DNA of 39,952 bases from Paenibacillus sp. (GTDB taxonomy: Bacteria; Bacteroidota; Bacteroidia; Bacteroidales; Muribaculaceae). Shown here in pieces: positions 1-39,952 of this stretch. The position numbers and the translations under genes were made by a program. Position 1 is the stretch's first letter. The number at the start of each line of letters is the position of its first letter. Under the pieces are notes generated by a model that had not been told where the DNA came from, made no database searches, and was given only the letters and a program-made list of their open reading frames with translations. The DNA lies in contig JAMPHR010000001.1 of NCBI GenBank assembly GCA_023663345.1, positions 160,045-199,996 of the forward strand, given 5' to 3'.

Positions 1-75
1 CTTAACACTCCTTTTTGTATTTTGTATGTTTAAAATAAGTCAAGATGACTTCTGTAACTACGTGTAACTTCAAAA

Positions 76-83
76 TAATTTTG
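76..83 (+). promoter_or_regulatory. Possible -7 box for the first lipoprotein gene
   Basis: TAATTTTG fits the Bacteroidales TAnnTTTG -7 consensus and lies about 58 bp before the start codon at 141. No convincing -33 TTTG is visible; a weak TTCTG sits 21 bp upstream. The surrounding DNA repeats GTAACT three times (near 54, 64 and 84), which could be coincidence in AT-rich sequence. Confidence 0.3.
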
Positions 84-140
84 TAACTTCGTTCCTCACT
101 TCCTGTGTTGGAAAAGCTCATAAAAACAGAAGTTATTTAA

Positions 141-635
141 ATGAATAAGTTATTTCCAATATTTTACACGGCAATCGCCGTAACCTTGGTGTCATGTATT
201 GGTACCGGAAATAAACCGGTGGATGATGGCAGTACTGCAAACGATGCTGTTTCCGGGACCAATGTAACGGCCAACACACTCTCCGATAAAGGAATAAGCG
301 ACAGTGTACCTGATCTGTCAGCGTCTCCCGATTTTATCGGAGAATACACCGCCCCCAATGACGGCTCGACCCTGCAAATCGGAAATAGCACCAATTCCGG
401 ACCAAGTGTAAAAATCAACTTGTTCAAGCTTACTGATATTGACGACGGTGTTGGCTCAGTCACAGCTGACACATTGACATTCACCGCCACCGATGCCGCG
501 GGCAATCCCATCAAGGGCCGGATTACTCTTGATGGCGATACTGCCACACTGGTTTTCACCGGGTCGACATGGGAATACCTGCCTGACGGCTCCACCTATC
601 ATTTCAAGCGCGATACTCAAGCAATTACCGAATAG
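141..635 (+). CDS. Small putative lipoprotein, function unknown
   Basis: This 164-residue protein starts with a lipoprotein signal peptide: a short basic start, a hydrophobic stretch and a lipobox ending LVSC with the lipidated Cys at about residue 19. The mature part is rich in Asp, Thr, Ser and Gly, low in hydrophobic residues and probably beta-rich in the second half (about residues 80-155). I recognise no catalytic motif or family. Many Bacteroidales small lipoproteins look like this and are surface or periplasmic proteins of unknown role. It is followed 39 bp later by a kinase-like gene on the same strand, so the two may be co-transcribed, but no functional link is evident. The start at 141 is chosen because it gives a complete signal peptide. 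Confidence 0.7.
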   Translation: MNKLFPIFYTAIAVTLVSCIGTGNKPVDDGSTANDAVSGTNVTANTLSDKGISDSVPDLSASPDFIGEYTAPNDGSTLQIGNSTNSGPSVKINLFKLTDIDDGVGSVTADTLTFTATDAAGNPIKGRITLDGDTATLVFTGSTWEYLPDGSTYHFKRDTQAITE

Positions 636-674
636 CACACCACATCTCACAACGTTATCAAACACCCTCTGAGT

Positions 675-1172
675 ATGAAACCCATATCTGACATGAGAAA
701 GATCCTCGTAATTGGTTGTCCCGGAGCCGGTAAAAGTACCTTTTCGAGAAAACTGGCCGCTAAGACTCATATTCCACTCTATTACATGGATATGATATGG
801 CATCGTCCCGACAGAAGCAATATCGGTCGCGAGGCTTTATTGAAGGAGTTGGAAAAGATAGTCTGTGGTGACAGATGGATCATTGACGGAAACTATCTCC
901 ATTCGCTCCCGTTCCGCTTGGAGCATTGTGACACGGTTATATTTTTTGACCTGCCTGTCGACTTTTGTCTGGAAAGCGCATTGAATCGCATCGGCACGGT
1001 CCGTGAGGATATGCCATGGACTGATACCGAGATGGATCCCGAGTTCCGTCAGTGGATATTGAATTTCCCGGAAAAACAGTTGCCGGTCATAAACGATTTA
1101 TTGGCTTCCTATAGTGATAAGCTCGTAAGATTTAAGTCAAGAGCCGAGGCCGACAAGTTTTTGCAACTTTGA
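675..1172 (+). CDS. P-loop NTPase, adenylate kinase-like (FlaR / topology-modulation type)
   Basis: A cytoplasmic protein of 165 residues with a Walker A motif GCPGAGKS at about residues 14-21. It then has features of the small nucleotide-kinase-like family often annotated as AAA family ATPase or topology modulation protein: a W/H-rich loop after YYMD and the motif WIIDGNY near residue 75, where family members bind substrate or position catalytic residues. The DTVIFFDLP strand near residue 95 resembles a Walker B-type element. The true substrate of this family is generally unknown. The start could be Met1 (675) or Met7 (693); the latter sits closer to the first beta strand and is equally plausible. 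It ends just before the convergent HxlR gene. Confidence 0.75.
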   Translation: MKPISDMRKILVIGCPGAGKSTFSRKLAAKTHIPLYYMDMIWHRPDRSNIGREALLKELEKIVCGDRWIIDGNYLHSLPFRLEHCDTVIFFDLPVDFCLESALNRIGTVREDMPWTDTEMDPEFRQWILNFPEKQLPVINDLLASYSDKLVRFKSRAEADKFLQL

Positions 1173-1179
1173 CCGGCCA

Positions 1180-1536
1180 TTATTTCTTCCCGTATTTCCT
1201 TTCAAAGATCTCATAATGTTCCTCGCCCCATTTCATCATCGCATCAATAATTGGGGTAAGGGATTTCCCGAGTTCCGTTATCCTGTATTCCGATCGTGGT
1301 GGCAGTTCCGGATATATGGTCTTGACTACGAGGCCATCCTCCACCAGCTCTTTCAGCTGTATGTCAAGCACCCTGGGAGCGGCTTCTGGCAGGCACTTAT
1401 GTATCTCACTCGGACGCATTGCCTCCCCCGAGCGCAATTCATCAAGTATGCACGACTTCCACTTTGATTCTATCAGGCTCATAGTGAGTCTCAGAGGACA
1501 GTCGAGATCTACAGGTATCTTCTTTTCGTATGCCAT
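1180..1536 (-). CDS. HxlR-family winged-helix transcriptional regulator
   Basis: The protein has 118 residues, the usual HxlR length. It shows the family hallmarks: a conserved Cys at residue 13 followed by a winged helix-turn-helix with the segment SKWKSCILDEL, the recognition region ending in the R-VLDIQLKELVEDGLV block, and the wing motif Y-ITELGKSL near residue 90. HxlR proteins are dimeric DNA-binding regulators, several of which sense electrophiles or oxidants through Cys thiols. It is divergent from an NTF2-like gene and two flavodoxin-fold reductases, a common arrangement for redox or quinone stress responses, so it probably represses both itself and that operon. A perfect 16-bp inverted repeat between the two promoters is the likely binding site. 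The specific inducer cannot be read from sequence. Confidence 0.88.
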   Translation of the reverse strand: MAYEKKIPVDLDCPLRLTMSLIESKWKSCILDELRSGEAMRPSEIHKCLPEAAPRVLDIQLKELVEDGLVVKTIYPELPPRSEYRITELGKSLTPIIDAMMKWGEEHYEIFERKYGKK

Positions 1537-1557
1537 TGCGTTGTTTTATTTGTGGTG

Positions 1558-1565
1558 CAAAGTTA
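1558..1565 (-). promoter_or_regulatory. -7 box of the hxlR-type gene
   Basis: On the minus strand this reads TAACTTTG, a good match to TAnnTTTG. It is 22 bp from the regulator's start codon. The expected -33 region lies near or within the inverted repeat at 1589-1627, so repressor binding there would block this promoter. Confidence 0.6.
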
Positions 1566-1588
1566 GTCAATATGTCTGAAAATCAGAA

Positions 1589-1627
1589 TACCGAAAAATT
1601 TTTCCATATATGAAAAATTTTTCGGTA
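1589..1627 (+). promoter_or_regulatory. Perfect 16-bp inverted repeat, probable HxlR operator
   Basis: The arms at 1589-1604 and 1612-1627 are perfect reverse complements, beginning TACCGAAAAA and separated by a 7-bp spacer. The repeat lies between two divergent promoters and its right arm ends one base before the -33 TTG of the rightward promoter. Size and symmetry suit a dimeric winged-helix regulator such as the adjacent HxlR protein. Assignment to that protein is inferred from position. Confidence 0.65.
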
Positions 1628-1628
1628 C

Positions 1629-1659
1629 TTGATTTTAGCTTTATATCATACTAATTTTG
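1629..1659 (+). promoter_or_regulatory. Promoter of the NTF2-like/flavodoxin operon
   Basis: A TTG at 1629-1631 and TAATTTTG at 1652-1659 are separated by 20 bp, matching Bacteroidales -33 and -7 elements and their usual spacing. The start codon at 1700 is 40 bp downstream. The adjacent inverted repeat makes this promoter a natural target of the HxlR-type regulator. Confidence 0.65.
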
Positions 1660-1699
1660 CATCCGTAATCATCGCAAGACTAAATAAAATAAGATAATT

Positions 1700-2083
1700 A
1701 TGAGAGACGAAATCAAGGAATACGAGGCAGTGGCCAAGGCCGCTGAGAATTTTGTAAAGAGTGTGGCCGAGGGCAACAGTTCTTATGCAAAACAGCTGTT
1801 CACCGAGGATGCCGTGCTTTTCGGTATGCTCGACGGCGTGCTGGAGCATGGCTCCATTGAGCAGTTCTACCGCAATGTCGATACCGTAGGTGCCGGAGAC
1901 AACTTCAAGGCCCGTATCGATGTCCTCGCTGTTGAGGAAACCGTGGCTGTAGTCCGGGTGCTCGAGGAGGGTTGGGGCGGTCGCATCGACTTCACCGACT
2001 TCCTGCTCCTGCTTAAGCTCAACGGTGAGTGGAAATGCGTGGCCAAGGCCTACAACCAGAATTCCAATACCATTAAAAAATGA
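1700..2083 (+). CDS. NTF2-like / SnoaL-like fold protein
   Basis: A cytoplasmic protein of 127 residues without a signal peptide. Its pattern is typical of the NTF2-like (SnoaL / putative lumazine-binding) family: an N-terminal helix with AAENFVKSVAEG, then LFTEDAVLFGMLDG and a helix carrying the EQFYRNV segment. Beta strands end with DFLLLLKLNGEWKCVAKAY near residues 100-118. This cone-shaped fold binds small hydrophobic ligands, and members range from isomerases to non-enzymatic binding proteins, so no reaction can be assigned. The stop codon overlaps the next start in ATGA, so it is translationally coupled to the flavodoxin-like reductase. The HxlR operator upstream suggests induction together with that reductase, perhaps in handling a reactive small molecule. 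Confidence 0.75.
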   Translation: MRDEIKEYEAVAKAAENFVKSVAEGNSSYAKQLFTEDAVLFGMLDGVLEHGSIEQFYRNVDTVGAGDNFKARIDVLAVEETVAVVRVLEEGWGGRIDFTDFLLLLKLNGEWKCVAKAYNQNSNTIKK

Positions 2084-2619
2084 AGATTGTAGTTATTAAT
2101 GGTAGCCCTCGGCGTAAAGGTAACACGGCTGCTATGGTGGAAGCTTTTGTGAGATCCGCCGAGGGCAAAGGAAATGAGGTGGTGCGTTTCGACGCCGCCA
2201 TGATGAACATTTCGGGTTGTCGTGCCTGTTGCACCTGCTTCAAGACCGGAAAGGCTTGCTCATTCGATGATGATTTCAACGTCATCGCGCCTCACATCCT
2301 CGATGCCGATGCCGTGGTGTTCGCTATGCCCGTGTATTGGTATTCGATCCCTGCACAGATCAAGGGTGTGATCGACCGCCTGTTCTCATTCATGGTGGCC
2401 GAAAAGCCGATCGCCGGAAAGAAATGTGGACTCATCTCCTGTTGCGAGGAGGACGACATGACCGTTATGGACGGAGTGCGTATCCCTATGGAGCGCACAG
2501 TGGCTCTGCTGAAATGGGATATGGTGGGCGAGGTCCTCATCCCCGGCGTGTTCCACGAGGGAGATATCGAAAAAACCGACGGTTGCTCCCGGGCGGTCGC
2601 TCTTGCTGAAAAATTCTGA
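2080..2619 (+). CDS. Flavodoxin-fold NAD(P)H-dependent oxidoreductase, cysteine-rich
   Basis: This 179-residue protein belongs to the NADPH-dependent FMN reductase / iron-sulfur flavoprotein-like group. It opens with the beta strand and FMN phosphate-binding loop KIVVINGSPRRKGNT (residues 2-16). A Cys-rich segment GCRACCTCFKTGKAC follows near residues 47-61, and then the flavin-contacting motif FAMPVYWYSIPAQIKGVIDR near residues 86-105. Four or five closely spaced Cys resemble the compact Cys cluster of iron-sulfur flavoproteins, although whether they bind a cluster is uncertain. It overlaps the upstream NTF2-like gene by 4 bp and is followed 11 bp later by a second reductase. The operon probably reduces quinones, nitro compounds or similar electrophiles under HxlR control; the substrate is unknown. 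Confidence 0.82.
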   Translation: MKIVVINGSPRRKGNTAAMVEAFVRSAEGKGNEVVRFDAAMMNISGCRACCTCFKTGKACSFDDDFNVIAPHILDADAVVFAMPVYWYSIPAQIKGVIDRLFSFMVAEKPIAGKKCGLISCCEEDDMTVMDGVRIPMERTVALLKWDMVGEVLIPGVFHEGDIEKTDGCSRAVALAEKF

Positions 2620-2630
2620 TAACTGTACTT

Positions 2631-3257
2631 ATGAAAGTCCTGCTTGTAAACGGTAGCCCTAATGAACACGGGTGTACCTTCACGGCTCTTTCCGAGTTAG
2701 CCGGCACATTGCATAAAAACGGTATTGACACTGAGATTGTCTACCTCGGCAAAAAGCCCGTGGCCGGTTGCATCGCCTGCATGAAATGCTTCGAGACCGG
2801 TCACTGTTTCCGGGATGACATTGTTAAGGACTTGCAATCGCGCCTCCACGAGTTCGATGCCATTGTCCTTGGTTCCCCTGTATATTACAGCAACCCCACA
2901 GGACAGATTCTCTCCTTTGCGCAGCGTCTGTTCTTCTGTAAGGAGGGCGAAATGGCCGGAAAACTCGGAGCATCTGTGGTGTCATGCCGTCGTGGTGGAG
3001 CATCGGCCACATTTGAGTCGCTCAATCAATTTTTCACCATCTGCAACATGCCCGTCGTTTCATCTCAATATTGGAACTCCGTGCATGGTTTCACTCCCGA
3101 AGATGTCCGCAAAGATGAAGAAGGACTCCAGACAATGCGTAGCCTCGGTGAAAACATGGCATGGATGCTCAAATGCAAGGAAGCCGGAGCAAATAACGGA
3201 ATCAACCTCCCTGTCTACGAGCCCCGCCTCCGCACCCACTTCATAAACACCCTCTAA
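2631..3257 (+). CDS. Flavodoxin-fold NAD(P)H-dependent oxidoreductase (second copy)
   Basis: This protein of 208 residues is homologous to its upstream neighbour. The FMN-binding loop KVLLVNGSPNEHGCT is at residues 2-16. A shorter Cys motif GCIACMKCFETGHC is near residues 46-59, and LGSPVYYSNPTGQILSFAQR near residues 85-105 is the flavin-side loop. The C-terminal third, with the SCRRGGASATFESLNQFF stretch, resembles the dimerisation region of iron-sulfur flavoprotein-like reductases. It is the third gene of the apparent HxlR-controlled operon and ends 10 bp before a convergent gene. Two non-identical paralogues in one operon may have different electron acceptors. No terminator hairpin is obvious in the short gap. 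Confidence 0.82.
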   Translation: MKVLLVNGSPNEHGCTFTALSELAGTLHKNGIDTEIVYLGKKPVAGCIACMKCFETGHCFRDDIVKDLQSRLHEFDAIVLGSPVYYSNPTGQILSFAQRLFFCKEGEMAGKLGASVVSCRRGGASATFESLNQFFTICNMPVVSSQYWNSVHGFTPEDVRKDEEGLQTMRSLGENMAWMLKCKEAGANNGINLPVYEPRLRTHFINTL

Positions 3258-3267
3258 GTCACCCGCA

Positions 3268-4203
3268 TCACAGCTTCACCTTGATCTTTACGGGGAAGTG
3301 GTCGGATGGCAGACGGCAACGGTAGGCTTTGAGGCTCACTTCCTTGGGGAAGTTGGGCGAGTCGAGTTTCCGGTCCTCCTCTGCAGGACTGCGGTATGTA
3401 TCAGTCAGCACGCCATATTTCTCCACCGTGATATCATCGGTGTGGAATATATGGTCGATGCGGCTGTGGGTGTAGCCGTCGGTCTCGTAGCTGTTGAAAG
3501 TCCCGTTGGGCGCATATACCATACCGGCAGTGGTGAATGAGTCGGAGAGGAAATCCGAGGCCGACAGCACGCCATACAGCTTGTCGGTCTGGTCCACATT
3601 GAAATCCCCGGTAAGGAAAGTGGGCAGTTCCATGCCTATCTCCTTCATCTTGCGCTGTACCAGTATCACGCTCTCCACACGGGCCTTTTCCCCCACATGG
3701 TCGAGATGGAGGTTGAAGAACTGAAACACCTTCCCGGTCTTCTTGTGGCGGAATTTTCCCCATGAGCATATACGCGTACATGCCGCGTCCCACCCGAGTC
3801 CGGGGCGGTCGGGGGTCTCCGAGAGCCAGAAATCGCCGTGGTCTATCATCTCAAACATGTCGGTGTCATAGAATATGGCCGAGTGTTCGCCGTCATTCTT
3901 GCCATCCTCGCGGGCCACACCGATGTATTCGTATCCGGGAAGCTGTGATTTCAGCTCCTCAAGCTGATCCTTGAATCCTTCCTGGGTACCGAATATGTTG
4001 AAATCGTGAAATCTGATGATCTTGGCCACCCACGGGCATCTGCGCTCCCAGCCGTTGCCGTTTATCGAGTCGCCCTCGTTTTTCTGTCGGATATTGTAGG
4101 TGGCCACGTTGAATTCGGCCATCTCGCCGGTAGCATACACGCTGTCGGGGCACGCTATGGTGATCAACATCATCAACGGCAATAGTCGTAAAATGATTTT
4201 CAT
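3268..4203 (-). CDS. Exported endonuclease/exonuclease/phosphatase-family protein
   Basis: A 311-residue protein with an N-terminal signal peptide (a hydrophobic run before VYA, about residue 24). The mature part carries the metal-dependent phosphohydrolase signatures of the EEP fold in order: TYNIR (Asn37), GTQEG (Glu75), NLHLDH (His166, Asp168), TGDFNVD (Asp200, Asn202) and SDHFPV (Asp301, His302). All canonical metal-binding and catalytic positions appear present, so it should be active. Related Bacteroidales periplasmic proteins are annotated as endonuclease/exonuclease/phosphatase and may act on nucleic acids, inositol phosphates or phospholipid head groups; sequence alone does not decide. 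It is monocistronic, with its own promoter at 4254-4261 and the SanA-like gene separately promoted upstream. Confidence 0.85.
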   Translation of the reverse strand: MKIILRLLPLMMLITIACPDSVYATGEMAEFNVATYNIRQKNEGDSINGNGWERRCPWVAKIIRFHDFNIFGTQEGFKDQLEELKSQLPGYEYIGVAREDGKNDGEHSAIFYDTDMFEMIDHGDFWLSETPDRPGLGWDAACTRICSWGKFRHKKTGKVFQFFNLHLDHVGEKARVESVILVQRKMKEIGMELPTFLTGDFNVDQTDKLYGVLSASDFLSDSFTTAGMVYAPNGTFNSYETDGYTHSRIDHIFHTDDITVEKYGVLTDTYRSPAEEDRKLDSPNFPKEVSLKAYRCRLPSDHFPVKIKVKL

Positions 4204-4253
4204 TGAATTTTAGACACTATTAGAAACACTTATTGTATTTTGGTATTCGTGTG

Positions 4254-4261
4254 CAAAAATA
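4254..4261 (-). promoter_or_regulatory. -7 box of the EEP-family gene
   Basis: The minus strand reads TATTTTTG, matching TAnnTTTG, about 50 bp upstream of the start at 4203. No clear -33 element is seen at the expected distance. Confidence 0.45.
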
Positions 4262-4319
4262 ATAAATAACTTGTATTCAGCTGTGAAAAATCTCCGGGGC
4301 AACTGTAAAAAAGTCATAA

Positions 4320-5375
4320 TTATTGGGGGCGCACCCTTATCTCAAATTCTACTGAAATGCTGTCGTCGCTCCGTGATACTCCCGAACTGAAATGTTTGGT
4401 CAGACGGTACATCCCGTTTTCAAACATCCTGCTGTGGCATCGGGTGTCATTTATGTTGCCGATACATGAGTGAGGCGCGTGTATGTACGCTATGGCATTG
4501 AAGATCTGCACAATCTCGCCATCGGCATATTTGCGGTTGTAAGGCATTGGTATCCACTTCCCGTCTGACAATTTTTCCAGTGAGTACATTGTGCCAAACA
4601 TCACCTCATTATCAGTGTCATTGTGTATATCTACTATTATCGAGTCAACCGGGATGCTTAGTTTCTCCGGATCTCTCACACTCATTGTGACTCCGGGACG
4701 TGAGGAGGTGCATTTTTGTGCCGGGACCTCAGGTATCTCAATCCGCTCGCCTAAAAAATGAGGGCGCTTGCCACACCACAGATCCAGCATCATTTTGTCA
4801 CGGGCAAGCCATTCGCGTATGGCAAGACGGGTTCGCACAAATCGGCCGGCCCTTATGGGAGCCGCTATCGCTACAGCATTTATACCGTTGGCCTCCGCGA
4901 GATACAACGCGCGTGCGCAATGGTCGCCTTGCGATATTATTGTCAGCGAATCGCATCCGAACACCTCTTTTGCCCTGACCACCGAATCGAGCGTCCTGAA
5001 TCCGGCGAAATCAAGTATGATCCTATGCTCGGGCACGCCACGGGCTATCAGGGAGTCTCTCATGGCGGTAGGCTCATCATATTCTTTCCGATGATTGTCA
5101 CCGCTCGCGATAATGAAATCTATTTTCCCGGCATGATAGAGTTGGACAGCGAGATTGATTCTGTTGGCGAAATATGAATTGGGACGGCCCTGCCGGTTCA
5201 ATGGATTTGTCCCGAGCAATAGGGCTACCTTATTGTATGGGATCGAGTCCACATTTTCATAAATCAGATTCGCTGTCCTGGATTCCACATGCTTGTTGAC
5301 AATGATTGTGCCGGTAATAATCATTGCGACAAAAATGGCCAGACCCAATATGATTCGTTTATATATTATTCTCAT
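4320..5375 (-). CDS. SanA/YdcF-like (DUF218) membrane protein with a C-terminal Ig-like domain
   Basis: The 351-residue protein has a single N-terminal membrane anchor (about residues 7-27). A SanA-like DUF218 domain follows (about 35-215): VALLLGTNP near residue 50, YHAGKIDFIIASGDN near 80-95, an EPTAMRDSLIARGVP helix and the ISQGDHCARALYLAE segment near 150. SanA proteins affect envelope permeability and vancomycin tolerance in enterobacteria, and the domain's biochemistry is poorly known. The last ~120 residues are not part of SanA. They resemble the bacterial Ig-like domain sometimes found in Bacteroidales lipoproteins (PF20251-like: a phrase such as SLEKLSDGKWIPMP, then a short proline/glycine strand and MYRLTKHF near the end). 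This fusion is the unusual part. The domain assignment is from pattern memory and moderately certain. Confidence 0.72.
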   Translation of the reverse strand: MRIIYKRIILGLAIFVAMIITGTIIVNKHVESRTANLIYENVDSIPYNKVALLLGTNPLNRQGRPNSYFANRINLAVQLYHAGKIDFIIASGDNHRKEYDEPTAMRDSLIARGVPEHRIILDFAGFRTLDSVVRAKEVFGCDSLTIISQGDHCARALYLAEANGINAVAIAAPIRAGRFVRTRLAIREWLARDKMMLDLWCGKRPHFLGERIEIPEVPAQKCTSSRPGVTMSVRDPEKLSIPVDSIIVDIHNDTDNEVMFGTMYSLEKLSDGKWIPMPYNRKYADGEIVQIFNAIAYIHAPHSCIGNINDTRCHSRMFENGMYRLTKHFSSGVSRSDDSISVEFEIRVRPQ

Positions 5376-5419
5376 GTGTTTCGATTTTCAGTGGTGAGTG
5401 GATGAATGATTACGCCATG

Positions 5420-5449
5420 CAAATATAGCGCAATTTTAAAGTATATCAA
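5420..5449 (-). promoter_or_regulatory. Promoter of the SanA-like gene
   Basis: On the minus strand a TTG (5449-5447) and TATATTTG (5427-5420) are separated by 19 bp, a good Bacteroidales -33/-7 pair. The start codon at 5375 lies about 45 bp further on. Confidence 0.6.
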
Positions 5450-5517
5450 GGTATTAAAACGTTAATTTAATCGCATAGCCTATCAAGCGACCGTACCAAT
5501 TGTAACAGTCAGCTTTT

Positions 5518-6012
5518 CTACATTATCGCGCCCCATTTCTTTTTGGGACGGTTGAGGCGGTCGAGGAGACGGCGGCTGCGGCGTGACAATTTTATTTCCG
5601 GCGCGGTAGGCTGTTCCGGGGATTGATCAGAGGTGTCGGGAGAGATGTCTGAATACAAGGGTAGGGGCGTGATGGCGCTTGACTGATTCAGCCCGGGCCG
5701 ATTGGGGCTCGGCAGAGATTGCCCGTCGGTGACGATGGATGTCGTTCCGGAGTTTCCGGCCTGAGTGGCCTTTCTTGCCCTGGCTCTTTCGCGGGCGCGG
5801 GCTGAGCGGGCCATGGCACGTTCCAGTTCGGCGCGTATCATGCCGAAAGCGAGCATGGCCATGTGATCGTGGCTTGCGGGCGATTCCCCATGCAGAAACG
5901 AGTCGACCAGACGCATGGCTTCGGCCACTGAGGCCGGTGAGGGTGCGAGAGCTGTGGAGATGCGCGACGTGATGTCGGCATATACTTTGCGGGATACAGG
6001 GAGATGATTCAT
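5518..6012 (-). CDS. Hypothetical protein with basic, Ala/Arg-rich helix
   Basis: I do not recognise this 164-residue protein. An N-terminal part (about residues 1-65) looks helical. It is followed by a strongly Ala/Arg/Glu-rich helix (about 68-85) with repeated ARARERARARK-like sequence that could be a coiled coil or nucleic-acid contact. Then comes a low-complexity Ser/Pro/Thr-rich linker (85-135) and a very basic tail ending near KKKWGAIM. There is no signal peptide. A start 51 codons further upstream is open, but the promoter-like TACCTTTG at 6040-6033 lies inside that extension and Met at 6012 follows it at a normal distance, so I place the start there. It is divergent from the YdeI-like gene. 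Confidence 0.6.
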   Translation of the reverse strand: MNHLPVSRKVYADITSRISTALAPSPASVAEAMRLVDSFLHGESPASHDHMAMLAFGMIRAELERAMARSARARERARARKATQAGNSGTTSIVTDGQSLPSPNRPGLNQSSAITPLPLYSDISPDTSDQSPEQPTAPEIKLSRRSRRLLDRLNRPKKKWGAIM

Positions 6013-6032
6013 TTTGGACGTTTTTTTATCTG

Positions 6033-6040
6033 CAAAGGTA
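6033..6040 (-). promoter_or_regulatory. -7 box of the hypothetical gene at 5518-6012
   Basis: The minus strand reads TACCTTTG, 20 bp before the chosen start codon at 6012. Its position argues against the longer upstream start. Confidence 0.55.
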
Positions 6041-6094
6041 TGGGTCGTGCCGACAGAAAAGGTGCGATAATGTCGCGTCGTTAAAAATAAGTTG

Positions 6095-6102
6095 TAACTT
6101 TG
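6095..6102 (+). promoter_or_regulatory. -7 box immediately upstream of the YdeI-like start
   Basis: TAACTTTG fits the -7 consensus and ends only four bases before the ATG at 6107. If it is used, the transcript would start at or next to the initiation codon, giving a leaderless or nearly leaderless mRNA. No strong -33 box is visible. Confidence 0.45.
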
Positions 6103-6106
6103 TATT

Positions 6107-6679
6107 ATGACACCGTTGAACGTTCTTGATATCAGGGACCGTGCCGGGTTCCGCCGATGGCTCATGGAGCATCACGCCACCGAAAGGGAGTGCTGGATAG
6201 CTGTAAAGCGTGGCAAGACTCCTCCCGAGGGGGATGTGCTGTGGTATCTTGATGCCGTGGAGGAGGCGCTGTGTTTCGGCTGGATCGACTCTACGCTGAA
6301 AAGCGTTGACGGAGTGCCGTTGCAGCGTTTCGGCCCGCGAACGCGGTCGAGCGGTTGGACCGAGCTTAACAAAGAGCGGTGCCGGAGGCTCGAGAAACTC
6401 GGCCTGATGACCGCCAGTGGGCGCGAGGTGTGTCCCGACCTCTCGGCACAGTTTGAGATCTACCCCGAAGTGATGGCCCGCTTTCGTGCCAATACGCGAG
6501 CATGGGAGAATTTCAAGTCGTTTCACCCGCTGTATCAGAGGGTGAGGATTGATAATATCCAGCGCAAGAAATCATCCCCCGAGCTGTTTCACAGCCGGCT
6601 TGCCAAACTCATAGAGGCAAGCGAGAGGGGAGAGATGATAGGGGAGTGGAACGACAACGGCCTTCTGCTTGATTATTAA
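6107..6679 (+). CDS. YdeI / OmpD-associated (OmdA) family protein
   Basis: This cytoplasmic protein of 190 residues matches the YdeI-like family. The N-terminal segment with RWLMEHHATERECWIAVKRGK is near residues 18-38. LDAVEEALCFGWIDS follows near 48-62, then the signature QRFGPRTRSSGWTELNKERCRRLEKLGLM near 72-100 and a C-terminal region ending in a hydrophobic tail. The family has been linked to bacteriocin or antimicrobial peptide resistance in some organisms and to metabolite binding in others; its molecular reaction is not established. The start at 6107 agrees with the usual start of the family. It is divergent from the small basic protein gene and convergent with the GH109 gene, with a shared terminator hairpin between them. 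Confidence 0.82.
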   Translation: MTPLNVLDIRDRAGFRRWLMEHHATERECWIAVKRGKTPPEGDVLWYLDAVEEALCFGWIDSTLKSVDGVPLQRFGPRTRSSGWTELNKERCRRLEKLGLMTASGREVCPDLSAQFEIYPEVMARFRANTRAWENFKSFHPLYQRVRIDNIQRKKSSPELFHSRLAKLIEASERGEMIGEWNDNGLLLDY

Positions 6680-6737
6680 GGAGGGAATATCCTCTAATAA
6701 CACCCACAAGCTCTACGCGGAGGGAGATAATCAGCTG

Positions 6738-6773
6738 AAAAAAACGAGCCGGGGCATCTGCTGTCCCGGCTCG
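6738..6773 (-). terminator. Rho-independent terminator of the GH109 gene
   Basis: A GC-rich stem (CGAGCCGGG at 6745-6753 with its complement up to 6773, short loop) is followed on the minus strand by a run of seven T. It lies 26 bp after the GH109 stop. The stem could also slow transcription arriving from the YdeI side. Confidence 0.75.
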
Positions 6774-6798
6774 CATTTATTCAGAGGGTATATCGATA

Positions 6799-8196
6799 CT
6801 ATTTTACGTAAGCGTGGCGGTAGCCGTTGAGCTTCTGCCATCCTCCACGGGTGAAATCAGGCACCTCCACGGGGGCGCTTCCGTTTTCGATGGAGAGGCG
6901 GGTGAGGGGTGCGAGCGAGCACCATTCGGCGAGGTCATATACATCCATATCGAGGGGCAGACCGTTGCGCAGACAGTAGATCAGACGGTAGTCCATGATA
7001 TAATCCATGCCACCGTGTCCGCCTACGGTCTTGGCATACTCGCCTACCTCGCGGATGATGGGGTGGGTGTATTTCTCAATCAGAGCGGCTTTCTGCTCGT
7101 CGGATATACAGCTGTGGGCGGTGAGGTTTTCGTGGTCGGGCATCGTGGCCGAGTCGAGCTGTTCGGGCTCGAAAGCGTAGCCCTCGCGGGGATATTTGTT
7201 GGCGAATCCCTTGGTGCCGGTGAGCTGATACATACGGCTGTAGGGGCGGGGATTCATCACATCGTGCTGTATGTGTATGGTCTTGCCGTTGGCGGTGCGG
7301 ATCATGGTCATGGTGTGGTCGCCGTTGGCAAATGAGTCGGTCTTCTCGCCGGTGAGTTTCTCAACGAGCTTGGGGCCGGTCACAGCCTTGGTATCCATAG
7401 CCACGAGGGTGGTCATGCGGTCGCCACGGTGAATGTCGAGCAGCTGGCAGGCCGGGCCCATGCCGTGGGTGGCATAGATGTCGCCCCGGTGCTCCTTGTT
7501 GTAGTCGAGGCGCCAGTTGTTCCAGTATTCGCCCCAGAAATCCTGGAGGTTGTGTATGTAGGAGCCCTCGGTGTGGAGCACATCGCCGAACAGTCCCTGC
7601 TGGGCCATGTTGAGGGTGTTCATCTCGAAGAAGTCATACACGCAGTTCTCAAGCATCATGCAGTGCTTGCGGGTCTTTTCCGAGGTGTTGATCAGGGCCC
7701 ATATCTCGTCAAGATCCATCGCGGCGGGCACCTCGATGGCGGTATGCTTGCCGTTTTCCATGGCGTAGAGAGCCATTGGGGCATGGTGCTTCCAGTCGGT
7801 GGCAATGTACACGAGGTCTATGTCGTCGCGTTCCACGAGCTGTTTCCATGCGTCCTCATCACCGCTGTATGAGGCCACGCGCTCCAGTCCGGCATTGTCG
7901 AGTATCCGCTGGCATCTCTCCACATTGGCGCTGTCGAGATCGCAGAGGGCTACGATCTTGGTTCCTGGAATCTTGGTAAACCGGCTCACGGCGCCCGGTC
8001 CGCGCATACCGAGACCGATGAATCCTACTCTCACAGTGTCGATGGGTTCGGCGGCAAAGGCTATCATATCTTCCTGTCCAGCCGGGCGTTCCGGTACATC
8101 TGTCGTGATGGTTTTGCCGGGATTTCCGTCGGTAGTGCATGAAGCGAGCATGGTCAGCGCACATAACATTCCGCCGATAAGATACTTTAATTTCAT
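6799..8196 (-). CDS. GH109-type Gfo/Idh/MocA-fold glycosidase lipoprotein (putative alpha-N-acetylgalactosaminidase)
   Basis: The 465-residue product starts with a lipoprotein signal and lipobox LASC (Cys20), indicating an anchored cell-envelope protein. An NAD-binding Rossmann motif VGFIGLGMRG follows, and then a Gfo/Idh/MocA C-terminal domain. GH109 features are visible: VYIATDWKHH and the EVPAAMDLDEIW region in the N-half, and a C-terminal GHGGMDYIMDYRL block ending near DLAEWCSLAPL. GH109 enzymes cleave terminal alpha-GalNAc using bound NAD; some family members may act on other substrates. The upstream extension to 8301 is excluded because the lipoprotein start at 8196 is ideal and a promoter lies in the extension. 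It is divergent from an N-acetylhexosamine kinase-like gene, which suggests host glycan use. Confidence 0.85.
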   Translation of the reverse strand: MKLKYLIGGMLCALTMLASCTTDGNPGKTITTDVPERPAGQEDMIAFAAEPIDTVRVGFIGLGMRGPGAVSRFTKIPGTKIVALCDLDSANVERCQRILDNAGLERVASYSGDEDAWKQLVERDDIDLVYIATDWKHHAPMALYAMENGKHTAIEVPAAMDLDEIWALINTSEKTRKHCMMLENCVYDFFEMNTLNMAQQGLFGDVLHTEGSYIHNLQDFWGEYWNNWRLDYNKEHRGDIYATHGMGPACQLLDIHRGDRMTTLVAMDTKAVTGPKLVEKLTGEKTDSFANGDHTMTMIRTANGKTIHIQHDVMNPRPYSRMYQLTGTKGFANKYPREGYAFEPEQLDSATMPDHENLTAHSCISDEQKAALIEKYTHPIIREVGEYAKTVGGHGGMDYIMDYRLIYCLRNGLPLDMDVYDLAEWCSLAPLTRLSIENGSAPVEVPDFTRGGWQKLNGYRHAYVK

Positions 8197-8269
8197 TGCT
8201 TGATCAGGTATTGGTTTATAAAGTGACGAATGAGAAAACCGGGGGAGCCCCGGCGGGCATATTCCTATG

Positions 8270-8277
8270 CAAAGATA
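8270..8277 (-). promoter_or_regulatory. -7 box of the GH109 gene
   Basis: The minus strand reads TATCTTTG, about 74 bp upstream of the GH109 start at 8196. A TTTTG on the same strand at 8305-8301 is 23 bp away, slightly longer than the usual spacing. Confidence 0.5.
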
Positions 8278-8329
8278 AGTGTTATTTCCAATTTTTCGCA
8301 CAAAAGGCAGGAATTTTCGTGTTATTTTA

Positions 8330-8337
8330 TATCTTTG
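8330..8337 (+). promoter_or_regulatory. -7 box of the N-acetylhexosamine kinase-like gene
   Basis: TATCTTTG matches the consensus and lies 20 bp before the chosen start at 8358. It is the same octamer as the divergent GH109 box, giving back-to-back promoters about 50 bp apart. Confidence 0.55.
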
Positions 8338-8357
8338 CCGGAAAATCCTACAGTATC

Positions 8358-9461
8358 ATGAAAGAACTCCTGAATAAAGTGGTAAGCCACTTCGATATAA
8401 ATGGCCGGGCCGTGGACATCAAGCCTCTCGGCAACGGACTTATCAACGATACCTATCTTGTTGCCACCGAGGGGGATGCCCCTGACTATGTGCTCCAGAG
8501 GATCAATCACGCCATCTTCACCGATGTGGATACCCTCATGACCAACATCCTGGCGGTGACAGCCCATATCCGCGCTAAGCTCACTACCGCAGGCGAGACC
8601 GATATTGACAGGAAGGTGCTCACTTTCGTGCCCGTCCGTGGAGAGGAAAAGTACTATTTCCATGACGGCGAAAACTACTGGCGCATGATGGTATTCATTC
8701 CCCGCTCGCACACATTCGAGGCTGTCAACCCCGCGAGCAGTCGCAATGCCGGACGGGCGTTCGGTCATTTCCAGGCGATGCTTGTGGATATCGATGCCGA
8801 CCTCAAGGAGAGCATCCCCGATTTTCACAATATGGAGTTCCGCCTCAGGCAGTTGCGCGAGGCCGTTGCCGCCGATCCCGTGGGGCGTGTGGCCGAGGTG
8901 AGGCCCATACTCGATGAGCTGGAAAAGCGTGCCGATGAGATGACCAAGGCCGAGCGCCTCCACCGCGAGGGGAAACTGCCAAAGCGTATATGCCACTGCG
9001 ACACCAAGGTGAACAACATGATGTTTGACGACGATGGCAACATCCTGTGTGTGATTGACCTCGACACCGTGATGCCGAGCTTCATATTCAGCGACTACGG
9101 CGATTTCCTGCGCACCGGCGCCAACTGTCTTGCCGAGGATGATCCCGATATTGACCGTGTGGAGTTTGACATGGACATATTCAGGGCTTTCACCGAGGGC
9201 TACCTGTCAGGAGCCGGGGGATTTCTCACTCCGGTCGAGGTGGAGCATCTGCCATACTCGGCCGCGCTTTTCCCTTACATGCAGGCCGTGAGATTCCTCA
9301 CCGACTATATCAACGGCGACACTTATTATAAGACAAAGTATCCCTCTCACAATCTGGTGAGAACCCGCAATCAGTTCAAGCTCCTGCAGAGCGTCGAGGC
9401 TCACACCCCTGAGATGAAGCGGTTTATAGCCGAGAAACTCTCTGAACTGCAGGGGTGCTGA
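8358..9461 (+). CDS. N-acetylhexosamine 1-kinase-like phosphotransferase
   Basis: The 367-residue cytoplasmic protein has an aminoglycoside-phosphotransferase-like kinase fold. The N-lobe has a loop GNGLINDTY near residue 25-33 and DYVLQRINH near 45. The catalytic Brenner motif is HCDTKVNN (about residues 215-222), and the metal-binding IDLDTVMPSF follows near 233-242, ending in DYGDFLRTG. This arrangement closely resembles Bifidobacterium NahK, which phosphorylates GlcNAc or GalNAc at C1. Bacteroidales homologues have been named mucin-desulfatase-related, a weak label. The start at 8358 is preferred to the open upstream frame because it follows the -7 box at a normal distance. Its divergent partner is a GH109-type enzyme, so GalNAc released outside could be activated here after uptake. 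Confidence 0.82.
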   Translation: MKELLNKVVSHFDINGRAVDIKPLGNGLINDTYLVATEGDAPDYVLQRINHAIFTDVDTLMTNILAVTAHIRAKLTTAGETDIDRKVLTFVPVRGEEKYYFHDGENYWRMMVFIPRSHTFEAVNPASSRNAGRAFGHFQAMLVDIDADLKESIPDFHNMEFRLRQLREAVAADPVGRVAEVRPILDELEKRADEMTKAERLHREGKLPKRICHCDTKVNNMMFDDDGNILCVIDLDTVMPSFIFSDYGDFLRTGANCLAEDDPDIDRVEFDMDIFRAFTEGYLSGAGGFLTPVEVEHLPYSAALFPYMQAVRFLTDYINGDTYYKTKYPSHNLVRTRNQFKLLQSVEAHTPEMKRFIAEKLSELQGC

Positions 9462-9469
9462 TTGCTCCC

Positions 9470-10057
9470 TTACTGTTGGGCGGCCATGAGGCGGAGCCAT
9501 TTACGGTAGCCGAAGATGGCTATGACAGTGTAGATGCCATAGAGGGCGCAGTAGAAGGGGAGACCCTTGTAGAGATACAGCCCGCAACACACGATATCGA
9601 CCACAAACCATGCCAGCCATTGCTCGGCATATTTGCGGGCAAGCATCCATAATCCCACGATGGAGAGCGACGTTGTGAAAGCATCGGCCACCGGCACGGT
9701 TGAGTCGGTGAAGCTCACCAGTATCCACCAGATGGCCCGCCACAGCACCAGTGTGCCCACTATCGCCACCGCCCAGGCCCATCGGGGAGTGTGGGTGATG
9801 GGGCGCGAGGCCTTCTTCTTGCCTGAGGTCCCGGGGGTGCCACGGGTCCATATCACGAACCCGTACACGGCTATCGCCAGATAGTAGATGTTTATGCCGA
9901 AGTCGGCATACAGCCCCTTGGAATAGTATATCCACATGGATATGGAGGGCATTATCACCGATGCGAGCCACACTTTGGGGTTGGCATGGTATTCCCACCA
10001 CAGGTAGAGCAGGCCTACACTGAAGCCGAGTATTTCGAGTATCGAGTCGGGGTTCAT
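9470..10057 (-). CDS. pnuT: PnuC-family vitamin transporter, probably thiamine (PnuT)
   Basis: An inner-membrane protein of 195 residues with about seven hydrophobic helices. It shows PnuC-family features: an aromatic first helix with LLYLWWEYH, the WLASVIMPSISMWIYY segment, and late helices with LARKYAEQWLAWFVVDIVCCGLYLYKG, where the W..D motif near residue 150 helps substrate binding. The classical family member carries nicotinamide riboside. Here the gene lies 20 bp behind a TonB-dependent receptor whose leader is a TPP riboswitch, so thiamine is the likely substrate, as known for Bacteroides PnuT. A thiamine pyrophosphokinase gene, often found next in such operons, is not present in this window. 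It ends 8 bp from the convergent kinase gene. Confidence 0.82.
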   Translation of the reverse strand: MNPDSILEILGFSVGLLYLWWEYHANPKVWLASVIMPSISMWIYYSKGLYADFGINIYYLAIAVYGFVIWTRGTPGTSGKKKASRPITHTPRWAWAVAIVGTLVLWRAIWWILVSFTDSTVPVADAFTTSLSIVGLWMLARKYAEQWLAWFVVDIVCCGLYLYKGLPFYCALYGIYTVIAIFGYRKWLRLMAAQQ

Positions 10058-10076
10058 AAGAGATTGATAATCAGGA

Positions 10077-12317
10077 TCAGAAACGGAGCGTGGCGGTGGC
10101 CATCACGTGGGTGGGAGCCTGGGCGGCATATCCGGCGTAGCGGTATATCACCTTCTCCGAGCCGTCCACGTAGTATCCTGCGCCGGCATATCCGTTGTTG
10201 AAATACTTTTTATTGAAGAGGTTGTAGATCGAGAATCCCAGGCGCATCTCCTTGATGCCGTGGAGATTGCGGAATGTGTAGCCGAGATGCAGGTCGGAGA
10301 CGAAATATGCGTCGAGCAGAGCCTCGGCCGACCGGGCATTGTTCATGTACTGTTTCCCCACATACCGGCTCTGGAGCGAGACTTCCATGTCGTGCCACGC
10401 AAAGTTGAACGAGTTGTTGAATATCAGGTCGGGCGAGAAGGCGATGGGGGTGTCGCCACGGTCAAATGATATGGGATTCTGCCACTCGTCCTCGTAGATG
10501 TACTCCACGAAATCCTTGATGCGGTTGCGCGACAGGGTGAGGTTGAACTGCCAGTCAAACCATTTCACCGGCTTGAGCATGGCCTGTAGTTCGCACCCCA
10601 TGCGGTAGGAGTCGGGCACATTCACGCTGATGGGGTTGCCGGTGTCCGAGAGCTGTCCTGTCACCACCAACTGATCCTTGTAGAACATGCCGTAGAGGTT
10701 CACACCCACCGAGAATATTTTGTGGTTGAACGTGTAGCCGGCCTCGAAGTCATCGAGCCGTTCCGAAGTGGGGTAGTGGGCCGGGTCACAATCGGTGAAA
10801 TTGTCGCGCGTAGGCTCCTTCTGGGCCACTGCCCACGATGCGAACGCCCTGTGGCTTCCCGACTCGAAGTTGATACCCACCTTGGGGTTGAAGAAGTCCC
10901 ACCGGCGGTTGATGTCGAGCACGGCGGGGGCCTCGGTGTTCCAATCCCAGTTGTCCGACGCGCCCTTTATCGTGTAGTGGATGTGGCGGTACTGCAGGTC
11001 GGCAAAGGCCGAGAAACGGCTGTTGATGTCGTAGTTGGCTCGGAGATACACGTTGGAGTCGAATTTGCGTCCACGGTTGTCGTAGTATTTCTGCAGAGGG
11101 TCGATCTGCCCTACATAGTTGCGCACCCATTTCACCAGGCCGTAGTGATGTCCGTCGAAATCGCTCACGGCACCGCCGAGGGTCACATTCCAGCTGTCAC
11201 GGCGGTAATTGATGTTAAGCAGTCCGCCTCCGAAACCGTTGTCGTTGTATTTCAGACGTATGAGGTCCGATTTCGTCACCTTCTCGCCGTCAGCGTTGTA
11301 GAACGGCTCCAGACCATACTCCACCAGTGTGCGCCCGGTCTTGTACTGGTCGTAATAGCCGAGGTCGGTGGTGTAGAACAGCGCCGCGTTGAGGTTCACG
11401 TACTCCCCGAGGCGTTGCGAGGCGAGTAGCTGGAAATGATGCTGGGTGAAGTTGTCGTACTGGTCAGGGTAATAGGCCCTGTTTCCGTCCTTGTCGGTGT
11501 ATTCACCGCAGGGATTGTAGCGTCGGCCATACTTCTCCATCTGCTCCTTGGAGGCGTAGTCCCATGCCATGTAGGTGCGTTCCTTGCCTCCGAAGGCGAG
11601 CAGGCGCACCGATGTGCCATAGTTCTGATAGGCCGCCTGGCCGAAATAGCTCCACAGAGCCGAGGATGCGCGCTCGATGTAGCCGTCCGATCCCATGTGG
11701 CTCAGTTTCGCGTCAAAGCTCCAGTGGTCGCCGAGCAGTCCCGACCCCACGCGGATAGTCTCGCGGTTGGTGTTGTACATGCCGTAGGCACCCGAAAGCT
11801 CGGCATACGGATCCTCCGACGGCGCATCGGTCACCATATTGACGCTCGCGCCAAACGCTCCGGCACCGTTGACCGAAGTTCCCGCCCCGCGTTGCACCTG
11901 CACGTCGCGAAGCGATGAGGCAAGGTCGGGCATGTTCACCCAGTACACATTGTGGCTCTCGGAGTCGTTGATGGGTATTCCGTTGGCTGTCACGTTGATG
12001 CGCGAGGCATCGGTGCCACGTATGCGCATGGATGTGTAGCCCATACCGCCTCCGGCATCGGATGTCACTGTCACTGAGGGAGTTGTCTGGAGCAGATAGG
12101 TCATGTCGCGCCCGTCGTTGTTGCGTGTCAGCTCCTCCTTGGTGACATTGGTAAATGCCACAGGGGTCTTCTTGGTCGCACGGTTGGCCACGACCTCTAC
12201 CTGGGTTAAGGCTACATTAAGGGAATCGTCCTCGTTGACGGCCACGTGTGCGTCAACGGCATTGGTGGAAGCCCACGCTGCCGCGAGGGTCACCGGAAGA
12301 ATCATCTTCTTCATCAT
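10077..12317 (-). CDS. TonB-dependent outer-membrane receptor for thiamine uptake
   Basis: A 746-residue TonB-dependent receptor without the N-terminal carboxypeptidase-like domain of SusC proteins. A signal peptide (to about residue 23) precedes a short segment. The plug domain runs from about 30 to 160, including VEVVANRATKKTP, TPSVTV, SMRIRGTDASRINVTANGIP and the RGAGTSVNGAGAFGASVNM block. A large beta barrel ends with Phe in TATLRF. The TPP riboswitch immediately upstream and the PnuT gene downstream indicate that it brings thiamine or a phosphorylated form across the outer membrane, as described for Bacteroides OMthi. The start could be Met1 or Met2, which are consecutive ATG codons. Expression should fall when TPP is plentiful. 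Confidence 0.87.
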   Translation of the reverse strand: MMKKMILPVTLAAAWASTNAVDAHVAVNEDDSLNVALTQVEVVANRATKKTPVAFTNVTKEELTRNNDGRDMTYLLQTTPSVTVTSDAGGGMGYTSMRIRGTDASRINVTANGIPINDSESHNVYWVNMPDLASSLRDVQVQRGAGTSVNGAGAFGASVNMVTDAPSEDPYAELSGAYGMYNTNRETIRVGSGLLGDHWSFDAKLSHMGSDGYIERASSALWSYFGQAAYQNYGTSVRLLAFGGKERTYMAWDYASKEQMEKYGRRYNPCGEYTDKDGNRAYYPDQYDNFTQHHFQLLASQRLGEYVNLNAALFYTTDLGYYDQYKTGRTLVEYGLEPFYNADGEKVTKSDLIRLKYNDNGFGGGLLNINYRRDSWNVTLGGAVSDFDGHHYGLVKWVRNYVGQIDPLQKYYDNRGRKFDSNVYLRANYDINSRFSAFADLQYRHIHYTIKGASDNWDWNTEAPAVLDINRRWDFFNPKVGINFESGSHRAFASWAVAQKEPTRDNFTDCDPAHYPTSERLDDFEAGYTFNHKIFSVGVNLYGMFYKDQLVVTGQLSDTGNPISVNVPDSYRMGCELQAMLKPVKWFDWQFNLTLSRNRIKDFVEYIYEDEWQNPISFDRGDTPIAFSPDLIFNNSFNFAWHDMEVSLQSRYVGKQYMNNARSAEALLDAYFVSDLHLGYTFRNLHGIKEMRLGFSIYNLFNKKYFNNGYAGAGYYVDGSEKVIYRYAGYAAQAPTHVMATATLRF

Positions 12318-12320
12318 TTT

Positions 12321-12420
12321 TTCTCTACGCCGGTATTATCCGGATCAGGTTCAAAGGGTATGATCTCAGCCCGGCCGCCTGTGTGCCATCTGAAGCACCT
12401 TTTCGGCCGAACACCCCTAA
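12321..12420 (-). promoter_or_regulatory. TPP (THI-element) riboswitch
   Basis: Read on the minus strand the leader contains the conserved TPP riboswitch blocks. AGGGGTG at the 5' end is followed by GCTGAGATCATACCCTTTG and then GAACCTGATCCGGATAATAC, with a CGTAGAGA end pairing with the 5' block. It finishes about 4 bp before the first ATG of the receptor gene, so the ribosome-binding region is part of or next to the closing helix. This favours control of translation initiation. No separate terminator is visible between it and the start. Confidence 0.92.
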
Positions 12421-12484
12421 AATTATGTAAATTATCTCTCTGCCTGGGCCATTGTCCTATGGATCCGAGGCCCGAACGCGGGTG

Positions 12485-12492
12485 CAAAGGTA
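12485..12492 (-). promoter_or_regulatory. -7 box upstream of the TPP riboswitch
   Basis: The minus strand reads TACCTTTG, which fits TAnnTTTG, and would start an RNA of about 160 nt before the receptor ATG, including the riboswitch. A clear -33 TTTG is not seen. Confidence 0.6.
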
Positions 12493-12544
12493 ACGATTTT
12501 ATCCTTACGGGTGAGCATTTTTCCTGATTTTTTGAAAAATAATT

Positions 12545-12577
12545 CCCGCCTGACGGAGAAATTCTCCATCAGGCGGG
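12545..12577 (-). terminator. Terminator hairpin after the fructokinase operon
   Basis: A stem formed by CCCGCCTGA and its complement plus an inner GGAGAA/TTCTCC helix (one mismatch) spans these positions. On the minus strand it is followed by an AT-rich tail with five T. It sits about 56 bp past the fructokinase stop and just upstream of the thiamine operon promoter, separating the two units. Confidence 0.7.
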
Positions 12578-12632
12578 GATGCGCAAAGAAAATGCAAAAC
12601 TCTGTGGTTTTTCAGTATTACGCTACATTATA

Positions 12633-13514
12633 TCATGCTGTAAATTCCTCGGGCAGAATGGGCATGGCACCCTTCTTGGTGCATACGAAGGCCGATGTCT
12701 GCACTGCCAAGGCATGTGCCTCGGCTACGCTCTTGCCCTTGAGGATGCTGGCTATGAAGGCGGCGGTAAACGAGTCGCCCGCGCCCACAGTGTCGGCCAC
12801 CTCCACCTTGGGGGTGGGCTGGAACGATACGTTGCCGGGGGTGAACACGTAACTTCCGTTGATACCGCAGGTGAGTATCAGCATCTTCAGATTGTACTTG
12901 CCCAGCAGGATCCAGCACTTGTCCTGGAGGTCGATGCCGGGATAGCCAAACATACGGCTCACGGTCACAAGCTCCTCATCGTTGATCTTGAGGATGTTGC
13001 AGCGGGTCATGGAGTTGCACAGGATCTCCTTGTTGTAGAATCCCTGGCGGAGATTCACGTCAAACACCACGAGGTTGTCGGGATCCTGAGGCATTGCGCC
13101 CAGGAACCGGTTGATAGTGTTGCGTGACACCACATTGCGCTGGGCGAGCGAGCCGAAGCACACGGCGCGTGTACGCTCGGCAAGCTGTTCGAGCTTGGCG
13201 GTATAGGGGATGTTGTCCCAAGCCACATTCTCCTTTATTTCATACTGGGGGATGCCGGCCTGGTCGATCTCCACCTGCACGGTGCCGGTGGGATAGGGCA
13301 CGGTCTCGATGAGATGGGTGAGCCCCTTGGAGGTGAAATTCTCTATGATCTCGTTGCCTAACTGATCGTCGCCCACGGCGCTGACCACACAGCTCGGCAA
13401 TCCGAATTGCGATACATGGTAGGCAAAGTTGGCGGGTGCGCCACCTATCTTCTTACCTTCGGGCAGAACGTCCCACAGGGCTTCGCCCATTCCTACTACT
13501 ACGTTTTCTTTCAT
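12633..13514 (-). CDS. PfkB-family fructokinase
   Basis: A cytoplasmic kinase of 293 residues with the PfkB signatures: an N-terminal GMGEALWD, the substrate-binding GGAPANFAYH near residues 24-33, and the C-terminal DTVGAGDSFTAAF (about residues 240-252), whose Asp is the catalytic base. The GGAPANFA form is typical of fructokinases, and the gene is third in an operon with a GH32 fructosidase and a sugar permease. It should convert imported fructose to fructose 6-phosphate (BT1757-like in Bacteroides thetaiotaomicron). Only 12 bp separate it from the permease stop. Expression is expected to follow the HTCS-controlled promoter upstream of the GH32 gene, and a hairpin terminator follows the gene. 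Confidence 0.92.
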   Translation of the reverse strand: MKENVVVGMGEALWDVLPEGKKIGGAPANFAYHVSQFGLPSCVVSAVGDDQLGNEIIENFTSKGLTHLIETVPYPTGTVQVEIDQAGIPQYEIKENVAWDNIPYTAKLEQLAERTRAVCFGSLAQRNVVSRNTINRFLGAMPQDPDNLVVFDVNLRQGFYNKEILCNSMTRCNILKINDEELVTVSRMFGYPGIDLQDKCWILLGKYNLKMLILTCGINGSYVFTPGNVSFQPTPKVEVADTVGAGDSFTAAFIASILKGKSVAEAHALAVQTSAFVCTKKGAMPILPEEFTA

Positions 13515-13526
13515 GGCTTATGTCAA

Positions 13527-14714
13527 TTAGTTGTTTTTGATTTTAAGGGTGTACATCATCAGATAGAGGACTCCGAGGGTCATCACGGCCACAGCTCCGA
13601 ACTGTCCGCCCAGGAAGTCGCTGGCATATCCCATGGCGAGGGGGAATACAGTTCCGCCGAAGAGGCCCATGATCATGAGGCCCGATACCTCGTTCTGCTC
13701 GGCTGGTGAATTGTTGAGAGCCTGGGAGAAGATCACCGAGAAGATGTTGGAGTTGCCGAATCCTATCAGGGATATGCCGATGTAAATCATGTGGATAGTC
13801 TCGCTGACAAAGAGTATGCCCATAGCCACGAGCATCATGGCCACGCTGAGGGCGAAAAATTTCTTGGCCGATACCGAGCGCAGGAGGATAGCTCCGAGCA
13901 GGCTGCCGCCGGTGCGGAATATGAAGTAGATGCCGGTGGCGAATCCTGCCTCCTCGAGCGGGAGACCGAGGCGTTCAATTATGATCTTGGGTGCGGTGGT
14001 GTTGGTGCCCACGTCGATGCCCACATGGCACATGATGCCGATGAAGCAGAGCAGGATGAATGGACGGCCGAGCAGTTTCACGCACTCCATGATGCCCGAG
14101 GCCTTGTCGGGGCGCTTCTCCTCGATGGGGGTGGCGGCGAGCATGGAGATGGAGAGGAGACACACGAGGGCGTAGATGGGGAACAGCACTCTCCATCCCA
14201 GACCGAAGGTGATCACGGCCGAGGTGGCTCCCCAAGCGGCGAGGATGGGGGCGAGGAACGAGGCTATGGCCTTGACAAACTGGCCGAAGGTGAGGGTCGA
14301 GGCGAGTTTGTCGGGGGTGATGAGGTTGCTTACGAGGGGGTTGAGCGAGGTCTGCATCAGGGCGTTGCCTATGCCGAGCAGAGAGAACGCGATGAGCATG
14401 GTATAGTATCCTTCACCAAACATGGGGATGAACAGCGACAGGGCTGTCACTATGAGGCTCAGGAGCACTGTGCGTTTACGGCCTATCTTGTTCATCAACA
14501 TTCCGGTGGGCACCGAGAAGATGAGAAACCAGAAGAACACGAGTGAGGGGAAGAGATTGGCCTGCGAGTCGGTGAGGCCGAGCTCCTGCTGAACATAGTT
14601 GGATGCGGTGCCCACGAGATCTACAAATCCCATGGCAAAGAAACACAGCATCACGGGGATGAATTGCATTATAGCCGTGCGCCGGCCCATCTGCATTGAT
14701 TGGGTATTATCCAT
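13527..14714 (-). CDS. MFS sugar permease, likely fructose (BT1758-like)
   Basis: A polytopic inner-membrane protein of 395 residues with about twelve hydrophobic helices and MFS features: FFAMGFVDLVGTASNYV in the first helix, the loop 2-3 motif MNKIGRKRTVLL near residue 75, and NPLVSNLITPD near residue 130. The pattern agrees with the FHS/FucP-like branch found next to fructokinase in Bacteroides fructan loci, where the homologue carries fructose. Position between an exported GH32 and a fructokinase strongly supports monosaccharide import. It lies 33 bp after the GH32 stop and 12 bp before the fructokinase start, so the three genes form one operon. Substrate choice beyond fructose cannot be judged from sequence. 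Confidence 0.88.
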   Translation of the reverse strand: MDNTQSMQMGRRTAIMQFIPVMLCFFAMGFVDLVGTASNYVQQELGLTDSQANLFPSLVFFWFLIFSVPTGMLMNKIGRKRTVLLSLIVTALSLFIPMFGEGYYTMLIAFSLLGIGNALMQTSLNPLVSNLITPDKLASTLTFGQFVKAIASFLAPILAAWGATSAVITFGLGWRVLFPIYALVCLLSISMLAATPIEEKRPDKASGIMECVKLLGRPFILLCFIGIMCHVGIDVGTNTTAPKIIIERLGLPLEEAGFATGIYFIFRTGGSLLGAILLRSVSAKKFFALSVAMMLVAMGILFVSETIHMIYIGISLIGFGNSNIFSVIFSQALNNSPAEQNEVSGLMIMGLFGGTVFPLAMGYASDFLGGQFGAVAVMTLGVLYLMMYTLKIKNN

Positions 14715-14747
14715 GGCGTAATTTTATTTGCTGATTGGTATTGATTA

Positions 14748-16586
14748 CTAGCTGTTGGTATTGATTGAATATATGTCTAACGATTTTAGCTGGGCCTTGC
14801 CTCCGTCGGTGGCGAGCGAGAGGGTGGTGTAGGGGGAGGTGGGGAACACAAGGTTGGTGATCACGAAGTTGCCCTCGCCGTCAAACACCTCGATGCTCGA
14901 GCGGTCGATGAATATGCGCAGTGACTGGCTGTTGCCGCTACGGAATGTGGGCGAGGTGACTTTGGCCGGGAAATCCTGGCTGAAATCGGTGACACCGCTG
15001 TTGCTGCGGTCCATGCTGAATGTGCGGGCCTCGGGGTCGAATGTCATCTCCACCTTGTCGCCGGCAGGATTGGAGAGGGTGATGTTGACCGGCGAATTTT
15101 TTGTCGAGTTCACGGTCATATCTATCTCGCATATACCGTCGTTCTCAGTCGGCAGATTGAATGTACGGGCCTTTTTGCTCAGGCTCTTGGATTTGGCCGA
15201 CAGGGTTTTCTTTCCGCGCAGTGCGTCGGTCTCGGGCGAGGGGATGGTGCTGATGTAGTACTGGCCATCCTCTCCGCGGAACAGCGAAATGTCGCGGGGC
15301 AGGGTGTTGGCGCTGCGGAACTGCTTGGTGGGCACCTCGGCGGCATACTGCCAGTTGCTCATCCAGCCTATCACCACGTTGCGGTCCTCGGGGGCGTTGC
15401 TCCATGACACGGTGGCGTAGTGGTCCTTGCCATAGTCCATCCATTTCGTGGGGATCTCGCCCGATGCGTTGGTGTCGGCCTTGAATGTCTTGCCGTCGAA
15501 GTCGCCTGTGAAGTACTGGGTGGCGCTTCCGCCGAATATTCCGCCGGGGTTGAGGTTGCATATAAGCACCCACTTCTTCTCATCGGATCCGTTGACGGGG
15601 AGTTGCATCAGGTCGGGACATTCCCACACTCCGCCCTGGGCGCCTATGCCCTTGCCAAACGCGCTCTTGAGCGTCCACTCCTTGAGGTCGGGTGAGGAGA
15701 ATATGAGCATCTCGTGGTCGAGGGCATGTGCCAGGAGCATGTTCCACTCCTTTGTCTCCTCGTTCCAGAACATGTTCGGGTCGCGGGCCTCGCTCTCGAG
15801 AGTGAGGATGGGGTTGCCGGGATAGATGCTGAATGTCTCACCGTTGTCTCCGCTGTGGGCCAGGCTCTGCATCTGGCTGATTCCGGCCGAGGTGTACAGG
15901 GCTATGATCTCATCCTTGCCAAATCCGGCGGTGTTCTCCTTGTCCACCACACAGCTGCCGCTGAACACCGACCCGAGGCCGTTGGGCTCGATGGCGTTGG
16001 GGTGATGCTCCCAGTTCACGAGATCCGTGGAGGTCGAGTGGCCCCATGTCATGTTCTGCCACTTGGATCCGTAGGGATTGTACTGGTAGTACAGGTGCCA
16101 CACACCGTCCTTGTACACCATGCCGTTGGGGTCGTTCATCCAGCCGTAAAGGGGGGTGTGGTGATAGGCCGGACGGTATTTCTCAGTGTTCTCGGTGCTG
16201 AAGGTGTCGCTTGTCCTCATGGCCTTCCAGCAAGCGTCCTGGCTTGCCTCGCGCACCGACGAGCGTCCCTGGGCGGTGACGATGTTGAGCACAAGCTCAC
16301 CGTCCTTGTAGCGCGAGATGTCCAGGGGCACATAGTAGTCCACCTTGTTGCGGGCGAGCCTTACATATATTGTGCTCTCGGGCTTGCCGTCGAGCAGGAG
16401 GTTGACGGTGGCATCGTCCACGCTCTCCTCCACAGGGAGCAGGAGGTATCGGGCATCGTCGCTCACGCGCACGAGGGTATTATTGGTGCCGAGATGATTG
16501 ATGGTCACTCCGTCGGCGGCGCTCAGCGCGAGGGTGCCTGCGAGGCCGGCGAGCATACTCATTGTCAAGTGTCTGATGTATTTCAT
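14748..16586 (-). CDS. GH32 fructosidase (levanase/inulinase type) with N-terminal DUF4980-like domain
   Basis: The 612-residue protein has a signal peptide ending near SAA (about residue 24). A ~110-residue N-terminal beta domain comes next, matching the DUF4980-type module seen before Bacteroidales GH32 domains. The five-blade propeller carries all catalytic signatures: WMNDPNG with nucleophile Asp152, RDP with transition-state stabiliser Asp269 and WECPD with acid/base Glu322. A C-terminal beta-sandwich ends with the DRSSIEVFDGEG motif. It should release fructose from beta-fructans in the periplasm or at the envelope; exo-action is likely from family context, but linkage preference (beta-2,1 or beta-2,6) is open. 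It is the first gene of the leftward operon, and its promoter carries the same operator as susC. Confidence 0.92.
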   Translation of the reverse strand: MKYIRHLTMSMLAGLAGTLALSAADGVTINHLGTNNTLVRVSDDARYLLLPVEESVDDATVNLLLDGKPESTIYVRLARNKVDYYVPLDISRYKDGELVLNIVTAQGRSSVREASQDACWKAMRTSDTFSTENTEKYRPAYHHTPLYGWMNDPNGMVYKDGVWHLYYQYNPYGSKWQNMTWGHSTSTDLVNWEHHPNAIEPNGLGSVFSGSCVVDKENTAGFGKDEIIALYTSAGISQMQSLAHSGDNGETFSIYPGNPILTLESEARDPNMFWNEETKEWNMLLAHALDHEMLIFSSPDLKEWTLKSAFGKGIGAQGGVWECPDLMQLPVNGSDEKKWVLICNLNPGGIFGGSATQYFTGDFDGKTFKADTNASGEIPTKWMDYGKDHYATVSWSNAPEDRNVVIGWMSNWQYAAEVPTKQFRSANTLPRDISLFRGEDGQYYISTIPSPETDALRGKKTLSAKSKSLSKKARTFNLPTENDGICEIDMTVNSTKNSPVNITLSNPAGDKVEMTFDPEARTFSMDRSNSGVTDFSQDFPAKVTSPTFRSGNSQSLRIFIDRSSIEVFDGEGNFVITNLVFPTSPYTTLSLATDGGKAQLKSLDIYSINTNS

Positions 16587-16621
16587 GATCGTATATTTTG
16601 ATTTTCGGTTTTCCGGTACTG

Positions 16622-16629
16622 CAAAACTA
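16622..16629 (-). promoter_or_regulatory. -7 box of the GH32-permease-fructokinase operon
   Basis: The minus strand reads TAGTTTTG, matching TAnnTTTG, 36 bp before the GH32 start. No good -33 element exists, as expected for an activator-dependent promoter; the operator at 16660-16677 ends exactly 30 bp upstream of this box. Confidence 0.6.
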
Positions 16630-16650
16630 ATATTAATAATTTTGTGGCGG

Positions 16651-16690
16651 TATCAAATATGTTGCATAGTGTATCAAATATGTTGTATCG
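16651..16690 (-). promoter_or_regulatory. Operator-like direct repeat for the hybrid sensor regulator
   Basis: On the plus strand TATCAAATATGTTG occurs at 16651-16664 and again at 16672-16685, a 21-bp period (two helical turns). On the minus strand the core reads TTGATACACTATGCAACA (16677-16660). The same sequence with one change occurs upstream of susC at 19681-19698. The AraC-type output domain of the hybrid sensor encoded next door is the obvious candidate to bind; this is inferred. Confidence 0.7.
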
Positions 16691-16736
16691 CCTAATTTTT
16701 AATAGATTACACAACATTTATACTAACGGAAATTAC

Positions 16737-16744
16737 TATATTTG
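16737..16744 (+). promoter_or_regulatory. -7 box of the hybrid two-component gene
   Basis: TATATTTG fits the consensus and ends 22 bp before the chosen start at 16767. It is about 50 bp from the operator repeats, so autoregulation is possible but not shown. Confidence 0.5.
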
Positions 16745-16766
16745 CATTGCAGATAATAGATCAGCA

Positions 16767-19535
16767 ATGGAAACGAGATCAGGAAAGAATTTAGTGACAG
16801 TGCTCCTGTGCGCCGCCATCATGTCAATGGCCATGCTGTCGTTGACCGGATGCAAGGACAAGAAAGTGTACCGCATAGGGGTATCGCAATGCAGCGACGA
16901 CGACTGGCGTTCCAAGATGAACGACGAGATAAGGCGCGAGATGATATTCCACGACAATGCCGAGGTGGAGATCCGCTCGGCCGACGACAGCAATGACAAG
17001 CAGATTGCCGACATAAGATATTTCGTCGAGAATGGATTTGACATCATCATCGCTGCCCCCAACGAGGCCAATGCCCTCACGCCCGTTATTAAAGAGGTGT
17101 ACGAGAGCGGCACTCCGGTACTGATATTCGACAGGAACATCAACGGCGATTACTACACCGCCTTTCAGGGCACCGACAACCGTGGCATAGGGCGCTCGGC
17201 CGCCAGGCTCGCCCGCTCGCTTGTCGACGGCGAGTGCAATGTGGTCGAGATACGTGGTCTGGAGGGCTCAACCCCCGCCGAGGACCGCCACAGCGGGTTT
17301 CACGAGGTGATAGCCAAAGCTCCGCACATGAGGATTCTGGCCGAGGGCTACGGCAACTGGAACGGTGACGATGCCGCGCTGGTGGCCGATTCGTTGCTCC
17401 GGCTCCATCCCGATGCCAACCTGATCTACGCCCACAACGACCGCATGGCCATAGCCGCATCCCGGGTGGCCCGGAGCATGGGGCGCGATGATATAAAGAT
17501 AATAGGTATAGACGCTGCCCCCGAGATAGGCATACAGGCAGTGGCCGACAGCGTGATCGACGCCACATTCCTCTATCCCACCGAGGGTTACGGCCTGATA
17601 CGCACCGCCATGGCCATCCTGGAGGGGAAGCCTTACAGGAAGGAGACCATCCTGCCGATGGCCTCGGTGGTCGACCTCTCCAACGCCGGTATCCTCCTGA
17701 GGCAGAATGTGGAGCTTAAGAACGAGACCTCCAAGATAAGCTGGCTCAAGGGGAAGGTGGATGACTACTGGAGCCGACATTCGGCCCAGACGTCGCTCCT
17801 CTACGCTGCGATCACCATTCTTGTGCTCCTTTTCATACTCGTTTTTGTGCTTCTGCGCATATTCTGGGTGAGGAAACAGCATCAGAAGAAACTCGCCGAG
17901 CAGAACCGTATGCTCGGCCATCAGCGCGATCAGCTCATCGCGCTCAACGAGCAGCTGCAGGATGCCACCCAGTCCAAACTGATGTTCTTCACCAACGTGT
18001 CCCACGACCTGCGCACCCCGCTCACCCTCATTGCCGGACCGGTGGAACAGCTCAGCGAGGCCGACAATCTCACCCCCTCACAGCAGGCCGTGGTGAAGAT
18101 TGCCAACAAGAATGTGAAGATACTGAAACGCCTTATCAACCAGATACTTGATTTCCGAAAGTATGAGAACGGCAAACTCGACCTTTCGCTGACCGAGGTT
18201 GACCTCGGGAGCATGATGGCCGAGTGGTGCGAATCGTTCCGCAACATTGCCACCGAGAGGGACATACACTTCAGTGTCAACGTGGAAAGCGGTTGCGATC
18301 TCACCACCGCCGTCGACATCGAGAAGATCGAGCGCGTGATGTTCAATCTCATCTCCAACGCCTTCAAGTACACCGACCCCAACGACTCCATCACGGTGGC
18401 CGTGAGGAAAGATGCCGGAAATATCGTGATCACGGTGGCCGACACGGGCAAGGGGATAAGCACCGAGGATCTCTCGCACATATTCGAGCGCTTCTTCCAG
18501 GTCGACAAGATCCACCCAAACGGTTCTGGTATAGGACTTTCGCTTGCCAAGGCGTTTGTCGAGCTCCATGGTGGTACCATTACCGCAGAGAGCCGTGTGG
18601 GGGAAGGCTCCACATTCACTGTCACACTCCCCGTGAAGCATGTCGATACCGCCGGAGCCGTCACCACCGGGTCGCGCATCACCCCCGAGGTGGTGAATAT
18701 GGAGCTGGAGGATATAGCCGTGCCCCCCGCCGAGATTGACCGCGACCGCACCACTGTGCTTGTGATCGACGACAACCCCGACATACGCAACCTCATCGCC
18801 TCGATCCTCGACAGCCATTATGCCGTGATTACCGCCTCCAATGGCATCAAGGGCCTGAAGATGGCCGCCAAGTATGTCCCCGACCTTATAATATGTGACG
18901 TGATGATGCCGTTGATGGACGGCCTGGAGTGTTGCCGTCGCATAAAGAACGAGCAGGCCACCTCCCACATCCCCGTGCTGATGCTCACGGCATGTTCCAT
19001 GGACGAGCAGCGCATCCAGGGATACGAGTGCGGGGCCGATGCCTATCTATCCAAGCCATTCAATGCCGGAGTGCTGTTGGCCCGGTGCAAGTCGCTGATT
19101 GACAACAGGCTCAGGATACGTGCCTCATTCTCGGCCACGGGCGCGCCCGTGCCTCCGGCCAATACGCCCGAGTCGCCCGCAAAACCGGCACAAGGCGCTG
19201 TGAGCGAGATTGATAATGATTTCTACAAGCGCTTCTGCGGGATAGTGGATGCCGAGATGGCCAATCAGGATCTCACCGTCGACAACATAGCCCAGCGCAT
19301 GGGCCTGGGACGCACCCAGTTCTACCGCAAGATAAAGGCCTTGACCAATTATTCGCCCGTCGAACTGCTCCGCAACATGCGTCTCGCCAAGGCCCGCACC
19401 TTGCTCACCACCACCGACAGGTCGGTGTCCGAGATAGCCTACGAGGTTGGATTCTCCACACCGGCCTACTTCGGCAAGTGCTACAAGGACCGCTACAACG
19501 AGACCCCCTCCGACATACGCGAGCGGTTGAAATAA
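16767..19535 (+). CDS. Hybrid two-component sensor/AraC regulator of fructan use (BT1754-like)
   Basis: A 922-residue one-piece signalling protein. A signal/anchor region with LTGC (Cys29) precedes a periplasmic sugar-binding-protein-type sensor (about 34-310), with IGVSQCSDDDWR and LIFDRNINGDYY as ligand-side segments. One membrane helix follows at about 342-366. The histidine kinase comes next: FFTNVSHDLRTPL with phospho-acceptor His413, the N-box NLISNAFKYT near 527 and DTGKGIS near 559. Then a receiver with phospho-acceptor Asp711 in CDVMMPLMDG, and an AraC-type DNA-binding domain (about 830-920). This architecture matches BT1754, which binds fructose directly and activates fructan genes. 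The start at 16767 is chosen over an upstream frame because it gives a proper export signal and follows the -7 box. Confidence 0.93.
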   Translation: METRSGKNLVTVLLCAAIMSMAMLSLTGCKDKKVYRIGVSQCSDDDWRSKMNDEIRREMIFHDNAEVEIRSADDSNDKQIADIRYFVENGFDIIIAAPNEANALTPVIKEVYESGTPVLIFDRNINGDYYTAFQGTDNRGIGRSAARLARSLVDGECNVVEIRGLEGSTPAEDRHSGFHEVIAKAPHMRILAEGYGNWNGDDAALVADSLLRLHPDANLIYAHNDRMAIAASRVARSMGRDDIKIIGIDAAPEIGIQAVADSVIDATFLYPTEGYGLIRTAMAILEGKPYRKETILPMASVVDLSNAGILLRQNVELKNETSKISWLKGKVDDYWSRHSAQTSLLYAAITILVLLFILVFVLLRIFWVRKQHQKKLAEQNRMLGHQRDQLIALNEQLQDATQSKLMFFTNVSHDLRTPLTLIAGPVEQLSEADNLTPSQQAVVKIANKNVKILKRLINQILDFRKYENGKLDLSLTEVDLGSMMAEWCESFRNIATERDIHFSVNVESGCDLTTAVDIEKIERVMFNLISNAFKYTDPNDSITVAVRKDAGNIVITVADTGKGISTEDLSHIFERFFQVDKIHPNGSGIGLSLAKAFVELHGGTITAESRVGEGSTFTVTLPVKHVDTAGAVTTGSRITPEVVNMELEDIAVPPAEIDRDRTTVLVIDDNPDIRNLIASILDSHYAVITASNGIKGLKMAAKYVPDLIICDVMMPLMDGLECCRRIKNEQATSHIPVLMLTACSMDEQRIQGYECGADAYLSKPFNAGVLLARCKSLIDNRLRIRASFSATGAPVPPANTPESPAKPAQGAVSEIDNDFYKRFCGIVDAEMANQDLTVDNIAQRMGLGRTQFYRKIKALTNYSPVELLRNMRLAKARTLLTTTDRSVSEIAYEVGFSTPAYFGKCYKDRYNETPSDIRERLK

Positions 19536-19640
19536 ACCATTTCTCCTCTCTCCTCCCTTCCCTTTCTCTCTTATTCTTTCTCCTCTTTTTTCTCTCATAT
19601 TCCCCTTTATCTTCATGCCGGTGGCCCATAGTGCTTAAAA

Positions 19641-19698
19641 ATGTTGCGAAATATATCAAAAATCGGTGGTTGCATAGATTTTGATACACGATGCAACA
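19641..19698 (+). promoter_or_regulatory. Operator region upstream of the fructan susC
   Basis: TTGATACACGATGCAACA at 19681-19698 differs in one base from the sequence upstream of the GH32 operon and stands at the same 30-bp distance from the -7 box. GTTGCAT (19669-19675) and ATGCAAC (19691-19697) form an inverted repeat. A weaker reverse-oriented copy of the core lies at 19642-19660. These may be several binding sites for the hybrid sensor's AraC domain. Confidence 0.7.
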
Positions 19699-19728
19699 AT
19701 TGTAATACCCTATTATATAGGCCGGTTG

Positions 19729-19736
19729 TAACTTTG
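19729..19736 (+). promoter_or_regulatory. -7 box of the fructan susC operon
   Basis: TAACTTTG is a good -7 match, 32 bp before the susC start. There is no TTTG at the normal -33 distance, which agrees with activation through the upstream operator. Confidence 0.6.
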
Positions 19737-19768
19737 TGGCATGAGAAACTTAACCAACTAATTTTATC

Positions 19769-22700
19769 ATGAAAAGAACAATCCTTTATGCCTTATTTCT
19801 GCTGTTGGCAGTGATATGTGCGCAAGCACAGAGCATCACAGTGCATGGGACGGTGATTTCAGCCACCGATTCCGAACCGCTGATAGGTGCAAGTGTCATC
19901 CCTGATACCGACGCCACCGCCGGAGTCGCTACAGATATTGACGGTAATTTCACGCTTACAGTGCCCGAAGGCTGCAACCTGACTATTTCTTATGTGGGAT
20001 ACAAGTCCCAGACTGTGAAAGCCACCCCCGAAATGACAGTGACTCTCGAGGAGGACTCCGAGATCCTCGATGAAGTGGTAGTGGTAGGTTATTCGACCGA
20101 AAAGAAATCTGACCTCACCGGCTCGGTATCGGTAGTGAAGATGAAAGATGTGGCCGATACCCCCACCGGCAATGTGATCCAGGCCCTGCAGGGCCGTGTG
20201 GCCGGTATGAACGTCACCACCGACGGTACCCCCGGCGGTCTCAGCACCGGCACATCGATCCGTGGTGCCTCCTCGTTCCGTGGCGATGCCAACGGCCCCC
20301 TCTATGTGATCGACGGCGTGATGACCCGCGAGAATCCCGGCACTATCCTCAACAGCAACGATGTTGAGTCGATCCAGGTGCTCAAGGATGCCGCCTCGGC
20401 TGCCATCTACGGCGCTCAGGCCGCCAACGGTGTCATCATCATCACCACCAAGCGTGCCAAGCAGGGCGAGTGCCGTGTGACATTCGATGCCACCCTCACT
20501 CTCCAGACCTACAACAGCGGTCTCGACATGCTCAACGCCGACCAGTGGGGCGAGGTATATTGGGCCGCACATAAGTACACCTATGGTATAACTCCTCCCT
20601 CCAACGAGCTTTACGGCAACGGCGCCACCCCCAAGCTCCAGTCCTACACCAACCTCAACGGCGTGGCTGTGGATCCGCAGAACACCGATTGGGAGAAGGA
20701 GATACACCGCACCGCCCTCATGCAGACCTACAGCGTGGGTCTCTCCAAGGGTTCCGAGAACGGCGCCTCGTCGATGTCGCTCAGCTGGCTCGACCACGAC
20801 GGTATCATCAAGGGCTCGGACTTCCAGAAGGCCAACGCCCGCTTCAGCTCCGACTACGGCTATCTCAACAACCGTCTCCGTGCCGGCGGTAATGTCACCG
20901 TCAACTGGTGGAGACAGCACAACGCCCCCGGCGGTGTGGAGGAGAACGCCATCAAGATGCACCCCGCCCGCACCGTGTATGACTCGGAGGGCAACTACAA
21001 CGACCAGGTGGCTTTCGGCCTCAACGATACCCCCAACCTCGTGCGTCAGATCGAGGAGCAGAGCAAGAACAAGCATGAATACTGGCGCGTGTTCGGTAAC
21101 GCTTTCCTCTCCATCGAGCTTATCAAGAACCTTATCGTGAAGACCAACTTCGGTATCAACTACCACAATGGCACCGACAAGGAGTTTACCCCCGCCAACT
21201 TGCGCGACAACACCAACACCCTCTATCAGTATTCGAGCAAGACAGTCGACTGGGTGTGGACCAACACCGCCCAGTACAACGTGGACCTCGGCAAGAACTC
21301 CATCATGGCCCTCGTGGGTATCGAGTCAAAGCGCAACCACTTCGAGGATATGTATGGACGTGGCAAGGGCCTCGAGATCGAGGATGAGAACTACTGGTAT
21401 CTCGGCAACGTGACCTCCGACCAGACTCTCGGCTCAGGTGCCTCCAACTACTCGATGTTCTCGCTCTTCGGCAAGTTCAACTATGTGTGGGACAACAAGT
21501 ATCTCGCCTCAGTGACCATACGTCGCGATGCCTCCTCCCGCCTCTCCGATTCCAACAACTACGACTGGTTCCCCTCCTTCTCGGCCGGCTGGCGCATCTC
21601 GCAGGAGAATTTCATGGAAGGCACCCGCTCATGGCTTTCCGACCTCAAGATACGTGGCGCCTACGGTGTGAACGGTAACGACATCATCGCCAACGACGCT
21701 TTCTATGCCAAGTATGAGATGGACATGAACAAGGCCGGATATGCCATCGACGGTGGCAACAAGCTCTATCCCGGAGCCTACCGCTCGCGCCGCACCAATC
21801 CCGACCTCACATGGGAGAAGACCTATCAGACCAACGTGGGCTTCGATGCCTCGCTGCTCAACAACCGCCTCTCGCTCTCGTTTGACTACTTCCACAAGAA
21901 GACCAAGGACATGCTTGTCGAGAAGCCCTATATCGCCACTATCGGCGAGGGTGGCTACTGCTGGTACAACGGTGGCGATATGGTCAACAAGGGTGTCGAG
22001 ATCGTGCTCAACTGGCGTCAGGCCGTCAACAAGGATTTCAGCTACGAGGTAGGCCTCAATGTCACCGCCATGAAGAATAAGGTGACCGGCCTCATGGACG
22101 ATATCTATTACACCTGGGGCGGTGGCAATGGACGCGACAAGAGTATCGTGGGCCAGGCTCTCGGATCATGGATGGGCTACAAGACCGACGGTATATTCCG
22201 CACTCAGGAGGAGGTGGATGCCTACAAGGCCCAGTATAAGGTGGGCTTCGGCAGTCCCGCAGTAGGCCGTGTGCGCTACGTGGACACCAACGGCGACGGC
22301 GAGATCAACGACCGCGACCGCACATGGCTCGGCACCGATCTCCCCAAGGCTCAGTTTGGTCTCAACCTCTCGGCCAATTACAAGGACTTTGACCTGAGCA
22401 TGTTCTTCAGCAGCATCATCCGCGATGCCTGGAACAACTCCAAGTACTACACCGACTTCTTCCCCCTCTGGACCGGCAACCACGGCACCCAGCTCCTTGA
22501 TGCCGCCAACGCCTACGAGAACTATCTCGCCAACGGCTACTACGCATCCGATGTGCCCGCCCCAGCGATCGACAACTCCAACAGCGAGGGTGAGGGTTCC
22601 GACTACTACATCGAGGACGGCTCATTCCTGCGACTGAAATCGCTCTCGCTCGGCTACTCGCTCCCCCGCCACATCCAGAGCAAGCTCTCGCTTAAGAGCG

Positions 22701-22828
22701 CCCGCATATATTTCCAGGCTCAGAACCTCTTCACCATCACCAAGTACAGCGGTGCCGACCCCGAGGGTCTCGGATACCCCTACGCAATGCCCCGCCAGTA
22801 CACTTTCGGTATTCAGTTTGGATTCTAA
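19769..22828 (+). CDS. SusC-like TonB-dependent transporter for fructan oligosaccharides
   Basis: An outer-membrane protein of 1019 residues with a signal peptide ending near AQAQ (about residue 21). A carboxypeptidase-regulatory-like domain (about 22-95) contains GTVISATDSEPLIGASV and the DIDGNFTL turn. The TonB box/plug entry EVVVVGYSTEKKSDLTGSV is near residue 110, and the plug has the TSIRGASSF and VLKDAASAAIYGAQAANGVIIITTK blocks. The barrel ends with the terminal Phe in IQFGF. It should form a lidded transport complex with the SusD-like protein encoded 23 bp downstream. Position beside the BT1754-like sensor and GH32 enzymes indicates fructan or fructo-oligosaccharide import. The operator upstream predicts activation by that sensor. 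Confidence 0.93.
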   Translation: MKRTILYALFLLLAVICAQAQSITVHGTVISATDSEPLIGASVIPDTDATAGVATDIDGNFTLTVPEGCNLTISYVGYKSQTVKATPEMTVTLEEDSEILDEVVVVGYSTEKKSDLTGSVSVVKMKDVADTPTGNVIQALQGRVAGMNVTTDGTPGGLSTGTSIRGASSFRGDANGPLYVIDGVMTRENPGTILNSNDVESIQVLKDAASAAIYGAQAANGVIIITTKRAKQGECRVTFDATLTLQTYNSGLDMLNADQWGEVYWAAHKYTYGITPPSNELYGNGATPKLQSYTNLNGVAVDPQNTDWEKEIHRTALMQTYSVGLSKGSENGASSMSLSWLDHDGIIKGSDFQKANARFSSDYGYLNNRLRAGGNVTVNWWRQHNAPGGVEENAIKMHPARTVYDSEGNYNDQVAFGLNDTPNLVRQIEEQSKNKHEYWRVFGNAFLSIELIKNLIVKTNFGINYHNGTDKEFTPANLRDNTNTLYQYSSKTVDWVWTNTAQYNVDLGKNSIMALVGIESKRNHFEDMYGRGKGLEIEDENYWYLGNVTSDQTLGSGASNYSMFSLFGKFNYVWDNKYLASVTIRRDASSRLSDSNNYDWFPSFSAGWRISQENFMEGTRSWLSDLKIRGAYGVNGNDIIANDAFYAKYEMDMNKAGYAIDGGNKLYPGAYRSRRTNPDLTWEKTYQTNVGFDASLLNNRLSLSFDYFHKKTKDMLVEKPYIATIGEGGYCWYNGGDMVNKGVEIVLNWRQAVNKDFSYEVGLNVTAMKNKVTGLMDDIYYTWGGGNGRDKSIVGQALGSWMGYKTDGIFRTQEEVDAYKAQYKVGFGSPAVGRVRYVDTNGDGEINDRDRTWLGTDLPKAQFGLNLSANYKDFDLSMFFSSIIRDAWNNSKYYTDFFPLWTGNHGTQLLDAANAYENYLANGYYASDVPAPAIDNSNSEGEGSDYYIEDGSFLRLKSLSLGYSLPRHIQSKLSLKSARIYFQAQNLFTITKYSGADPEGLGYPYAMPRQYTFGIQFGF

Positions 22829-22851
22829 CTCTTCCTTAAACAACGAATTTC

Positions 22852-24630
22852 ATGAAACTCAAGAATATTATCACTCTCTTCACTGCTTCAGCAGCCCTTC
22901 TCTCCTGTAGCGACGATTTCCTCAAGAATCCGCCCCAGGGTCCTCTCTCCGAGGCCAATATGAACGATCCCTCAGCCGTGGATCTGCTCGTCAACAGCGC
23001 CTACGCCACTTTCGGATGCCGCTATGCCGACTCCAACGATCCCCACCTCTTCCCGCTCACCAACTGGAGCTATGGCGAGGTCCGCGCCGACAATGCCTAC
23101 AAGGGCGGTGGCGGTGAGACCGACCTCTGGGAGGTGCACGACATGGAGACTGCCAAGATACAGCCCAACAATGGTTTCCTCGATGGAAAATGGTTCAATG
23201 CCTATTGCGGTATATCGCGTTGCTCCTCCACCATACGCACTCTCCAAAAGGTGGATGAGTCACAGGTGCCTGCCAAGAACACCCGCATCGCCGAGATCCG
23301 CGTCATCCGCGACCACTGGTATTTCGAGCTTGTACGTCTCTTCAACCGCATCCCCTACATGGATATAGATCTTCCTGAGAATGAGTATGTCAATGTGAGA
23401 AACGATGAGTTCACCCGCGAGCAGCATCTCGACCGCATCGCCAAGGATCTCCTTGAGGCCGCCGAGAGTCTCCCCGAGACACAGACCCAGATCGGACGCA
23501 TCAACAAGCGTGCCGCCCTGGCCTATGCTGCCAAAGTGAAGCTCTATCAGGCTTACGAGCAGGATCCACAGACCAACGCCGTGGTCAATGTCAACAAGGC
23601 TCTGCTTAAGGAGGTGGTCGACATCATCGACGGCATACAGGGCTACAATCTGCTCTCCGACTTCCAGCAGCTCGACATGCTCGAGTATGAGAACGGCCCC
23701 GAGGCTGTGCTCACCGTGCAGTTCTCCAAGAATGACGGCACCGCCGACGGCGGTCGCGTGAACTGGAGTATGCTCCTCAACTCCATGACCGGCCCCGGCT
23801 GTCCGTGGCAGGGCGACGGATTCTTCCTCCCCTCCCAGGACCTCATTAACGCCTATCAGACCGACGAGAACGGCCTGCCGCTCTTCGACTATCAGTCGCG
23901 CCCCGACTATGGCGTGGTTGAGTTTGATTCCTCCGATGCCAACGACTATCATCTGGCCAATGTCGACGGCAACGTTGACCCCCGTCTCGATTTCGTGACC
24001 GGCCGTCCCACCATCCGCTACAAAACATATCTTGGCTCGGCCTGTGGCTTGTGGGTGCGCAACCGCGATGCCTACGGTTACAACAACACCAAGCGCTTCT
24101 GGCTGTCGCCCGAGTCAGCCGATGCCAACCAAGGTTGGCCCTGGGGTGCTTCAGCTCTCAACTGGCAGATAATCCGCTATGCCGACCTGCTTCTCTATAA
24201 GGCCGAGGCTCTGATAGAAATGGGTAGCGCCGACAATCTCGATGAGGCCCGCACGCTCATCAACCGTGTGCGTGAGCGTGCCCAAAAGAGTGCCTACGTC
24301 AAGGATTTCAACAATCCCGCCAAGTATGCCGCCAACTACAGCATCGGCCTCTATCCCGCCGCCGGCTGGAACCAAGATTATGCCCGAAAGGCTCTGCGCA
24401 CCGAGATGCGTCTGGAGAAGGCTATGGAGGGTGAGCGATTCTATGACCTCGTGCGCTGGGGTATAGCCAAGGAGGTGATGAACAATTACTTCAAGGCCGA
24501 GAAGGACAACCGCATCTACTATCAGAACGCCAGCTTCGAGACCGGCGAGGAATACTTCCCCATCCCCGTGGCCCAGTACAATTTCTCAGGTGGAAAATAT
24601 GTTCAGAATCCCGGTTATCCCGCTTTCTGA
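22852..24630 (+). CDS. SusD-like surface glycan-binding lipoprotein (fructan locus)
   Basis: The 592-residue lipoprotein has lipobox LLSC (Cys19) followed by Ser-Asp-Asp, which resembles the acidic surface-export signal of Bacteroidetes lipoproteins. The mature protein has the SusD pattern: an N-terminal NPPQGPLSE segment, TPR-like helices around FELVRLFNRIPYMD (about residues 165-180), and the C-terminal RYADLLLYKAEALIEMG and RLEKAMEGERFYDLVRWG helices near 440-540. It forms the lid of the SusC transporter and captures the polysaccharide. It follows susC closely, so the pair is co-transcribed. No separate surface-binding or surface endo-acting protein follows, unlike the Bacteroides thetaiotaomicron fructan locus. 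A hairpin terminator lies between it and the next GH32 gene. Confidence 0.92.
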   Translation: MKLKNIITLFTASAALLSCSDDFLKNPPQGPLSEANMNDPSAVDLLVNSAYATFGCRYADSNDPHLFPLTNWSYGEVRADNAYKGGGGETDLWEVHDMETAKIQPNNGFLDGKWFNAYCGISRCSSTIRTLQKVDESQVPAKNTRIAEIRVIRDHWYFELVRLFNRIPYMDIDLPENEYVNVRNDEFTREQHLDRIAKDLLEAAESLPETQTQIGRINKRAALAYAAKVKLYQAYEQDPQTNAVVNVNKALLKEVVDIIDGIQGYNLLSDFQQLDMLEYENGPEAVLTVQFSKNDGTADGGRVNWSMLLNSMTGPGCPWQGDGFFLPSQDLINAYQTDENGLPLFDYQSRPDYGVVEFDSSDANDYHLANVDGNVDPRLDFVTGRPTIRYKTYLGSACGLWVRNRDAYGYNNTKRFWLSPESADANQGWPWGASALNWQIIRYADLLLYKAEALIEMGSADNLDEARTLINRVRERAQKSAYVKDFNNPAKYAANYSIGLYPAAGWNQDYARKALRTEMRLEKAMEGERFYDLVRWGIAKEVMNNYFKAEKDNRIYYQNASFETGEEYFPIPVAQYNFSGGKYVQNPGYPAF

Positions 24631-24814
24631 TCGCATGAGATTTCTATACAGTTTCTAAATCCCCTCTCTGAAAAAAGATTGTTTTAGGTTCGTAATAGTG
24701 TTATGGAAAAGTTATCACAGGTAAGTTTAAGATAAGATAATTGTTTAAGGTAACTATTTTTCGAGGGGTAACACAATTTCTAAGGTAATAAAGTTTATAT
24801 AGGTTAATTGTTGT
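24631..24814 (+). other. AT-rich intergenic stretch, nothing assigned
   Basis: Noncoding DNA between the SusD gene and a terminator hairpin. It is AT-rich and repeats AGGT-containing words five times (near 24686, 24719, 24748, 24783 and 24801) without regular spacing. No operator copy, promoter or small gene could be supported. Confidence 0.4.
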
Positions 24815-24856
24815 GGAGAGCCTTTCACGGGTAGTGACGGGCTCTCCTTTTGTTTT
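24815..24856 (+). terminator. Intercistronic terminator after the fructan SusC/SusD genes
   Basis: GGAGAGCC (24815-24822) pairs with GGCTCTCC (24840-24847), followed by TTTTGTTTT. It lies only about 47 bp before the second GH32 start, where no convincing promoter is present, so partial read-through may set that gene's level. Confidence 0.75.
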
Positions 24857-24902
24857 CCCAAAAAAACATAATTTGCTATACAGAAACATATTATTTCAAG
24901 AT

Positions 24903-26399
24903 ATGAGACAGATATTCAGAACATTTGCTATTAGTGTGCCCGTGGTTATAGCATCGCTGGCCATGACAACTGAGGCACGCGCCGATGAGACGGAGCTGTA
25001 CAGCGAGCCTTACCGTCCGCAATACCATTTCACTCCGGCCCACAGATGGATCGGAGACCCCTGCGGACTGGTGTACCGCGACAGCACTTTCCGCGCCTAC
25101 AGCTGGGGCGGAGCCGAGTCGGGCGACCTGATCCACTGGACCGAGGTCAATGACAATGCCATCAGGAATATCCCCAAGGGGATATCTCCGTTCACAGGAA
25201 GTGTGGTGGTCGACAAGGACAATACAGCCGGATATGGCCCGGGCGCCTACATAGCTGCCTTCACATCGTTTGACGAGGGGAGCAAGAAGCAGTCCCAGTC
25301 CATAGCGTTCAGCCTCGACGGGGGCGTCACCTATAATTATTATGATCTTAACCCGGTGCTTGATATATGGAGCACCGAGTTCCGCGATCCCACTGTGATA
25401 TGGGATGCCCGCACCTCGCGTTGGATCATGCTTGTAGCCAAGGCTTTGGAAAAGAAAGTGGCCTTCTATGCCTCGGCCGATCTCAAGCATTGGGAGTGGC
25501 TGAGCGATTTCGGCCCGATGGGCGACAGCGAGCGGTCATGGGAGTGTCCCGACATGTTTCAGCTCCCGGTGGAGGGGAAGCCCGGTGTGAAGAAATGGGT
25601 GCTCCTCGTGTCGGTCAACTGGGCCCGTGAGCAATACTTCGTCGGAGATTTCGATGGCACCCGTTTCATTCCCGATCGTCCCGACCAGGCTCCGGCCTAC
25701 GTCGACGAGGGGCTTGATTACTACGCCTCACGTGTGTTTCAGGACTATGACGGCACTCTCCCCGAGGTCTACACTCTCGGGTGGGTATCCACATGGGATT
25801 ACGCCCAGCATGTGCCCACCGCCTACGGCAAGGGGGTGTGGTCGCTCCCCCGCGCCATGTATCTCAGGGAGAGTGGCGATGGCTACAAGCTATGTCAGCG
25901 TCCCTATTCCGGCCTTGAGGAATTGAGGGAGGCTCCGGTAAATGCCCGTTATAAACTGAAGCCCGGAGTGACCCGCCTCGATGTTGTGTCGCGTATGGAT
26001 AACAGTTATGAGCTTGAGGTGGAGATAGATACCCGTGCGGAAAATACCATCGGCCTGAATCTGTGTGCCGGATCTGTCCATAAGGTGACATTGAGCTACG
26101 ATACCCGCTCGGAGATACTGATGCTCGACCGTACCGCAGCCACCGGCCATGACATACCTAAATTCAGCCGTATAGCCTTTTCCAAGGTGGCACCTGTCGA
26201 CGGCAAGGTGAAGTTGAATATCTTTGTGGACAGGTCGGTGATAGAGGTGTTTGCCGACGGTGGTGCTACGGTGATGACCGCCCTGACATTCCCCGATTCC
26301 GACGGCACCGGAGTGGAGCTCACCGCCCTGCGCCCCGGCTCAGTGGTCAACGTAACCGCCTGGCACATAAAATCCATCTGGAAATCCCCTCGCCATTGA
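24903..26399 (+). CDS. GH32 fructosidase, variant active-site motif
   Basis: The 498-residue protein has a signal peptide ending near ARA (about residue 25). The GH32 propeller has WIGDPCG instead of WMNDPNG (nucleophile Asp52 kept, the neighbouring Asn replaced by Gly and the second Asn by Cys). The RDP aspartate is Asp162 and the WECPD acid/base is Glu214, so all three carboxylates are retained. The loop that usually follows the first motif is shorter: the segment between FRAYSW and GDLIHW has only about four residues. The C-terminal sandwich with DRSVIEVFADGG is intact. It is probably active, with an altered -1 subsite or chain-length preference. The start at 24903 gives the signal peptide. 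It lies downstream of the SusC/SusD genes behind a terminator. Confidence 0.88.
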   Translation: MRQIFRTFAISVPVVIASLAMTTEARADETELYSEPYRPQYHFTPAHRWIGDPCGLVYRDSTFRAYSWGGAESGDLIHWTEVNDNAIRNIPKGISPFTGSVVVDKDNTAGYGPGAYIAAFTSFDEGSKKQSQSIAFSLDGGVTYNYYDLNPVLDIWSTEFRDPTVIWDARTSRWIMLVAKALEKKVAFYASADLKHWEWLSDFGPMGDSERSWECPDMFQLPVEGKPGVKKWVLLVSVNWAREQYFVGDFDGTRFIPDRPDQAPAYVDEGLDYYASRVFQDYDGTLPEVYTLGWVSTWDYAQHVPTAYGKGVWSLPRAMYLRESGDGYKLCQRPYSGLEELREAPVNARYKLKPGVTRLDVVSRMDNSYELEVEIDTRAENTIGLNLCAGSVHKVTLSYDTRSEILMLDRTAATGHDIPKFSRIAFSKVAPVDGKVKLNIFVDRSVIEVFADGGATVMTALTFPDSDGTGVELTALRPGSVVNVTAWHIKSIWKSPRH

Positions 26400-26461
26400 A
26401 ATAACATCCCGTACCCGGCCCCCAAATCATGGTATTTGAGCGACTCCCCCGACCACAAAGC

Positions 26462-26625
26462 CACCCGCAGGCCCATTACCCACAAAGCCCCGAATGGGGC
26501 GATGTAATTATAGCCCCGTCACGAGCGACGGATGCAAATTGCCCGCAGGGCAAAATTTGCATCTATCGCGAGGCACGGGGAAAACAGGGACATACCAACC
26601 CGGGCGTCGAAGACGTCCTATAATT
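26462..26625 (+). repeat. Intergenic palindromic repeat, copy A
   Basis: A 164-bp element with several short hairpins: AGCCCCGAATGGGGCG, a GCAAATTGCCC/GGGCAAAATTTGC stem and GGGCGTCGAAGACGTCC. A second copy in the same orientation and of the same length lies at 28468-28631, most alike at the ends and more divergent in the middle. It resembles the noncoding REP-like elements scattered in Bacteroidales genomes. No coding capacity is evident. Confidence 0.75.
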
Positions 26626-26634
26626 CTACCCTGC

Positions 26635-26685
26635 ATAATATAAATGTGGTGTTTAACACGCTGTTAAACACCACATTTATATTAT
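26635..26685 (-). terminator. 24-bp perfect hairpin, probable bidirectional terminator
   Basis: Positions 26635-26658 and 26662-26685 are perfect reverse complements around a 3-base CGC loop. The stem contains GTGGTGTTTAACA and has AT-rich ends. It lies between convergent genes (GH32 and the small peptide gene) and its right arm covers the peptide's stop codon. Terminator function is inferred from position and stability; there is no long T run. Confidence 0.6.
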
Positions 26686-26843
26686 ACGGATTTCCCGTCA
26701 TTATCATTCTTCTCTTTCCCGCTCAATTTTTTGAGCTGCTCGGGGGTGAGGGGCGTGTGATTGCCCCCGAAATGTATCCGGTTCATCTCGGCGGGCTTGA
26801 GCGTCACGGCGCTTTTCAATTTAGCTTCGGGTATCTTTCTCAT
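26682..26843 (-). CDS. Small peptide with double-glycine motif, candidate secreted peptide precursor
   Basis: This frame encodes 53 residues. The first part is basic/amphipathic and has the leader-like pattern LKPAEMNRIHFGG, with Gly26-Gly27 at the possible cleavage point, resembling the GG leaders of Bacteroidales natural-product precursors (TIGR04149-like). The following 26 residues start NHTPLTPEQL and are hydrophilic, rich in Lys, Asn and Asp, with no Cys. The start overlaps the last 23 bp of the C39-like/VKOR gene in another frame, so translation is likely coupled; no good ribosome-binding site is seen. A perfect hairpin covers the stop. Precursor identity is an inference from the leader and neighbours; it may instead be an ordinary small protein. 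Confidence 0.6.
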   Translation of the reverse strand: MRKIPEAKLKSAVTLKPAEMNRIHFGGNHTPLTPEQLKKLSGKEKNDNDGKSV

Positions 26844-27843
26844 GGCAGGGGAGATTCTTGAAAATCCTGAGGATCATGTTGATAAACAATACGGTGAACA
26901 CATACACGGCCATCAGCACGAACAGATCAATGTGGAGCGGAAACGACTTCCCGAGCCATCCGCCACCGAGGTAGCAGAAAAACAGCAACCACAGTGTGGA
27001 TTGCACGCCCACACACAATGTACACCAATGATGCGCCCTGAAACGCTGATACCAGATGCTCCACACCGTGTAGGGGAGACAACACACATTGCACAGCGCG
27101 AGGTCGGGCCACACGTGGGGGAACATCAGCAGGGCGGCCAGCGACACGCCGAAGTAGCCGAATCCCACCTCGCTCCACGAGAATACCCCGAAGAGCTTGG
27201 AAACCTTCAGCGACATTATGCTGTCGCAACCACCTTTCTCGAGCACTCCACACACGCGGTCGGAGGCTGCCGTGTGGATATTCAGTGACTTCTGTAGCAA
27301 CAGATAGGAGAAATACAGCCCCACACAGTCGAGCAGGGCTATGAGCAGGGTGGAGAAATGGGCATACACCTCGCGGGTGATGAAAAAATAGGCCACGACG
27401 GCAATCGCCGCCACAGCCAGGGCATATTTCGACAGGCCTGCCACCGTCTCGGTGAGCCGGTGTTGGGCATATTCCGGCTCGCGTGACTCCTCATCGGGAA
27501 ACGCGAGCAGGGCTATGCCGTTCCAGGCGTTGATGAAGTCGGGCAGGGGAGCGGTCTCCTCCTCCCCGAGCGAGTCATATTCCACCTGGTTCCGGCCGGT
27601 GTCGATATGCTTTACTATCACGAATATCCCCGCCGAGGTCTGGGCGAGAAACGGCGTGGGTATCGCGGAAAGCTCCTCCTTGTCGGCCACCTTGACCCCC
27701 ACATTGCGCACGCCATACTGCGTGAGCAGATGCGAGAGTCCGTAGAGCGACTTGAATGTCATTCCGCGAAACTCAGCCTCGGAGTGTCCCGCCGTGTGGG
27801 GTACCTCCAGCGCGTCCAGAAATCGTGAGAATATCGAGGTCAT
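26821..27843 (-). CDS. C39-like domain fused to a vitamin K epoxide reductase (VKOR) membrane domain
   Basis: The 340-residue protein has an N-terminal ~125-residue domain resembling the peptidase C39-like part of a Bacteroidales VKOR family: VPHTAGHSEAEF, LYGLSHLLTQYGVRN and a WNGIALLAFPDEESREPEY end. The catalytic Cys and His expected for an active C39 protease appear absent. A VKOR domain of several membrane helices follows, with paired Cys198 and Cys206 (CGVLEKGGC) and the redox-active CTLC (Cys274, Cys277). VKOR proteins reoxidise thiol-disulfide partners using quinone. Relatives often carry a C-terminal thioredoxin-like domain, missing here; thioredoxin is instead the upstream gene, overlapping by ATGA. 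A GG-motif peptide overlaps the 3' end. The set suggests export or oxidative maturation of a peptide. Confidence 0.8.
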   Translation of the reverse strand: MTSIFSRFLDALEVPHTAGHSEAEFRGMTFKSLYGLSHLLTQYGVRNVGVKVADKEELSAIPTPFLAQTSAGIFVIVKHIDTGRNQVEYDSLGEEETAPLPDFINAWNGIALLAFPDEESREPEYAQHRLTETVAGLSKYALAVAAIAVVAYFFITREVYAHFSTLLIALLDCVGLYFSYLLLQKSLNIHTAASDRVCGVLEKGGCDSIMSLKVSKLFGVFSWSEVGFGYFGVSLAALLMFPHVWPDLALCNVCCLPYTVWSIWYQRFRAHHWCTLCVGVQSTLWLLFFCYLGGGWLGKSFPLHIDLFVLMAVYVFTVLFINMILRIFKNLPCHEKDTRS

Positions 27844-28136
27844 GAGAGATAGGTTTGGACTTTGGCCAGGAGGTCGTTGCCGTCGATCTCGCCGGTGTGA
27901 CGCCAGGCCTCGCTACCGTTTTTGTACACCAGGAACGATGGGATGGACCGTACCTTTGCGCTGTCGGCGGCCTCCTGATTCTCGTCGATGTCGAGCTGGA
28001 ACACGGGCACTTCCCCGTCCAGCAACTCCTTCACCTGATCCATCACAGGCATCATGCGCTGGCAGTGAGGACACCACGATGCGTAGAACTCCACAAGTAC
28101 AACAGGGGCTGAATTTATAGCTGCTTCAAAAGTCAT
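27840..28136 (-). CDS. Thioredoxin-family protein
   Basis: This small protein of 98 residues is almost only a thioredoxin fold: VVLVEFYASWCPHCQRMMPVM carries the active-site WCPHC near residues 20-24, and the cis-proline loop VRSIPSFLVYKNG is near 64-76. No signal peptide is obvious, so it is probably cytoplasmic unless exported another way. The CPHC rather than CGPC dipeptide resembles DsbA-type centres and suggests a more oxidising potential than housekeeping thioredoxin. Its stop overlaps the next start in ATGA, coupling it to the C39-like/VKOR gene. Likely role: thiol-disulfide partner of that membrane protein. A tandem AT-rich repeat lies in the upstream region. Confidence 0.88.
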   Translation of the reverse strand: MTFEAAINSAPVVLVEFYASWCPHCQRMMPVMDQVKELLDGEVPVFQLDIDENQEAADSAKVRSIPSFLVYKNGSEAWRHTGEIDGNDLLAKVQTYLS

Positions 28137-28156
28137 ATACGTGAGATTTTGGGGGT

Positions 28157-28240
28157 TAAACTATAGAGAATGTTTTTAAACTAAACTGAATGTTTTTAAG
28201 TAAAACTATAGGGAGAGTTTTTGATTAAAACTACCCTTAC
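28157..28240 (-). repeat. Short tandem AT-rich repeats upstream of the thioredoxin gene
   Basis: On the plus strand GAATGTTTTTAA occurs at 28168-28179 and 28188-28199 (20-bp period), each preceded by AAACTA-type sequence. A third degenerate unit with AAAACTATAGGGAGAGTTTTT follows. The block sits 20-100 bp upstream of the thioredoxin start where a promoter is expected, but no good TAnnTTTG box is seen. It could be an operator or remnant repeat. Confidence 0.45.
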
Positions 28241-28315
28241 AACGCCATTTTACCCCTAATAGTTCTATCAAGGCGGAAATCTCTACCCCTTATCCAAGGT
28301 TCCCCCTCCACTTGT

Positions 28316-28467
28316 CCATCCGCAGGCCCATTACCCAAAAGCTCCTACCGGAACGATATAACGCAACCATCCCAAAACAATGCCTCAAAACCACTCGCAG
28401 GCTCCTTACCCAAAAGCTCCGCCCGGAGCGATATAACGCAACCATCCCAAAACCAATGCCTCATGTC
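28316..28467 (+). repeat. Two degenerate ~75-bp tandem units ahead of repeat copy B
   Basis: Units beginning CGCAGGC start at 28321 and 28396, and again at 28472 inside copy B, with a 75-76 bp period. Each has TTACCCAAAAGC followed by a short GC hairpin and GCGATATAACGCAACCATCCC. They look like amplified left ends of the palindromic element at 28468. No gene is present in 28137-28888 apart from these repeats, a terminator and a conserved 3' region. Confidence 0.6.
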
Positions 28468-28631
28468 CACCCGCAGGCTCCTTACCCAAAAGCCCCGAAA
28501 GGGGCGATGTAATTATAGCCCCGTCACGAACCGGGCACGCAAATCGCCCGTCAGGGCAGATTTGCACAGCCCGGTGAGGCGCGGGGAAAACGGATACGTA
28601 CCAACCTGGGCGTCGAAGACGTCCTATAATT
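28468..28631 (+). repeat. Intergenic palindromic repeat, copy B
   Basis: Same length (164 bp) and orientation as copy A at 26462-26625. Both begin CACCCGCAGG and both end GGGCGTCGAAGACGTCCTAT plus AATT. The two copies flank the thioredoxin / C39-like VKOR / GG-peptide cassette. Confidence 0.75.
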
Positions 28632-28710
28632 TCCGTGTCCTATAATTCCCGCATCTACAATTCCTAATTCACTATACACCAACAAATTCCACATTGACTA
28701 ACTTTTCTAT

Positions 28711-28748
28711 ACAACAGAAACAGCCGGAAACGAATTCGTTTCCGGCTG
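28711..28748 (-). terminator. Terminator of the first tandem SusC/SusD operon
   Basis: A perfect 14-bp inverted repeat (CAGCCGGAAACGAA and its complement, 28721-28748) is followed on the minus strand by TTTCTGTTGT. It lies about 140 bp after the SusD stop. Confidence 0.7.
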
Positions 28749-28843
28749 CCTCAACAGTTAGGTGTGAGTCGGTAAGACTCTGCGTTATTTTATATCGGTG
28801 TCGCCTACAATCACTTGCCGGTCCCACCTATGGGAAATCCTCT

Positions 28844-28867
28844 GTCCGGACCACGGCTGGTCCGGAC
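28844..28867 (-). other. Conserved 3' hairpin after the first tandem SusD gene
   Basis: GTCCGGACCA (28844-28853) and its complement (28858-28867) form a perfect 10-bp stem with a 4-base loop. A hairpin at the same place, plus related flanking sequence, follows the second SusD gene, so the 3' region was retained in the duplication. Confidence 0.55.
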
Positions 28868-28888
28868 GAGGGAAATCTTTTCAATTTA

Positions 28889-30961
28889 TTAGAATCCCTG
28901 GAGACCCGAAGTAGGAGTCTGACCATAGCCGTTGTCGCCATACTCGTTGGCATTCAGGATAACCTGGAGGAACGAGGAAGCAACGGGGCGGTTGTAATAC
29001 TCCTTCTTGAACGACTTGGCGGCACGGGGATTGTACTTAGCCAGACGGGTCTCGAAAGCGTGGTGACGCTTGAGGAGGCCCCATCGGTTGTACTCACCGC
29101 AAAGCTCGCGTGCATACTCGTCGAAGATATCCTCCTCGGTAGCGGTCGAGAGCTTCCACTCCGACTCGGGAGCATTCTTGCGGGCGGCGCGCTGGCGCAG
29201 AACGTTCAGGTAGTCAGCAGCCTTGGCACCGTTGCCAAGCATCTGATTGGCCTCGGCGGCGATGAGGTAAACCTCGGCCATACGCATGATGTAGATGTCG
29301 CCGTTTCTTCTCTGGAGATCCTTGCCGAAGCAACCTTCAGCCGACCAGATGAACTTGATGAGCGAGGGGAAAGCGTCGGCACGTACCTGGCCGTTTCCGA
29401 TTGCCGGGGGATTGGAAGCCTCCGAGCCGTTGGCGGTGTTACCGTAGGGCATATTGTTGGAGCCGAACAGATCCTTCATGCACACAACCACGTAACGGCA
29501 CTTGGCCTTGTCGGCTGCCGACATGGGCTCGTGAACGAAGAGGGTGTTGAAGCGGTCGTCATCGGGGGTGACGGGATAGGGGATAGCCATGGCTTTGGTG
29601 GTACCGCTGTATCCGGGCTGACCTATCTGAGATCCGTTAGAGGGGATCGAGAGCAGCACACCGGCATCGCCCGAGTGATCACCCTTGGGCCAGATCTTGG
29701 GGATATACTGGTTGTGTCCACCGGCCGAAGTTACATAATTACAATCGGCATAGGGGTAGATCACATCACCAACGTGGGACTTGTCGATGCCATAGAGGTC
29801 ACAGTTAGCCTCGGTAAGTGTTTTCTGGCCACCTGTATAGTTTACCCATCCGCACTGTACCATCGAGAAGTCGCTACCTGCAAACATGAACGAGTAGTCC
29901 CAACGACGGTCCCATTCGGGGTTGAACGAGTAGAGCAGATACTGGCTCGGTACCCATGCCACATTGTTGACACGTCCATAGAAGTAGTTACCGTTCTTGT
30001 TGGGGTCATGAGCATAGAGATCGCGGTAGAAGTCGCTCATGGTGTACTTGAAGAGGGTACAGGTGTTGAAGTCGATCGAGTAAGCCTCGTCGTTGGCGTC
30101 AGCACCGGGAGCCACGAAGAGGGCCTCGCGGTTGGTGCGGTTGTTGGCATCCGACCACATGTCGGCGATATCGGTGTAGAGATAAGCTCCGTAGGTCGAG
30201 GCGTTGGTTATCATCTCCTCGGCAGTCTCGGCAGCGAGCTTCCAGTACTTCTCGGCGTCGCCATACTTGTCACCGAGGCCGGCACGCTGGGCATATACGC
30301 GGGCCAGGAGTCCCATGGCCGACTTCTTGCTCATGCGGGCGCGGTTGCCCTGGAACGGTTCGGTCTGAAGAGCGGAAATGGCTTCCTTGAGGTCCTTCTC
30401 GATCTGATCGTAGAACACATTCTCGGCTGTACGGGTGGGGTAGAGGTCGAGTTCGCCGGTGAAGGCCGAGCTCTGTCCCATGTTGAGGGTCACGGGGCCG
30501 AAGTTGGACACGAGCAGGAAGTTGTAGAACGCTCTCAGGGCCTTGGTCTCGGCCACGAGGATGTCGATATTGGCCTGGTTACCGCCCTGTACCTCAGCTG
30601 CCTGGTCGATCACTGTGTTACAGTTGGAGATCATGGCGTAGCACTGGTTCCAGAGCTTGGTGGTGGTGTTGGTCGAGGGGGAGAACTGCTCATAGTTCAT
30701 TACCTCCTGGGCATAGTTGTTATTGCCTGCCGATTGCCACAGGTCGGTACCGCCTTCCGAGGCGAATACCCAGTCGGACGAGCCGTAGAGCTGTGCTGAA
30801 ATCGGGGAGTAGGAATAAGCCTGGAGGCCGGCCCAGATCTCGTAGGTCCTCAGTGTTGCGTCGCCGGCACCGGGGTTATCCTCGGTCAGCTCGCATGAGG
30901 TGGTGAGAAGTCCTGCCATGGCAAGCATGGGCAGAGCCATATTTTTAATATAGTATTTCAT
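28889..30961 (-). CDS. SusD/RagB-like surface lipoprotein, tandem locus copy 1
   Basis: This 690-residue lipoprotein has lipobox TTSC (Cys23) followed by Glu-Leu-Thr-Glu-Asp, an acidic surface-export-like stretch. SusD/RagB features include CYAMISNCNTVID near residue 105-118, ETKALRAFYNFLLVSNFGPVTL near 140-160, and MRMAEVYLIAAEANQMLGNG near 570-590. The C-terminal end GDNGYGQTPTSGLQGF is shared with its paralogue. It is longer than an average SusD (about 500-600 residues), with a large middle insertion. It pairs with the SusC encoded 26 bp upstream. No hydrolase, sulfatase or peptidase is nearby, so the ligand cannot be predicted. It is clearly paralogous to the 34638-36722 protein. Confidence 0.9.
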   Translation of the reverse strand: MKYYIKNMALPMLAMAGLLTTSCELTEDNPGAGDATLRTYEIWAGLQAYSYSPISAQLYGSSDWVFASEGGTDLWQSAGNNNYAQEVMNYEQFSPSTNTTTKLWNQCYAMISNCNTVIDQAAEVQGGNQANIDILVAETKALRAFYNFLLVSNFGPVTLNMGQSSAFTGELDLYPTRTAENVFYDQIEKDLKEAISALQTEPFQGNRARMSKKSAMGLLARVYAQRAGLGDKYGDAEKYWKLAAETAEEMITNASTYGAYLYTDIADMWSDANNRTNREALFVAPGADANDEAYSIDFNTCTLFKYTMSDFYRDLYAHDPNKNGNYFYGRVNNVAWVPSQYLLYSFNPEWDRRWDYSFMFAGSDFSMVQCGWVNYTGGQKTLTEANCDLYGIDKSHVGDVIYPYADCNYVTSAGGHNQYIPKIWPKGDHSGDAGVLLSIPSNGSQIGQPGYSGTTKAMAIPYPVTPDDDRFNTLFVHEPMSAADKAKCRYVVVCMKDLFGSNNMPYGNTANGSEASNPPAIGNGQVRADAFPSLIKFIWSAEGCFGKDLQRRNGDIYIMRMAEVYLIAAEANQMLGNGAKAADYLNVLRQRAARKNAPESEWKLSTATEEDIFDEYARELCGEYNRWGLLKRHHAFETRLAKYNPRAAKSFKKEYYNRPVASSFLQVILNANEYGDNGYGQTPTSGLQGF

Positions 30962-30987
30962 TGTAAGTTTTCTGAAAATGATAGGTA

Positions 30988-33900
30988 TTAGAATGATACG
31001 TTCACGCCGAATACGAGCTGCTTGGTGAGCGGGAAGTTGAACGAGCCGTTCATTTCGGGATCATAACCCTTCAGGAGCTTGCTGCTTGCATGCACGAGGG
31101 GGTTGGTGATGGTACCGTAGACACGGAACTTGCTCAGGTAAAGACGCTTGCACAGGTTCTCGGGCATTGTGTATCCGAGGGTGATGTTCTTGATCTTGAA
31201 GAACGAGCCGTCAACCCACATAAGGGCGTTGGTGGTGGTCTTCAGGGTGAGGTCGCGGTTGGCATCGAGTGCGGGGAACTCGTTGGAGGGGTTCTCGGGA
31301 GTCCAGTAGTCGAAGTGCTCGGGGAACGCTCCGCCGTGGCCATCGTACCAGCCGATAGGCTCGTAGCTGAACATCTGTCCGTTACGCCACATCATATAGA
31401 TGCTGAGGTCAAACCATTTCCAGGTGAAGTTATTCTGGAAGCCGAGGGTCCAGTCGGGCGAGTTGTGGCCGATGATCTGGGCGTCGTTGGCGTCGATAGC
31501 GTAGGGGTTCTCAGCATCGTAACGCTGGGTTGAGCCATCCTCAAAACGCTTCTCCCATACACCGTCGCTCACCTTGTACATGTTGGGCACAGCCACGCGC
31601 ACGTCACCGGGACGGTCGCCGAACACGGCTGCGTCAGCCTCCTGGCCGAGCTGCCAGATGCCGTCAAACTTGAGCTTGCGGTAGGACTGGATGGGGTAGC
31701 CCACCTGCAGTGTGTAAGCTCCGTTGGTCACATACTCGCCTGCGCCGTCGCCGAGCGAGGTCACTTTCTCCTTGTTGTTGGCGAATGTGAGGGTGCTCGA
31801 CCATGTGAAGTCGGGGAGCTGTACGTTGTGGGTGGTGAGGGTGAGCTCAAAGCCCTGGTTGCGTGTTGTGGCGATGTTACGGTTGATCGAGAACGCTGTA
31901 TTGGCATCGAATCCACCGTTGGTGATAGGAGTTCTCTGATTCCAGATCACACCGTCGGTGTTGGTGATGTAGTACTCGGCGGCGAGGTCAACGCGGTTGT
32001 TGAACAGGCCGAGGTCAAGACCGATGTTCCAGCTCTTGGAGCGCTCCCATGTGAGGGCGGCGTTTGAGAGGATCTGGGGGAAGAAGGCAGTGCCTACATA
32101 CTTTCCGCCGAGTGCCATCTGGCCGGTCTGGAGGAGCGACCATGATGCGTAGGGCGAAAGGCCGGCGGCACCTGTCTCACCGTAGCCCACACGGAGCTTG
32201 AGGTTGTTGAGATATCCACGGGAGAATTCCATGAAATCCTCGTCGGAGATACGCCATCCCAGCGAGAATGCGGGGAAGGTAGCCCAGTGGCGGTCGCTTG
32301 CGAGAACGGAGTCACCGTCGCGGCGCACTGAGGCCGACAGCAGATACTTGCCCATGAGCGTATAGTTCACGCGGGCGATGTAGCCCATGCGCTTGTGCAT
32401 GGTGTAGCTCGATCCGATGGTGGGGTTGGGGTCGGTGGCAGCGCCTACATTGGTCCAGTACATGGTGTTGCTGGGGATCTGTGTGGTATAGAGGTTGGAT
32501 CCCTCCACCTGGCTTGATTCCCACGAGGTTACGCCGGTGAGCGTGATGTCGTGGATATCGGCGATGGTGGTGTTGTAGGTGAGGATGTTCTCCCACTTGT
32601 AGCCCCAGGTGCGCGAGTTGCTGATGCTTGCGTTGGTCGAGCCCTTGAAGTCATCCTTGTTGGCTCCGAGTGAGGCCAGTCCGTTGGCCACATAGTAATT
32701 ATAGGATCCGTAGCCGTTGTAGGAGTTGGTGGTGGTGTAGTTGAAGTTACCGCTGAGACGTGACTCGAGTGTGAGGCCCTTGACCGGGGTGATGCGCACG
32801 TAGGGCTGCACGAAGAGGCGCAGACGGCTCTGGGCATTGCGGTAGGGTGCCTGCTCGGTGTCGAGGAGCAGGTTGTACACGTAGGGGGTCTGACCCACTA
32901 CGAGGGGGAAGGGGTTGAGCGAGCCATCCTCGTTGTAGAGGGTTCCGAAGGGAGCGGCGCGCAGACCGTCCGAAAGGTGGCTGTTGTTCTGGTTGCGGGT
33001 GGTGTAGGATGCCTGCACGTGTACACCGCTTGAGAGCCAGTTGCTGAGCTTGGTGCTCAGGCGCAGTGACGATGAGTACACCTTGAAGTTGTCGTTCTTG
33101 TACTGGCCCTTGTCCTCATTGTAGTTGAGCGAGAAGTAAGCCTGGGTCTTCTCGGTGCCGCCCGATACTGACAGCGAGTAGTTCTGGGTGAGGCCGCTGC
33201 CGAGCATCTCGTCGATCCAGTTGATGGTCTGACCGTTGGCCAGGGCCTGCTTGTAGGCCTGGAGCTCGGTGTCGGTGCTCAGGTCGGTGATGCCGGCGTA
33301 GGCATAGGCCATCTCGCGGGTCTTCACATACTGCTCGGGCGAGTTCATCTTGGGGGTGGTGGCCCAGCCGTTCACGCCCACGTAAGCGTCAAAGTTCACG
33401 CGGAGCTGGCCTTCCTTGCCCTTCTTGGTGGTGATGATGATTACACCGTTGGAGCCTTCCGAACCATAAACGGCTGTCGATGAGGCATCCTTGAGCACCT
33501 CGATGCTCTCGATGTCGTTGGGGTTGATGGTGGAGTAGTCACCGGGCATACCGTCGATGAGGAACAGAGGATCGCCACTTGCCGAGATCGAACGGTTACC
33601 ACGCAGCTGGATGTTGAGTCCTTCGCCGGGACGGCCCGAGGTCTTGGTGATGTCAAGACCGGCGATGCGGCCCTGAAGTGCCTCCATCGGGTTGGCGGCC
33701 GGGGTGAGGGTGATCACGTCGGATTTCACTGATGAGATAGCACCGGTGAGGTCGCGCTTCTTCACTGTACCGTAGCCCACTACCACTACATCGTCGAGCA
33801 CGTTGTTGTCGGGGGCCATCGTGATGTTGATGGTGCCCTGCGAGCCTACGGTGGCAGTCTGTGTCTTATAACCGATATAAGAGAATTGGAGTGTGGCGCC

Positions 33901-34089
33901 CGGAGCGGCCTGTATCGAGTAGTTGCCGTCGAAGTCGGTGGCGACTCCCTCCTTGGTGCCGAGGATGAGAACGGACACACCGATCATGGGGTCGCCGTTT
34001 TCATCAATGACAGTACCTGAAACTGCTCGTTTCTGGCTAACTGATTGAGAGACAGAGGAATTTACCCCCCCCCATACTCTCGTTGGCAT
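30988..34089 (-). CDS. SusC/RagA-like TonB-dependent transporter, tandem copy 1, signal peptide out of frame
   Basis: The open frame gives 1033 residues: a carboxypeptidase-regulatory-like domain (SGTVIDENGDPMIGVSV, then ATDFDGNYSI, about residues 24-62), the plug entry LDDVVVVGYGTVKKRDLTGA (about 98-117), the plug block VLKDASSTAVYGSEGSNGVIIITTK, and a barrel ending in NVSF. Read alone it has no signal peptide, and its first Met (34089) lacks a ribosome-binding site. A complete signal peptide is encoded just upstream in another frame (start 34204). The two frames would join if the nine-G run at 34073-34065 lost one G or gained two. The gene may be switched off, expressed by slippage, or miscounted at the homopolymer. 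A good promoter lies upstream. The partner is the SusD-like gene downstream. Confidence 0.85.
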   Translation of the reverse strand: MPTRVWGGVNSSVSQSVSQKRAVSGTVIDENGDPMIGVSVLILGTKEGVATDFDGNYSIQAAPGATLQFSYIGYKTQTATVGSQGTINITMAPDNNVLDDVVVVGYGTVKKRDLTGAISSVKSDVITLTPAANPMEALQGRIAGLDITKTSGRPGEGLNIQLRGNRSISASGDPLFLIDGMPGDYSTINPNDIESIEVLKDASSTAVYGSEGSNGVIIITTKKGKEGQLRVNFDAYVGVNGWATTPKMNSPEQYVKTREMAYAYAGITDLSTDTELQAYKQALANGQTINWIDEMLGSGLTQNYSLSVSGGTEKTQAYFSLNYNEDKGQYKNDNFKVYSSSLRLSTKLSNWLSSGVHVQASYTTRNQNNSHLSDGLRAAPFGTLYNEDGSLNPFPLVVGQTPYVYNLLLDTEQAPYRNAQSRLRLFVQPYVRITPVKGLTLESRLSGNFNYTTTNSYNGYGSYNYYVANGLASLGANKDDFKGSTNASISNSRTWGYKWENILTYNTTIADIHDITLTGVTSWESSQVEGSNLYTTQIPSNTMYWTNVGAATDPNPTIGSSYTMHKRMGYIARVNYTLMGKYLLSASVRRDGDSVLASDRHWATFPAFSLGWRISDEDFMEFSRGYLNNLKLRVGYGETGAAGLSPYASWSLLQTGQMALGGKYVGTAFFPQILSNAALTWERSKSWNIGLDLGLFNNRVDLAAEYYITNTDGVIWNQRTPITNGGFDANTAFSINRNIATTRNQGFELTLTTHNVQLPDFTWSSTLTFANNKEKVTSLGDGAGEYVTNGAYTLQVGYPIQSYRKLKFDGIWQLGQEADAAVFGDRPGDVRVAVPNMYKVSDGVWEKRFEDGSTQRYDAENPYAIDANDAQIIGHNSPDWTLGFQNNFTWKWFDLSIYMMWRNGQMFSYEPIGWYDGHGGAFPEHFDYWTPENPSNEFPALDANRDLTLKTTTNALMWVDGSFFKIKNITLGYTMPENLCKRLYLSKFRVYGTITNPLVHASSKLLKGYDPEMNGSFNFPLTKQLVFGVNVSF

Positions 34090-34153
34090 AGGATGTCAAG
34101 GCCGATCCGCTTATGAGAGCGGCGGTGATGAGTCCGCAAGCCAACCTTCTGTC
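33851..34153 (-). repeat. 303-bp identical block, copy 1 (signal peptide end, G9 run, first domain of SusC)
   Basis: Every base of this segment matches 39608-39910, whereas DNA on both sides differs. It includes the end of the signal peptide, the nine-G run and most of the first mature domain. Recent gene conversion or duplication would explain it. Confidence 0.85.
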
Positions 34154-34204
34154 AGCCAGGGGCATACCCGCAACTGTAGACAGAGATTTTGGTCTTTTCT
34201 TCAT
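34037..34204 (-). CDS. Signal-peptide frame of tandem SusC copy 1
   Basis: A 55-codon frame begins with Met-Lys-Lys-Arg at 34204. It has a basic n-region of about 20 residues, a hydrophobic core LACGLITAALISGSALT and a likely cleavage site after SYA at residue 40. After Met44 it runs into the G run (34073-34065), reads GGGKFL and stops at TAG (34039-34037). Loss of one G joins it to the SusC frame as ...SMGGVNSSVS. It is not a separate gene but the missing 5' part of SusC. Confidence 0.8.
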   Translation of the reverse strand: MKKRPKSLSTVAGMPLADRRLACGLITAALISGSALTSYANESMGGGKFLCLSIS

Positions 34205-34325
34205 GATGATTTGTTAAAATGAATGGTATAAATTTAAGTCGCTTAGTCGCTTTGGCAAAGTCTTTATAGATAGGGGATGTAATCGAAATAAATAGTTGTA
34301 TCCGAAAATATTCCTTAAATATCGG

Positions 34326-34358
34326 CAAATGTACTAAAAAAGTGTAAACGATACAAAA
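34326..34358 (-). promoter_or_regulatory. Promoter of tandem SusC/SusD operon copy 1
   Basis: On the minus strand TTTTG (34358-34354) and TACATTTG (34333-34326) are separated by exactly 20 bp, a near-ideal Bacteroidales promoter. It would give a leader of about 115 nt before the signal-peptide ATG at 34204, which supports that ATG as the real start. Confidence 0.72.
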
Positions 34359-34440
34359 TTTTTGTACGAAAATGAACATTTTTTTAGTTAACGCCACCGA
34401 AACCGTACTCCTTATGTGTCCGATTTAACTCACATCCCGC

Positions 34441-34478
34441 AATAAAACGGACAGCCGGAGGATGCACCTCCGGCTGTC
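34441..34478 (-). terminator. Terminator of the second tandem SusC/SusD operon
   Basis: GACAGCCGGAGG (34450-34461) pairs perfectly with 34467-34478 around a 5-base loop and is followed on the minus strand by CGTTTTATT. It lies about 160 bp after the SusD stop at 34638 and separates the two operons. Confidence 0.75.
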
Positions 34479-34568
34479 TAAGTAATTCGGTATTAGATCT
34501 AAAAGACTTTGCGTTAAATTTATACCAATGTCATTGACAAATCACTTGCTGGTGACACTGCTTGAAAT

Positions 34569-34594
34569 CCCCCGCCGGATACCAACCGGCGGGG
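34569..34594 (-). other. Conserved 3' hairpin after the second tandem SusD gene
   Basis: CCCCGCCGG and its complement form a 9-bp stem with a short loop. Its position matches the hairpin at 28844-28867, and the neighbouring AATCACTTGC-type sequence is shared between the two 3' regions. Confidence 0.5.
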
Positions 34595-34637
34595 CGATTG
34601 TATTGTCATGGGTTGTTGTTTCAACAACCTCTCAGGG

Positions 34638-36722
34638 TCATTCAAATCCCTGCAGACCCGAGGTAGGTGTCTGGCCATAGCCATTGTCACCATACTCGTT
34701 GGAGTTGAGGATCTGCTGGAGGAAGTCAGATGATACGGGACGGTTGTACATGTACTTCTGGAACGACTTGGCGGCACGGGGATTGTACTTGGCCAGACGG
34801 GCCTCGAACGCATTGTGGCGCTTGAGCAGGAGCCAGCGGTTGAACTCACCGCACATCTCGCGTGCATATTCGTCGAAGATATCATCCTCGGTGGCAGTGG
34901 CGAGCTTCCATTCGCCCTCGGGTACTCCGGGACGGGCTGCACGCTGGCGCAGGGTGTTGATATAGCCGGCGGCTACGGTTCCCTGACCGAGCATCTGGCG
35001 AGCCTCGGCGGCTATCAGGTATATCTCGGCCATACGCATGATGTACATGTCGCCGGTCTTGATCTGGGGTTCCGAACCATAGAAAGCTCCGTCATACGAC
35101 CAGTTGAACTTGCTCAGCGAGGGGCAGGCGCTTGCGCTTGTCAGTCCGTTGCCCACAGCGGGGGGATTGGCGGCCTCGGAGCCGTTCACCACGTTACCGT
35201 AGGTGATGCCGTTGGAGCCGTAGAGATCGCTGAGCACTACCACTGCATAGCGGCACTTGGCCTTGTCGGCAGCCGAGAGGGGCTCGTGAACGAATACGGT
35301 GTTGAAACGGTTGTCATCAAGAGCCACGGGATAAGGCACTGCATAAGCCTTGGTTGAACCACAGGTAGAGGGATTTGTCACTTGTGCACCTGAGTTTGCT
35401 ACGTTCAAAAGATTATTTTTATTACCTGAAATATCTCCCTTTGGCCAGATCTTTGCAGGAGTCTGGTTACCTCCGAAAGGAGCTGTAATCGCTTCACAAT
35501 TCACATACGGGTATATGATCTCATTTTCATGAGACACGTCTATTCCGTATTTTTCGCATAAGCTTTTTGTGAGTTTTTTCTGGCCTTTGCTATAGGTCAC
35601 ACTCCAATCCAATAACGAATAATCGTTATACGCGTAGATAAATGAGTATTCCCAACGGCGGTCCCACTTAGGATTGAAGCAGTACATCAGATACTTGGAG
35701 GGTACGAATGTCTGGGCATTGATACGGCCATAGTAGTAGTGGGTACCCTTCTTGGTGGGGTTCTGGTTGAATAGTTCCTGATATACGCCACCGCTTGAAT
35801 AGGCAAGCAATTTGTTGCGTTTGGAGGTAAGACTCCAAGCATCGCTATAGGCGTCGGCTCCGGCTGCGATGAAGAGGGCCTCGCGGTTGGTGCGGTTGTT
35901 GGCATCGGCCCACATGTCGGCGATGTCGGTGTAGAGGTGGGCGTTGTAGGAGGATGCGTTGTTGATCAGGTTCTCGGCAGTCTCGGCGGCGAGCTTCCAG
36001 TACTGGTCACCGTCGCCATACTTGTTGCCGAGGCCGGCACGCTGGGCATACACGCGGGCAAGCAGGCCGATGGCGGTCTTCTTGGTCACGCGGGCACGGT
36101 TGTTCTCGTAAGGCTCAATGCCCAGGTCGGGTTCGGCCTCCTTGAGGTCCTTGATGATCTGATCATAGAAATCCTTCTCGCTCGAACGCACGGGGTTGAG
36201 GTCGATTGTGCCGGTGAAGCCGGTGGCGGAGTTCATGTTGAGTGTCACGGGACCGAAATTGGACACAAGCAGGAAGTTGTAGAACGCGCGGAGCACCTTG
36301 GTCTCGGCCACGAGCACTTTGATGTCGTCCTGACTGTTGGCACCGTCTGTTATGTTTCCAGCTTCATTGATCACTGTGTTGCAGTTGGCTATCATCGAGT
36401 AGCACTGGAGCCACAGTTTTGAAGTGGAGTTGTTACTGGTGGAGTAGTTCTCATAGTTGATGTCGGAGCGGTATCCGTCACCGTTGCCGCTTGCCTGCCA
36501 CAGGTCGGTGCCGCCTTCCGAGGAGATGAACCAGTCGGAAGCGGTGTAAAGCTCGTCGTTGAGCGTGGAGTATGATACAGCCTGGAGTCCTTTCCAGTTG
36601 AGGAAGAGATTGAGCTGTGCGTTGCCACCCGCGGGGTTGTCCTCGGTCAGCTCGCACGAGGTGGTCATGAGACCGGCCATGGCGAGCGAGGCGATCGCAA
36701 ATCTATTTATATATTTTTTCAT
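34638..36722 (-). CDS. SusD/RagB-like surface lipoprotein, tandem locus copy 2
   Basis: A lipoprotein of 694 residues with lipobox TTSC (Cys23) followed by the same Glu-Leu-Thr-Glu-Asp-Asn stretch as copy 1. Long blocks are shared with copy 1, such as ETKVLRAFYNFLLVSNFGPVTLN, the RVYAQRAGLG helix region, MRMAEIYLIAAEARQMLGQG and the C-terminal GDNGYGQTPTSGLQG. The middle (about residues 290-450) is much more divergent, including the part after DAYSDAW. In SusD proteins such loops shape the ligand pocket, so the two copies may bind different ligands. It lies 16 bp downstream of the copy-2 SusC gene. No degradative enzyme is linked within the window. Confidence 0.9.
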   Translation of the reverse strand: MKKYINRFAIASLAMAGLMTTSCELTEDNPAGGNAQLNLFLNWKGLQAVSYSTLNDELYTASDWFISSEGGTDLWQASGNGDGYRSDINYENYSTSNNSTSKLWLQCYSMIANCNTVINEAGNITDGANSQDDIKVLVAETKVLRAFYNFLLVSNFGPVTLNMNSATGFTGTIDLNPVRSSEKDFYDQIIKDLKEAEPDLGIEPYENNRARVTKKTAIGLLARVYAQRAGLGNKYGDGDQYWKLAAETAENLINNASSYNAHLYTDIADMWADANNRTNREALFIAAGADAYSDAWSLTSKRNKLLAYSSGGVYQELFNQNPTKKGTHYYYGRINAQTFVPSKYLMYCFNPKWDRRWEYSFIYAYNDYSLLDWSVTYSKGQKKLTKSLCEKYGIDVSHENEIIYPYVNCEAITAPFGGNQTPAKIWPKGDISGNKNNLLNVANSGAQVTNPSTCGSTKAYAVPYPVALDDNRFNTVFVHEPLSAADKAKCRYAVVVLSDLYGSNGITYGNVVNGSEAANPPAVGNGLTSASACPSLSKFNWSYDGAFYGSEPQIKTGDMYIMRMAEIYLIAAEARQMLGQGTVAAGYINTLRQRAARPGVPEGEWKLATATEDDIFDEYAREMCGEFNRWLLLKRHNAFEARLAKYNPRAAKSFQKYMYNRPVSSDFLQQILNSNEYGDNGYGQTPTSGLQGFE

Positions 36723-36738
36723 TGTATTGTTCAGGAAT

Positions 36739-39700
36739 TTAGAATGTTACGTTCAGACCGAATACGAGCTGACGGGTGAGGGGATGGTTGATGTTGCCCA
36801 TCTGTTCGGGATCATAACCCTTCAGCACGTCGTTTTTGGCTACGATGAGGGGGTTGGTGATGGTGCCGTAGAGGCGGAGGTTCTCGATGCGGAGCATGTT
36901 GCAAGCAGGACGGGGCAGGGTGTAGCCGAGGGTGATGTTCTTGATCTTGAAGAACGATCCGTCAACCCAGTAGATTGACTCGTTGCCCGATGCTTTCTGC
37001 CAGTTGCGCTCGGAATCGAGGGCGGGGAATTCGTTGGAGGGATTGTCGGGGGTCCAGTAGTTGAAGTGCTCGGGGAACGAACCGCCGTGACCGGTGTACC
37101 AGCCTATGGGATCGTAACGGAACATCTGGCCGTAACGGAACATCATGTAGACGCTGAGATCAAACCACTTCCAGTTAAAGTTGTTCTGGAGACCGAGCTG
37201 CCAGTCGGGAGTTTCGTGGCCTATGATCACACGGTCGTCATCGTTGATGCTGTAGGTGTTCTTCTCATCGTAGGTCTTGACGGTTCCATCGGCAAATCTC
37301 TTTTCCCATACGCCCTCGCTCACCCGGTACATTCCGGGGATATTCACGCGGATGTCACCGGGACGGGCCTTGAATACGGCTGCATCAGCCTCTTCCCCCA
37401 ACTGCCATATACCGGCAAATTCATGCTGGCGGTAAGATTTGATGGGGTCGCCGATGTGGAGAGTATAATTGCTCTTACCATCAGTACCTTTGTTAGCAAT
37501 ATATTCTGCTGCATTACGACCGAGAGAGGTTACCTCTTCCTTGTTGGTAGAGAATGTGAGGGTGGTCGACCACTTGAAGTCCTGGGTGTCAAAGTTGTGG
37601 GAGGTCACAGAAAGCTCGAAGCCCTGGTTGCGGGTGGTGGCGATGTTGCGGTTGATGTTATAGAGGGTCGAAGCGTTGAAACCACCGTTGTTAACGGGGA
37701 TTGCCTGAGCCCAGATTACACCGTCGGTGTTGGTCAGATAGTACTCCAGAGCCATGTCTATACGGTTGTTGAGCAGACCGAGGTCAACACCGAAGTTCCA
37801 GCTCTTGGAGCGTTCCCATGTGAGGTCCTTGTTGGAGATAGGGTTGGGGTAGATGGACTTGTCCACGATCTTGTCACCGAGACCCATCTGCTCGGAGCGG
37901 AGGGTCGACCATGATGCGTAGGGCTGAAGGCCGGCGGCACCTGTCTCACCGTAACCGATACGGAGCTTGAGGTTGCTCATCCATTCGCGGGTGGATTCCA
38001 TGAAGTTCTCGTCGGAGATACGCCAGCCGGCCGAGAATGCGGGGAATGTGGCCCAGTGGAGACCGCTTGCGAGCACCGAGTCACCGTCGCGGCGCACTGA
38101 TGCCGAGAACAGATACTTGCCCATGAGGGTGTAGTTGAGTCGGGCCACATAACCCATGCGCTTGTGCATTGTATAGCCCGATCCTACCTCGGGTTTCACA
38201 TCCTTGGCTACGCCGAGGTTGGTCCAGTACTGCGAGTTGGTGGGAATACTGTTGGCATAAGCCCTGGTGTCGTCATATTGGGTTGATGACCAGGTGGTGA
38301 CACCGGTGACGGTGAAATCGTGAATGTCGGCGAGCTTGAAATTGTAAGTGAGAATATTCTCCCAGGTATAACCCCAGTCGAATGAGTGTTTCTTCTCGGC
38401 TGTTACAACCTTTTGGAAATCCCAGTTTGGTGCTGTGATAGCGGCGCTACCTGCCTTGTTGTAGTAGTTCCAGGAACCGTAGCCGAGATACTTGTTGGTA
38501 TTGGAGTAAGTGAAGTTACCGCTGAGGCGTGTCTCCAGGGTCAGGCCCTTGATGGGGTTGATGCGGAGATAGGGCTGAACGTACAGGCGCAGGTTGCGCG
38601 ACTGGTTGCGGTAGTTCTCCTTATTGTCGAGCAGAAGGTTGATCTGGTCGGTGTTCTTGGTGAGGGGGAATGGGCGCAGTGAGCCGTCCTCGTTGTAGAG
38701 CGTACCGAAGGGATCGGAACGGAGACCGTCGTTGAGGTGGCTGTCGGCCTGATGACGGTCAGTGTAGGAACCCTGCACGTGTACACCGCCCTGGAGCCAG
38801 TTGTTGAGCTTGGTGTTGAGTCTCACCGAGGTTGAGTACACCTTGTAGCTTGAATTGCGGTACTGGCCGTTCACGTCGTTGTAGTTGAGCGAGAAGTAAG
38901 CCTGGGTCTTCTCGGTGCCACCCGACATTGAGAGCGAGTAGTTCTGGGTGATGCCTGTGCCAAGCAGTTCGTCAACCCAGTCGATGGTCTGGCCGTTGGC
39001 CAGAGCTTCCTTGTAGGCCTCGAGGTTGGAATCATCGGGAGCTACCTTGCCACCATAATAATAAGCGAGCTCGCGGGTGCGGATATTCTCGGCGGGCGAG
39101 GTCATGGTGGGGGTGGTGGCCCAGCCGTTCACACCCAGATAGGCGTCGAAATTCACCTTCATCTTGCCTTCCTGGCCCTTCTTGGTGGTGATGATGATCA
39201 CACCGTTGGAGCCTTCCGAACCGTAGACGGCTGTCGAAGAGGCATCCTTGAGCACCTCGATGCTCTCGATATCGTTGGGGTTGATGGTGGAGTAGTCACC
39301 GGGCATACCGTCGATGAGGAAGAGCGGGGTGCCGCTCGCGGTGATCGAACGGTTACCACGGAGCTGGATATTGAGTCCTTCGCCGGGCTGGCCTGAGGTT
39401 TGCGAGATGTCAAGACCGGCCACACGTCCCTGCAAGGCCGCCATAGGGTTGGCCGAGGGGGTGAGGGTGATAATGTCGGACTTTACTGAGGAGACGGCAC
39501 CGGTGAGGTCGCGTTTCTTCACTGTACCGTAGCCCACAACCACTACGTCGTCCAGCACATTGTTGTCGGGGTCCATCGTGATGTTGATGGTGCCCTGCGA
39601 GCCTACAGTGGCAGTCTGTGTCTTATAACCGATATAAGAGAATTGGAGTGTGGCGCCCGGAGCGGCCTGTATCGAGTAGTTGCCGTCGAAGTCGGTGGCG

Positions 39701-39846
39701 ACTCCCTCCTTGGTGCCGAGGATGAGAACGGACACACCGATCATGGGGTCGCCGTTTTCATCAATGACAGTACCTGAAACTGCTCGTTTCTGGCTAACTG
39801 ATTGAGAGACAGAGGAATTTACCCCCCCCCATACTCTCGTTGGCAT
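36739..39846 (-). CDS. SusC/RagA-like TonB-dependent transporter, tandem copy 2, signal peptide out of frame
   Basis: The open frame encodes 1035 residues and is paralogous to copy 1 throughout: the same carboxypeptidase-regulatory-like domain, plug entry LDDVVVVGYGTVKKRDLTGA, plug block VLKDASSTAVYGSEGSNGVIIITTK and a barrel ending in NVTF. The N-terminal ~80 residues are identical to copy 1, while the barrel is more diverged. As in copy 1, the first Met (39846) has no signal peptide, and a signal-peptide frame upstream is separated by a nine-G run (39830-39822). The same one-base loss would restore a normal exported SusC. The true 5' end and promoter are beyond the window. It is co-transcribed with the SusD-like gene 16 bp downstream. 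Confidence 0.85.
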   Translation of the reverse strand: MPTRVWGGVNSSVSQSVSQKRAVSGTVIDENGDPMIGVSVLILGTKEGVATDFDGNYSIQAAPGATLQFSYIGYKTQTATVGSQGTINITMDPDNNVLDDVVVVGYGTVKKRDLTGAVSSVKSDIITLTPSANPMAALQGRVAGLDISQTSGQPGEGLNIQLRGNRSITASGTPLFLIDGMPGDYSTINPNDIESIEVLKDASSTAVYGSEGSNGVIIITTKKGQEGKMKVNFDAYLGVNGWATTPTMTSPAENIRTRELAYYYGGKVAPDDSNLEAYKEALANGQTIDWVDELLGTGITQNYSLSMSGGTEKTQAYFSLNYNDVNGQYRNSSYKVYSTSVRLNTKLNNWLQGGVHVQGSYTDRHQADSHLNDGLRSDPFGTLYNEDGSLRPFPLTKNTDQINLLLDNKENYRNQSRNLRLYVQPYLRINPIKGLTLETRLSGNFTYSNTNKYLGYGSWNYYNKAGSAAITAPNWDFQKVVTAEKKHSFDWGYTWENILTYNFKLADIHDFTVTGVTTWSSTQYDDTRAYANSIPTNSQYWTNLGVAKDVKPEVGSGYTMHKRMGYVARLNYTLMGKYLFSASVRRDGDSVLASGLHWATFPAFSAGWRISDENFMESTREWMSNLKLRIGYGETGAAGLQPYASWSTLRSEQMGLGDKIVDKSIYPNPISNKDLTWERSKSWNFGVDLGLLNNRIDMALEYYLTNTDGVIWAQAIPVNNGGFNASTLYNINRNIATTRNQGFELSVTSHNFDTQDFKWSTTLTFSTNKEEVTSLGRNAAEYIANKGTDGKSNYTLHIGDPIKSYRQHEFAGIWQLGEEADAAVFKARPGDIRVNIPGMYRVSEGVWEKRFADGTVKTYDEKNTYSINDDDRVIIGHETPDWQLGLQNNFNWKWFDLSVYMMFRYGQMFRYDPIGWYTGHGGSFPEHFNYWTPDNPSNEFPALDSERNWQKASGNESIYWVDGSFFKIKNITLGYTLPRPACNMLRIENLRLYGTITNPLIVAKNDVLKGYDPEQMGNINHPLTRQLVFGLNVTF

Positions 39847-39910
39847 AGGATGTCAAGGCCGATCCGCTTATGAGAGCGGCGGTGATGAGTCCGCAAGCCA
39901 ACCTTCTGTC
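39608..39910 (-). repeat. 303-bp identical block, copy 2
   Basis: Base-for-base identical to 33851-34153, including the nine-G run. Beyond it the signal-peptide n-region differs (ends in ALVADRR here, MPLADRR in copy 1). Confidence 0.85.
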
Positions 39911-39952
39911 GGCCACGAGCGCACTCGGGGCGATTGACAGATTTTTAGGTCT
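39794..39952 (-). CDS. Signal-peptide frame of tandem SusC copy 2 (5' end outside the window)
   Basis: The frame enters at the window edge with Arg-Pro-Lys-Asn. It contains the same hydrophobic core and SYA cleavage site as copy 1, passes through the nine-G run and stops at TAG (39796-39794). By analogy the start codon lies about three codons outside the window. Confidence 0.75.
   Translation of the reverse strand, partial: RPKNLSIAPSALVADRRLACGLITAALISGSALTSYANESMGGGKFLCLSIS

Follow-up and report, generated by a model that had tools for sequence, protein, structure and literature searches.

The window analysed here is a stretch of 39,952 nt that holds two SusC/SusD gene pairs with a G tract on the minus strand (Table 1). 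Copy 1 of SusC matches the SusC/RagA family models TIGR04056 (842.6 bits, against a family cut-off of 368.25) and TIGR04057, contains Plug and CarboxypepD_reg-like domains, and has a SusD gene adjoining it. A further region of the window (14748-24630) resembles a fructan-use locus, in which a SusC/SusD pair that has no G tract is grouped with a GH32 enzyme and a hybrid sensor regulator.

Table 1. Features of the two SusC/SusD pairs, with positions in the window.
Feature	Position	Strand	Basis
Signal-peptide frame of copy 1, 55 aa, MKKRPKSLSTVAGMPLADRRLACGLITAALISGSALTSYANESMGGGKFLCLSIS	34037..34204	minus	read directly from sequence
G9 tract of copy 1, proposed slippage switch (ON = 8/11, OFF = 7/9/10)	34065..34073	minus	sequence reading
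SusC copy 1 main frame, 1033 aa, TonB-linked transporter	30988..34089	minus	TIGR04056; Plug + CarboxypepD_reg-like
SusD partner of copy 1, 690 aa, intact	28889..30961	minus	PF14322 + PF07980
303-nt block including the tract, identical to copy 2 39608-39910	33851..34153	minus	comparison of copies
Likely -7 element of susC copy 1, TACATTTG	34326..34333	minus	predicted; consensus TAnnTTTG (PMC7366714)
SusC copy 2 main frame, 1035 aa	36739..39846	minus	TIGR04056, 850.3 bits
G9 tract of SusC copy 2, identical to copy 1 tract	39822..39830	minus	sequence reading
SusD partner of copy 2, 694 aa, intact	34638..36722	minus	PF14322 + PF07980

The SusC frame of copy 1 extends over 1033 codons with zero internal stops, and it is offset from the frame that encodes the signal peptide. 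The signal peptide (MKKRPK...TSYANES) opens at the ATG at 34204, and in the assembled state of nine G its frame terminates 28 nt past the run (stop codon 34039-34037). Because the first ATG of the SusC frame (34089) comes after the hydrophobic core, this frame is without a signal peptide of its own. Direct reading thereby confirmed the first-pass annotation, which had a signal peptide running from 34204 into G9 (34073-34065) and SusC in another frame. Its two further statements also hold in the sequence, namely that 8 or 11 G join the two into one frame and that 10 G place TAA immediately after the run. With eight G, the linker from SYA to VSQK has 14 residues, which is the same length as in the tract-less orthologue L075, and the idea that a mobile element inserted here and created the tract is therefore not supported at this site.

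Copy 2 has the same arrangement, with the signal-peptide start just beyond the window edge and no other stop in the 1035 codons of its SusC frame. The two SusC copies are about 76% alike overall vs 100% identical over the 303-nt block around the tract, and from this comparison we read the block as a recent exchange between them. Given this exchange, the out-of-frame (OFF) states of both copies probably have a single origin. For the SusC frame, dN/dS is 0.37 when the two copies are compared, 0.20 against L075, and 0.11 and 0.05 against L076, with synonymous change near-saturated in both of the latter comparisons. Judged by these values (0.05-0.37), purifying selection acts on the SusC frame. 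Both copies could instead be young pseudogenes with a fixed frameshift, the break being common to them through the identical block. This is highly improbable given the absence of further stops, dN/dS values well below 1, the intact SusD partners, and seven more SusC genes of the genome that are broken at a tract.

Placement and phase of G tracts in the genome

The surveyed assembly comprises 2.64 Mb in 22 contigs and is 86.59% complete. Both its SusC/SusD content and its relatives accord with the order Bacteroidales, and Muribaculaceae is a presumed family. It contains 51 G runs of at least seven, 25 of at least eight and 14 of at least nine, all below the 434, 119 and 32 expected for independent bases at the composition of the window. 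Within the window, GGGGGGGG has four matches vs 2.37 expected, a number reached in 25 of 100 shuffles. The count of long G runs is not above chance in the window or the genome; their placement is. Eight of the 14 runs of at least nine lie no more than 250 nt into a SusC coding region, and these first 250 nt make up 0.39% of the genome (binomial P = 1.5e-16, or 2.2e-14 when both window copies are counted as one). Three more are upstream of SusC genes (L017, L018 and L025), one (L015) is 372 nt away from a SusC tract, and of the last two, one lies where a glycosyltransferase frame ends (L007) and the other where an acyltransferase frame starts (L022).

In this genome, 41 SusC genes score above the family cut-off. 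A tract of at least eight is found in or upstream of the start in 14 of these and in none of the other 27, one of which (L059) has an in-frame G7. The tract lies in the coding region and is 8-9 long in ten of the 41 genes, with nine OFF and one ON, i.e., with signal peptide and SusC in one frame. The 9-long coding tracts, all ON at eight, are those of window copies 1 and 2, L010, L011, L012, L013, L014 and L024. L048 has a C8 tract that is OFF and would be ON at 7 or 10, while L003, a paralogue of the window SusC genes, has G8 and is ON. Finding at most one ON among nine independent tracts has P = 0.14, which is compatible with random phase and is no proof of it.

All eight 9-long coding tracts require 8 (or 11) for ON, with the same +1 offset in each. 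The listing of runs of at least nine explains this uniformity in part only, and a systematic overcount would also yield it. The first-pass annotation regarded a homopolymer miscount as the main alternative. Under this alternative the actual length would be G8, and SusC copies 1 and 2 would be ordinary, intact genes. Some data are prone to error at G9 runs, each of the eight tracts wants one base fewer, and one relative (G008) has homopolymer noise at one contig end (L095). At this particular G9, a miscount is still the main rival explanation. It does not, however, explain why the tracts are placed in SusC starts, nor why L048 of this same assembly is OFF at C8. Additionally, 40 of the 41 SusC stretches are without a stop, so frame errors are not general in the assembly.

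Tract length and reading frame in related genomes

No second genome of the same species was found, and the comparison therefore draws on relatives. In six genus members, 63 of 68 listed places with G8 followed by TA were sampled, i.e., chosen for TA, giving 60 loci of which 18 have a SusC domain. Seven SusC coding tracts were present among the fetched loci of relatives; L097, L137 and L141 are ON, and L089, L104, L106 and L121 are OFF. The ON length is 8 in some of them and 9 in others. Of a further 19 loci of the genus with G9 followed by TA, none had a tract inside a SusC coding region, and in one a tract lay upstream of SusC. Since coding tracts are this rare in the wider genus, the present genome is unusual in its number of tract-bearing SusC genes.

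A DNA search recovered this AT-G(n)-TA site from a different species (L151), where the run is G7 and OFF with TAA right after it. The homologous site is thus found at G7 OFF (L151), G8 ON (L003) and G9 OFF (window), and frame tracks length. Among other related genes, L149, L150, L153 and L173 have no tract and read through, and L152, L154, L155, L174 and L175 read through with in-frame G6-G7 runs that have no TA after them. The SusC N-termini of L075 and L076, from public records titled Staphylococcus sp. and Bacteroides sp., equal those of the genus members G025 and G002, and the Staphylococcus label is probably an error.

Long G runs can slip, and the first-pass annotation had also suggested transcriptional slippage. 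The G9 would then be retained, with slippage of RNA polymerase or the ribosome yielding a fraction of full transporter, and a SusC body under selection fits with this. We consider such programmed slippage very unlikely, as neither tract length nor frame relation is conserved. The slip site is 7, 8 or 9 long at the homologous site, tract-less orthologues exist, the ON length is 8 or 9 elsewhere, and C runs replace G in L010, L013, L048, L097, L104 and L137.

A change in tract length is seen in a polysaccharide region of the relative G009. Its two 6.6-kb copies (L135 and L136) are 98.3% identical with 110 mismatches, and the sole gap in their alignment is a G tract of 8 vs 9. The G9 copy has one open frame of 346 aa, an acyltransferase (PF01757), which in the G8 copy is two frames of 121 and 233 aa. 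Whether the copies arose by duplication or come from two strains binned together, the alignment indicates that tract length has changed, and the gene frame with it. The copies are in opposite orientation on two contigs, and inverted tract pairs in G009 were rejected as transposon ends, as both 4232-bp spacings belong to this one duplicated region. A triplicate in G008 (L094, L095 and L096, with G9, G10 and G10) was set aside because L095, at one contig end, shows homopolymer noise in the form of other homopolymer gaps.

A miscount at the window tracts leaves the G009 pair unexplained, as well as the genes of other assemblies that are OFF at G7, G8 and C8; we regard it as unlikely. The tracts are also found in or beside other genes, and 20 chosen non-SusC frames were compared with Pfam. 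Four are PF01757 acyltransferases (L022, L118, L136 and L142), five belong to glycosyltransferase or branching-enzyme families (L007, L110, L116, L132 and L143), and two are hybrid sensor kinases (L115 and L119). The further matches are a cytidylyltransferase, a hexapeptide transferase, an OPT transporter, FecR and DUF3575, and L105 and L122 had no Pfam match. In the relative G014, a 528-aa open frame (L123) fuses an ECF sigma factor with an outer-membrane beta-barrel domain and contains a G8 tract at about 1201-1208.

Collectively, the recurrence of the tracts, the homologous site with 7, 8 or 9 G and the G009 pair favour the ON/OFF phase switch that the first-pass annotation had proposed. 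We consider that the G9 is probably a slipped-strand (contingency) switch for an outer-membrane transporter of the SusC family. Replication slippage would add or remove G in the linker that joins the signal peptide to mature SusC. At 8 or 11 G the two halves would be in one frame and the transporter exported. At 7 or 10 G (TAA after the run) and at 9 G (stop 28 nt past it), there would be no exported transporter, and both window copies would be OFF as assembled. The same device would operate in ten SusC genes here and, more thinly, in SusC and polysaccharide genes of related species. Tract length presumably changes within a clone, with OFF meaning no protein, and cells might benefit by bet-hedging over nutrients or by evading phage or antibody.

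Sequence context and promoter tracts

In this genome, TA directly follows the run in 14 of 14 cases for G runs of at least nine, 4 of 11 for G8 and 2 of 26 for G7. The reversed control, AT before the run, gives 5 of 25 for runs of at least eight and 2 of 14 for at least nine. The TA after the longest runs is independent of gene strand (e.g., window 34063-34073 and 39820-39830). In 26 other genomes of the genus, TA follows 173 of 386 runs of at least eight and 59 of 141 of at least nine, with 36 of 386 and 21 of 141 in the reversed control. Ten other genomes of the family have TA after 85 of 201 runs (control 26), and 24 other genomes of the order after 55 of 242 (control 23). The preference climbs steeply with run length in the genome studied here, but as a genus-wide function of length it was rejected, as TA is enriched in the genus with no rise with length. 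For G8 followed by TA the genome is not extreme, a family member (G032) having 21 of 49. For G9 followed by TA it has 14, against a maximum of 6 among the 26 genus genomes and of 7 among 246 others in a phylum sample.

Some tracts are placed near predicted promoters. The promoter consensus quoted in PMC7366714 consists of TTTG (-33) and TAnnTTTG (-7). In a sample of 83 gathered tracts, biased to G8 followed by TA, TAnnTTTG is found at most 45 nt downstream of 23 tracts, while 500 shuffles give a mean of 2.6 and a maximum of 7. Preferred distances are 11-14 nt (11 tracts) and 18-19 nt (8 tracts). In 10 of the 11 tracts in the first group, the run starts at TTG 18-22 nt ahead of the TA, which is approximately the -33 position. 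A switch that acts through spacer length is possible at these promoter tracts. Promoter-type tracts (L094-L144 and L025), with G8 upstream of several genes of relatives at these fixed distances, have TTAA a few bases ahead of the run.

The predicted promoter region of copy 1 is flanked by a 31-nt inverted repeat (34207-34237 and 34514-34544), 81% complementary and 276 nt apart, and an invertible promoter atop the G tract is therefore possible. A pattern search gave no other occurrence of the repeat motif in the genome. Inverted repeats flanking the promoter were found neither at copy 2 nor in any of seven related loci (L075, L076, L150, L151, L173, L174 and L003), and L175 has one short hairpin only.

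A wider reading, which we put forward as tentative and rather doubtful, is that this lineage switches its nutrient transporters through a genome-wide set of poly-G tracts, with G(n)TA as the strict cis context. Two modes would exist. At SusC signal peptides the tract would switch the frame, and in promoters where its distance from the -7 box is fixed it would change the spacing. The invariant TA would identify sites that a sequence-specific factor or process renders or keeps unstable, and the switches would be spread or maintained as a class, not each arising alone.

Relation to known systems and significance

Poly-G switching within the reading frame of TonB-dependent uptake systems is described for the haemoglobin receptors HmbR and HpuA of Neisseria meningitidis (PMC3786947). 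The SusC tracts share this arrangement. However, HmbR and HpuA serve iron uptake in Proteobacteria, whereas the present tracts, as putative switches, are in SusC genes of Bacteroidales, mostly at the signal peptide. In Bacteroides fragilis, phase variation of SusC/SusD is reported as site-specific inversion (reviews PMC12632263 and PMC11868660). There the same transporter family varies between ON and OFF, but a recombinase inverts DNA, while here homopolymer length would set the frame. Campylobacter and Helicobacter have G/C-tract contingency genes with several tracts per genome (PMC8355987; PMC2823697). The tracts described here are similarly several per genome, within and between genes. They differ in that the phylum is another, mainly SusC genes are involved, and TA strictly follows the long runs.

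Among the matches listed in a search of mainly openly available literature, no paper described such switching, whether by poly-G tracts or by slippage, for SusC or for Muribaculaceae. Poly-G switching of TonB receptors and inversion at SusC are already known. Since the 2025 reviews describe phase variation in Bacteroidales by DNA inversion, a slippage route for SusC would be a new addition.

SusC/SusD systems are surface-exposed and determine which glycans a Bacteroidales cell takes up. If the proposed switch is real, about a quarter of the SusC genes of this genome (10 of 41) would be behind slippage switches, and a clonal population would be a mixture of feeding types. Consensus assemblies would then show such transporters as broken, and predictions of glycan use made from them would be wrong.
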